Source of the DNA: a virus
DNA length: 42,571 nucleotides
IMG/VR virus record: IMGVR_UViG_3300030102_002597
Location: 4,525-47,095 of that record
Direction: 5' to 3' (one strand)
Shown: positions 1-42,571 of the stretch, in pieces
Position numbering within the stretch: the stretch's first letter is position 1
Layout: the number at the start of each line of letters is the position of its first letter
Position numbers and translations under genes: made by a program
The notes under the pieces: generated by a model
What the model saw: the letters and a program-made list of their open reading frames with translations, nothing else
What the model was told of the DNA's origin: nothing
Databases searched by the model: none

Positions 1-3000
1 AGTGTCGTGGCATTCACATCAGCACCGGCAATAAGAGCAAAGCCCGAACCTGTCCTTGAGTCCAATTTAGCCGCAGGACTTGTAGTGCCTAGTCCCAAAG
101 AACCTGTGACTGCCGCGCCTCCACTCGTTGTTTCTATTCTCTTTACGTTGTTGAAATACAACTCAACATTATCATTCTTGTTTATCTCAATGCCCTTCTC
201 GCTACCGATGTTGAATTGGAAACCTGCACCATCTTGGTTCTTGAATATCATCCAAGAGTCTGTTGCCGCATCGTGGGTTATCCGAGTGTGAGAACCATCG
301 AACTTGAACTCCAATTGTTGTGAAGCACCCAATCTCAGCCTTGCATCATTGGTGGGCAAATCAACGCTGTTGAATGATTGGCTTCCATTTGAATTGCCAC
401 CCCTGAGCCTCAATACTTCTTCAAGAGTAAAGACATTGGCATTTGAGTCATTGGTGTCAAGGAAGAATGACATCTGCCCTTCATTGATGAGGCTCGACCC
501 TACTGATTGGTATGCAATCCTAGCATCGGCAGTATCGGTTCTGAATGTGATTCCCGACCATGACCCATCTGTGGTCGAAAGATTCTCGATAAACAGGCCA
601 CCGCCTTGAGCATTGGCCCCGATAGCACCCGCACCGCTTTGTGAGCCGCTACCTTCGGGGTCAGTCCTGTTGTCTGTGTATTTCAGATGCAGAGGGAACA
701 ATGGTGATGATTCTCCTACGCCGAGACTTGTTCCATCGAATACGAGATTGGCCTCACCGTTGAGAGCGTCAGCACTACTGAAGGTGGCTATTCTGTTGTT
801 AGCACCATTGGCTACTGCCGATACTGCCCCGCTACCACTTGAAGCGGTGTCGATGGAATCTTGGAGATCGTCTATCGTCATGTATTTCCATGAAGAGGCA
901 GACTCATCCCAAAGCAGAATCTTGTCATCGGTGGCATCTGTGGATTCGGTTAGTTGATCTAAAGTAGCGGGGTCTGCTATCTGCAACCCATTACTTGTTT
1001 GTGCTAGTCCATTACCTGCATTTACAAAGAAAGTTGTTGAAGATAATCCAATACCATTACCTACTCCGTATGTGGTGTTAGTAGCGGCAATTGTCACCGC
1101 ACCTGCGCTTTCTGTAATTGTGACATTGCTACCTGCGGTGAATGCAAGCGTTTCACCATTGGCTAATGTATTGCCACCTGCGGTGACTGTTCTAGGTGCA
1201 GTAATGTATGACCCAAGATCACTAATTTGTGATTCTGTTATGGAAAGGGCGGCTTGGTGTTGAGTGACGTTGCTTTCTGCTATCCTAGCATCAGCGAAAG
1301 TGCCACTTGTAATCTTTGAAGTAGCCAAATTAGGAATGTCGGATGCGGATAACCCGCCATCAAGGATATTGATTTCTGCTAAGGATGCAGTAATGCCCAA
1401 GTTAGTCAGACCTTGTGCCTGTTGTGTGCTAGTGAGAGACTGGTTGTCGTCAATCCTCAATCTGTTGCCAAGCGAGGTTGCGGTCGTGGTCGAGAAACTA
1501 GCATCATCGTTCAGAGCCGCCGCCAACTCATTCAGAGTATCTAGGGCGGCAGGGGCAGAATCGACTATGGATGCGGTTTTGCCGTCCACATATGCCTTAA
1601 TGGATTGCTGAGAGGCGGCGGCAGTAGCACTATTGGATGCAAAGTTATCCTCATCGAGAAGAGTCAATTGCGTGTCAGTTGAAACGAAATTTAACTTGCC
1701 ACCTGTGTCATCGTATGTGACAGAGATATTCGTTTCCGTGTTGCTAGACACCATTGCCCCAACGATGTCCTGCACCTCTTCCGTGCTGAGTTGAGTGTTG
1801 GTATCTGTGGCGGCAAGCGTTAGCGTTCCCGCCGCATCATCGTAGGTTTTGGTTATGTTAGATCCTGCCGTGATTACTCCTGCTACGAAGTCCTCGACTT
1901 GCTCTTGAGTCAGTTGAGTGTTGGTATCAGTTGATACGAAGTTCAGTTTCCCGCCCGTGTCATCATAGGTGACTGCGATGTTGGTTTCCGTCCCCCCATC
2001 CACCATCGCCCCCACTATGTCTTGCACCTGCTCTGTCGTTAGTTGGGTGTTGGTATCAGTCGAGGTTATGGTCAGTTGTGTATCGCTGTCCCTGGTCACT
2101 GTGACGTTCGTACCTCCTACGATGGTGATGTCATCGTTGCTACCTGAACTTGGGTCGAGCCTCAATGCGGGGTTGTCATTATCTCCACTTGTCTGTGCGA
2201 CTAGGAAATCATAGGTGACTGCCGATGCCGCTCCTATGGTGATAGTGTCACCTGTTTCTGAGATTGTGACGTTGGAACCTGCCGCTAGTGTGACGAAATC
2301 CGTACCACTCCCCGAACCTCCTTCGGTCAAAACAATCCGAGCATCGCTACCACTTGTGGCCGTGCTAACTGAATATGTCGTATCGGCAGATACAATGGTT
2401 ATCTCGTCATTGCTTTGAGAGACAGTTGTGTTCGTGCCTCCTGTGATTTTGACTGTATCTGTTCCACTACCGCTACCACTTGCGGTAAGGACTATGTTCG
2501 CTCCGCCAGTTACAGTAGCAGAACTGATTGCATAGATATGATTCAAGTCGTCTTGGAAGGTCAAGGCTCCGCTTCCATCGGTCTTTAGAATCTGGTTCGC
2601 GCTTCCGTCTGCCGTTGGCAACGTGAATCCGCTTGAGCCGAACTTGACCTTACCGCTACCATGTGGTGCGAATGTGATGTCATCGTTGTTGGTTGAAGTC
2701 TTGAAGGTTAAAGGAGATGCCGTGACGATTTCTCCGCCATTTCCTGTTGTGATAATCCTAATGTCAAAGTCATCAGAGTTTGGTGATTTGAGGTCTATGT
2801 ATGCTCCTGTATCGCCACCGAGTTCTATTGATTGGTATCCTGTGCCTCCTCCTCCTATGGTAATTACTTCATCGCCACCATTGTCTATTCTCAAAGTCTG
2901 ACCATCATATGTGAGTGTGGACTCACCCTGAAATGCATCTGTGCCGGTTGCAGTAAGAACACGGTTGTTCGCACCGCTACCCATGAAGTCGCTGACATCC

Positions 3001-4334
3001 ACGCTGAACTCGCCTGTGCCGCTAATGTCGATTCCTGTTCCTGCCGATGGAACAGACCCTGCGTTCAGACCTATGTTAGCACGGGCATTTGATTGCTGAG
3101 TGGAAGTGAGTCCCTGACTGTTAGTATCGACTCTGACACGGTTTCCAAGGGCAGTTGTTACTGTGCCTGAAAAATTATCATCATCATTTATCGCGGCGGC
3201 TAATTCGTCTAATGTGTCCAATGCCGCAGGTGCGCCCCCTAGTAGGTTGGATACGCGAGTATCGACATATGCCTTTACGGATTGCTGAGAAGCGGCATGA
3301 ACCGCAGAGTTCGATGCGAAGTCGTCTTCGTCCTTGAGATCGAGAGTGACAGTAGCAGAATAATCACCGCTTGCTGTATTCTGCTCGTTCTGAATCAGGA
3401 TGCCCGTGCCACCCGTGAGATCGACACCTGATGTGATTTCAGACAGAACAGCAAAGCCGAATGATTGAATCTTGTCTTGGATAGCGGCAGAGGTCATCAA
3501 CGACGTATCGTTGTCTGCAAAAGACTCAGAACTCGTTTGAAGACTATTAGCCGCTAGTTCGGATACTGTCAAATCACCTACGTTGAGTGTGATTGCCCCG
3601 CTAGTTGCCGTACCCGTCAGCCCCGTTCCTGCCGCAACGCTATACACCACACCTGAAACGCCTCCAATCGAACCTCCTGTGATGCTTACCGCGTCAGAGT
3701 TCTGCGTAGCCATTGACCCTAGACCCAATGAGGCTCTAGCAGTCGCACCGCTTTCCGCTACCCAATTAGCCCCACTTCCTACGATGAATACCCCGTCAGA
3801 GGGGGTCATAGCGGCCAAAGTCACTAAATCTCCGTCATAGGATTGATATGTGTTCAGGCCAGATATTTCACCTGATGCAGGATTTACGATTGGTTCTTCG
3901 GGTGAAGCCAATAGGCTGAATGTAACTATCTCGTATTGGAGCGTGTACCTGAATAGTTTCTTGCTCCTATCAGAAAGGTCTGTCCTTGTCTTGAATATGG
4001 CTCGATCGAAGTTCGTACCATCTCCCTTTCTGAATCCATGTATGATTCTTCGGACCTCGTTCCTTAGTTCTGATAATCTCTCTCTGCTATCGACAGACCT
4101 TATGTCGATGGTGATATTGACGTGTTCGTTCACATAGTCATACAGCAGTTCGGGTTGCGCTTCGTTATGTGCTGTCTCAAAGATACGGATGACATCGCTA
4201 TCGAGCATCCTGACTCTCTTCGCATCGCCCCTGTCAAGATCGGCAATGTCCTCTATGGATGGCTCTGGGGGTTTAGACCAGTTCGACTGGAGTATGTCTC
4301 GTAAAGCAATTATCGGGTCAGCCAAGGTACGCAT
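1..4334 (-). CDS. Long repeat-rich tail fibre / receptor-binding protein, 3' end cut by window edge
   Basis: The frame is open from an ATG at 4334 to the left edge, more than 1440 codons without a stop. The N-terminal ~140 residues are charged and helical (begins MRTLADPIIALRDILQSNW) and probably anchor the protein to the particle. The rest is Gly/Ser/Thr/Asp-rich beta-type sequence with internal repeats: three ~41-residue units starting DTNTQL and two ~90-residue copies containing SQQS-KAYVD and LTSTQQ. Short repeats such as GTNTTVS and GSNVTI recur. This composition is typical of trimeric tail fibres of marine tailed viruses. The start overlaps the preceding gene by 17 bases and a GGAGG stands directly before it, so the exact start is uncertain. 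The C-terminus, which would carry the receptor-binding tip or a chaperone domain, is outside the window. The fibre role is inferred from composition and position. Confidence 0.85.
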   Translation of the reverse strand, partial: MRTLADPIIALRDILQSNWSKPPEPSIEDIADLDRGDAKRVRMLDSDVIRIFETAHNEAQPELLYDYVNEHVNITIDIRSVDSRERLSELRNEVRRIIHGFRKGDGTNFDRAIFKTRTDLSDRSKKLFRYTLQYEIVTFSLLASPEEPIVNPASGEISGLNTYQSYDGDLVTLAAMTPSDGVFIVGSGANWVAESGATARASLGLGSMATQNSDAVSITGGSIGGVSGVVYSVAAGTGLTGTATSGAITLNVGDLTVSELAANSLQTSSESFADNDTSLMTSAAIQDKIQSFGFAVLSEITSGVDLTGGTGILIQNEQNTASGDYSATVTLDLKDEDDFASNSAVHAASQQSVKAYVDTRVSNLLGGAPAALDTLDELAAAINDDDNFSGTVTTALGNRVRVDTNSQGLTSTQQSNARANIGLNAGSVPSAGTGIDISGTGEFSVDVSDFMGSGANNRVLTATGTDAFQGESTLTYDGQTLRIDNGGDEVITIGGGGTGYQSIELGGDTGAYIDLKSPNSDDFDIRIITTGNGGEIVTASPLTFKTSTNNDDITFAPHGSGKVKFGSSGFTLPTADGSANQILKTDGSGALTFQDDLNHIYAISSATVTGGANIVLTASGSGSGTDTVKITGGTNTTVSQSNDEITIVSADTTYSVSTATSGSDARIVLTEGGSGSGTDFVTLAAGSNVTISETGDTITIGAASAVTYDFLVAQTSGDNDNPALRLDPSSGSNDDITIVGGTNVTVTRDSDTQLTITSTDTNTQLTTEQVQDIVGAMVDGGTETNIAVTYDDTGGKLNFVSTDTNTQLTQEQVEDFVAGVITAGSNITKTYDDAAGTLTLAATDTNTQLSTEEVQDIVGAMVSSNTETNISVTYDDTGGKLNFVSTDTQLTLLDEDNFASNSATAAASQQSIKAYVDGKTASIVDSAPAALDTLNELAAALNDDASFSTTTATSLGNRLRIDDNQSLTSTQQAQGLTNLGITASLAEINILDGGLSASDIPNLATSKITSGTFADARIAESNVTQHQAALSITESQISDLGSYITAPRTVTAGGNTLANGETLAFTAGSNVTITESAGAVTIAATNTTYGVGNGIGLSSTTFFVNAGNGLAQTSNGLQIADPATLDQLTESTDATDDKILLWDESASSWKYMTIDDLQDSIDTASSGSGAVSAVANGANNRIATFSSADALNGEANLVFDGTSLGVGESSPLFPLHLKYTDNRTDPEGSGSQSGAGAIGANAQGGGLFIENLSTTDGSWSGITFRTDTADARIAYQSVGSSLINEGQMSFFLDTNDSNANVFTLEEVLRLRGGNSNGSQSFNSVDLPTNDARLRLGASQQLEFKFDGSHTRITHDAATDSWMIFKNQDGAGFQFNIGSEKGIEINKNDNVELYFNNVKRIETTSGGAAVTGSLGLGTTSPAAKLDSRTGSGFALIAGADVNATT
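1391..1665 (-). repeat. ~90-residue fibre repeat, copy A
   Basis: It encodes DEDNFASNSA, then SQQSIKAYVD, APAALDTLNELAAALNDD, LGNRLRID and LTSTQQ. The same order of motifs occurs in copy B at 3069-3340, indicating an internal duplication of a fibre module. Confidence 0.8.
1684..2058 (-). repeat. Three tandem ~41-residue repeats in the tail fibre
   Basis: Three consecutive units of about 123-130 bases each encode DTNTQL, then an [EQ]-x-V-x-D-[IF]-V motif, a Gly/Ser/Asn-rich turn and TYDD. The first and third units are closest to each other; the second differs more. A partial fourth copy follows at lower coordinates. Such tandem units lengthen fibre shafts and can vary in copy number. Confidence 0.8.
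3069..3340 (-). repeat. ~90-residue fibre repeat, copy B
   Basis: It encodes DEDDFASNSA, SQQSVKAYVD, APAALDTLDELAAAINDD, LGNRVRVD and LTSTQQ, matching copy A at 1391-1665. The copies lie about 1.4 kb apart with other beta-rich repeats between them. Confidence 0.8.
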
Positions 4335-4581
4335 CCTCCAGTTTGTCTATTGATACCTCTATCTGCTTGCCCGTGGGGCTATTGTTTACCTGTATCATAG
4401 CCAGTTCTTCTAGTTCTTCGTCAGAGTAGTCAAGACCGTCTATTTCAGACATCTTTCTCTCTCTTTCTAAAACCACATCGTACATGGCTCTCTGCGCTTG
4501 GGCAGACTCTGAGATAGACTTCGTAACTTCCTTTGTGTTTTTTAGGATGTTCTCAAGGTATTTGATGTAACTCTCTTGCAC
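4318..4581 (-). CDS. Small helical protein between connector and fibre genes
   Basis: The 87-residue protein is predicted almost wholly helical, with a coiled-coil-like first half (YLENILKNTKEV, then SAQAQRAMYDVVLERERKM) and an acidic middle (SDEELEEL). No family is recognised. It lies 3 bases after the connector-like gene and its end overlaps the fibre start, so translation of all three is probably coupled. Position suggests a small virion assembly factor or adaptor; that is inference only. Confidence 0.65.
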   Translation of the reverse strand: MQESYIKYLENILKNTKEVTKSISESAQAQRAMYDVVLERERKMSEIDGLDYSDEELEELAMIQVNNSPTGKQIEVSIDKLEDAYLG

Positions 4582-4584
4582 AGA

Positions 4585-6177
4585 CTAACCACCCATACCT
4601 GCAACAATTATTGACTCTTGATATGGGATTAGTAGTCTCTTCACCTCTTCGTCTAGTTTCTGCATCTTTGAACTCAAATCCACGTTCTGCGTTCCCTCCG
4701 GGAACATCGCCGTGTAGTCGTCAGTCATCATGATGTCCATGGCAACCAACTTCGTGCAAGCATCCTCTATGGCCTTGTCGAGATACCTCTCTCCATAGAC
4801 GTATGAAATCTTGAGGCTGTGATTCTCAAAGAATGGGTATTGGTTGTTGAACATGATTGCACCGTTGTCCTCTATCGACCACCAATCCTTCTGTCTTTGC
4901 TCATCCGTGGCATCGCTATCGAATGTGGTTTGCTTGACGACGGTGCTTGTAGTGAGTCCTGATTGGAAGTTTGATGTGAGATCGTCTGCTATGGTTATGC
5001 TGTTGCCGCTCCTAGTGCATCTTGCTACCTTTATGTCCGTGCCAGAACCATAGTAATACAATCCATTTCCTTGTACGAAGCCTGAGCCATCTGCAACGGT
5101 GAACGTGCTACCCGTCGAAGCAACGGTCTGGCTGTTGGTGTTGCTCAAGTCGAAACCAAAGCAACTCTCGTTCGTGACGGCAATGGTGACTATCTCTCCC
5201 TCATCGGTCGATCTCATGCTACTAATCAGGACGTTGCCATCACCCTCATCGCTGTTGGCAGTAGCAAGGAACTCATGGCTCACGTTGAGTGCCTTGCTAT
5301 TCTCGGTCATGCTACCAATCTGTATGGCCGCTTTGGACGTGCTACTGTCTTGATTAATCAGGTTGCCAATCTCAGAGGCTATGGTCTTGACACCGAAGTC
5401 CTTCGCCCATGTGGTCGATGATGTCCCACTTGACAATGTTGCAGTATGCGCTATGTTAGGACAGAGGAATATCTTGTCTGTTCCATTGAATAGATGAGGG
5501 TCTTTGACGACAAGGCGTATGCGAGCGGCGGCTAGTTCCCTATACTTGTCTCCCTGCCAGACGCCCATTCGCAGGAGTCTTTGGATTGGCCTGTATCTAA
5601 GGTAAACCGCACCAACGTAATCTGTGTAGTACCTCCTTCGGTATGGCTTGAAAGTGGTGAAGTTCTGATACTCATCGACCATGAGGTGAGGTCGCCATGA
5701 GATTCTGCATATACCGTCGATGTAATCTTGCCTCCTCCTTATCAGAGTCTCGACTTGAGACTTGGTTATTCCTCTCTGACCAGAGTTGGAGAGTACGCTT
5801 GTCGGCTGTATCTTTGCCAGATTGGCTTTCGTGTATGCCGTCCCCGGATCGACCGCTTTCAGAGTCACACCTCCACTAGACCCCGTTGATTCAACACCTG
5901 TCAGCGTAATTGATTTCCCCAGACCATCCACGTTGTCGTAAATGGTCAGCACGTCATCCGTAGCGAAACCCCATCTTCGATAGTCTTCACCAGAGATTGG
6001 CATCTTTATCACAGTCTGCCCTCCTTCTGAGGCTGTGCTTGTATCTCCAATCAACTCCGTTGGTTTGGCGTCTGGTAATTGCAAGTAGGACTCGACCTTT
6101 GCTACGGTGGTGTAAACCAACTCATCAGGATAGAGGGGCTGACTTGGCCTATGCCCCGGTGTGAATGTCCTTGGCAC
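4585..6177 (-). CDS. Putative head-tail connector / neck protein with beta-rich insert
   Basis: The 530-residue protein begins with a helical segment (TVAKVESYLQLPDA), continues with a beta-rich region, then an arginine-rich stretch around residues 145-215 (LIRRRQDYIDGIC, YRRRYYTDYVG). It ends with a helical C-terminus containing YLDKAIEDACTKLVAMDIMM. Helical termini around a virion-type beta domain fit a head completion or connector protein of the gp6-like class enlarged by an insertion. It sits after the small capsid-associated genes and directly before the fibre, where neck genes usually are. I do not recognise a specific family, so the role is inferred from position and fold style. Confidence 0.6.
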   Translation of the reverse strand: MPRTFTPGHRPSQPLYPDELVYTTVAKVESYLQLPDAKPTELIGDTSTASEGGQTVIKMPISGEDYRRWGFATDDVLTIYDNVDGLGKSITLTGVESTGSSGGVTLKAVDPGTAYTKANLAKIQPTSVLSNSGQRGITKSQVETLIRRRQDYIDGICRISWRPHLMVDEYQNFTTFKPYRRRYYTDYVGAVYLRYRPIQRLLRMGVWQGDKYRELAAARIRLVVKDPHLFNGTDKIFLCPNIAHTATLSSGTSSTTWAKDFGVKTIASEIGNLINQDSSTSKAAIQIGSMTENSKALNVSHEFLATANSDEGDGNVLISSMRSTDEGEIVTIAVTNESCFGFDLSNTNSQTVASTGSTFTVADGSGFVQGNGLYYYGSGTDIKVARCTRSGNSITIADDLTSNFQSGLTTSTVVKQTTFDSDATDEQRQKDWWSIEDNGAIMFNNQYPFFENHSLKISYVYGERYLDKAIEDACTKLVAMDIMMTDDYTAMFPEGTQNVDLSSKMQKLDEEVKRLLIPYQESIIVAGMGG

Positions 6178-6183
6178 TATGCA

Positions 6184-6498
6184 TCACCCATGTCTCCCCA
6201 GATTGAAATCCATGTCTGATCCGCAACCGGCACATCGAGGAGTCCAACAGAAATGCAACAACCCACAGTCGGTGCAACGAGTTCCCGATGTGATGTTCTG
6301 AATGTCATATCTCTCCCTACCTCTCAACTTCATCTTGATTGTCTGCGCCTTCGCAAGGTTCTTCCTGCTAAAGGGGGAGTCGCCCTCGTGGATAGAACCT
6401 TCGTCGGTGGCTATCTCAGCCATGCGCGTCTTGCGACGACGCTCTATCTCGTGTGCTTCTTCAAAGCAGAGGTCATCGACTTCTAGTCCCACCGGCAA
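6184..6498 (-). CDS. Zinc-ribbon protein in the virion module
   Basis: The ~104-residue protein has a charged helical N-terminal half (EEAHEIERRRKTRMAEI) and a C-terminal zinc ribbon: CTDCG followed by CAGCG, two CxxC pairs about 14 residues apart. The longest frame starts at a TTG (6498); a GTG two codons later (6492) is an equally good start. It is 8 bases after the previous gene. Zinc ribbons in head-tail genes are unusual in bacterial phages. They usually bind nucleic acid or stabilise a small fold; function here is unknown. Confidence 0.65.
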   Translation of the reverse strand: MPVGLEVDDLCFEEAHEIERRRKTRMAEIATDEGSIHEGDSPFSRKNLAKAQTIKMKLRGRERYDIQNITSGTRCTDCGLLHFCWTPRCAGCGSDMDFNLGRHG

Positions 6499-6506
6499 GC
6501 CCCCGA

Positions 6507-6818
6507 TTAGGCTCGTCCACCTGTGACTGTGACGTATGTGACTACGCTTGATAGGTTGGTCGCGTTATCGACCTCATCCAAAGCATCCCCATCTGCACCT
6601 GCTTCAAACGCCTTCAACTTCTTGTTGGTTCTGTCGTACTGGAAGACGAAACCGCCACTCACTTCAACATGGACGGTTTCTATGTTTGAAACATAAGCAG
6701 TTAGATCGAGTGCTTCTCCGTTAGTTGGATAACTATCGTCAAAAGTTACCTTGAGAGCAACAGTAAGCCTATTGCCCGTCACATTCGTTCGTCCTAATTG
6801 CTCGACTGTAAGTGCCAT
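6507..6818 (-). CDS. Small beta-rich virion protein
   Basis: The 103-residue protein starts MALTVEQLGRTNVTG and is rich in Val, Thr, Asp and Gly. It contains HVEVSGGFVFQYDRTNKKLK, a pattern common in small capsid or neck proteins of marine tailed viruses. It is preceded by a clear AAGGAG ribosome binding site (6827-6832) and an AT-rich 47-base gap, so it may have its own promoter and high expression. A decoration or tail-terminator role is possible but not shown. Confidence 0.65.
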   Translation of the reverse strand: MALTVEQLGRTNVTGNRLTVALKVTFDDSYPTNGEALDLTAYVSNIETVHVEVSGGFVFQYDRTNKKLKAFEAGADGDALDEVDNATNLSSVVTYVTVTGGRA

Positions 6819-6826
6819 ACAATTAA

Positions 6827-6832
6827 CTCCTT
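6827..6832 (-). promoter_or_regulatory. Strong ribosome binding site of the 6507-6818 gene
   Basis: On the minus strand AAGGAG lies 8 bases before the ATG at 6818. Most genes in the window overlap and have weak sites, so this one stands out. Confidence 0.7.
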
Positions 6833-6841
6833 GGGGACAAT

Positions 6842-6865
6842 CCTATTTAACATATATTTTTTTAA
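6842..6865 (-). promoter_or_regulatory. AT-rich candidate promoter before small virion genes
   Basis: On the minus strand the gap holds a run of As followed by AAATATATG and TTAAATA, about 25-45 bases before the next ATG. This resembles an archaeal TATA region. It is one of the few gaps in the structural block. A promoter is inferred from composition and spacing only. Confidence 0.35.
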
Positions 6866-7354
6866 TCACTCATGCAGAATGGTGATTTTAGCGATGTTTG
6901 ATGCTCCACTTGTGAAGACTTTACCACCAGAAAGGGACAATGTGAACTTGACTCTGCCGCATACCGCTCCGTTCCACGATCCTGCCGCACCTGCCGGGTT
7001 GTTGATTGTGAGGTGCGCTCCTGCTGTGTCCGTGTTCGCTCCCTCTGCAATCTGGAAGTGTCCTACTAGGTTGCTTGCGGTCCTGAAATCGAGACTCGAT
7101 ACGGTTTCACAATACTTGTAATCAGTTCCGCCGTCCGATTCCGCATCCATCGTGATTGCCATTGAACCCTGTGTAGCACCGTTGGAGTTGCTTGCCATGC
7201 GGGACATATCTAACACGATACGGGAAATCTTCCCATTCATGTCGATAGTACCACTTATGGAAGCAGTACCATCTCCCACTATGTCTAGGACTCTGCGGTT
7301 GATTCTGGTGCGACTTGCGTAACGACCTACGCCGTCATCAATCTCATCGTTCAC
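6866..7354 (-). CDS. Beta-rich virion protein, unknown family
   Basis: The 162-residue protein begins at a GTG that forms a GTGA overlap with the preceding stop. Its sequence alternates small and polar residues (GDGTASISGTIDMNGKISRI, VKFTLSLSGGKVF), as in capsid decoration or tail-tube proteins. There are no Cys pairs, membrane segments or enzyme motifs. Its position between the capsid and connector genes supports a structural role, which remains inferred. Confidence 0.65.
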   Translation of the reverse strand: MNDEIDDGVGRYASRTRINRRVLDIVGDGTASISGTIDMNGKISRIVLDMSRMASNSNGATQGSMAITMDAESDGGTDYKYCETVSSLDFRTASNLVGHFQIAEGANTDTAGAHLTINNPAGAAGSWNGAVCGRVKFTLSLSGGKVFTSGASNIAKITILHE

Positions 7355-7830
7355 TCAGACGCCCCCGTGATGTGTTCACGGGCGGCATCGGTCATAGATG
7401 CCTTGGTCGATCTGTTATTCACGGAGATGCCCTTGTCTGAACACCAAGCCATCATCTGCGCTCGTGTCATAGTGCTGTCGAAACCTGCCGCCGCTAGGAG
7501 TATATCCACATCCACCTCTGCATCGGTAGTAGCGGGTACTGGTTCTTCCTCAACCACTTCCTCAACTACTGGCTCAGGCTCAGGCTCAGGTTCTGCCACA
7601 GGAGTCGGTTCTTCGACTACCTCAAGCATCTTCTTTGCCTGTTTCTTGCTAGTGCCTACTACTTCCCAAGCCGTTGCACCGTTCTCAATCATAGGGATGA
7701 ACTTGTTCCTGATAAGATCCTCTGGGATGTCGTCCCTAATCATGCCACGGGAAAACCCTGCAACAATGTGCTTGTTTAGGCGTATTTCCGTGTAAGGGCG
7801 GTTTCCAACGTAGCGAAGGCTAAGAGCCAT
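7351..7830 (-). CDS. Virion-module protein with acidic Pro/Glu linker and SAP/HeH-like C-terminus
   Basis: I chose the ATG at 7830 because AAGGTG stands 6-7 bases before it; a GTG at 7845 would add five residues and overlap the upstream stop. The N-terminal ~60 residues (LSLRYVGNRPYTEIRLNKH) look like a short beta domain. A Glu/Pro/Val-rich linker (EPEPEPEPVVEEVVEEEP) follows. The C-terminus (RAQMMAWCSDKGISVNNRST) resembles the small helical SAP/HeH fold often found at the ends of phage head genes and sometimes DNA-binding. A head-fibre or head-completion role is possible. Confidence 0.6.
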   Translation of the reverse strand: MALSLRYVGNRPYTEIRLNKHIVAGFSRGMIRDDIPEDLIRNKFIPMIENGATAWEVVGTSKKQAKKMLEVVEEPTPVAEPEPEPEPVVEEVVEEEPVPATTDAEVDVDILLAAAGFDSTMTRAQMMAWCSDKGISVNNRSTKASMTDAAREHITGASE

Positions 7831-7841
7831 TTGGCTCACCT

Positions 7842-8216
7842 TCACCTGTATAGGAACGTAATCCTAACTGTGTCGCCGTCCTGACCTGCCGAAGCGGGGG
7901 TCAGTTTTAGCAGAGTTGTGGTTGATACGTTCCCTGCAACCGTGAAGGCGTTTCCACCCGCAGTCGTTATGTTGTGTGCGGACAGGATTCCTACCAACTC
8001 CGAACCAACCACAGGGTTGGTCGCTAGTGCTAGGTCGTATGCGAAAGCCGCATCTCCATCCGTCACTACTACATCCACGACTGCCATTGCCATTACGCTT
8101 GTTGCCGCGTTGCTTCCGATCGGGCTTTGTAGCCAGTTTGTGTCATCCATTCCAACTCCGCCGTAAATGCGGCTGTTGAATACTTCTGTTGCGCTAGTTA
8201 TGTTCGTGTTTGCCAT
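7842..8216 (-). CDS. Candidate capsid decoration protein directly after the major capsid gene
   Basis: The 124-residue protein starts MANTNITSATEVFNSRIYGG and is rich in Ala, Val, Thr and Gly, consistent with a compact beta fold. It lies immediately downstream of the major capsid gene, with GGAG about 12 bases before its ATG. Capsid-stabilising or decoration proteins usually sit next to the capsid gene, so that role is the likeliest. No family is recognised with certainty. Confidence 0.6.
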   Translation of the reverse strand: MANTNITSATEVFNSRIYGGVGMDDTNWLQSPIGSNAATSVMAMAVVDVVVTDGDAAFAYDLALATNPVVGSELVGILSAHNITTAGGNAFTVAGNVSTTTLLKLTPASAGQDGDTVRITFLYR

Positions 8217-8255
8217 ATCTTTCTCACTCCTTTTTCTCCATCATTCTCCATCTGC

Positions 8256-9419
8256 TCACGCGGATATGTCCCTCACCTTTCCGTGCGCTCGATAGAATAA
8301 CTGCCATAGTTCTCCCATGGTGTGGAACATACCCATCTGTCCTAGCCTGTTAATCCCGAATGGGTCGCCAGTCTCGATACCAGACTCGTGGTACAGAGTT
8401 GGCTTGGCCGTGCAGAAGTATAGGTAATCCGTGTCGAGGAAATACATTCTCGACAGTTCGCCTGTGTCTGCGTGTACGTCCTTGGAAGGAATTAGTGGTA
8501 CGCCGTTGTAGGTTGCTACGACGAATCCTGCCTCCATACCGGGGACACCCTTGACTCCGTTCACACCGGGAACGACTCTCTTCATCTCGGTGAACCTCTG
8601 CTGTGGCTGAAGGAGTTGCTGAATCTTCTCAAGCGTATCGTAGCCAGTCAGCATGACCTTTGGCTGTCCACCCTTCTCCCAGATGCTTCGGAACATTCCG
8701 TCTATGATGTTCAGAGACAGAGCGCGAGCGGCTCCTGCGGAACCCGCGTCCACGTTGGAGTCGTACCATTGTGCTGAACCTGCACCTGCACCGTTCCTCG
8801 TGATGTTGTATTGATTGTGGTCTGCAATCGTGTCCACGAAGTCAGTTGCTGTCTCGGTGAAGGAAGACGAAAGAGTCCTGTCTAGGGACTCAAAGTCGTT
8901 TCCTGCGGCTAGATCAACGTCCTCTAAGAGCATCGTGTTGATGTGTTCGGCGTGGTGCTTTGCCATCTCCATCTTCATGACAGCCCTAGCGTCACCCAAT
9001 CCGTCGTCCTTGTCAGCGAGGAACATTGCAGTCTCGCTCAGGTCGAAGGTGTGAGCCACGGTCTTGGGCTTGGTAGCGACCTCTGCGAAGGTCGGCTTGC
9101 TCGTTTCTGGAAGAGTTCCGTTCTCAGGTAGTCCACCACCCTTTGTGAAGGAGGGCTTGTCTGTGACTACCCTCCAACCGCTCTTTTCCCAAGGCTTCTT
9201 TGGAAGTATGCTGAAAGCGTTGAACTCTTGGTTCAACTGCGACCAGACCTTTCTTCCGAAGATTGCTTGGTAGGTTCCGGTGGTACTGCTCACCAGAGGC
9301 GAGTCAGCCTTGAGGAGGTCAGTTCCAGAGTATGCCCATGCGTTTGCACCTGCACCTGCTCCGTAGTATAGCCTCTCCATGTCTTCAATTGTTCGTATGT
9401 ATCCTCTTGATCCACTCAT
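8256..9419 (-). CDS. Major capsid protein, HK97-fold type
   Basis: This 387-residue protein forms the icosahedral shell. I chose the ATG at 9419, preceded by AGGAGAAAGGAAGTG; a GTG at 9428 would add three residues. Recognisable features of HK97-type capsids are an early helical region (TIEDMERLYYGAG), a central aromatic and glycine-rich segment (WEKSGWRVVTDKPSFTKGGG), and a long helix-rich part (ARAVMKMEMAKHHAEHINTM). A C-terminal beta part follows (YNGVPLIPSKDV). The length is normal for the family. It follows the protease/scaffold gene by about 40 bases and precedes the candidate decoration gene, the canonical order. The identification rests on sequence style plus strict gene order. Confidence 0.82.
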   Translation of the reverse strand: MSGSRGYIRTIEDMERLYYGAGAGANAWAYSGTDLLKADSPLVSSTTGTYQAIFGRKVWSQLNQEFNAFSILPKKPWEKSGWRVVTDKPSFTKGGGLPENGTLPETSKPTFAEVATKPKTVAHTFDLSETAMFLADKDDGLGDARAVMKMEMAKHHAEHINTMLLEDVDLAAGNDFESLDRTLSSSFTETATDFVDTIADHNQYNITRNGAGAGSAQWYDSNVDAGSAGAARALSLNIIDGMFRSIWEKGGQPKVMLTGYDTLEKIQQLLQPQQRFTEMKRVVPGVNGVKGVPGMEAGFVVATYNGVPLIPSKDVHADTGELSRMYFLDTDYLYFCTAKPTLYHESGIETGDPFGINRLGQMGMFHTMGELWQLFYRAHGKVRDISA

Positions 9420-9458
9420 TTTTTTCACTTCCTTTCTCCTATCTCACCCGAAAAACGA

Positions 9459-10907
9459 TTACTCGCCCCTCAAAGCCCTCCTTGCTAGATCCTCTGTGGC
9501 CTTCCACCCGTCGAGGTCTGTACCCATCTGGGCAAACTCCTCGTGTGTAGGGATGCGAATGTCGGTCGTGTCAGGCGCGGCTGACTTGGCAATCTCGTCA
9601 GAGCCAGAGCGTAGGTTCTCAATCTCTGCCTTTAGAGTAGCAATCTGTCCGCCGTAGTCGTTTGCCTTCTGAACCTCTAGTGCGCGAGCAGTCTCGGCCT
9701 CGTAGCGAGCCTCCCAATCCTGCTTTACTAGGGACTTGAGTGCCTCTTCGTCGCGTAGTGCCGCGTATGCCGAGTATCCTCTCTCTAGGTCGTCAGAGGT
9801 TATGTCTCCTGCCTTGATTACGTTCTCGTTCCCGCTTGGTGCGTTGTATGCCATGTTAGCAACACCGGGTTGCTTGATGACGTACTTGTTGCCACCGGGA
9901 GCGGCTAGAGCGGGCATGGTTGGCTCGGTTGCGTCCTCGCCGCTTCCGATTTCGTCGCCCTGTCCTCTGTGAGAGTAGCCACCTTGGCCGTCCACTCCGA
10001 CCATGTATGCCTTCTCTAGGCCGTAGTGTTCCCTGAGTCCATCAAGGTCCACTCCCTGCTCGTGAGCGAACTTCTCAAGAGTGTCGATGTAGTCAAGAGC
10101 GTCCTGAGTGGACTTTCCAATCTCTTTCTTCTCCTTCATGTTCTCCTCTTTCTCTTTCTTGGGCATATTCTTGTCATCGTTATACATACCCTTGTCATCT
10201 GCTTTTTCTTCTGACTTGTCCAGTTTGCTGAGTATTCCACTCAGGCTATCCCTGATTTCCGTCAATGCTTCATTGTCCGTCATTTTTTCCACTTCCTTTT
10301 CATTGTCCATTTTTAGTATGGTATATCTGGCCTCTGGGTTGATTCCCTTTTTGCAGAGAGTTATCTCGTGCAACTCAAGGTCAGTAATCTCACGGTGGTT
10401 GCCATGCTCAGGTGTGTGCTTGGACACACGGAATAGGGCTTGGCCCCCTATTGAAAAGGCGCGGAGATCTCCATCTCGCACCTGCTTTTGCACTTCTCGT
10501 GCCTTCTGAATGTCGTTGCGAATCCTGCAAACGACGAATAGGCCGTGGTCGTCCACCTCGGACTTCCACACTCTGCCTTGTGAATCTGTGTAGGAAGGAA
10601 CTACCTCTCCGACTTGGATGCCGCTATGTGCTAGTTGCACGTTCCTGAATGCCGCGTTGTCCATGAATTTGCCAAAGGCCTTCTTTAGTGCGTCAGCAGG
10701 GATTCTGTCACCCTGCTTGTCCACCATGTCCACGCTTGCGTATCCGGCAACAAACAAATCGTTGCCGTTGTCCTGCTTGAGGATGAAGTCTGCTCCGAAA
10801 GCGGACCATCCAACTGAGGGTTCAAGCATCTCTGCGGTTGCCATTGTTTTGACCAATTTCTTACAATGGTATATCAATGACAACATGACAGGGCTGTCAT
10901 GACTCAC
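9459..10907 (-). CDS. Prohead maturation protease fused to a scaffold-like C-terminus
   Basis: The 482-residue protein has an HK97-like (S78/U35) prohead protease domain at about residues 35-200. Motifs are FVAGYASVDMVDKQGDRIP, a catalytic His in NVQLAHSGIQVGE (near 94), a catalytic Ser in LRAFSIGGQ (152), and LHEITLCKKGINPEARY near 180-195. The last ~280 residues are charged and helical (Lys/Glu-rich around 215-265), as expected for an internal scaffold cleaved during maturation. The longest frame starts at a GTG forming a GTGA overlap with the previous gene; the ATG at 10844 is an alternative. If the shared F-x-x-AW peptide is a packaging tag, this enzyme would be the candidate to trim it. 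Placement before the capsid gene supports the call. Confidence 0.85.
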   Translation of the reverse strand: MSHDSPVMLSLIYHCKKLVKTMATAEMLEPSVGWSAFGADFILKQDNGNDLFVAGYASVDMVDKQGDRIPADALKKAFGKFMDNAAFRNVQLAHSGIQVGEVVPSYTDSQGRVWKSEVDDHGLFVVCRIRNDIQKAREVQKQVRDGDLRAFSIGGQALFRVSKHTPEHGNHREITDLELHEITLCKKGINPEARYTILKMDNEKEVEKMTDNEALTEIRDSLSGILSKLDKSEEKADDKGMYNDDKNMPKKEKEENMKEKKEIGKSTQDALDYIDTLEKFAHEQGVDLDGLREHYGLEKAYMVGVDGQGGYSHRGQGDEIGSGEDATEPTMPALAAPGGNKYVIKQPGVANMAYNAPSGNENVIKAGDITSDDLERGYSAYAALRDEEALKSLVKQDWEARYEAETARALEVQKANDYGGQIATLKAEIENLRSGSDEIAKSAAPDTTDIRIPTHEEFAQMGTDLDGWKATEDLARRALRGE

Positions 10908-13900
10908 AGGGCTTTGTCATCACGAATGGCGGGCAGTACGTCGTTTTCATCCTCTTCGTGAGTTTTTTCTTTTCTTGGAATGCGAATCTTGGCTTTCTCC
11001 TCATTCACTTCTAAGACAGAATCTCCCTCCCCTGTCTCCACAATCATTTGGAGCGGTTTGAACATTCTCTTAGGATCGACTGCTTCTTCACCCTCTCTTG
11101 GGTTGCCGAAAGTAGTATTCTCTTCATCAGTAATATGTGTCGGACCTGTTGGTGCGGTTATGTCTGCTTGCATACCCGCCCAAGCACCCCCATCTGCTGA
11201 TGCCCTATTCATGCGAGGAAATGCAAACTTCTCCTGTATGTCATCATCAATCGCCTCATTGACTGTCCATCGCTTGTCATCCATCTGCTCAAGCCCGTAC
11301 TCTCCTGCATACTTGTCAAGAGTGCTTTCTTTGAGGCCATCAACCAAGGCTAGTATCTCCTTCGTGGTCTTTGCCTTGTCATCATGAGTTATGGCTTTAC
11401 GAGCGTGTCTCATCAAGTCAGAGATGCTTTTGTCATCGTCAAACTCAGATTCTGTTATGACCTCTGGAGCCTTGTCTATTGTCTTTTTCAGGTATGAAGG
11501 GATGTGTCTTAGAAGGGGATTCTCCGGTTCTATGTGATACGCGGCAACGGGACTCCATATCTTTGATTGTATCTTGGCGTTCTTGATGAGATACTCTGGT
11601 CCCTCGTATGATTCTATGAATATCCCATGCTCGTCCGTGTCAGTCTTGACTATGACTGGCTGATGTATGGATGGATACTCTAGGATAATATCGGAGCCTT
11701 TGACGCTGACCTCTGGCAACGGAGGGAGTATTGCCTCCTTGCTTATGTCGGTCTGTGCATAGAGAATCCATTTTGGATGCACTTCTTTGCCTTTCATGAA
11801 TGTCGAGGTCGCATCTCTAACTAGCAAGTCGTCCCTGTCCAAATTCGCTATTGCCTTTGCAAGGCCGTCCTGATCTGTATCGACACAGCAGTTTGGCGCA
11901 GGATAGTGAAGATTCTCGGTAGTCGAGTATAGCGTTCTTAGTATGTTCACCCTATCACTCAGAGGTTCCATGTGAATGTCATCTCCCTTGTGGACAAGAA
12001 GATCGACGACAGTTAGGACATCGCCATCAGCATACGCATCGAAGGTGACATCCCCTTCGATGGTGTCCTTCATCGACTTCTTGATTTTGCTTGAGAGACT
12101 AGAAGGCTCTATGCTCTTACCCGTTTTCTTCACAATCAAATGCCGTCCCTTTGGCTTTTTCTGGACAATCCAATTGCCAGTAAAGCCCTTCAAGTCATCA
12201 ATGTCATCTAGGTTCCTGAGAACGTGGGCGGGTTCTATGGTGTCCTTGAATACGCCTGTCGGCTTGTAGTCATCCGACTTCGCTAAGTCATAGGACAAAG
12301 TTGGGAAGCCCATTGTTGAATTATTGGACGCATATATTCCGGCAGTTGTATTCGGAGGTATGATTTGTTTCTTTGACCATTGGGGATCGACTGCACTAAC
12401 CAGTCCCTCATGTGCGGTTCTCTGTAAAGTCGTGAACGGTGTGTCTTTGATGGAAAACTCCGGGCTATCTGTGTCTCTGTTCCACTTCCATGCAAGAGTC
12501 GCGGGCATTGGATTGCCCCACCCGTCTGTGTTACCGCTATTGTAAGATGGTGGGGCCACAGATTCCGAGTTCGGACTGACAGGGCCGAATACCCCTCTCT
12601 TCATTGATTTCATGCCACTTGAGTAATCGGGAATCGAGTATTCAAAGTTATGAGTGTTATTTCCTCGTAAGAGTGAATACTCTGCGGCTTGCGCTAACTG
12701 TTGTATGTTGCCCCTTGCTATGGTCGAGAGACTAGGGTCAGTCCCATCTGGGGACAAGTGTTCCGCTCCGAATTGACTCATGATGTCAGTTGCCATTCTT
12801 CTCATAGTAGTAGCCAAGGCCTGATCCGTATTCTTCGCATGACGATTGTGCAGGTCGTAATACTCCATGTTTGAGTTAGGGTGTTCCTCCCTCAACCTAC
12901 CACTTCTAGGCTGATGCAAATCAGAGGTAGCCATTATGGCTTGACCTAGTTTGCTGAAATTGAATGCGCTTGATGGGATGGTCATGATGTTGCCTTGGCC
13001 TTCGATTGATTGTGGCGGTAGGTGTTGATGCCTAGAGGCATGACTCCAATTTGCCCTTCTCCTCTCAAAATCCATGCCCTCTCCCATGGACATCGGAGTA
13101 TGAGCATGAGCGTGTTCAGGTGTAGCATTAGATGAGACAGGGAAGTGAGAACCACTAAGCATATGCTGTCCCTCTATTGGGACGCCATCCGTAAGCATGG
13201 ACTTCAACCATCCATCACCGAACATCTTGGGATATGATTGCGATAAGAGGGACTTTAGTGACTCATGGTCACGACCGACTCCTCCCCAATACTGGAATGG
13301 CTCCCACCAATGGTAGTTATGTCCCGGTTCGCCTTCGATATATGGGGAGTAAAACATATCCTCTCCCGAAGCAGTAGGCCCACTTCGATCGCTTGGCCTC
13401 TGCCACCAAGCAGAGAGAGGGGTGTACCTGTCTCGCCAGTTCCTCAATGCCCTGTCCCATGTCATGCCCGTCTTCCCCTGCAAGTCATTCATGAGTTTCT
13501 TAGCGTCTGGGGAATCCATGTCCTCGGTCTGACTCATCTTTCCTACGATGTCAAGGAACCTCTCTATCTGTTCAGGCTCATTCCACTCAAGGCCAAAGAG
13601 ATATGGAAGCAGACCGAAGTCATTCGTCAAATGGTTTCTCTTCTGTTCAGCCCATTCCTCCTCTGACAATCCAGAGTTAGCGATTGACTTCTTATACATA
13701 CTCAAAACAGAGTTATCTGGCTGACCGTGCATCCTCGCCTCCTCACCCCTTCTCTTGTTTCTCCTCTCAGTCTCTTGGTGGTTTTCTCCTGAGCCGTTTA
13801 TGAAATCGAAGAGATGCTGAACATAGTGAGGCTCTCCCCATGCACTTCCATGTAACAAAGGGCAACAGTTTGAGTTACTGCCAAAGGGGTGGTGTTCGCC

Positions 13901-14209
13901 AAAGCGATTGCCTTCACTAGCCATGGGCCAGTCTGATGCATATGATGTTGAGACTTTCGTGTGTCCTGCTAGGAAGTCCTTGTAATCAGGCAGAACCATC
14001 TCGGAGGGAAGCAATGCCCCCTCCAAATCACGCATGGTGTATGGAGACTCAGGTGCTGACATGGCAAGCGCGGCCATGTCCTGCTTGGTTATCTCAGCAC
14101 CATCAAGCGTTTTCAGATACTCAGAGACTGGTGGACTCTTGCCGATTATGCAGGAGAGAACCACGTCAGTCCTGAGTTTGACCTGATCTGACATACTTCC
14201 CACCATCAT
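10904..14209 (-). CDS. Giant head-module protein containing a degenerate DNA-ligase-like nucleotidyltransferase domain
   Basis: The 1101-residue protein is encoded between small head genes and the protease. Residues 1-600 are hydrophilic, rich in His, Ser, Asn and Trp, with no recognised domain. Residues ~678-820 follow the motif order of ATP-dependent DNA ligases. A motif-I-like K-x-x-G-R is at 685-689 (KPKGR), a motif-III-like GDVTFDAY near 719, a motif-IIIa-like VVDLLVHKGDDI then LSDR at 734-753, and motif-IV/V-like LLVRD then FMKGKE and PKWILYA at 795-818. The conserved Asp of KxDG is replaced by Lys (687), so ligase activity is doubtful. The C-terminus is charged and helical. The first ATG overlaps the previous stop. 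Known head genes at this locus do not normally carry a ligase fold; role unknown. Confidence 0.7.
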   Translation of the reverse strand: MMVGSMSDQVKLRTDVVLSCIIGKSPPVSEYLKTLDGAEITKQDMAALAMSAPESPYTMRDLEGALLPSEMVLPDYKDFLAGHTKVSTSYASDWPMASEGNRFGEHHPFGSNSNCCPLLHGSAWGEPHYVQHLFDFINGSGENHQETERRNKRRGEEARMHGQPDNSVLSMYKKSIANSGLSEEEWAEQKRNHLTNDFGLLPYLFGLEWNEPEQIERFLDIVGKMSQTEDMDSPDAKKLMNDLQGKTGMTWDRALRNWRDRYTPLSAWWQRPSDRSGPTASGEDMFYSPYIEGEPGHNYHWWEPFQYWGGVGRDHESLKSLLSQSYPKMFGDGWLKSMLTDGVPIEGQHMLSGSHFPVSSNATPEHAHAHTPMSMGEGMDFERRRANWSHASRHQHLPPQSIEGQGNIMTIPSSAFNFSKLGQAIMATSDLHQPRSGRLREEHPNSNMEYYDLHNRHAKNTDQALATTMRRMATDIMSQFGAEHLSPDGTDPSLSTIARGNIQQLAQAAEYSLLRGNNTHNFEYSIPDYSSGMKSMKRGVFGPVSPNSESVAPPSYNSGNTDGWGNPMPATLAWKWNRDTDSPEFSIKDTPFTTLQRTAHEGLVSAVDPQWSKKQIIPPNTTAGIYASNNSTMGFPTLSYDLAKSDDYKPTGVFKDTIEPAHVLRNLDDIDDLKGFTGNWIVQKKPKGRHLIVKKTGKSIEPSSLSSKIKKSMKDTIEGDVTFDAYADGDVLTVVDLLVHKGDDIHMEPLSDRVNILRTLYSTTENLHYPAPNCCVDTDQDGLAKAIANLDRDDLLVRDATSTFMKGKEVHPKWILYAQTDISKEAILPPLPEVSVKGSDIILEYPSIHQPVIVKTDTDEHGIFIESYEGPEYLIKNAKIQSKIWSPVAAYHIEPENPLLRHIPSYLKKTIDKAPEVITESEFDDDKSISDLMRHARKAITHDDKAKTTKEILALVDGLKESTLDKYAGEYGLEQMDDKRWTVNEAIDDDIQEKFAFPRMNRASADGGAWAGMQADITAPTGPTHITDEENTTFGNPREGEEAVDPKRMFKPLQMIVETGEGDSVLEVNEEKAKIRIPRKEKTHEEDENDVLPAIRDDKAL

Positions 14210-14994
14210 AGGCGGGCATATATCTGCTCTATCTTACTTGCTATCTCATCAATGATGCCTAGTTGGCCGGGATTTGCTTGCTTCTTGATTGTAGCAAGTG
14301 CCTCCTCAACCTTGTCACGATACATGGACCCGCCAGTCCCTCCATCGTTAAGTTTCATGTGCAAAGACGAACCCTCGACATCATATCCCGTTTTGTAAAC
14401 GGAGGGCATATTGTAGTTCTCGCTAGTGATTGACTTCTTTGGGCCATCCTCCGTGTAAGGCAGGAGTTGGTTGTAGTGAGGGCCGTGTGCGGGTATCTCA
14501 GTCTCACCGGATATTTCCACATACATCGGCTTCACGTCGCTTCCTGACTTCTCTTGGAAATACTTCTGGAGGAAGTCAGACGTAGGATCGGACTTCTTAA
14601 CGTCCCCACACTCTCTATCGCATTGTGCTTTTTGCTCTGCTGAACACTCAGAGTATTTCTTGCCGAACTTCTTCATGCAATACTTGTTCTTCTCGCTCAT
14701 GTCAGCCTTCTTGATTTTCTTCTTCCCTGACATTGCGGCCTCGATAGCCATGCCTCTCTTCTCCTCATAACCTGACAACTTGCCGTCTTTATCCAAATCT
14801 GCCTTGTCCTTGTTCCTGACTTGCTTCTTTACTCTTCCTTTGCCACAGGTAGGGCAGTCGTCCTCCTTGCACATACCTCCAGACTCCATGGACATACACG
14901 AGTTCTTCTCAATACCCATTGCCTTTTCGATTTGCTTGACAATAGCCAGTAGTTCGCCTTCTGCTGATTCCTTAAGCGGGTCATAGTATCTCAT
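14206..14994 (-). CDS. Head-module protein with cysteine cluster and EF-hand loop
   Basis: I chose the ATG at 14994 because it forms an ATGA overlap with the preceding stop; the longest frame (to 15024) adds ten residues. The ~262-residue protein has an N-terminal helix (LLAIVKQIEKAMGIEK), a Cys cluster (C33, C42, C47, C50; CPTCGKG), and a canonical 12-residue EF-hand loop at 66-77 with Asp at 1, 3 and 5, Gly at 6 and Glu at 12 (DLDKDGKLSGYE). A second Cys-rich basic segment follows (YCMKKFGKKYSECS, CDREC). The C-terminal part is helical. Calcium and zinc binding are inferred from these motifs. No specific function is recognised; a structural or assembly role is likely from position. Confidence 0.7.
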   Translation of the reverse strand: MRYYDPLKESAEGELLAIVKQIEKAMGIEKNSCMSMESGGMCKEDDCPTCGKGRVKKQVRNKDKADLDKDGKLSGYEEKRGMAIEAAMSGKKKIKKADMSEKNKYCMKKFGKKYSECSAEQKAQCDRECGDVKKSDPTSDFLQKYFQEKSGSDVKPMYVEISGETEIPAHGPHYNQLLPYTEDGPKKSITSENYNMPSVYKTGYDVEGSSLHMKLNDGGTGGSMYRDKVEEALATIKKQANPGQLGIIDEIASKIEQIYARL

Positions 14995-15317
14995 TCTCTC
15001 ATCTCCCTTTCTGCATCTTCCCACTCAGCCAGTTCGTCATACCTAGACTTGGTAATCATGTCTCCACTACCGGAGAATGGACCTGCCACGGCTGTGTTCT
15101 CAGTATCCCTGTTCAATGGGTCGAATGTCTCTGCGGCATGAGGTGTGACCATGGAAATCCATCCTGCCTTCCTCATCATTATGGCAGGGTCTTCCTGATT
15201 CTTCTCCAGTATGGCGTTCTCCGCCTCTAGGTTCTCGATGCGGGCCTTGAGTATCTTGACCTCCTCCATCAGTTCCTTCGCTAGTTCGATAGACTCCTTC
15301 GTGTCCTTGTCGCTCAT
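14991..15317 (-). CDS. Small coiled-coil head-module protein
   Basis: I chose the ATG at 15317 because it forms an ATGA overlap with the previous stop; the frame extends to 15395 but that extension lies wholly inside the upstream gene. The ~108-residue protein has a clear leucine-type coiled coil in its first half (IELAKELMEEVKILKARIEN, LEAENAILEKN). A conserved-looking segment, WISMVTPHAAETFDP, follows. It may oligomerise and act as an assembly chaperone or internal head protein; this is inference from the coiled coil and position. Confidence 0.6.
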   Translation of the reverse strand: MSDKDTKESIELAKELMEEVKILKARIENLEAENAILEKNQEDPAIMMRKAGWISMVTPHAAETFDPLNRDTENTAVAGPFSGSGDMITKSRYDELAEWEDAEREMRE

Positions 15318-15772
15318 TGCATCGGCCCCCCTTGTGCCATTTGGCTTGCGTCCATAGCCATTAGGTGATTGAACTTGACTCCTAATGCCCCCCAACTGTC
15401 TTTCAAATCTTGCAAATCCTGCCCAAATAACACCAAGCCTCTTTCAAAATCAGATATTTCCTGACCATCGACATTATGCGCCCTCTGAGTATCGAGCATA
15501 CTTTTTAGTTCAACCACCCTTCCTTCCACCTGAGCAAAAGTGGAAGTCACGTTATCATACGCTCTAGCCGCATCGGACTTGGGCGGGCCACCTAGTCCGG
15601 GTATCGCCGCCGCCGCTTGTTCCTGTGGAGGTTGGAGATTCTGAGGCTTTGCCTCCATCATGCCCATGGGGTCCACCTCTTGCTTTAGCAGGGACAAATC
15701 ATCGCGTTGTCGCAATGCCCTCATTCTCTCAGCAAGAGAACCATCGGATTTCCATGCCATGTCATCACTCAA
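15314..15772 (-). CDS. Hydrophilic head-module protein, unknown family
   Basis: The 152-residue protein starts MSDDMAWKSDGSLAERMRAL at an ATGA overlap with the previous gene. It has a Pro/Gln/Ala-rich linker (LQPPQEQAAAAIPGLGGPP) near residues 45-65 and a helical C-terminal half (VEGRVVELKSMLDTQRAH, GLVLFGQDLQDLKDSW). No enzyme motif is visible. Its place in a tightly coupled run of small genes after the portal suggests a minor head or scaffolding role. Confidence 0.6.
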   Translation of the reverse strand: MSDDMAWKSDGSLAERMRALRQRDDLSLLKQEVDPMGMMEAKPQNLQPPQEQAAAAIPGLGGPPKSDAARAYDNVTSTFAQVEGRVVELKSMLDTQRAHNVDGQEISDFERGLVLFGQDLQDLKDSWGALGVKFNHLMAMDASQMAQGGPMQ

Positions 15773-16137
15773 TATACTGTATGCTCGCGGAAGATTCTAT
15801 CTGTTCTCCCTGCACGAACGACGCCAAGGGCGATAGCACCGTCATTGGGTGAGAGGTTGCCTTCGTTATTGTCGAATTTCAGTATTTGACCGAGTTGAAC
15901 ATCTGACTTCTCTGAGGCCTTTGTAAGAGAGTCGAAGAGTCCTAGATCGTTGGTAATCATTGACAATGCGTTCTTGGCATCGTTCAGGTGTTTCTCCACG
16001 TCATCTCTATTGTTCAGGTCTATTGCTTTCTGCATTGCTTCGACAGAAGCCAATGCCCTGCGAGTCATTGGGTCCATTTTCTTGAGGCTAAATAACTGGT
16101 CGTCACTCATGTCGCTCGCCCTCGCTAGAAAAACCAT
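15769..16137 (-). CDS. Small helical head-module protein, unknown family
   Basis: The frame is 122 residues and mainly helical (LASVEAMQKAIDLNNRDD, VEKHLNDAKNALSMI), with a short beta-like C-terminus (GAIALGVVRAG). The ATG at 16137 is the longest start; an internal ATG at 16110 (MSDDQLFSLKK) preceded by AGGGCGAG may be the real one. It follows the tagged 16140-16652 gene by 2 bases and overlaps the next gene by 4. Function unknown. Confidence 0.6.
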   Translation of the reverse strand: MVFLARASDMSDDQLFSLKKMDPMTRRALASVEAMQKAIDLNNRDDVEKHLNDAKNALSMITNDLGLFDSLTKASEKSDVQLGQILKFDNNEGNLSPNDGAIALGVVRAGRTDRIFREHTVY

Positions 16138-16139
16138 GC

Positions 16140-16652
16140 TTAATGAGAATTCCCCCGCTCGCTACCCGTGAATTTACGATCGATACGGTTGATGGCACTA
16201 TCTGCATTGCCGATTTTCTTGCCACCCATGCCCTTGTCTCTCTTGTCACCTTTCTTGCCTCTGCTCGATGCCCCATCATGCCTCTTCATGTGCGTGGGCG
16301 ACTTGCTTCCTCTTGCCTGTTCGCCATACTCAGTCTGACCCAATGGCTTGAGTTCCGTCCCACGAGTGGTGTGCTTGGCTTCTCTCAATTCCATGGATTT
16401 GCCAACGTCATCTTCGTAGTGTTTTGTTTCACGCAATCTTCGTAGTATTTTGAAATTAGGACGATACCCCGTATTATTATTTACCAATTTAAATTCATAT
16501 TCAGGCATCTGCGCTTCTAGGATATTCTTGGCTCGTAACATCCCCATAGTGCTTGTTCCGGGCATGAGAGGATCGATTTCTTCCCATCCATCGTCACGAG
16601 GATATGCTCCTGCCTTTTTCATTACAGTCCAAGCCGTATCAAATACGCTCAT
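16140..16652 (-). CDS. Basic protein with the shared N-terminal F-D-x-A-W peptide, next to the portal
   Basis: The 170-residue protein begins MSVFDTAWTVMKKAG, the same short peptide found on many genes at the other end of the window. A middle region (LRAKNILEAQMPEYEFKLV) and a strongly basic, Gly/Lys/Arg-rich C-terminus (RGKKGDKRDKGMGGKK) follow and may bind DNA. Its ATG overlaps the portal stop by 4 bases. It is the only member of the tagged set inside the head module, which suggests the peptide has to do with the virion. A DNA-binding internal protein is a reasonable inference. Confidence 0.7.
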   Translation of the reverse strand: MSVFDTAWTVMKKAGAYPRDDGWEEIDPLMPGTSTMGMLRAKNILEAQMPEYEFKLVNNNTGYRPNFKILRRLRETKHYEDDVGKSMELREAKHTTRGTELKPLGQTEYGEQARGSKSPTHMKRHDGASSRGKKGDKRDKGMGGKKIGNADSAINRIDRKFTGSERGNSH

Positions 16653-18145
16653 TGTGGTGCGCCTCCGGGTGGTGCGCCTCCTTGTTGCTGTCCCTGAGCC
16701 GCCGCCGCTTGCGCTTCCTTCTCTGCAATCTCTTCCTCAGACGGCTCCCTGTAATCGAAGTTGAGGTGCTTGTCGTCTATCTGGTCCCTGAGTTTTGCCT
16801 CGTAACCGGATTGCTTCATCTGCATCATGTTGCGGATAGCCATCTCATCCCTTCGGAGAGTCATGATTTCGTCCTCCTCCTCGTGTGGAGTCAGAGTCAA
16901 TGTCCATTCTGAGATGTCAAAGGCATCCATGAGCATGGGGAATATGACGCGATTGTAAACGGACTGACCGTATGATATTGCTCGGTTGCTGACGACTATC
17001 TGCATACCCTCGTTGTTCAAGCCACCACCGGATACGTCATTCATGAATACGTTCGATACGCCATAGTATGCAGAGATGCGTTGTCTGATGTCATCTTTGA
17101 TGGGAATGTATTGCAGTTCTTCTAGCGTATCCATCATGCGGACATACTCAAGACCGCCCCTGCCTGACTCGGTTTCGACACCGATTGTGGGTATGTAGTT
17201 AGGATCACGCTCAAGATGTTCTTGGATGTTCCTTGCCGTTCTCTCCACAGTCTCCATGTTGGATGACTTGATGACCATGACGCCACGAGGCATACGCCTC
17301 TTCTGATATGCAGAGTAAACGTAGTTGTCCATGGCAATCAACGTATTGACCTGACGCCACATGGTAGCCACAGGACTGCGACCATACAACTTGGATGGCG
17401 ACCACTTGCTGATGTGGATGACTTCTCCATCAGTATAGACCTGCCCGTTGCCCACACCTGCTAGGTTGATGTAATGGACAGGGACTACTGGCATACCAGA
17501 AACCGGACATTTGTCGTTGGAGTCGCTTGTCCTAAATGACCTGTCTAACAGGCTAGTGTATTGAGTCCCACCCCTTATCCCTCTCTTGTCAGAGAGGATA
17601 CGCATGAAGATGGGGTCTGCTCTTGACACCTCTTTGATTCTGAAAAACGCAGGTTGTTTGGTCTGCGGATCGACGAAGTATTCCTTTGTCAGGATGATGT
17701 AAGCATCATCGACTATGTTCAAGTCCATCTCCACCTCACGAAGAACCTCTAGGAAATTCTGAGTCATGCGGTTGTTATTGCTGAGAACTGAGTCAGCATA
17801 CTCGATCTGGCCCCTGTCTGGTTTGCGTACCTCTCCACCACAGGCCTTGCACTCATCGACCTGCTGTTGGTACTCCTCCTCGCAATCGACGCACTTGCAC
17901 ACGAAGTTGGCCTTCCAATCCCATCCCTTTCGGAATGTCTCGACTGCGAGATGTTGGAGTATGGAACGGAGAACCATGCACTCGTAAGCCGCCGCATACA
18001 ATGCAGGGATGGTTATCCCTTGCAGTAATGGCGGCTCTTGGACTCCCTGTGTAAACAGGGGCATTGATGGAACGGGAGTCGAATGCCTCTCCATATCGAC
18101 GCCGATGGCCGAGAAGACCCTCTCCATCCTTTTCTCATCAACCAT
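16649..18145 (-). CDS. Portal protein with inserted zinc knuckle
   Basis: This 498-residue protein is the dodecameric DNA gateway at one capsid vertex. The sequence pattern is that of HK97-type portals: a variable N-terminus, a clip/stem region with VIHISKWSPSKLYGRSPVAT near 240-260, the helical stretch around TLIAMDNYVYSAYQKRRMPR, then DDIRQRISAYYGVSNVFM near 365. A Gln/Gly/Pro-rich tail closes it. Unusually, five cysteines at 83, 85, 88, 99 and 102 (CKCVDCEEE, then CKACGGE) form a zinc-ribbon-like insert in the N-terminal domain. It overlaps the upstream gene by 8 bases and lies two genes after the large terminase, the standard order. Confidence 0.85.
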   Translation of the reverse strand: MVDEKRMERVFSAIGVDMERHSTPVPSMPLFTQGVQEPPLLQGITIPALYAAAYECMVLRSILQHLAVETFRKGWDWKANFVCKCVDCEEEYQQQVDECKACGGEVRKPDRGQIEYADSVLSNNNRMTQNFLEVLREVEMDLNIVDDAYIILTKEYFVDPQTKQPAFFRIKEVSRADPIFMRILSDKRGIRGGTQYTSLLDRSFRTSDSNDKCPVSGMPVVPVHYINLAGVGNGQVYTDGEVIHISKWSPSKLYGRSPVATMWRQVNTLIAMDNYVYSAYQKRRMPRGVMVIKSSNMETVERTARNIQEHLERDPNYIPTIGVETESGRGGLEYVRMMDTLEELQYIPIKDDIRQRISAYYGVSNVFMNDVSGGGLNNEGMQIVVSNRAISYGQSVYNRVIFPMLMDAFDISEWTLTLTPHEEEDEIMTLRRDEMAIRNMMQMKQSGYEAKLRDQIDDKHLNFDYREPSEEEIAEKEAQAAAAQGQQQGGAPPGGAPQ

Positions 18146-19379
18146 TTGCTGTCACAGCCTCCTTCTTGCTAATCATATCCTCGTCGGACAAGTTGTGTTT
18201 CTTGAGCAGTTTAATCTGTTCGGCGGGTTCCATGTTGTCATACGCCAACACTAGCACAGCATCTTCGTCCCCCTTCATGGCCTTAAGCATCTTGATTGCT
18301 TCGGGGCATTTGCCTTGCAGGTGTGGCTCTGCTTTCTCAAGAGCCGCTCTGACTGCTATCTCTCCTACGATTTCCAGACCCTTGCCCTTAGCAGATACGT
18401 TCTCGACATTGAGTTCTTTCTGCAACGCCGTGGCATACCATGGAGCGGTCGGTGCATTGAATTGAATCTCTATTCTTGGGTTATAACGAGAATCCATCTT
18501 GAACAATGCGCCATTCTCCAACAACCCTGCTAGGAAGCGATCTGAGTCTTTCAACAGGACATCTCTTCTCCTTATGTCATAGAACAGGCCTCTGCCTTGG
18601 CTCTTGCTGAACTGTCCGACTGAGATTATGTCATAGAGGAAGCCATGAGACTTGATGAGCGATGAAATCTCAGCAGGACTAGCACTAACGCCGTATGTCT
18701 TTAGGGTCTGAGCATTCAATGCGCCTCTGTTGCCAAGGACTTCCCTGCATTTGAACAGCAGGTTCTTCTCACGATTCGACAGTCTCTGTTCCTCATCAAT
18801 GACCTTGCGCCATTCCTGTTTGGCAATCGACTTGCCGTCATCATCAGAGGACTCCCATGACTTTACGAATCTCCTGAATGGCAGGTCTAGCCTCTCCGCG
18901 TTCGTGTTCAGGCAATCATAGTCCTTGTCGGTGAGTGGTATGTTGTGAACCAGACTAGGAGAGACTCCTACGAAATGAGAGAGTATCGCCTCTTTCTCCT
19001 GCTTTAGGAGAGGTTGTATAGCATCCAATGCTTTCAGATGGTTGGATTTGATTAGCAAGTCAGACATCTCCCTTCCAGTCATGCCGAAGTTATCGACGAA
19101 CCAGAAGCGATCTATTGATGCGAGTTTTGTTGGCATCGGTGCTTCATCAGGCAGGATTGTTCCACCAGTCTCTTGACTTGCATTCATGGGAGTCTGATCG
19201 GTTTCTGCCCCTTCTCTAGGGTCAATTGGCTTCGGCTTGTTCTCCTTCTGCTTTGCTTGCTCTAACTTCTTCTGTGCTAGTTCAACCTCAGTCTGTGCGG
19301 CATCCACCTCTGCTGTCTTTCTTATTGATGTAACCAAGTCCTTCACTCCCTGAACAGTATGCAAGTAGTCCTTACGCAT
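18138..19379 (-). CDS. Protein with degenerate LAGLIDADG-type domain between terminase and portal
   Basis: I chose the ATG at 19379, which overlaps the terminase stop by 8 bases; the frame extends to 19415. The ~413-residue protein starts with a helix and coiled coil (VDAAQTEVELAQKKLEQAKQ). A central part follows with two helix-turn-helix-like stretches (MTGREMSDLLIKSNHL; GVSASPAEISSLIKSHGFLY). Residues ~279-365 look like one LAGLIDADG half-domain: FLAGLLENGALF in place of the signature helix, then NPRIEIQF, LQKELNV, KGLEIVGE and AVRAALEKAEPHLQGK. The acidic catalytic position (DADG) is replaced (ENGA), so cleavage is unlikely. A domesticated DNA-recognition protein, possibly serving genome recognition for packaging, is my inference. 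Confidence 0.7.
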   Translation of the reverse strand: MRKDYLHTVQGVKDLVTSIRKTAEVDAAQTEVELAQKKLEQAKQKENKPKPIDPREGAETDQTPMNASQETGGTILPDEAPMPTKLASIDRFWFVDNFGMTGREMSDLLIKSNHLKALDAIQPLLKQEKEAILSHFVGVSPSLVHNIPLTDKDYDCLNTNAERLDLPFRRFVKSWESSDDDGKSIAKQEWRKVIDEEQRLSNREKNLLFKCREVLGNRGALNAQTLKTYGVSASPAEISSLIKSHGFLYDIISVGQFSKSQGRGLFYDIRRRDVLLKDSDRFLAGLLENGALFKMDSRYNPRIEIQFNAPTAPWYATALQKELNVENVSAKGKGLEIVGEIAVRAALEKAEPHLQGKCPEAIKMLKAMKGDEDAVLVLAYDNMEPAEQIKLLKKHNLSDEDMISKKEAVTANG

Positions 19380-20790
19380 CGGCCCACCCCAATCTATTCT
19401 GCCATATCTCACCATCTAGGATTATTATATTCTCCCTATACTCCTTGGTTGCTTGTACCGAAAGTGCAAGGGCAATCACCATGTCGTCATGCGCTCCGAG
19501 GCTCTCCATCTTGCCATTGTCTAGCATGGTGAACATGGATAATTCATTCAACAGAGTATTCATGTGTCTGCGCGTTGCACCCTCATCCTTGTATGGTATG
19601 AGGAGATGCCTTTGCTCAAAGTGCAGTTGCAGAGAATGTATGAGTGCCTCTTTCTTCATGCGACTCATGTTGAAGGGCTTGATTGGCAAGTCGCTGATTT
19701 CCTGCAACACTTGGTTGAATGCCATAGCGAAGTTGTTTGTCTCTAACTCGATGATGACCGGATTGAAGCGTGTGTTCAATTCTATGATTTTGCTAATCTG
19801 TTGATTGAAGTCCATGTTCTTCTCATGGTGAACGTGAACCACTCTCTTGTGCCTGTTCTCATCCATGCCTATGACCATCATGCAAGTGTAGTCTGCTCGC
19901 CTATCTGCGCTAATTGCAGGATCCCAACCGATGTAGTAGTTCAATGACTCATCAGGGTCAGGATAGTATGAGAGCGAGAGCGAGTCCTCCTTGACGTTCT
20001 CAAGAACCTCCTCTGGAAACAGACTTGCTTCGCTTGCTATCGGCTTGCATAGATACTCACGAGTGAATGCTATCGAGGTCATCTCCCCCCTTCTCGTATT
20101 GAGTGCATCGAGATTCCATCGCTCAGGCCATAGTGGCTCTCCCGTCGCTTCGTTGATTGCAGGGTACTCATTGACGCAGTACCCCTCAAGCCCTCTCAGT
20201 TCTGCGTACAAATCGGTGAAAGAGAAAGGTGTCCCCACCACGCAGAGTTGAGCCGTGTGATGGAGGACTGGCAATAGTGCGGTATAGAACCATGTGGATA
20301 TGGATTTCAATTGGGTGTCTGCTTCGCTAGACAGTATGTCGTCAAGGATAACGATGTCAGGGTGCGCCCCACGAACCGCTTTGCCTATCGACATGGCTCG
20401 TATGGATGACTTGTTGGTCATCTTGAACAACTGCTTCGCCCATCCTCTCTTTGGCTTGAGGTGTACCAGAGCGGGTATGGTCATGATTAACTCATCCAGT
20501 TTAGCCATGTGATCTATGGACTGGTGCTGACTGTGGCTGAAAAACAGAACCTCTGTGCCGGGGTTGTATGCCATCTTCCATAGAAGATATACTCTAAAGA
20601 AGACGGACTTGCCATGGTCACGACTGGCTATGACGCATATCTTGTTGTGCTTCTCTGCGTTCTCATACCACTCCTTGTGGAAGTCTGCCAATTGGAAACC
20701 GCATATGTCCTCAAAGAAGAAGCGGAAGTCGCGTTGCCCCATCTCCCAATCGACTTTGCTTGTCAGTTCAAGCATCGTTTCATTCGGCAT
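19372..20790 (-). CDS. terL: Terminase large subunit (DNA packaging ATPase/nuclease)
   Basis: The 472-residue protein is the packaging motor. The ATPase domain shows a Walker A-like ASRDHGKS (55-62), a Walker B IVILDD (146-151), and a coupling region VVGTPFSFTDLY (184-194). The nuclease domain begins with YYIGWDPAIS (Asp 290), continues with VIIELETNN (near 345-352) and ends with AHDDMVIALALS near the C-terminus, giving the expected acidic metal ligands. The length is typical. It overlaps the preceding gene by 11 bases and the following gene by 8. The motifs and order TerL, then portal, then protease, then capsid make this the firmest call in the window. Confidence 0.93.
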   Translation of the reverse strand: MPNETMLELTSKVDWEMGQRDFRFFFEDICGFQLADFHKEWYENAEKHNKICVIASRDHGKSVFFRVYLLWKMAYNPGTEVLFFSHSQHQSIDHMAKLDELIMTIPALVHLKPKRGWAKQLFKMTNKSSIRAMSIGKAVRGAHPDIVILDDILSSEADTQLKSISTWFYTALLPVLHHTAQLCVVGTPFSFTDLYAELRGLEGYCVNEYPAINEATGEPLWPERWNLDALNTRRGEMTSIAFTREYLCKPIASEASLFPEEVLENVKEDSLSLSYYPDPDESLNYYIGWDPAISADRRADYTCMMVIGMDENRHKRVVHVHHEKNMDFNQQISKIIELNTRFNPVIIELETNNFAMAFNQVLQEISDLPIKPFNMSRMKKEALIHSLQLHFEQRHLLIPYKDEGATRRHMNTLLNELSMFTMLDNGKMESLGAHDDMVIALALSVQATKEYRENIIILDGEIWQNRLGWADA

Positions 20791-23233
20791 CTTGACCCCA
20801 TCCTGATGGCAACAGACTCATGTTGTCGCCAACGGGATTGCTCTTGGCAAACACGGATGCGGGTAACAACGAAAGGTCATCTCCATCGACCGTATCGAAA
20901 CCCTGCAAGTTCACCTCTTGCTCGACGGGAGCCTCCTCGGTCACAAAATCCTCGATGACCGATTTCTCAATCTCTGCTTCTGGTGCGGGTTCCTTCCTCA
21001 AGTCGAAAGCATTCTGCGAGTAAAAGGGATTGGCGAAGGGATTCTCCACTACTGTCCATGGTTCTGACCGTTCAAGAATGTCTCTTCTTTCAACAGGCTG
21101 TCCCTCTGGTACGACAGCAGGAATAGGTGCAGGAGCAGGTGCAGGAGGCGGACTTGAGAATGCAGAGACATTTGGCCCTCTCCTCTGATACAATCCTTCC
21201 ACTTCATCAGCCGCGCCCTCATACTGCTCATTCGTGAGTTTGCCTCTTGTCTTTGGATTGAAATTGGCTCCGCGCTGTATTCTTTGTATGGCAAGTCTCC
21301 TTCGATTGGCTCTGTCTTGCTCTATTCCATCGTCAGTCATACGCATACCACCGGACCGGATGGAGTTGATGAAGTCGCCAAGTCTGCCCTTCTCTATGTC
21401 CTGTCGAACTCTCAAGGTGGAGGCCATTTCGTCTGACTTCCTATACTGATTTGCTAAATCTTTGAGATCTCTTTCTCCCTGTCTCCTGACTCTTCGGTTG
21501 TATAACGCACCCCCGATGTTGGACAGGCCTCCTGTCAAGAGTCCTAGACCCACGTTCGTAGCCATTCCTCCTGTCTTGGATGCCCTCTGAGCGGCATCGG
21601 CAGTCAAGGCGTCCAAGGCCAAGTTCTGCTGTGGTTGAGCAGGAGCCTGTCCGCCACCCTGCCCCCCACCACCGTACACGTTTACTGTGTTGCCAGATGA
21701 GTTACTTGATGCTTGTGCGATGTTGCCCCCGCCTAAGTTACCTGCTACTTGACCGCCTTGCCCCCCGCCACCGCCTCCTGTGTTGCGGTACTGCTCAGGA
21801 GCGAGATCGAAGAGACTGCCGCCTTGTCCCCCACCACCCCCTCCTCCGGTGTTCGTTCCCGCAGGAGTCATCGGTTGTGGAGTGATTGTAGTGGTCTGCT
21901 TCTGCTCGCCGGTCTGACCATTGAGTTCAACGGTCTGTTTGACATCCGGCTGACCATCTCCGTCCATGTCTTGCCCTCCTTGAGGAGCGGGCTGACTGCT
22001 AGGGTCATAGGAATATGCGGCTTGTTGCTCAGGGGTCAGACCTTGCATGGCAGAGTCTCTTCGTCCTAGCGTCTGATTCTGATCGTAAAGACGCCTCATG
22101 TCCTTGGACTCCTGCGCCCCGATACCGTACCTGCTCTGCTGTCCTCTTCTCGTAGTCCCTACGATTCCTTGCTCCCTGAGTCCTTGAAGACCACCCTCGC
22201 GGACTCCTGATGCGAAGTTACTAATTCGTCCACCGACACCCGGAAGATATGCTCCTCCTCTGTTAGCCCCACCTTGGGAACCATACATGGCCCCTTGAAC
22301 AGCACCAGAGACTTGACCGGGCAGTTGCGAAGCCATGTTCATGGCTCCACGGCCTAGATTCATGGCTCCACGACCTGCCTGACCCGCTAAATTCATGGCT
22401 CCACGTCCTGCTTGGCCCGCCGCACCCATGACTCCTGCACCTATCTCTCCGGCTTTCTTCTTAGCCGCTTGCATCATGCCGGGTACGCGACCCGCGACAT
22501 TGGAGAATGTTCCCATTGCACCTTGACCCATTCTCTTGGCGGCATCTAGCATACTTCCGCCCAACTCGGAGGCCTTGGCCCCCATTTGACCTGCCTTTTC
22601 CTTGGCAGAGTCCATCATCTCAGAACCCTTTGCCCGTGCAGTTCCTACTCCACGACCAAGGCTTCTAGCGGCTCCCATCATGGCGTCATCGGTTCTTTGT
22701 CCTAATTCACCCATCTTTTCCTTGGCGGCAGTAGCGGCATCGCCAATCATCTGACCTGCTTCGGACAGGCCCTCACTCGCTTTGGCCCCCATCCTCTGGC
22801 GGAAGTCGCCTACCTGTTGCCTGACTTTGCCGAACTGCTGTCTCATCTTGTCACCCATGCTTGGGTTGCCCGCCTCTCTGCGATCGAATCTGTCCTTGAT
22901 ATACTGTGCAGGGTTATCGACGCCTTTCGATGAGCCATCGACGTTGCTTTGTGCGTTATTCTGGTTTACTATCTGATCGACCTTTGCACGGTCGGCGTCT
23001 GTTATCCGTCCTCTCAATCGGGTGGCTCTTGCCGCTTGGTCTTCATTCCTTTGATCCATTGTTGCTTCTGCCCTTGCGGCGGCACGAGCATCCCTCGCTT
23101 GCATATCATCCGTGAAAGCAGTTTTACCGCTCAACCTTGCCTTTGTCATATGCCATGACTCTATTGCCTTGGCTATGTCCTCTCTTGCCCCCTCTAGGGA
23201 ATGCAAACGAGCGGCTAGAACCAGACTATTCAT
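20780..23233 (-). CDS. Long low-complexity protein with amphipathic Ala/Gly/Met/Lys repeats and glycine-rich tracts
   Basis: The 817-residue protein has no recognised family. Residues ~130-310 are Ala/Gly/Met/Lys/Arg-rich and periodic (KEKAGQMGAKASELGGSM, AGQAGRGAMNLAGQAGRGAM), reminiscent of LEA-type or apolipoprotein-like amphipathic helices. Residues ~420-540 are very glycine- and glutamine-rich, with poly-Gly runs, and are probably disordered. A basic helical segment follows, and the C-terminus is acidic. It lies directly before the terminase and after two other long disordered genes. It may be an internal virion or ejection protein, or a membrane-interacting one; this is inferred from composition only. 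Confidence 0.65.
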   Translation of the reverse strand: MNSLVLAARLHSLEGAREDIAKAIESWHMTKARLSGKTAFTDDMQARDARAAARAEATMDQRNEDQAARATRLRGRITDADRAKVDQIVNQNNAQSNVDGSSKGVDNPAQYIKDRFDRREAGNPSMGDKMRQQFGKVRQQVGDFRQRMGAKASEGLSEAGQMIGDAATAAKEKMGELGQRTDDAMMGAARSLGRGVGTARAKGSEMMDSAKEKAGQMGAKASELGGSMLDAAKRMGQGAMGTFSNVAGRVPGMMQAAKKKAGEIGAGVMGAAGQAGRGAMNLAGQAGRGAMNLGRGAMNMASQLPGQVSGAVQGAMYGSQGGANRGGAYLPGVGGRISNFASGVREGGLQGLREQGIVGTTRRGQQSRYGIGAQESKDMRRLYDQNQTLGRRDSAMQGLTPEQQAAYSYDPSSQPAPQGGQDMDGDGQPDVKQTVELNGQTGEQKQTTTITPQPMTPAGTNTGGGGGGGQGGSLFDLAPEQYRNTGGGGGGQGGQVAGNLGGGNIAQASSNSSGNTVNVYGGGGQGGGQAPAQPQQNLALDALTADAAQRASKTGGMATNVGLGLLTGGLSNIGGALYNRRVRRQGERDLKDLANQYRKSDEMASTLRVRQDIEKGRLGDFINSIRSGGMRMTDDGIEQDRANRRRLAIQRIQRGANFNPKTRGKLTNEQYEGAADEVEGLYQRRGPNVSAFSSPPPAPAPAPIPAVVPEGQPVERRDILERSEPWTVVENPFANPFYSQNAFDLRKEPAPEAEIEKSVIEDFVTEEAPVEQEVNLQGFDTVDGDDLSLLPASVFAKSNPVGDNMSLLPSGWGQDAE
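22339..22410 (-). repeat. Short tandem repeat in the low-complexity gene
   Basis: TTCATGGCTCCACG or a close variant recurs three times on the plus strand at about 20-33 base spacing, encoding repeats of GRGAMN on the minus strand. This suggests recent local duplication within the Ala/Gly-rich region. Confidence 0.65.
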
Positions 23234-25169
23234 TCAGAGCCACCTTCACTAATTGTACGTCCCTGTGCGATACGTCAAAGGACTTTGCGATGTTTCTCCA
23301 ATCGCCGCGAGTATGCAGGATCGAGAGTACGTCATTGGTCGGCCTCTGTATCCGACTGCCTAGAATCGCTATGTCCAAGGGGTTGTTCATGTCCATCTTC
23401 CTGATGTCATGGTAGTCCTCTATTACAGTCTTAGCCATCTCCATTTGAACATCTTCGATGTATGTCTCTATCTCGTTCTTGAACTCATCAGACCTGCGGA
23501 AAATGTCGTTTCTAGTGGCACGTCCGAGCAACTCCGCGAATCTTGACAACTTAGCACCTACCGTAGGCTCAATGTTCCCGCTTTCGGACAATGGTATATC
23601 TTGGTTTTGCTGACCTATCGTTGGTTGGAAGCGCAATGGATTCAGATTTACTTGGTTGCCAGTAGCCGTGCTTCGTGCCTGTGCGACGTTATTCACAGGT
23701 GAAGGATTCATTGGAGGAGGAGCCGGTCTGGGATTTATCGGGGGACGACCCGTCACTACTTGTGGACCCATTGGTAGCGGACCCGGTTCTGGATTCCTTG
23801 GTGCGGGTTCGGGTATGACGGGCTGACCCGGTTGAGGTGGTTGAGGCGGCTCTGGTTCGGCAGGTTGTCCGGGTTCTATGCCTCTGCCATCGAGTGGTGG
23901 CCTTGGTCCGGTGTAGTGATGATCTGGTGGGAGATTGCCTCCGTGCTTGTCCATCTCGTGCATATAGAGGAGTTGGTATATCCTAGAGGCTCTGTTGCCC
24001 TTGATTCCACTATCCTTTGGTTTCATGTTGGCTCTGTCGAAGATTGCCTTGGCTTGCTCCTCATCCATGTCGAACGCATCCATCATCGACTTGACAGCAG
24101 ACTTGTTGTGTGAGCCGTAATTGTGGTTGTTAATCCACCTGACCCATGCTTCGTCCTGTGCATCTGGAGGGATTATGCTTGAGTCTATGTTTCTCATTCC
24201 GGGGATGCTAGGCATCGCCTCCCCCGCATCGAGGTCTTCATCCGTCGTCGGCTCCATCAGGTTGTTTCTGATTTCCTCGTTCTGCATACGCCTACGCTCG
24301 ATTGCCCCATGGATGCTATCGTAGTTGCTGAGTCCCATGTGTTGCGCCCTGTGCATGAATGGTTGGTCTTGCAGTAGTGCCTTGGCTTGCATGGGATTGA
24401 CACCCGCCGCTTGTTGCTGTTTGAGGAAATTTGCAATCATCATCAAGTGTTCTTTGTCATTCGCAGTAGTGGTGTTAGGGTGGACGAGATGAGCAGGTAT
24501 GACGAATCTCTTTTCGTTTCGCGGCTCCCCTCGTTTATTGTAACGAGTCTCCACAAGGCCCTCTTCCTTAGCACCCTCCTCGTACCACCTGAACCATCCC
24601 TCTCGGTTATTGTTCATGCCTGATACTATGTTGGTGACGAGTTGCCCTTGAGCATTGTAAGGATTGGCCGCGCCTTTACCCCTCCTGCCTTCTTTTCGTG
24701 CATTCACGGTCGAAGTTGCACCGTTATGATATTCATTGTCAAGATTCCAATCAGCAGAGTCTCCTGCTGTCTCAACAAACGGAAGTTTAGGTTCCGCAAA
24801 GCCATGCCCTGCTTCCCTGTTTATCTCTATCTGCCTCCTAGCCGCTTGATTGACTAGGGGCTTGCCCACCCTCATAGCCTGTCTCATTGCTTGATCGTAA
24901 CCGGGAGTGTCCGGTCCAGAGTGTATTATCCTACCAATCTCCTTATCGAGTTGGCCGGACTTTATCGCCATCTCCACCGCATCCATCACGAATGGGTTCA
25001 CCATCTGCCCCTCAAAGTCGTCAAAGTTGTGCTGTTGGCTGTATAGGGCATTCCTGATACCTGCTAAGGATGTGTCATCCGTGCCGTATATCGCCGCAAT
25101 CATGGCGTCGGTATCGAAGACTCCCTCTGCTTTGACGATGAAACTATCCGTGTCGAACACCCATGGCAC
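23226..25169 (-). CDS. Large protein with proline-rich middle and helix-turn-helix-like C-terminus
   Basis: The 647-residue protein begins MPWVFDTDSFIVKAEGVFDT. The N-terminal ~400 residues are mixed helical without a recognised domain (EAWVRWINNHNYGSHNK; AFDMDEEQAKAIFDRANMK). A Pro/Glu/Gln-rich linker occupies about residues 425-500. The C-terminal ~110 residues are helical and end in a putative helix-turn-helix (VLSILHTRGDWRNIAKSFDV then SHRDVQLVKVAL) that could bind DNA. It overlaps the next gene by 8 bases. It belongs to a set of three long genes just before the terminase; a DNA-associated virion or packaging role is possible. Confidence 0.62.
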   Translation of the reverse strand: MPWVFDTDSFIVKAEGVFDTDAMIAAIYGTDDTSLAGIRNALYSQQHNFDDFEGQMVNPFVMDAVEMAIKSGQLDKEIGRIIHSGPDTPGYDQAMRQAMRVGKPLVNQAARRQIEINREAGHGFAEPKLPFVETAGDSADWNLDNEYHNGATSTVNARKEGRRGKGAANPYNAQGQLVTNIVSGMNNNREGWFRWYEEGAKEEGLVETRYNKRGEPRNEKRFVIPAHLVHPNTTTANDKEHLMMIANFLKQQQAAGVNPMQAKALLQDQPFMHRAQHMGLSNYDSIHGAIERRRMQNEEIRNNLMEPTTDEDLDAGEAMPSIPGMRNIDSSIIPPDAQDEAWVRWINNHNYGSHNKSAVKSMMDAFDMDEEQAKAIFDRANMKPKDSGIKGNRASRIYQLLYMHEMDKHGGNLPPDHHYTGPRPPLDGRGIEPGQPAEPEPPQPPQPGQPVIPEPAPRNPEPGPLPMGPQVVTGRPPINPRPAPPPMNPSPVNNVAQARSTATGNQVNLNPLRFQPTIGQQNQDIPLSESGNIEPTVGAKLSRFAELLGRATRNDIFRRSDEFKNEIETYIEDVQMEMAKTVIEDYHDIRKMDMNNPLDIAILGSRIQRPTNDVLSILHTRGDWRNIAKSFDVSHRDVQLVKVALNE

Positions 25170-25175
25170 GTTGTT

Positions 25176-26603
25176 TCACCTCTTACCGACTATGCCCAAT
25201 GCAAGAGAGGTGTCATCGAAACTGTATGCCGCGCTGTTCTCCGTATTGACCTCGGTCGGCCCCGTTGGTGCTGATGACCTGTCTTCGCTTGCCTGTCCTC
25301 CTCGTTTCGCGTGTTCATCCAATACAGGAGATGCCTTTGCTAGGCGTTCTAGTTTGTCCATAAGACGCTCTATCTTCTTCTTCAAGTGAATCAGTTCGGT
25401 GCGAGAGAGTTTGCTCTTTGCCTTGAGTAGGTAGTCCTCTGAGAATTCTAACTCCGAATCTGACGCTAGTACCGCCATGTTGGGTATTGGATCTCTCATG
25501 CCGAGAGGGTCGCCAACGTATCCCCGTGCGACTCTATCCCGTTGTAAGCCGTTTCTTAGGTCGGTTCCCATTCCGCGTGACTGCGCGGGCATTCTGTTGG
25601 AACCCTTCGTACCGCCTATGTAGCCACCACGAGTAGCAGATTCCGTGATTCCGGTGTCACCTGCTGAACGATGCCTAGTTAAGGCTCTTGGCAAAGCACC
25701 AGTCTCTCTCCTCATCTTCTCATTGGCTAGTTTTCTTTGATAGGCTATGGGGTCACGAAGCCTCAATGGTATGCCTTCTGACCTTGTTGAGCCTCTCGTT
25801 CTTATAGGTATAGACTTGACATTGGGATTGAACGATTGACGTTTGGCAGGTGCGTCAAGTTGTAATTGGGCAGAGGCTTTTCGTCGTGCTGTCTTGGACT
25901 TGATGTCCCTTCCTCCGGTAGTGTCGAGTTTTCCTCCTGCTTTCTTTCGTCCTTTCTTCCCCGATCGCTTCTTCTTTCGCTTCTTCTTCGCTTTGGATTT
26001 TCTTTCTTCTTCGTCACTCTCTTCATCCTCCTCGTACTTCCTTCCCTTGTATTTGCGTTTTCCCTTTTCTATGTCCTGTTGAACTACTTCGGAACTCGTT
26101 CTAATCATTCCCCTTGATGGATGCCCGTATGTGATGTTTGGAGTGGTGCTTCTGACTGTTCCTCGATTGGCTCCTGCCGCAAGCGAAAGCCCGTTCGCTC
26201 CCAAATCGACTCCAAGCCCAGATTCAAGCAACTTGTTCTCTTGCTCCATCATCGGGCTTCTATCTATCATCTCATCCATCTTCTCAGGCCTGATGTCTAT
26301 GTGCTTGAGTCCGGGTACGAGTTCCCTGAGTGCCTTCTCCCTCCTCAGACGGGCATTCTTTTGCTGACTGCTCTCAATGTCCTCTGGGGTTCCACGAGCG
26401 TGATGAGATATTCCGTCAGCGTTCTCATTGGGATTTATGTCCAAATCACCGTAGTTGCCCATGTCCCTTCCATTGTATTGGTAAATCTCCTTTACACCAT
26501 GGCCTCCCGTCATCTCTTGTGTTCTGGGACGATACAGATTGCCGATGTCACGAGGATTAGCACTTATCTTCAAAATCTCAGAGGTAAGAACCGGACGACT
26601 CAC
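25176..26603 (-). CDS. Basic, largely disordered protein
   Basis: The 475-residue protein starts at a GTG in a GTGA overlap with the previous stop. A central tract near residues 185-245 is extremely rich in Lys, Arg and Glu (ERKSKAKKKRKKKRSGKKGR), and the following region is Arg/Gly-rich, so DNA condensation or binding is plausible. A coiled-coil-like helix (LSRTELIHLKKKIERLMDKL) lies near 395-420. No enzyme motif is visible. I do not recognise the family. Confidence 0.6.
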   Translation of the reverse strand: MSRPVLTSEILKISANPRDIGNLYRPRTQEMTGGHGVKEIYQYNGRDMGNYGDLDINPNENADGISHHARGTPEDIESSQQKNARLRREKALRELVPGLKHIDIRPEKMDEMIDRSPMMEQENKLLESGLGVDLGANGLSLAAGANRGTVRSTTPNITYGHPSRGMIRTSSEVVQQDIEKGKRKYKGRKYEEDEESDEEERKSKAKKKRKKKRSGKKGRKKAGGKLDTTGGRDIKSKTARRKASAQLQLDAPAKRQSFNPNVKSIPIRTRGSTRSEGIPLRLRDPIAYQRKLANEKMRRETGALPRALTRHRSAGDTGITESATRGGYIGGTKGSNRMPAQSRGMGTDLRNGLQRDRVARGYVGDPLGMRDPIPNMAVLASDSELEFSEDYLLKAKSKLSRTELIHLKKKIERLMDKLERLAKASPVLDEHAKRGGQASEDRSSAPTGPTEVNTENSAAYSFDDTSLALGIVGKR

Positions 26604-27067
26604 TTATTCGTCCTCCAATCCATGGGTTTCCTCTGACTGATTTTCTTCATGTGTATGTTTTTGAAAGACGCTTGAACGCGCAAGGGAAGATCGAGATACC
26701 AGTTTGCTAGATATGGCTCACGAGAGTATCTCTTTGCTAACTTCATGAATGACTGTTTCAATTCCCTGATGGCTTTCATGACCTCTATGTACCCTACCGT
26801 TCGATTCTCCTCGTCTTCGGTCCAGAATTGGCGTATGGCATATCTGCACCACATCACAGTCATTAGGACGTTTGATGCTGTTTCGTTCGATGACTCATGC
26901 TCCATTGAGTTGCTTGTCTCAAGGCTGAGAGAATCTAACCACTCTTCAACAACGTAGTCGAGTCCGTCTAGGAACATAATCAGGTCTTCCTCTGTTTTGG
27001 GATATTCTGAATGAAGAACCTCCTCATAGGGAGTGTCCATGAGCATCAATTGCCTCATCGTCTTCAT
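26600..27067 (-). CDS. Helical protein, unknown family
   Basis: The 155-residue protein starts at an ATGA overlap with the upstream zinc-finger gene. It is predicted all-helical, with acidic N-terminal and basic C-terminal halves (DTPYEEVLHSEYPKTEEDLI; ASFKNIHMKKISQRKPMDWR). The middle contains TASNVLMTVMWCRYAIRQFW. No motif is recognised. Its coupling to the candidate small terminase gene suggests related roles, which is inference. Confidence 0.6.
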   Translation of the reverse strand: MKTMRQLMLMDTPYEEVLHSEYPKTEEDLIMFLDGLDYVVEEWLDSLSLETSNSMEHESSNETASNVLMTVMWCRYAIRQFWTEDEENRTVGYIEVMKAIRELKQSFMKLAKRYSREPYLANWYLDLPLRVQASFKNIHMKKISQRKPMDWRTNK

Positions 27068-27774
27068 TCCTCAAGCACCCCTGCCTCTGCTAATGCGTTT
27101 CTCAGGACTCTCCACTCTTCGGGTGACTTCTCTGCAAAGTGCGCTTGGATGACTGTGATGACATTCACAGATTCGCTCTTGTCTATAACTTCCATCTTAT
27201 CCATCCATTTTGCTAGTTCATTGAGAGTCTCCCTTATCTCTCTGTGAAGACGGACTGCTAGGTCTATATCCTTTGGCGATATTAAGTCGGGCGTTTCGAT
27301 GTATTGCGCCTCTAAAGCATCTAGGTGAAGCGTGAATATCCCATCAAGGCGATTCATGTTTTTCTCTATCTTCATCAGCGAATCACGAGTGCTTTGAATT
27401 GCAGTAGGTATCATCTCCACCTTAGCCGCCGCCTTGATTAGGGGTTGGATGTGCTTTTCCAAGTGATGGCTGACCACAGACTCATCGACATCCAACTCAT
27501 ATGCAAAGTCTGTAATCGTTGCCGCTCCATCGAGAATCGCTGATTCGATTTCTGCTCTCTCAGGATGTGTGCATATGGGACAGTCATGGTTGCTATTGTT
27601 ATGATACTCTCCAGAATGCCTTCGCATATGTCTGTGTGCCGTTCCTGATGCCCATCCCTGATCCCTGTCTAAATCGTCCGTAGCAAGAATCCCTGTCCGA
27701 ATCTGTTGCTCTAGGTTGTCCCTGTCAGGGTGGTTGCAGAAAGGACAATTCTTGCGAGTCCGCCGACCGGCCAT
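27064..27774 (-). CDS. Tandem zinc-finger/helix-turn-helix protein, candidate small terminase subunit
   Basis: The 236-residue protein holds two copies of a module with C-x2-C-x-HP-x-R, then a helix, then H-x3-H. The first has NCPFCNHPDRDNLEQQI and HRHMRRH; the second has DCPICTHPERAEIESAI and HHLEKH after a helix-turn-helix-like stretch (TITDFAYELDVDESVV). The C-terminal half is helical and coiled-coil-like (STRDSLMKIEKNMNRLDGI). This CxxCxHPxR...H-x3-H module is common in small phage DNA-binding proteins, some near terminase genes. DNA recognition for packaging or transcriptional control are the two likely roles. The next genes lead towards the large terminase, which favours the first, but not strongly. 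Confidence 0.65.
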   Translation of the reverse strand: MAGRRTRKNCPFCNHPDRDNLEQQIRTGILATDDLDRDQGWASGTAHRHMRRHSGEYHNNSNHDCPICTHPERAEIESAILDGAATITDFAYELDVDESVVSHHLEKHIQPLIKAAAKVEMIPTAIQSTRDSLMKIEKNMNRLDGIFTLHLDALEAQYIETPDLISPKDIDLAVRLHREIRETLNELAKWMDKMEVIDKSESVNVITVIQAHFAEKSPEEWRVLRNALAEAGVLEE

Positions 27775-27797
27775 GGTAATGCAACGTCATACCATCA

Positions 27798-28082
27798 TTA
27801 TTGTGTTTTTTCATGCATTCGCATATGTATTCCACAATATCCATGCTTAGAATCAATGGCAATTCTTCTCTTGCATCGTGAGCCAGATGCTACTGTTGCC
27901 TTGCATAGTTTATGCTCTGGAGGGTTCCTGTAACACTCAACGCACAGCCCCGTTCCATACTTTGACTTCTTCTTGAGAGGCTTGCCGCAGTCTTGGCATT
28001 TCTTGACCTTCCTTCTTTTGAGTGCGGCTTTGACATCATTCATGTCCACGTCGCCATCCTGATCGACATCAAGGGGACTCAT
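27798..28082 (-). CDS. Small protein with dockerin/EF-hand-like loop and zinc knuckles
   Basis: The 94-residue protein begins with a calcium-binding loop DVDQDGDVDMND (residues 5-16), matching the EF-hand/dockerin pattern with Asp at positions 1, 3, 5, 9 and 12. A zinc ribbon follows (CQDCGKP, then GLCVECYRNPP), and then a C-x(9)-C-x(12)-C-x2-H module (CKATVASGSRC, then GYCGIHMRMH). All features are short, so this is a compact metal-binding protein, perhaps nucleic-acid binding. The upstream gap (28083-28158) is rich in inverted repeats, so the gene may start a separate transcript. Confidence 0.68.
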   Translation of the reverse strand: MSPLDVDQDGDVDMNDVKAALKRRKVKKCQDCGKPLKKKSKYGTGLCVECYRNPPEHKLCKATVASGSRCKRRIAIDSKHGYCGIHMRMHEKTQ

Positions 28083-28094
28083 GGGTGTTCTATT

Positions 28095-28126
28095 CTCAAA
28101 CTGCGTTTTGACATAGTATGTTTGAG
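28095..28126. promoter_or_regulatory. Inverted repeat before the EF-hand/zinc gene
   Basis: CTCAAAC (28095-28101) and GTTTGAG (28120-28126) are exact 7-base inverted arms, and within them lies the 11-base palindrome ACATAGTATGT (28111-28121). The element ends 13 bases before the ATG at 28082. It could be an operator or leader structure. Confidence 0.4.
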
Positions 28127-28158
28127 GGGTATATCCCCCGGCCCTATATGCAGGGCCG
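28127..28158 (-). terminator. Two adjacent GC-rich hairpins after the membrane-protein gene
   Basis: Directly after the TAA of the 28159-28404 gene, CGGCCCT and AGGGCCG (28139-28145 and 28152-28158) form a 7-bp stem with a 6-base loop. A second small GGGG/CCCC stem follows. There is no long T tract, so a bacterial intrinsic terminator is not fully supported. A transcript end or processing signal is plausible. Confidence 0.45.
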
Positions 28159-28404
28159 TTACCGAAAGGAAGCGTACTGTCTCCCTGCTAACAGGAATAC
28201 GACGAAAAGACCGACTAGCGCAAGCATAGATTGAGTCGGGTTCATGGATGGTCCCTTGTATAGGAGAATTACAATGTCAAGCAACATGAATGCTATGATG
28301 AATATCATGGTCGCGCTCTCGACCAGTATCTTGTTTGGACTGAACATTGCTACTGTGGTATGCATAGGGTTGAGGCCCATATTATCTTCAAACGATTTTG
28401 CCAT
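28159..28404 (-). CDS. Small membrane protein, two transmembrane segments
   Basis: The 81-residue protein has a first hydrophobic helix near residues 30-50 (MIFIIAFMLLDIVILLY) and a second near 60-76 (SMLALVGLFVVFLLAG). The loop is short and the C-terminus basic (RQYASFR), a hairpin topology resembling small holins or pinholins. It ends the GTPase/membrane gene cluster. A holin or membrane-anchor role is possible, but I see no endolysin or S-layer hydrolase gene nearby. Confidence 0.65.
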   Translation of the reverse strand: MAKSFEDNMGLNPMHTTVAMFSPNKILVESATMIFIIAFMLLDIVILLYKGPSMNPTQSMLALVGLFVVFLLAGRQYASFR

Positions 28405-28413
28405 ACTTACACC

Positions 28414-29016
28414 TCACAACATTGCCATTCCGGCAGTCCCCATAGCACTCATTCCACCGTGCTGTTGCATCTGATTACCAAGCATACCACCTAACAGGCT
28501 ACCAAAGAAACCCGGTTGGTTGTTCAATAGTGGGTTATGAGCCGCAAGTAGCATCTGAATCTGCTGTTGGTTCATCTGAGTCTGAGTCTGACAAGAAGAC
28601 TGGAGATTTTGCAGAGTTAGTCTTAGATTCTCAGGAGACATGGATACAAGACTTGTTGGAAGAGAGTTACTGTCAATCGTGATATTGCCATTGTCATCAG
28701 TTGTCAGAGTGATTGCCGAGAAGAAATCCTTCAAGGCTAGAGTCATTACTTCTCCTAGCAAATCAAGCAGAACTCCCATATTGTTGCCTTGGATGAACTG
28801 TGACACAGGATCTGTGTATTGCAACAGTCTCGCAGTCGCTTGTATCGGATCGTTTGCCATCTGTTGCATCATGGGGTTCTGCCCCATCATCTGCATCTGC
28901 ATCGGATCCATCATTCCATTTTGCATTCCATACCCTGCACCGCCCATTGCGCCAAACGTAGTAGGCGCACCAAACTGTTGCGTGGGTTCATCGTTGTTTC
29001 TTGAAAACCAACCCAT
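28414..29016 (-). CDS. Met/Gln/Gly-rich protein with hydrophobic core helix
   Basis: The 200-residue protein is low-complexity at its N-terminus (MQNGMMDPMQMQMMGQNPMM) and C-terminus (Gly/Met/Gln-rich). The middle is hydrophobic and helical (NNMGVLLDLLGEVMTLALKD). It is preceded by AAGGAG 8 bases before the ATG, so expression may be high. No family is recognised. The pattern suits a membrane-associated or self-assembling protein in this cluster. Confidence 0.6.
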   Translation of the reverse strand: MGWFSRNNDEPTQQFGAPTTFGAMGGAGYGMQNGMMDPMQMQMMGQNPMMQQMANDPIQATARLLQYTDPVSQFIQGNNMGVLLDLLGEVMTLALKDFFSAITLTTDDNGNITIDSNSLPTSLVSMSPENLRLTLQNLQSSCQTQTQMNQQQIQMLLAAHNPLLNNQPGFFGSLLGGMLGNQMQQHGGMSAMGTAGMAML

Positions 29017-29024
29017 TATTTATT

Positions 29025-29030
29025 CTCCTT
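29025..29030 (-). promoter_or_regulatory. Strong ribosome binding site of the Met/Gln-rich gene
   Basis: AAGGAG on the minus strand, 8 bases before the ATG at 29016, within a 14-base gap between genes. Confidence 0.65.
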
Positions 29031-30017
29031 TTATTGTGTCCCACCATCCGGCGATGGATTTTGGGAAGGGACATTTGTTTGTTGTTGTTGTGGTTGCATG
29101 GCAGGAACGCCAATCATGGTGTTCTGTCTCTGTGCATCCTGTATTTGCAACGCTCTAAGATCGAAAGTTACTGTGACTAAATCTGCGACACCGCTTATTG
29201 GATTAGGGTGTTGAGTCATGGTTATTCCTTTCTGATGTTGAACGTCTTGTTGAATCATGCGAAAGAAAGGCTCGTACTTCACCAAGGACTCAGAAGTCGA
29301 GCGATTTCTGTTTTTAGGAGCCGTCAGACCCGGCACTCTGAGAAACTTAGTCCCCATGCTCGTTGGTCTGGAAATACCGTCCGATTCCAACATTTCCTCC
29401 TGCTGTATCTTCTTGAGGGTGTGATATATGTGCAGGTGAGCAGGACAGAGACTGCTGTTCAACTCATCGCCAATATCGCCATGTGTCCTAGCATGAGGTT
29501 TTCTTGGTTGTCCTGTATCCTCGTCAAACCAATAGATGTCTGCTAAGGACATACGAGTGTCCTCGTCAATGATATGTGCATACGCATTGTCATCTCCCTC
29601 TATGAACCTGCGAATGTCCACGCCACAGCAAGCGCACTCATGTGCGGCATTGTACCTGTATATTCTGAAAAGCCCGAAGTTGTATCTTGGTGGCCTCAAG
29701 ACCTTCCTAAGCATCTTGATGTTCTTCTTTCTTGCTTTTCTCGGATTCTTAGGATTGCTGTGTAGCCTTATCTCCACAGTAGGAACGAATGACTCCTTCT
29801 CTTCACCCGGCATAGAAGATCCACTAGCATTAGCCATTTCGGCCATCTGTTGAGATTTTAGTAATTGAAAACTGACGCCTGTTTCCTGCGCCAATTTCAT
29901 GAGTTGCTCATCGGTGAGTCCCGACAGTCTCGTGCCTGTATTCCAGACAGATGGCATGGATGGCATCATATTCATCATAGTTATGTCACACCTAACAGAC
30001 TCTTTACTGTTATCCAA
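29031..30017 (-). CDS. Protein with treble-clef-like zinc motif, next to the GTPase
   Basis: The longest frame starts at a TTG (30017) just after the GTPase stop; the ATG at 29978, preceded by AGGTG, is a likely alternative. The protein is up to 328 residues. After a helical N-terminus (LSGLTDEQLMKLAQETGVSF) and a basic stretch (KARKKNIKMLRKVLRPPRY) comes a zinc site: HECACCG near residue 125, a distal HI, and LCPAHLHIYH near 195, resembling a treble-clef finger. The C-terminus is Gln/Pro-rich. Nucleic-acid binding is plausible. I cannot assign a family. Confidence 0.62.
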   Translation of the reverse strand: MDNSKESVRCDITMMNMMPSMPSVWNTGTRLSGLTDEQLMKLAQETGVSFQLLKSQQMAEMANASGSSMPGEEKESFVPTVEIRLHSNPKNPRKARKKNIKMLRKVLRPPRYNFGLFRIYRYNAAHECACCGVDIRRFIEGDDNAYAHIIDEDTRMSLADIYWFDEDTGQPRKPHARTHGDIGDELNSSLCPAHLHIYHTLKKIQQEEMLESDGISRPTSMGTKFLRVPGLTAPKNRNRSTSESLVKYEPFFRMIQQDVQHQKGITMTQHPNPISGVADLVTVTFDLRALQIQDAQRQNTMIGVPAMQPQQQQTNVPSQNPSPDGGTQ

Positions 30018-30020
30018 GGG

Positions 30021-30752
30021 TCAGAGACTTTCAATCAACTTTATCATCACCTTCTCGACATTCATTCCGTGTTGTGCAGATATAGCCTCAACATCGGCTT
30101 GGATGCCCGCTTTTCTCAATCTTCGCAACTCCTGTCTGAACGGATAAACGATGGGGTGTTCTCTCTGCAAACCATTGTCCCAGAGATATTGCGCTTGTGG
30201 AGTCCACCAGATGTCCATTTTGTTGATTAGAAAGCAGAACATATCGGGTCTGTAACCCGCCTTTGCATTTTTCCGTGCTTTTCTGCTGAGAGACTGAGGG
30301 TAATGCTTGCCAACGATAGCATCGACAAGATACGACAGAGATGCGACGGACTCTTGTGTGAATTGAGGATAGTTGAGGACTCTATGATCGATGATGAAGA
30401 AAACCACGTTTGGACGACGAATGAACATATCTTCGACCCATAGGCTTCGGAATTGGGTCTGCCCTCCGATGTCCACGCTAGAGACAGGATGTCTCTCCGT
30501 CTTCCACTTGATTTGATGACGATGTGCCGTTGGTAAGACATAGTATCCGTTCTGCCTAGCATGAGTCGTTCTGAACTCAAGGGGTATCGGCTCTATATCA
30601 CCGGGAACGGTAAGATACTGGTCTAAGGTAGTCTTGCCTGTCATGCTTGGGCCATAGACACCTATGCGGTGTGGTTTCAGAGTCCTATACAGTTTCTTTA
30701 TCGCGTTGAAGGAGGCAATTACGATGTGACCTGCCAACATTGCCGAACTCAT
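30021..30752 (-). CDS. Arf/Ras-like small GTPase
   Basis: The 243-residue protein carries all G motifs in order: P-loop GPSMTGKTT at 34-42 (G1), Thr 62-63 in the switch region (G2), VDIGGQ at 93-98 (G3), NKMD at 177-180 (G4) and SAQ at 225-227 (G5-like). DxGGQ, rather than DTAGQ, is the signature of the Arf/SR-beta/G-alpha branch. The N-terminal 30 residues could form an amphipathic helix before the P-loop (IVIASFNAIKKLYRTL), as in Arf proteins that bind membranes. It lies between small membrane-protein genes and a zinc-protein gene. GTP-dependent membrane or assembly control is inferred. Such a GTPase is unusual in a tailed virus. Confidence 0.85.
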   Translation of the reverse strand: MSSAMLAGHIVIASFNAIKKLYRTLKPHRIGVYGPSMTGKTTLDQYLTVPGDIEPIPLEFRTTHARQNGYYVLPTAHRHQIKWKTERHPVSSVDIGGQTQFRSLWVEDMFIRRPNVVFFIIDHRVLNYPQFTQESVASLSYLVDAIVGKHYPQSLSRKARKNAKAGYRPDMFCFLINKMDIWWTPQAQYLWDNGLQREHPIVYPFRQELRRLRKAGIQADVEAISAQHGMNVEKVMIKLIESL

Positions 30753-30767
30753 GGGAGAATCACTCCC
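30753..30767 (-). promoter_or_regulatory. Hairpin covering the GTPase ribosome binding site
   Basis: GGGAG-5-CTCCC is a perfect inverted repeat. On the minus strand AGGGAG, the only ribosome-binding-site-like sequence for the GTPase gene, pairs with CTCCC touching the ATG at 30752. The stop codon of the upstream membrane gene (30760-30762) lies in the loop. This arrangement would couple GTPase translation to that of the upstream gene. Confidence 0.45.
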
Positions 30768-30987
30768 TGTTCGTTATCCACTCCCATACTTCGGTGGGAC
30801 TCACGTTCCCAATGTTGTCTAACAGAAATAAGGTTAGGAATGTGAGGGCGACTCCACCAAATAACGCAATGACTGTCCGCACCCATCCGGCCAATCGTTC
30901 CATCCTTCGTTCATAGGCGTTTTCAGCCAATATCTGCGACATGGCCTCCGCTTGTCTCTCTTGCTTGGTGCTAAACGGCCACACCAA
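30760..30987 (-). CDS. Small single-pass membrane protein
   Basis: The ~75-residue protein starts at a TTG (or at the GTG that is its next codon) after a GGGGGGTGA site. A charged N-terminal helix (ERRMERLAGWVR) precedes one transmembrane helix (VIALFGGVALTFLTLFLL) and a short acidic tail. It stands between another membrane protein and the GTPase and is probably co-translated with the latter. A membrane anchor for the GTPase is an attractive but unproven idea. Confidence 0.62.
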   Translation of the reverse strand: MVWPFSTKQERQAEAMSQILAENAYERRMERLAGWVRTVIALFGGVALTFLTLFLLDNIGNVSPTEVWEWITNRE

Positions 30988-30998
30988 GTTTCACCCCC

Positions 30999-31448
30999 CT
31001 AGTCTTCGTCATTCTCTTCTGTTCCGTCGTTAGGAACCCCGAATAACTGTTGTCCCGTTGCTTGATTGAACTGATTAGACCACTCAGATCGCATCTGCTC
31101 CTTCTGGAATCTTCTCGATTGGAGTTGCATTTGGTTCCTGAACCACTTGTCATATCGTGACTCTTGAGCGAACTCCGCCCTCATTGCTAGGTTGTCCCTG
31201 ATGCCGCCGACTTGGAAGAGAACCATTGCGATGCACAGGAACCCGAAGCAAATCAGACCATATTGAAGCCCCATCTCTGCGGGCGCGGCATCTGGCAGAT
31301 ACCAGTCCAGATGTGATATGCCAACTGCACAGCCCGTGAGCAGGGCTTGCCACAGTAGCATGGCTATCAGATTCACGTCTATTCTTTGGCTGTCATTCGC
31401 CCATGGAGGCGGTCCCCCAAAAGGCGGTTGTTGTTGTGGCATTACCAT
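30999..31448 (-). CDS. Membrane protein with two transmembrane helices and charged cytoplasmic tail
   Basis: The 149-residue protein starts MVMPQQQPPFGGPPPW after an AGGAG site. Two hydrophobic helices lie near residues 25-45 (VNLIAMLLWQALLTGCAVGI) and 62-85 (LQYGLICFGFLCIAMVLFQV). A long Arg/Gln-rich helical tail follows (KWFRNQMQLQSRRFQKEQMR), with an acidic end. It follows the regulator gene by 4 bases. It is probably part of the membrane/GTPase cluster; function unknown. Confidence 0.65.
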   Translation of the reverse strand: MVMPQQQPPFGGPPPWANDSQRIDVNLIAMLLWQALLTGCAVGISHLDWYLPDAAPAEMGLQYGLICFGFLCIAMVLFQVGGIRDNLAMRAEFAQESRYDKWFRNQMQLQSRRFQKEQMRSEWSNQFNQATGQQLFGVPNDGTEENDED

Positions 31449-31452
31449 TCAG

Positions 31453-31590
31453 TCACTCTCCTTTCTCTAGTGCGCGAAAGCCCTTCTCAATCACCATATT
31501 GAGGAAAGCCGACTTCGCCACCAGACCTCTCTTCGATTCCATGAGATGAAATAAGTCATCCCTCAATATAACGGAAACGTGCTTTCCCAT
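31453..31590 (-). CDS. Ribbon-helix-helix DNA-binding regulator, 45 residues
   Basis: I translated this short frame from the minus strand: MGKHVSVILRDDLFHLMESK, then RGLVAKSAFLNMVIEKGFRA, then LEKGE. The order of a basic beta strand (KHVSVILR) and two helices matches the MetJ/Arc (ribbon-helix-helix) fold, and the length is normal for it. A small palindrome (31603-31613) lies 12 bases before its ATG and may be its operator. Its stop is 4 bases before the membrane-protein gene 30999-31448, so it probably heads and regulates the GTPase/membrane cluster. Confidence 0.72.
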   Translation of the reverse strand: MGKHVSVILRDDLFHLMESKRGLVAKSAFLNMVIEKGFRALEKGE

Positions 31591-31602
31591 GAGTTGTGTC
31601 AG

Positions 31603-31613
31603 CCCTAATAGGG
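31603..31613. promoter_or_regulatory. Palindrome before the ribbon-helix-helix gene, candidate operator
   Basis: CCCTA-A-TAGGG is an 11-base inverted repeat, 12 bases before the regulator ATG. Ribbon-helix-helix proteins bind short palindromes of this size and often autoregulate, so this is a candidate operator. Confidence 0.4.
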
Positions 31614-31636
31614 TTAAGAGTGTTTAGGGGATTTTT

Positions 31637-32917
31637 CTAAGTGACTCTTCGACCTAAGACTGTTTGCTTGTAATCGGGTTCTTGTTGGAATCTCATGTTT
31701 GCCATGGCGGCTTCTAACGCTTGCCGAGAGAGTTTAGTTTGTTCTTTTGTCCGGCCATGATGCCTATAACCAATGTCTGTTATGGAATGACAGGACGTGC
31801 AACCTTTCATGCCAGTTCTAGGATCTATAACTTCTTTGCACTCAGAAGGATTTCCGGGTTCCGAGGCAGGACATACCTGAATGCCTTCTCCTTTGTGTCC
31901 CGGTTCAAGATAGGAAGTGGCGGATATTTGAGGATGAGAAAGAATGTCTCGGATAAGATCGGCGTGTCTGCCCGTATATTTGGGTATGCTGTCTCGTGTT
32001 TCCTGACCGGGAAGAGACAACTTGAAATGAAGATTTTCAGGGAACACGTCGTCCTTCCAATTTCTCGCTTGTAAGAATTCATGCACGGCAGGATATTGTC
32101 GTGTCGAAAGCCAATGCGATGAACCGGCCAACTCCCATGGCCTCTGATTGTTCAGAACATCTGTAATCATCGAGAGTTCACCGGCGTCTTTAGCATCGCC
32201 CGCCGCAAAGATGCGAGTTTTGGCAGGTTGGTCTTTTCCACCTGCATATGGTCTTGCGGCATCGAACAAGGACTCATCCAATCCCGAAGCCACACGAACA
32301 GGATCGGTTAGTATCCTATCTAGGATGTTGTATTGCCTCGCTTGAGCAGGGTTAGAAGCCATGTTGCGCTCTCTAGCATAGCAAGCCTCACACGCACCAC
32401 AAGTCTTAGTTTTACAGGCAATTGCAGGTTTATCTAAAAGACTAATTCCTTCTAATTTACCCGGCTTGCCATAACCACCTACGGCCTCGGTCGCTGAACT
32501 CATAGAGTCTATGTCTGCTATCCCCTCATTTGCCATGAACTCGGACCATGGGACAATCTCTCGCCCCTCAAGCGGATAGCCGGTTATGTTCCTGTCTCTA
32601 GGACTACCTAGCAATTGATTCAACAAATCCCTGTTTTCGTCCAAATCCATGAAGTCGTAAATGTCACGATTGCCTCCACCGTAATATTGGTCTTTTGGTC
32701 TTTCAGGCCCAAGTAGTCCTTTCATTGGTCCCGTCGTGTATTTTCTCCATGGATATGGAACTGCACCGGGCATTTCCCCTCCATACCTCTTAGACCAGAA
32801 CATCATTTGACCGGGCTTGCCCCAATCTTTCTTGTCCGATTCCGTGAGTCTGGCTTTGATTAAATCCCACGCTTGGTCGAAAACGCTACCGCTCACGACC
32901 GTTGGTATTACAACCAT
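31637..32917 (-). CDS. GP88-like cysteine-rich phage protein with the shared F-D-x-A-W peptide
   Basis: The 426-residue protein has the shared peptide near its start (VFDQAWDLIKA, residues 12-22). The body resembles the phage Gene-product-88-like family: a cysteine cluster at 168, 173, 176 and 179 (CGACEACYARERN), FAAGDAKD near 237-244, STRQYPAVHEFL near 271-282, and a second cluster at 349, 360, 373 and 376 (CTSCHS). Two Cys clusters suggest bound metal or an iron-sulfur centre; the biochemical role of the family is not established to my knowledge. It stands next to the methyltransferase genes. The start could also be the GTG at residue 8. Confidence 0.7.
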   Translation of the reverse strand: MVVIPTVVSGSVFDQAWDLIKARLTESDKKDWGKPGQMMFWSKRYGGEMPGAVPYPWRKYTTGPMKGLLGPERPKDQYYGGGNRDIYDFMDLDENRDLLNQLLGSPRDRNITGYPLEGREIVPWSEFMANEGIADIDSMSSATEAVGGYGKPGKLEGISLLDKPAIACKTKTCGACEACYARERNMASNPAQARQYNILDRILTDPVRVASGLDESLFDAARPYAGGKDQPAKTRIFAAGDAKDAGELSMITDVLNNQRPWELAGSSHWLSTRQYPAVHEFLQARNWKDDVFPENLHFKLSLPGQETRDSIPKYTGRHADLIRDILSHPQISATSYLEPGHKGEGIQVCPASEPGNPSECKEVIDPRTGMKGCTSCHSITDIGYRHHGRTKEQTKLSRQALEAAMANMRFQQEPDYKQTVLGRRVT

Positions 32918-32939
32918 CCTTCAAAGTAGTTTCTTAGGT

Positions 32940-33009
32940 GCAGGGGAGTGGGGAATGGTAGTGAAGGAGACTACAAACAATGATAGCGTGTGCCGACGCT
33001 CTCCCCTGC
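32940..33009. ncRNA. Structured intergenic element with three-way-junction folding potential
   Basis: In the largest gap (32918-33056), GCAGGGGAG (32940-32948) and CTCCCCTGC (33001-33009) pair over 9 bases. Between them lie two further exact 5-bp hairpins: GTAGT/ACTAC with a 7-base loop, and AGCGT/ACGCT with a 6-base loop. Together they could fold as an outer stem with two arms, on either strand. It is not a standard tRNA: the D arm and T-loop sequence are missing. It may be a leader, processing or packaging element. The strand of function is unknown. Confidence 0.4.
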
Positions 33010-33056
33010 GATTTGTAAATGCGGACAATCGTTAATCAATTAGACGCTTGATGCAA

Positions 33057-34367
33057 TCAATCATTCACAAAGTCACCCAAAGTGGGATACTCAGATAAGA
33101 GGTCTTTCCAAGAGCCACGAGAGAATCTCTTTTTTCGCCCCATACCGGGCCAATCAATGTCTCTGGTAGCAAGCATCTCTATCACGTTCTTGCCGCCTTC
33201 CTTACTTGTCTTGATGTTCCGAGGCCAAGGATGTATGTCGAAGCCTTCGTCTAACAGAGTATCTGTTATTCCATGCAACACCTCTCGTGAGTCTGGATCG
33301 ACTAGGTAGTTGGAGTAAACCACCGGCCCCTGACTGGCTATTGCGGCACTCAAAGTGTCTGCTTGCAGTTGGTCTTCCTCGTCAGCCGTCGATTTGTCTC
33401 CATAACTGAATGTTCTCTTGGCATACGGCGGGTCATAGTATGAGAAGATGTCATCCCTCTCATTCAATTCTCGTGAGACATCCTGCATGGGTTGCGTTCT
33501 CAAGTCCCAATTTCTCATAAGAGGAGCCATGGCCCTGAAATCCATGGGAATGGAGGGTTCTCCTCGGCCTCCTGTAACCTTCCTCAAACCCGGTTTCATG
33601 ATGCCGAAGCCCTTGTTCCACTCAGGTGTGTTCTTGTAATTCATGTGTCCTTGGAATGCTCTGCTGTTGGCAGAGGTGAATAACTCAGCAAGCCTCATTT
33701 TTTCGTCAAGACTTAGTTCCTCCCCAAGAATATCCCGTTTGTACCTGATTGCATTGGCCCTGTCCACTATGTCCTGCAAGGCCTCTTTGGTATTCACAGG
33801 GACGCCTCTTTCATCAACAGGTCCGAATGAGGGGACGTTCAAACCGATCTGAGCCATTCTTCCGACATTGATGGGGTCTGGGTTGATGTCCGTGGCTATG
33901 CCTTGTGGGGAATTGAGTGCGTTTAGCATGGACAGGCTACCTCCAAACGCTTCGTAAGGAATGTGCGTTTCTCTATACGGATGGAACATTTCTCTGAAAT
34001 ATGGCCCTAGTTGCTGTTTCCCACCCCACCAATTGAGTATCTGAGGCAGACCACCAAGGCTCCTGTCCCTCAGACCGGGGACTCTCTGCATCAGTATGTT
34101 CGGCCCACCACTCCCCTCTAGCATCATCTGCCTGAGTGGCTTCTTCCTGTTCCTACCTGCAAACTTCACAGTAGGCTTACGAAGTTCTGGCTTGTCTCCT
34201 TGGTCGGCCCTCCATGCATCAAATTGTGCCATAACGCTGTCCAAGTTTGGCCTAATGTCATCGAAGTCATCACCTTCCACTCCTTCAAATTTGTAGGCCT
34301 TCATAACATCCCATGCATCGTCGAAGAAAGTATAACCCTGCCGATCTTCAATACCCATGTCTATCAC
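33057..34367 (-). CDS. D12-class adenine-N6 DNA methyltransferase (Dam-like) with the shared peptide
   Basis: The 436-residue protein carries the shared peptide near its start (FFDDAWDVMKAYK, residues 14-26), after a GTG start in a GTGA overlap (ATG alternative at 34358). The methyltransferase has D12/Dam-class motifs: WWGGKQQL (113-120), YEAFGGSLSM with motif I-like FGG (138-147), TDINP (159-163) and the catalytic YDPPY (311-315). An insert of about 140 residues separates the two halves, the target-recognition region. The likely reaction is methylation of adenine N6 in viral or host DNA, for protection from restriction. The leading peptide suggests it may travel in the particle. Next to it is a second DPPY protein. 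Confidence 0.85.
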   Translation of the reverse strand: MIDMGIEDRQGYTFFDDAWDVMKAYKFEGVEGDDFDDIRPNLDSVMAQFDAWRADQGDKPELRKPTVKFAGRNRKKPLRQMMLEGSGGPNILMQRVPGLRDRSLGGLPQILNWWGGKQQLGPYFREMFHPYRETHIPYEAFGGSLSMLNALNSPQGIATDINPDPINVGRMAQIGLNVPSFGPVDERGVPVNTKEALQDIVDRANAIRYKRDILGEELSLDEKMRLAELFTSANSRAFQGHMNYKNTPEWNKGFGIMKPGLRKVTGGRGEPSIPMDFRAMAPLMRNWDLRTQPMQDVSRELNERDDIFSYYDPPYAKRTFSYGDKSTADEEDQLQADTLSAAIASQGPVVYSNYLVDPDSREVLHGITDTLLDEGFDIHPWPRNIKTSKEGGKNVIEMLATRDIDWPGMGRKKRFSRGSWKDLLSEYPTLGDFVND

Positions 34368-35575
34368 TTTCCTCGACGGACACCAAGAGTTTCCCCTACA
34401 ACTCCTTTCTTACTTTGAGCCAGATTATCCTTTCTTTGCAGGGGAACAATCTCATCGAAGAGATTTCTTGCTTTTACCTCTCTAAGATAATCTGGCACAG
34501 CCGAATTGAACGCTAATACTGTGTTACCCATATCTCCAAGCATACCCAATCTGTCTAGCAAAGCACCTTGGTCTATTAGCCCATGCTCCCCTTCTTCTCC
34601 TTGATATGGAGGATCTGAGAGAATAGTTGCGTCTTTTACGGGATTTTCTATAAAATCATCAAGCGTATCCATCAAATCGCCTTGTCTGAATCGGTAGTCT
34701 TTATCTCGCCACTCCTGACCCCATGGATAGTAAGTCCACTCATCATCAACATCTGCTTTGAAACGCTCAGGTTTCTGAGGGCGAATCATATTAGTCGTAG
34801 TAGGTTTTCTTCCCGGCCACTCTGGAATTACCTTTTCTGCCATGATGCTCTCTAGGAGTTTTCCTGTGGGCGTATTTGCAATCTTCCTGCCAAATGAACG
34901 TGGTGGTATTGTTAGTTTACCCCCTCCGGGTTGTCTCCAAAGACCTGCTTGCATTTGAGGTTGCAACATGAGAGCCAATTGAACGGTCCTATCATCATAG
35001 AGTCCTTGTTCTATCCTATCGTTGTATTCTCTCTGCATCAATCTGAATCTCAACGGCACGTTCCAAATCTGATCTTTGTCAAGCCCATGCCCGCCTGTTG
35101 CATCATGAAAATCTCGTGCCATCTGTTCGGTAACACTACCTACATTCACCATTTTTCCTTTTGAAGACGGGACACCAATTGGGACTAGCAATGGATCATC
35201 CACTCTCATGGTGTATTCATCAGCAGGATTCCATGAGAATCTGTCAGGGTTTCTCATTATCGCATTGTATATAGCGGGTTTTATTGGTTGAATATCCCCG
35301 CCTTCAAAAGAATCGGGGCGCAAGATTCCTGTTGAACCTAGATAACCCATGGTTGGATCTCGGAGATGACCTCCCGTGCCACCATATCTCCTCAGTAAAT
35401 CTGTATATTTTGAGGGATTTTTTACGCCCGCCATGCCGGAAAATATGGGAGGCATTGGAAGACTTGTATCATCTAATGCTCTTAATGCAGAGTCGATTGA
35501 CGGTTGTCCCTTTGATTTTGCCACTTTCCAACCATAATCAAACGCCTTTAGGAAGACATCGGAAGCCGTAGGCAT
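34364..35575 (-). CDS. Second DPPY-containing methyltransferase-like protein with a variant shared peptide
   Basis: The 403-residue protein starts MPTASDVFLKAFDYGWKVAK; FDYGWKVAKSK at 12-22 is a divergent form of the shared peptide. Residues ~30-270 are unassigned. The C-terminal ~130 residues hold FRQGDLMDTLDDFIEN, ILSDPPYQGEEG (DPPY at 321-324), TVLAFNSAVPDYL and a basic end. This matches the catalytic half of an amino-methyltransferase; the SAM-binding FxGxG motif is not obvious, so it could be split with, or dependent on, the neighbouring D12 enzyme. The two genes overlap by 4 bases. Activity is uncertain. Confidence 0.68.
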   Translation of the reverse strand: MPTASDVFLKAFDYGWKVAKSKGQPSIDSALRALDDTSLPMPPIFSGMAGVKNPSKYTDLLRRYGGTGGHLRDPTMGYLGSTGILRPDSFEGGDIQPIKPAIYNAIMRNPDRFSWNPADEYTMRVDDPLLVPIGVPSSKGKMVNVGSVTEQMARDFHDATGGHGLDKDQIWNVPLRFRLMQREYNDRIEQGLYDDRTVQLALMLQPQMQAGLWRQPGGGKLTIPPRSFGRKIANTPTGKLLESIMAEKVIPEWPGRKPTTTNMIRPQKPERFKADVDDEWTYYPWGQEWRDKDYRFRQGDLMDTLDDFIENPVKDATILSDPPYQGEEGEHGLIDQGALLDRLGMLGDMGNTVLAFNSAVPDYLREVKARNLFDEIVPLQRKDNLAQSKKGVVGETLGVRRGK

Positions 35576-35576
35576 A

Positions 35577-36443
35577 TTATACCGTTAAAGTCAATTGTTC
35601 TTTGAGTTTGCTAACTACAAAATCTTCTATCGCTAGGAGGTTCTCCGGGTAAATCCCACAGTCCAAACCATTCTTCAAGCCCCAATACACCAGTTCCTCG
35701 GTGGACAGGTTGCCACCAGAGCCGTCCACGAAGGGACAACCACCAAGACCCATGATGCAGGAGTCGAACTCGCGTACTCCCATGAAGAAAGCAGAGTCCA
35801 ACTTCTCGGTCATCGGCACGTCATTCTCACCATGATGCAAGTGCAAAGCAATGTTGGATGTGATTTCTGCCTTTCTTATGAGTCGAACCACGTCTTCAAT
35901 ATGCTCGCCCGTCGCTTGGCCCGCAGTATCGGAGAGAACGATGGTGTCTCCGAAAGTCTCTGCCCAACGAAGGGACTCGACCAACTTGTTCTCTTCGATT
36001 TCGCCATCAATAGGACAGCCGAAAACGCAACTGAGATAGACGCGAACATCCCTCTTTGGTATGTCTTTCATGATTTCGCAGTAGTTGGAGAACACATTGG
36101 CACGGGTGTCGTTGTGGTTGCTGATGGTGAAGCCCTCGCTAGGTGACATGAATATGTTGAATCTCTCGACACCTCGTTGCTTCGCTTTCTCCATTCCTTT
36201 CTTGTTGGGAATCAGAATTGCCAATTCGCAATCCGGGTGCTTCTGCATGGCTCTTTTGAGAACCAACTCGGAGTCTGCCATGTTGGGGACTAACTGTGGG
36301 TGAACGAAAGCACCCACCTCTATGCGTTTTATGCCCGCATTGACAATCATGTCGATTAGTGTAATCTTGTCTGCGGTGGGTATGATGGTGTCCAGACCCT
36401 GTAAGCCATCTCTAGGAGTGACTTCATAGATCTGGAAGTCCAT
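35577..36443 (-). CDS. HMG-CoA-lyase-like DRE-TIM metallolyase
   Basis: The 288-residue protein is near full length for this family. It shows the N-terminal VTPRDGLQ (residues 8-15, catalytic Arg/Asp), EVGAFVHPQLVPNMAD, LSCVFGCPIDGE, LSDTAGQATG, the metal-binding HLHHG (His pair conserved, though HDT of the family reads HHG) and GLGGCPFVDGSGGN with the catalytic loop Cys. HMG-CoA lyase cleaves 3-hydroxy-3-methylglutaryl-CoA to acetyl-CoA and acetoacetate in leucine breakdown; a related substrate is possible. It carries no leading F-D-x-A-W peptide. It lies between viral methyltransferase and tagged-cargo genes, so it looks like an auxiliary metabolic gene rather than a chromosomal neighbour. 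Function is by homology only. Confidence 0.85.
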   Translation of the reverse strand: MDFQIYEVTPRDGLQGLDTIIPTADKITLIDMIVNAGIKRIEVGAFVHPQLVPNMADSELVLKRAMQKHPDCELAILIPNKKGMEKAKQRGVERFNIFMSPSEGFTISNHNDTRANVFSNYCEIMKDIPKRDVRVYLSCVFGCPIDGEIEENKLVESLRWAETFGDTIVLSDTAGQATGEHIEDVVRLIRKAEITSNIALHLHHGENDVPMTEKLDSAFFMGVREFDSCIMGLGGCPFVDGSGGNLSTEELVYWGLKNGLDCGIYPENLLAIEDFVVSKLKEQLTLTV

Positions 36444-36460
36444 GCTCTCACCTTGTATTA

Positions 36461-36486
36461 GTCATGGTCTGAAACGCCCCCATGAC
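36461..36486. promoter_or_regulatory. Inverted repeat before the lyase gene
   Basis: GTCATGG (36461-36467) and CCATGAC (36480-36486) are exact 7-base arms around a 12-base loop, in the 52-base gap before the lyase ATG at 36443. An alternative 6-bp pairing (ATGGTC with GACCAT) overlaps it. It may end the upstream transcript or control the lyase gene. Confidence 0.4.
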
Positions 36487-36495
36487 CATACGCCC

Positions 36496-36681
36496 CTAAT
36501 AATGCTGATAATCACGATCCCTCCTCATGTATTCGCCGTATGCCTTCATATCGGCGTACATCAGGTACAAGCCAAAGCCCATCCATGCAAGAGCAGAGGG
36601 AATTACAATCCATGATAGAGGGATTTGAATCTCCATTGCACTAATGTCACTTACTAAGGCGGCGGTACTCATCTCCATCAT
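36496..36681 (-). CDS. Small single-pass membrane protein
   Basis: The 61-residue protein has one transmembrane helix (IVIPSALAWMGFGLYLMYAD) and a charged C-terminal tail (RRDRDYQHY). No family is recognised. The gene is flanked by short gaps on both sides, unlike the overlapping genes around it. Confidence 0.55.
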   Translation of the reverse strand: MMEMSTAALVSDISAMEIQIPLSWIVIPSALAWMGFGLYLMYADMKAYGEYMRRDRDYQHY

Positions 36682-36750
36682 ATCAACTCACAACTCCACC
36701 AATCGAACCTTCCATTCGTCTTTATTTTCCTCAGAGGCAGATTCTTCACG

Positions 36751-37044
36751 TTAATACCCCATTTCAAATTTAGATGGGCCTTTCATGTTCCTGACGCTCT
36801 GCACGGCAAAGCGAATCTTCTGAGTGCTGTGGAGGTTCCAGAACTCTCCTTCCTTGAGGCCGAATTCCTTCTCGACCCTCCTGCACAACTCGTAGCGCGA
36901 ACACTTCTGCAAGTCATCATCAATTGTCAGACCCAGAACGGTGCTGACCTCTTCATCGGTGTATGCGACGCGCCTGTCAAGCCACACATACACCTTGCCC
37001 ATGATTCCCATGAGCATTCTTGCAAGCCGGTGTCCGAAACCCAT
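36751..37044 (-). CDS. Small basic/acidic helical protein, own operator-like palindrome
   Basis: The 97-residue protein starts MGFGHRLARMLMGIMGKVYV and has a mainly helical sequence (DDLQKCSRYELCRRVEKEFG). It lacks the shared peptide. A 19-base near-palindrome with a TATA-like core lies 1 base before its ATG, so it may be individually regulated, as regulators or early genes often are. A winged-helix-like fold is possible (TDEEVSTVLGLTIDDDLQK), but weakly supported. Confidence 0.55.
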   Translation of the reverse strand: MGFGHRLARMLMGIMGKVYVWLDRRVAYTDEEVSTVLGLTIDDDLQKCSRYELCRRVEKEFGLKEGEFWNLHSTQKIRFAVQSVRNMKGPSKFEMGY

Positions 37045-37045
37045 T

Positions 37046-37064
37046 TGGTGTATAATTTACACCA
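37046..37064. promoter_or_regulatory. 19-base near-palindrome, candidate operator
   Basis: TGGTGTA-TAATT-TACACCA has perfect 7-base arms and an AT core and stands directly before the ATG at 37044. It is the best operator-like palindrome in the window, and a bound protein could block the gene's expression. Confidence 0.5.
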
Positions 37065-37087
37065 TTGTTTTTCTTTGTTTTGCTTTT

Positions 37088-37633
37088 TCACTCTGTTTGG
37101 AACTCATCACCCTCGTATGCGGAGGGTAATCCCAACTCTCTCATGAGTCTTCTTTGTTGATTTGGGTCCATTGCGACGGGAGATCGTTTCATGCGTTTGA
37201 CCTCTGCCCTCTCCTTGTTGTCCTTAGCGGCTCTCTTCGACCTGAGCGTTCGTCCTTTCATGAATGACCATATGGTTTCAAAGACATCGTTGCTCGTTTT
37301 GAGTGAACTAGGATCGTTTTTCTCTTTCTCCTCTTCCCTTTTCCTTCTTTCTTCACTAAACGAATAGACGGGCTTGCTCGCATCGCTTGATGTCATGGCG
37401 GAATCTGCCTTGGAGATGTTGTCCTCTCCCCTAATGAAAATCATCGCATCTGGATGGTCTTCCTCTTCATGCTCAAGGCGCGAGTGAGTCTTCATGTCAT
37501 CTCTCCTTGAGTCAAGAGCGACTCGATTCATTTTGCAGTTGATTGCTTGGTGGTTGCCCATGTTCGGGAACCGGCACTCCTCATGCGGGTTCGCTCCGCA
37601 GAGTTGGCAGTTGTCTGACATATCGAATGGCAT
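37088..37633 (-). CDS. Zinc-knuckle protein with an internal copy of the shared peptide
   Basis: I chose the ATG at 37633, which overlaps the previous stop by one base (TGATG). The 181-residue protein starts with Cys motifs (CQLCG at 9-13, then C20 and C33), followed by a His/Glu/Asp-rich part and a Glu/Lys/Arg helix. At residues 115-128 it carries DVFETIWSFMKGR, a variant of the peptide that most neighbours have at their N-terminus. A basic region follows (KGRTLRSKRAAKDNKERAEV). Here the peptide is internal, suggesting a gene fusion or an internal tag. Confidence 0.62.
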   Translation of the reverse strand: MPFDMSDNCQLCGANPHEECRFPNMGNHQAINCKMNRVALDSRRDDMKTHSRLEHEEEDHPDAMIFIRGEDNISKADSAMTSSDASKPVYSFSEERRKREEEKEKNDPSSLKTSNDVFETIWSFMKGRTLRSKRAAKDNKERAEVKRMKRSPVAMDPNQQRRLMRELGLPSAYEGDEFQTE

Positions 37634-37824
37634 CAGACATACCTCCAAGCACCGTCGAAGGACTTCTTCATGTCTGCCGGATGTTTCCCTTCCTTCTTTA
37701 GGTCTTTGTAGCATTGGCACATGGGTTCTTTAGCAGAGCATTTCATTATTCCTTTCTTCATACAGGCACAGGGATTGCTCTCTGTGGCTCCGCAACAGCA
37801 TTCTTTTTTCTTTAATTTAGTCAT
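37633..37824 (-). CDS. Cysteine-rich 63-residue protein ending in a variant of the shared peptide
   Basis: I chose the ATG at 37824 because it overlaps the preceding stop by one base; the frame extends to 37872. The short protein has eight Cys residues (9-11, 19, 21, 29, 36, 38), so it probably binds metal. It ends KKSFDGAWRYV, where FDGAW matches the shared peptide but sits at the C-terminus. The gene is tightly coupled on both sides. Function unknown. Confidence 0.55.
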   Translation of the reverse strand: MTKLKKKECCCGATESNPCACMKKGIMKCSAKEPMCQCYKDLKKEGKHPADMKKSFDGAWRYV

Positions 37825-38411
37825 TAACACTTCCACCTCCGTCTTGCGGCCTTGCCTCTTGGTCCCTTCCAACTCCTGCTTCGGGCGCAGAAGGACTTCT
37901 TTCTTGCCGCATCTTTGCCTTTCGGGTTATCGCTTGTCACGGGTGGTTTTAGATTTGACCCGGTAGCCTTGTTATATTTTCTTCGACCCTTTGCAGTAAG
38001 ACCGCCGCCCGCTTTGACGGACTGCTTCTCCCCCCTGCCTACTGATAGATTAGGCCCTGCCTTGATTAGCATGGCTTTTGACAAGAGGTTGCAAGTATAG
38101 CAGTCACAGGATTTCACCATCGTCGGCTTCCCCCCTACTCCTTGTGGCTTGCTCCTCTTCCTCTTTGTAGCCGCCTTCTTCTCCTTGGCACTCATCGATC
38201 CTGCTGTTTTCGGGGTCTTAGAACTGACTTTCTTTGACGGACGGCATTTCGGATACCCTCTGCTCGATTTGTCAGCATCGTCCCTGCCGCACGGCGGGTG
38301 CTTGCCATCCTTGTCTTTGCGCGAGACATCAACCCACTTCTCCTTGAACCAGTCTCTGAGGTCTTTCTCCTCTTTGATGAGGCCTGAGAAAGGAAGTGTC
38401 GCGGCATTCAT
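37824..38411 (-). CDS. DUF5872/DUF6321-like basic protein of marine viruses
   Basis: I chose the ATG at 38411, which forms an ATGA overlap with the previous gene; the frame extends to 38483. The ~195-residue protein has an N-terminal segment (LRDWFKEKWVDVSRKDKDG) and PCGRDDADK and YPKCRPSKK motifs of DUF5872-like proteins. Its C-terminal half is of DUF6321 type (GLTAKGRRKYNKATGSNLKP, KKSFCARSRSW, RGKAARRRW). Both are found in marine phages and giant viruses; their biochemical role is not established to my knowledge. A CDCYTC motif is between them. High Lys/Arg content fits DNA binding in the particle. The protein itself lacks the F-x-x-AW peptide, but the gene before it has it. Confidence 0.72.
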   Translation of the reverse strand: MNAATLPFSGLIKEEKDLRDWFKEKWVDVSRKDKDGKHPPCGRDDADKSSRGYPKCRPSKKVSSKTPKTAGSMSAKEKKAATKRKRSKPQGVGGKPTMVKSCDCYTCNLLSKAMLIKAGPNLSVGRGEKQSVKAGGGLTAKGRRKYNKATGSNLKPPVTSDNPKGKDAARKKSFCARSRSWKGPRGKAARRRWKC

Positions 38412-38629
38412 TTCTTCCCCTTCTTCCCCTTTGACTTCTTCTTCCAACCGCCACCCTTGCTCTTGTACCACTTGGAGGCCCATGCGTTAGCGTATGCGGA
38501 GGGATATACATCGAATTTAGCACGAGCCTTTGACTTGGCCTGTGACCAGAGGCTCGGATTCGTAGGGGCGTTGTCTCCCTTCTCGTCACTCTTCATTAGT
38601 TCCCATGCTGTTTCAAACGTGTTATTCAT
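38408..38629 (-). CDS. Tagged DUF5872/DUF6321-related small basic protein
   Basis: The 73-residue protein begins MNNTFETAWELMKSDEKG, the shared peptide, and continues with SQAKSKARAKFDVYPSAYAN and WASKWYKSKGGGWKK, similar to the basic domain seen in DUF5872/6321-like proteins of marine viruses. The C-terminus is a Lys/Gly tail. AGGTGA precedes the ATG. The gene overlaps the next by 4 bases. It pairs the peptide with a DNA-binding-like domain, as expected for a packaged basic protein. Confidence 0.68.
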   Translation of the reverse strand: MNNTFETAWELMKSDEKGDNAPTNPSLWSQAKSKARAKFDVYPSAYANAWASKWYKSKGGGWKKKSKGKKGKK

Positions 38630-38639
38630 TTTGTTTCAC

Positions 38640-38813
38640 CTATTTTTCTGCGCTGTATGGAGGGCATTGTTCACATCGTATGTTTTTTGAATTTCCAAAA
38701 AAGGATCTGGGGTCTGGAACCTGTATAACTCCGGTTCCTTTGCAACTTTTACAATCCTTTTGAGGGCCGCCCGTTTCCTTAACGACATCCCAAGCCTTGT
38801 TGAATGCTGTCAT
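38640..38813 (-). CDS. Tagged 57-residue zinc-ribbon protein
   Basis: I chose the ATG at 38813, which gives MTAFNKAWDVVKETGGPQ; the frame extends to 38933 but that part has no gene-like character. After the peptide comes a zinc ribbon: CKSCKGTG, then RCEQC, about 22 residues apart. The motif is DnaJ-like in the CxxCxGxG form. The peptide in this position sets the start. Function unknown; nucleic-acid or protein binding is possible. Confidence 0.62.
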   Translation of the reverse strand: MTAFNKAWDVVKETGGPQKDCKSCKGTGVIQVPDPRSFFGNSKNIRCEQCPPYSAEK

Positions 38814-38814
38814 A

Positions 38815-39285
38815 TTATTCCACCTCTTCGGGATGGGATGCATAATCGACCCGACCAAATGGAGATGGTGCGGGCATTTTCTCTGCTGTAACCATCCCTC
38901 GCCTGTTATCTCTCGCAAACTCAACAGCCTCATCTCTTAGCGAATCCAATCCCTGTTTAGTTTTAGGATGATTCATCACTCTATCAATGGTCGGGGGTTT
39001 TCCTCCTCGGATTTGACTCCCTGCCACTTGACTACCCAAATCTCTTGCTCTGTCAGCAAAATCTCCTTCTAACGGCACATTACCAGTCATGAAAACCTCT
39101 TTGTCATTAGCACGAGTAGGCCTCGGATAATTCATGTAACTGCCACGCCTAGTTCGTTGTGTGCCATCCCTGTTTATATCCGAATCAAGTGATGAGCCGA
39201 AATCACGATCCTTTGTCCTTGCATACTGTGGAACCGGGCTACCTTTTGTGAGGAACGCCCAAGCCTTGTTGAAAATGTCACTCAT
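38815..39285 (-). CDS. Tagged protein, unknown body
   Basis: I chose the ATG at 39285, giving MSDIFNKAWAFLTKGSPVPQ (156 residues); the frame extends further, to 39369, into the next gene. Behind the peptide the sequence is hydrophilic with Arg/Asp/Gly-rich stretches (GSSLDSDINRDGTQRTRRGS) and a helical part (GLDSLRDEAVEFARDN). No family is recognised. It overlaps the upstream zinc-ribbon gene by 8 bases. Confidence 0.6.
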   Translation of the reverse strand: MSDIFNKAWAFLTKGSPVPQYARTKDRDFGSSLDSDINRDGTQRTRRGSYMNYPRPTRANDKEVFMTGNVPLEGDFADRARDLGSQVAGSQIRGGKPPTIDRVMNHPKTKQGLDSLRDEAVEFARDNRRGMVTAEKMPAPSPFGRVDYASHPEEVE

Positions 39286-39457
39286 ATGGGTCATCCTCTC
39301 CGTGCTTGTATCTATGTCCGCAGTCGTTACAGGTGTAACTCCATTCGCGGGGAGCATCGAATTCGTCATCCTCTAGTCTCTTGTTGCATCCTTTGCAATT
39401 TCGACCAGACCAATCGTAACTCTTTGCGATTTGCCAAGCCTTGCTGAATGCTGTCAT
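39278..39457 (-). CDS. Tagged 59-residue zinc-ribbon protein
   Basis: I translated this short frame from the minus strand. It starts MTAFSKAWQIAKSYDWSG, the shared peptide, and has two Cys pairs (CKGC at 21-24 and CNDCG at 43-47), a zinc ribbon, with an acidic end (HGEDDPYE). It overlaps the next gene by 8 bases and is 7 bases after the previous one, so it fits the array and is a real gene despite its size. Confidence 0.65.
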   Translation of the reverse strand: MTAFSKAWQIAKSYDWSGRNCKGCNKRLEDDEFDAPREWSYTCNDCGHRYKHGEDDPYE

Positions 39458-39464
39458 CTCAATA

Positions 39465-39857
39465 TCACCCTCTATAAGGACGGAAAGCCGGTTTCTGTAA
39501 ATTGCCTTGATAAATTGGATTTGGCGATCCAGTAGTGAATATCCCTAATGACATTATTTCACGGAGAGTTTCTTCGGCACTCTTTGCACCCCTTGCTTCC
39601 ATGTAATCCATAATGATGTCTTGTACCGCACTAAGTTTGCTATCCATCCTCATTCCTTCACCTACATTATGTTCATGCACTTCTCTGTTGTAGTCCTTCG
39701 TATGGGCTTCGTCAGATAGGAACTCATTCAAATTCTTGGGGCCGGAGAGGTTTCCGCCCGTCCTCATGTCTCCCGCTTCATTCATCATCCTATTTGGATT
39801 GCCTTGACTGTCAAATTTGTATTTGGTCAAGTCCCAAGCCTTGTCAAATAAAGTCAC
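39465..39857 (-). CDS. Tagged protein, unknown body
   Basis: I chose the GTG at 39857, which gives MTLFDKAWDLTKYKFDSQ in line with its neighbours and has AAGGTGG about 6 bases before it; the frame extends to 39866. The ~130-residue protein has a hydrophilic body with a helix (VQDIIMDYMEARGAKSAEET) and a short C-terminal basic end. No known domain is seen. Confidence 0.6.
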   Translation of the reverse strand: MTLFDKAWDLTKYKFDSQGNPNRMMNEAGDMRTGGNLSGPKNLNEFLSDEAHTKDYNREVHEHNVGEGMRMDSKLSAVQDIIMDYMEARGAKSAEETLREIMSLGIFTTGSPNPIYQGNLQKPAFRPYRG

Positions 39858-39872
39858 AGAAACCACCTTTCT

Positions 39873-40076
39873 TCATCTGAGGGCCATGGCTCCATAATTC
39901 ATCTTAATATCTTCCATTATTTTTGCAATTTCGTCCGCATGATCATGTTCGCCAAATTCATCTAAACACCGAAATGCATCACTCAAACTCCTCATGCATT
40001 CCATATATTCTCTGTTCTCTTCTTCGGACATCATGTTCTTGGAAATGTTCCAAGCGGTATCGAAGGTATCTGCCAT
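39873..40076 (-). CDS. Tagged 67-residue helical protein
   Basis: It starts MADTFDTAWNISKNMMSEEE. The rest is one acidic helix-rich segment (CMRSLSDAFRCLDEFGEHDH). No family is recognised. It is one of the shortest tagged genes, so the peptide is a quarter of the protein. Confidence 0.58.
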   Translation of the reverse strand: MADTFDTAWNISKNMMSEEENREYMECMRSLSDAFRCLDEFGEHDHADEIAKIMEDIKMNYGAMALR

Positions 40077-40109
40077 GACCGAGGGTATTTTGACAATCCT
40101 TTATTGAGT

Positions 40110-40403
40110 TTAAGGTTCATACTCCGGGTTGTCTGTCTCCCACCTTATGGTCTGACAGGCATGGCAGTATGGCGAGTCCGACAAGGCCGAGTTCTTCTCG
40201 CAATCTATGCACATACGCCATGGCTTGCCCGGAACATCACCCGGATTGGGCTTGAGATTCCTACGAGGATCGACTTGCTTCCTCCCCATCGACTCCTTGT
40301 ATTTCTCGTACCATTCCTCCCCATGCCTCTCTATCAGGATTCTCTTGGCCCTCTCGCGGGCATCCTCCTTGACGAGACTCCACGCTTGGTCGAACGCTGT
40401 CAT
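40110..40403 (-). CDS. Tagged zinc-ribbon protein
   Basis: I chose the ATG at 40403, which forms an ATGA overlap with the upstream gene and gives MTAFDQAWSLVKEDARE. A basic helix follows (ERAKRILIERHGEEWYEKYK), then a zinc ribbon (CIDCEKNS, then YCHACQ) near the C-terminus. About 97 residues. The DNA around its start is almost identical to that of the 40400-40933 gene, indicating duplication of the leader. Confidence 0.65.
   Translation of the reverse strand: MTAFDQAWSLVKEDARERAKRILIERHGEEWYEKYKESMGRKQVDPRRNLKPNPGDVPGKPWRMCIDCEKNSALSDSPYCHACQTIRWETDNPEYEP
40381..40403 (-). repeat. Duplicated DNA encoding the shared peptide, copy 1
   Basis: From GCTTGGTCGAACGCTGTCAT (plus strand, ending at 40403) this stretch is identical to 40914-40933. 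It encodes MTAFDQA at the start of two different genes. Several other starts have close variants. Confidence 0.75.
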
Positions 40404-40933
40404 CTCCAATCCCTCAAGTATGGTTTCAAGGCTTCTTGCTGTTCTGCACGATTGCCACTAAATGAACTTGGTTCATCATAGCGATAGGAGTGGATGCTTC
40501 TATCTCTCGACATATCAATCAAATCCTCTTCGGTAATCGGAATAATCTCCGAAGGGAGTTCATACTCATCTTCCAAGAAGTCCAAGCCCCACACATTACC
40601 TGCAACTCCCTGCCCCTCATGCCCCTCATCGGGTTCCAAATATTCGTTGTAGTCCGATTTTGCCCTTCTGAGTTGTGGTTCGCCCTCCCTTATGGGTTCA
40701 TACATATTAGAACCCAATATCGCATAGAGAAGTGCCAAAGACTTGTCAGGTGTCCAGAAGAAACTGTCTGGATCGCCCTTTTTACCCCCTTGATACAGGT
40801 AATCATGCGGGCCTGACATGGGGTGAAACTCGTCAAGTTCCAAATCATCCTCCTCTCTTCTGTATTTTTTAGGAGTTTCATGTATGTAAAATGGCATTTT
40901 CACCAAATCCCATGCTTGGTCGAACGCTGTCAT
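40400..40933 (-). CDS. Tagged protein with weak ADP-ribosyltransferase-like features
   Basis: The 177-residue protein starts MTAFDQAWDLVKMPFYIHET. Its middle (YLYQGGKKGDPDSFFWTPDK, then SLALLYAILGSN) and end (LPSEIIPITEEDLIDMS) recall the fold of ADP-ribosyltransferase-like phage proteins: a short strand with Y-x-G, then F-W-T-P-D, then an E-x-I strand. The catalytic residues cannot be named with confidence. If correct, it would resemble T4 Alt, a packaged ADP-ribosyltransferase. Treat this as a lead only. Confidence 0.6.
   Translation of the reverse strand: MTAFDQAWDLVKMPFYIHETPKKYRREEDDLELDEFHPMSGPHDYLYQGGKKGDPDSFFWTPDKSLALLYAILGSNMYEPIREGEPQLRRAKSDYNEYLEPDEGHEGQGVAGNVWGLDFLEDEYELPSEIIPITEEDLIDMSRDRSIHSYRYDEPSSFSGNRAEQQEALKPYLRDWR
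40911..40933 (-). repeat. Duplicated DNA encoding the shared peptide, copy 2
   Basis: Identical over 20 bases to 40384-40403; the flanks differ. The bodies of the two genes are unrelated, so only the leader is shared. Confidence 0.75.
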
Positions 40934-41148
40934 CGTAAATCCCTCATTTTGTCTTTTTCTGCATCTGAAAATCCATATGGGTCATGTATGCCATCAATAG
41001 CCGATTCAACGTGTTCTTCGGGGTCATAACAATCGGTGCAAATAATCATATTTCCATCTAAATCGACAAAATCATCTGCTTCTTTGCCGCATATATCGCA
41101 ATAATACGGAGATTTCACCAAATCCCATGCTCGGTCAAACGCTGTCAT
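40930..41148 (-). CDS. Tagged zinc-ribbon protein
   Basis: I chose the ATG at 41148 by the peptide MTAFDRAWDLVKSPYYCD; the frame extends to 41172. The ~72-residue protein has a zinc ribbon directly after it (YCDICGKEADDF, then CTDCYDPEE) and an acidic/basic helical end (SDAEKDKMRDLR). It overlaps both neighbours by a few bases. Function unknown. Confidence 0.65.
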   Translation of the reverse strand: MTAFDRAWDLVKSPYYCDICGKEADDFVDLDGNMIICTDCYDPEEHVESAIDGIHDPYGFSDAEKDKMRDLR

Positions 41149-41623
41149 AAACTCTCCATCCTTGTGCCTCAAGCAACTCGTTCATCTGTTGGCTATCTCG
41201 GACATTTGCCCACCTTCCCGCCATCAAGTCAGGGTTTTCTTTCTCCCATTGACTTACCATAGAACCAAACAGATTCGGTTCATAGAAAAGTTGGCCTGTC
41301 TCATCTGCAACAGGATCGTGGTGAATTACGGCGTGTTGTGGGAAGTTCGGACTTCCGGCCATACTTTTGCCCCCCTTAATCCACCAATCCTTGCCTTTAC
41401 CGTATCTGCCCTCGGTGTCCAAGCCTCCAAAACCATACCAACCCCCTTTTCGCTTAAACGCCGTTGAACCATCTTTTTGTGTGATTCTCGATGTGCCGGT
41501 CGATTGATAGTATGGTCTATTTCGATACATGACAACCTTTTTGCCGTCTAGTGTCCCTATCGGCTGTGGTGTCGAACCATCGTTGTTTTTTACGATGTCC
41601 CATGCTCGGTCAAATACTGTCAT
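41135..41623 (-). CDS. Tagged protein, unknown body
   Basis: I chose the ATG at 41623, which forms an ATGA overlap with the upstream gene and gives MTVFDRAWDIVKNNDGST. The ~162-residue protein is rich in Gly, Trp and Tyr (GWYGFGGLDTEGRYGKGKDW) with a helical C-terminus (QQMNELLEAQGWRVYDSV). It contains FPQHAVIHHDPVADETGQ, and an ADP-ribosyltransferase-like or similar alpha/beta fold is conceivable but unsupported. Confidence 0.62.
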   Translation of the reverse strand: MTVFDRAWDIVKNNDGSTPQPIGTLDGKKVVMYRNRPYYQSTGTSRITQKDGSTAFKRKGGWYGFGGLDTEGRYGKGKDWWIKGGKSMAGSPNFPQHAVIHHDPVADETGQLFYEPNLFGSMVSQWEKENPDLMAGRWANVRDSQQMNELLEAQGWRVYDSV

Positions 41624-42465
41624 TGCCAACCACTCGCTCCAAATCTGTCCCACCATTCCTGTAATTCCATGGGTTCGTATGACATTTCATGGATGGGCCG
41701 CGACTCATCGTCACCAGTATGCATGAAGGCCCATTGAGTGGGAAACTGGTATCTTCTTGGGTATCCTTCCCGATTCATCCCCCCCACGCCCTCAGAGCCG
41801 AAGAGTTGCATGACCTTTGCTCGCAAATCATCACGAATGCCCATTTCATGGGCTATTGAGGCCGCTTTTGGAGGATATAAACCCGAAGAAGTCATTTCGG
41901 GCCAAACCGCATAGTCATAATCGGCATCCTGCATCCTCTCTGCAAAATTGCCTCTTCCACCGCCCCCCATGTAAATGTCATACAGTTCTGCGGGCGACAC
42001 ACCTGCGGCTTCTAGTCGTTCAAGGGCATCTGAGTTTTCTAAGTCAAATACTGGACTAACTCCATAACTCTGGCTTGATGTTGGAATTCTCAAGATACGA
42101 GATGGGTCGATTTCGGGCAAGCGATACGAATGAACAGGGCGAATGTTACCTCCGAATCGCTTATTGTCCCAACCCGCATACTGATCTGCGGTCATCCTCT
42201 GTGGAGAGAAGAATCGACCTATATCCGATTCATTACCCGCCCTGAACACCTCTTGGCCCGTGAAGGGCATTGTCGGTGCTAAATTCGTAGGGTCGTTCGT
42301 CTGTTGTAGGATGATTGGTGCTAATCTCCTAACCCAATCATCCGGTTCCTCGCCCATTTCTTCAGCAAATGAGCCATAGTATCCGGCATAGCGTTCTGCC
42401 AGTTCGTTCGCCTCATCCATGTCAATCGCCTTGACAACATCCCACGCTCGGTCAAAAATCGCCAT
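41620..42465 (-). CDS. Tagged protein with ADP-ribosyltransferase-like features
   Basis: The 281-residue protein begins MAIFDRAWDVVKAIDMDEAN. From about residue 70 the pattern EVFRAGNESDIGRFFSPQRM, then DQYAG, then VHSYRLPEIDPSRILRI and DYDYAVW resembles ADP-ribosyltransferase-like proteins: R-x-G strand, F-x-S/P-x-x-x-A helix, and a later acidic region. The catalytic Glu is not certain. A Gly-rich loop (YMGGGGRGNFAE) is near residue 170. ADP-ribosylation of host proteins on infection, as done by phage T4 Alt, is a plausible inference. Confidence 0.62.
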   Translation of the reverse strand: MAIFDRAWDVVKAIDMDEANELAERYAGYYGSFAEEMGEEPDDWVRRLAPIILQQTNDPTNLAPTMPFTGQEVFRAGNESDIGRFFSPQRMTADQYAGWDNKRFGGNIRPVHSYRLPEIDPSRILRIPTSSQSYGVSPVFDLENSDALERLEAAGVSPAELYDIYMGGGGRGNFAERMQDADYDYAVWPEMTSSGLYPPKAASIAHEMGIRDDLRAKVMQLFGSEGVGGMNREGYPRRYQFPTQWAFMHTGDDESRPIHEMSYEPMELQEWWDRFGASGWQ

Positions 42466-42571
42466 GTAATCCCATCTCCTTGCTTCTGTTCTGCATCATT
42501 TCTATGAATTGACCTACTGTCATATCGGGGTTCGCCTGTGCAAACACCTTGATTCTCTCTGGAGGTATTGT
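42452..42571 (-). CDS. C-terminal part of a gene cut by the right edge
   Basis: The frame is open from the right edge to a TGA at 42452-42454 and gives 39 residues, including ERIKVFAQANPDMTVGQFIE and MMQNRSKEMGLHGDF. It is a helical end with no recognised motif. Its stop overlaps the next gene start by 14 bases, typical of this array. Confidence 0.55.
   Translation of the reverse strand, partial: TIPPERIKVFAQANPDMTVGQFIEMMQNRSKEMGLHGDF

Follow-up and report, generated by a model that had tools for sequence, protein, structure and literature searches.

A short peptide shared by many unrelated magrovirus proteins, a probable capsid-targeting signal

The tagged genes of the window

The stretch of DNA analysed here (the window, 42,571 nucleotides) is part of a 47 kb virus record of magrovirus type, and a nine-residue peptide with the consensus F-[DE]-x-A-W-x-φ-φ-K, referred to below as the tag, opens many of its genes. 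Magroviruses are uncultured, the role of only a minority of their genes is known, and their hosts, the Poseidoniales, are among the most abundant archaea of the surface ocean. By its profile (PMC12999244; PMC10160649) the virus fits Magrovirales, the features matched being a Druskaviridae-related major capsid protein, a prohead serine protease, a replication module on the opposite strand and a genome of 90-110 kb; the record of the window is a 47-kb piece.

The strict form of the peptide, F[DNES]xAWx[hydrophobic]xK, has 13 matches in the window, all on the minus strand and all near gene starts (F codons at 42456, 41614, 41139, 40924, 40394, 40064, 39848, 39448, 38804, 38617, 34325, 32881 and 16643), as against a mean of 0.013 and a maximum of one in 300 six-frame residue shuffles. 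A preliminary description of this DNA had listed the peptide in 15 genes, and all of them carry it, 13 in the strict form and two as variants (FDYGWKVAK in gene 35575 and FNKAWAFLTK in gene 39285). The internal or C-terminal variants that it reported in two further ORFs are also present, as DVFETIWSFMK in ORF 37088..37720 (-) and KKSFDGAWRYV in the short ORF 37633-37872.

The carriers all lie on the minus strand. The tag FDRAWDVVK (42430..42456) opens gene 41620-42465, which encodes 281 aa without a Pfam or PHROG match; it is followed by FDRAWDIVK (41588..41614) in gene 41135-41623, FDRAWDLVK (41113..41139) in gene 40930-41148, whose product is Cys-rich with weak zinc-finger matches, and FDQAWDLVK (40898..40924) in gene 40400-40933. 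In the AF2 model of this last protein, the tag forms a helix (residues 3-11), followed by low-confidence stretches (13-26 and 31-40) and then by a domain. Further along are FDQAWSLVK (40368..40394) in gene 40110-40403 (Cys-rich), FDTAWNISK (40038..40064) in gene 39873-40076, FDKAWDLTK (39822..39848) in gene 39465-39857 (alternative GTG start at 39866), FSKAWQIAK (39422..39448) in gene 39278-39457 (Cys-rich), the variant FNKAWAFLTK (39244..39273, located from the translation) in gene 38815-39285, FNKAWDVVK (38778..38804) in gene 38640-38813, which has a weak DnaJ-type CxxCxGxG match, and FETAWELMK (38591..38617) in gene 38408-38629, which corresponds to the first half of DUF5872. The variant FDYGWKVAK (35516..35542) belongs to gene 34364-35575, one homologue of which has a D12 methyltransferase match. 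Gene 33057-34367 carries FDDAWDVMK (34299..34325) and has a D12 methyltransferase domain at residues 113-354, clear of the tag; the AF2 model of the D12 protein was unusable (pLDDT 36). Gene 31637-32917 carries FDQAWDLIK (32855..32881) and has a GP88 domain at residues 159-326. The last carrier, gene 16140-16652 with FDTAWTVMK (16617..16643), lies in the head module, as had been proposed, between the portal gene and p15769, and its homologue in the relative G032 is also tagged. The structural-module gene 20780..23233 (-) has the strict tag in six relatives and a variant in two, all with the same conserved C-terminal ~90 aa.

The labels initially given to the bodies thus stand in part: Pfam confirms D12 methyltransferase and GP88, the zinc-finger and zinc-ribbon matches among the window bodies are weak and below the cut-off, and the ADP-ribosyltransferase-like label was not supported, the one body tested (40400-40933) having no significant fold match in PDB or BFVD.

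A portable peptide on unrelated proteins

Over the window and its IMG/VR relatives, the peptide search gave 320 copies at N-termini, and the proteins behind them fall into 122 unrelated body clusters, far exceeding the "at least 15" carriers first suggested, and it is firmly supported that one tag is common to well over 100 unrelated bodies. A single globular domain shared by all carriers is refuted by the Pfam domains lying outside the tag, by the 122 clusters and by the low-confidence linker in the AF2 model. The tag is defined by its F, A and W, and its sequence information ends at the lysine. About 9% of the N-terminal tags and two C-terminal tags lack this lysine, an observation counted against a role in cargo loading.

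The 320 tags are encoded by 310 different DNA 27-mers. This free synonymous variation, together with the existence of internal, repeated, fusion-junction and C-terminal copies, identifies the peptide as a portable short linear motif; the original placement at the start of proteins holds for most copies and was too narrow for the rest. Polyprotein-like ORFs hold up to four tags. Selection acts at the peptide level. In a sister lineage with 53 further tags, the P2 residue is leucine in all 33 body clusters, versus 28 of 122 (P = 3e-17), and all six leucine codons are used.

Distribution among related viruses

Tagged genes number up to about 20 per genome, which is more than T4 or P1 is known to package and was counted against cargo loading. 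They follow the structural strand (67 of 443 ORFs, versus 3 of 297 on the opposite strand), and structural genes of relatives also carry tags; the three tagged ORFs of the opposite strand were likewise weighed against packaging. The tag co-occurs with this capsid type, as contigs with several tags carry the capsid protein or, if fragmentary, other genes of the module, and the host group goes with both. Viral contigs with a single match (L010, L013, L022, L037, L054 and L056) have no related capsid protein and were set aside as chance, and a search of GTDB genomes for cellular carriers or a host returned only single, chance-level matches. The tag is confined to one group of viruses. The tag is absent from HVTV-1, even when one mismatch is allowed, although two residues of the K-A-D site, K and D, are retained in the HVTV-1 capsid protein. 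A literature search, in which subscription papers were thinly covered, found neither the peptide nor such a tag in these viruses.

The end of the tag and the maturation protease

A prohead protease is indeed encoded, with a Pfam Peptidase_S78 match (9459-10907), next to the major capsid protein gene (8256-9428). The tag end D-L-V-K-A-D matches the capsid-protein sequence DLLK↓AD (9303..9320, minus strand; the arrow marks the predicted cut), the best of 10,299 hexamers scored with the tag PSSM and a predicted site of the prohead protease; DLLK[AS]D is conserved in 19 orthologues of the clade. Two more sites are predicted in the protease itself: FILK at its N-terminus (10776..10790, minus strand), where K44 is invariant and L43 nearly so, and TILK↓MD where the catalytic domain ends (10305..10322, minus strand), with [IL]LK conserved in both lineages. 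In the sister lineage, L-K precedes the predicted cut in all 53 tags. The FDxAW part of the tag is absent at the capsid-protein and protease sites. What is new here is that the information ends at the lysine and that the tag end matches the capsid-protein site.

The P1' residue varies (A, M, E or S), and this, with the capsid cleavage site being a predicted one, was counted against the cargo reading. Matches to a broad regex for the site are enriched at the p29031 N-terminus as well, and not at those of p23226 or p25176, so φ-φ-K alone is not diagnostic; across the N-termini of all head proteins, φ-φ-K enrichment was mixed and was left out of the main evidence.

Comparison with known systems

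The capsid-targeting sequence (CTS) of T4 is an N-terminal peptide of about 10 residues that packages head-internal proteins and is removed by the head protease (PMC7697877). The magrovirus tag is likewise short and N-terminal, with packaging and removal predicted here; it differs in its S78-type protease, in its many more bodies and in its internal and C-terminal copies. The T4 cleavage consensus is (I/L)-x-E, whereas the predicted cut here lies behind φ-φ-K, and we know of no sequence relation between the two peptides. Judged by site and family, descent from the T4 CTS/gp21 system does not fit a Peptidase_S78 protease and a tag that ends in K.

In P1, an N-terminal signal of 30 residues from DarB suffices to package a reporter (PMC9024508), and the head protease cleaves DarA and the capsid protein at their N-termini (PMC12810830). 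The Dar N-termini yielded no consensus (PMC9024508), unlike the single motif common to all carriers here. SPN3US and phiKZ use one prohead protease and a common site motif for N-terminal propeptides on several head proteins (PMC10052503). Most of these propeptides are long, at 20-254 residues, and they have another site, whereas the present one has about 12 residues and a conserved helix. The HK97 prohead protease belongs to the S78 family, as does the protease encoded here, and to our knowledge HK97 has no comparable cargo tag. The HK97 capsid protein is cut after lysine (K103/S104; PMC10275583). The predicted cut here also follows a lysine. The short cargo-loading peptides of encapsulins and microcompartments bring unrelated enzymes inside a shell of protein; unlike the present tag, they act in cellular shells.

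Interpretation

The common φ-φ-K↓AD site, the protease sites, the preference for the structural strand, the tagged structural genes and the lineage-wide change of the tag suggest a capsid or cargo tag as the best explanation, and the peptide is probably a magrovirus capsid-targeting (cargo-loading) signal joined to a maturation-protease site. Tagged proteins would be made alongside the structural genes, as their strand suggests. The amphipathic helix F-D-x-A-W-x-φ-φ would then bind one partner for all tags as the prohead grows, and thereby enclose whatever body is attached; the likeliest partners are the protease/scaffold protein and the inner face of the capsid protein. The S78-type protease would cut behind the lysine and free the body in the head, in parallel with the cuts predicted at DLLK↓AD in the capsid protein and at ILK↓S in the protease's own N-terminus. 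Among the bodies that would then reach the next host with the DNA are DNA methyltransferases, proteins resembling zinc fingers or nucleases, and many unknowns. Presence in the virion and cleavage of the tagged proteins are thus predictions from sequence.

The peptide could instead dock to a partner other than the capsid (for example a protein of the host, a compartment for replication or a virus factory, or the virus-encoded chaperonin) and recruit effectors during infection, which we consider unlikely. A short helical motif that works N-terminally, internally and C-terminally would suit any docking motif, and a host receptor is possible given that tag and host group coincide along with capsid type; a docking function does not, however, predict that the tag ends like the capsid protein's DLLK↓AD, that the protease has matching sites or that structural-module proteins are tagged. 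A chaperonin as receptor is neither excluded nor supported: one is encoded in nine of the 10 records tested and T4 offers a precedent for chaperonin recruitment by propeptides (PMC10052503), but the tagged 93-kb record G007, possibly incomplete, has no chaperonin match. If the tags served only to separate or trim proteins without steering them to the head, the polyprotein-like ORFs, which bear as many as four tags, tags at junctions and some GP88 homologues that keep φ-φ-K↓A without FDxAW would be accounted for; the defining F, A and W, absent from the capsid-protein and protease sites, would not, and C-terminal tags would free nothing useful, making this very improbable.

Common descent, in which one family was duplicated, its bodies diverged or were swapped and the start was kept by recombination with no shared receptor, seems improbable, if somewhat less so. 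The tags of unrelated bodies resemble one another more within a genome than between genomes and neighbouring tags have DNA words in common (e.g. GACAAGGCTTGG), which makes it probable that gene starts are copied, and within-genome copying of tag DNA may account for part of the lineage pattern. The peptide is nevertheless strongly conserved despite free synonymous change, the P2 leucine is identical across the sister clusters whichever codon encodes it, and the C-terminal and junction copies call for active constraint. A translation-initiation or mRNA leader element would be in keeping with the 206 of 346 copies that begin exactly three codons after the start codon; it is refuted by DNA that differs in nearly every copy and by copies far from starts and at C-termini.

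In the capsid-targeting interpretation, a wider proposal on which we are evenly divided is that motif and protease cut form a position-independent load-and-release code, by which up to about 20 unrelated proteins per genome, polyproteins included, might be packed, processed and injected, with cargo genes freely exchangeable behind an unchanging tag. If capsid targeting is correct, a single motif predicts particle-borne proteins from sequence alone, and hundreds of proteins, among them DNA methyltransferases, zinc proteins, nucleases and numerous orphans, become candidate early effectors. The motif would also be a cargo tag ready for use with the capsid of an archaeal tailed virus; protease-released capsid targeting would then have arisen outside T4 and P1, at a much larger scale.

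Paired DUF5872 genes

Pfam finds DUF5872 fragments in two ORFs of the window, 38408-38629 and 37824-38483. A frameshift was considered and rejected: several relatives show the two ORFs overlapping, with an unchanged relative frame and an ATGA stop/start, and two coupled genes are therefore likelier.

Identity and gene layout of the virus

The IMG/VR record, 47,095 bases long, of which positions 4525-47095 form the window, encodes a head module with an SU10-type capsid protein, an S78 prohead protease, a portal protein and a terminase. The capsid protein is 77-92% identical to those of close relatives and about 32% identical to that of the nearest named viruses, the haloarchaeal Druskaviridae. 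Relatives of complete size are divided into two blocks, one structural and one for replication, that lie on opposite strands, and the products of the second include UvrD helicase, TCP-1/cpn60 chaperonin and PD-(D/E)XK nuclease; this layout and gene set, together with the capsid relationship, agree with the magroviruses of Poseidoniales (PMC12999244; PMC5332604).

A conserved peptide on unrelated proteins

The strict pattern F[DNES]xAWx[hydrophobic]xK matched the window 13 times, always on the minus strand and close to gene starts (0.013 matches expected on average from six-frame residue shuffling). Among the genes named as carriers in the preliminary description, 13 have this strict form and two only variants of it (FDYGWKVAK and FNKAWAFLTK). 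Pfam detected D12 methyltransferase and GP88 domains, as already named there, and DUF5872, all beyond the tag boundaries; most tagged bodies had no match in Pfam and related domain searches. In the AF2 model of a tagged window protein, residues 3-11 are helical and are followed by a low-confidence linker and then the domain. DUF5872 is divided between ORFs 38408-38629 and 37824-38483, with the tag on the first half only; the start of the second ORF in relatives lies in another frame, and in several of them an ATGA stop/start overlap suggests translational coupling. The protein at 37633-37872 has a Cys-rich module (CCCGATE...CQCYKDLKK) and ends in KKSFDGAWRYV; in several relatives the same module is followed by a tag at an internal or C-terminal position.

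A scan of IMG/VR with a DNA pattern for the tag gave 50 stretches, many contigs having 3-17 copies that were confined, or almost confined, to a single strand; the reversed pattern was found on zero IMG/VR contigs. The 22 stretches found in GTDB genomes had a single match each in scattered taxa, which we estimate to be about chance level. Contigs with multiple tags have the capsid protein or, if fragmentary, other genes of the module. An anchor without the lysine requirement collected 346 unique copies from the window and its relatives, 320 of them within 25 residues of the start codon. In 91% of these N-terminal tags the ninth residue is K, a position that carries 3.4 bits of information, against 0.7 and 0.5 at the next two positions and about 0.1-0.3 further on. 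The bodies form 122 single-linkage clusters (71 singletons). In one aligned body family, the only invariant columns are the tag residues F, D, A, W and K, the P following the tag and a small number of positions in the body. The constraint is on the peptide, with 310 different DNA 27-mers among the 320 tags. Tags on different bodies are more alike within genomes than between them (0 of 100 permutations as high), which would suit a shared reader and also the copying of gene starts.

The tag is also modular in position. Some ORFs carry two to four copies (in the related records G008, at 68023-70095, G010, G014 and G032); that of G008 (G008:C1:68023-70095 = L087:8023-10092) is polyprotein-like, with 691 aa, four tags and DFTASGD or similar before the internal copies. 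GP88 homologues are tagged at the N-terminus in the window, G001, G008 and G010 and at a fusion junction in G003 and G012; others are without FDxAW, yet retain φ-φ-K (φ, hydrophobic) ahead of the conserved body (e.g. GVLLK-ALGDPDEMFWW). Among D12 methyltransferases, those of the window and G007 are tagged at the N-terminus and that of G020 at the C-terminus, and protein ends are also tagged in G006, G011, G018, G030 and G031. On contigs with both blocks, 67/443 ORFs of the structural strand are tagged, versus 3/297 on the other (Fisher 8e-13), and tags occur in relatives on structural-module genes of the p20780 and p25176 families. In p20780 (20780-23233, between the terminase and p23226), the last ~90 residues are conserved and the remainder is freely swapped among viruses, the replaced part often having a tagged N-terminus.

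Matching sites in head proteins and a candidate function

When a position matrix built from tag positions 5-10 was applied to 30 untagged window proteins (10,299 hexamers), DLLKAD at residues 37-42 of the major capsid protein ranked 1/10,299, with a score inside the tag range. DLLK[AS]D is retained in 19/19 capsid proteins of the clade, a sister lineage has [ED][LI]LKAD at the matching site, and the HVTV-1 capsid protein also has the K and D of K-A-D. In both lineages the protease has a conserved φ-L-K within its otherwise variable N-terminus and a second where the catalytic domain ends. The HK97 cleavage site is K103/S104 (PMC10275583). A broader test for the site at the N-termini of head proteins had a mixed outcome.

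The sister lineage, entered via a portal protein 49% identical to that of the window, has L-K at P2-P1 (P1, the tag lysine) in 53/53 N-terminal tags from 33 body clusters, versus Leu at P2 in 28/122 body clusters of the window clade (Fisher 3e-17, phylogeny not fully controlled); all six Leu codons are used. P2 is likewise Leu at its predicted capsid-protein and catalytic-domain-end sites and at nearly all protease N-terminal sites, and most of its members lack two sites with Ile at P2 that the window clade has in its scaffold linker. A shared reader, for instance the protease, would be expected to produce such a joint shift in tags and predicted sites.

The tag is best read as a putative capsid-targeting helix with a prohead-protease cut site: the helix would engage a binding partner, unrelated bodies would be packaged into the head and cut free, and injection may follow. 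The capsid-targeting sequence (CTS) of T4 internal proteins (PMC7697877) and DarB of phage P1 (PMC9024508) are working precedents for such packaging; the tag resembles the T4 CTS in its proposed working but is no member by descent. The preliminary description knew of no account of this peptide, and likewise none was found in the searchable open literature.

Other genes of the window and its relatives

An untagged HMG-CoA-lyase-like gene (PF00682; 35577-36443), possibly a metabolic gene, has homologues in at least 10 related records. The conserved protein at 30021-30752, with a P-loop-like GPSMTGKT motif and small flanking proteins with possible membrane segments, also occurs in records as distant as G016 and G021. 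In the stretches L118 and L128, p14991 homologues have the low-complexity run RYATTRYATTRYATT at the N-terminus, directly before a conserved coiled-coil-like part.
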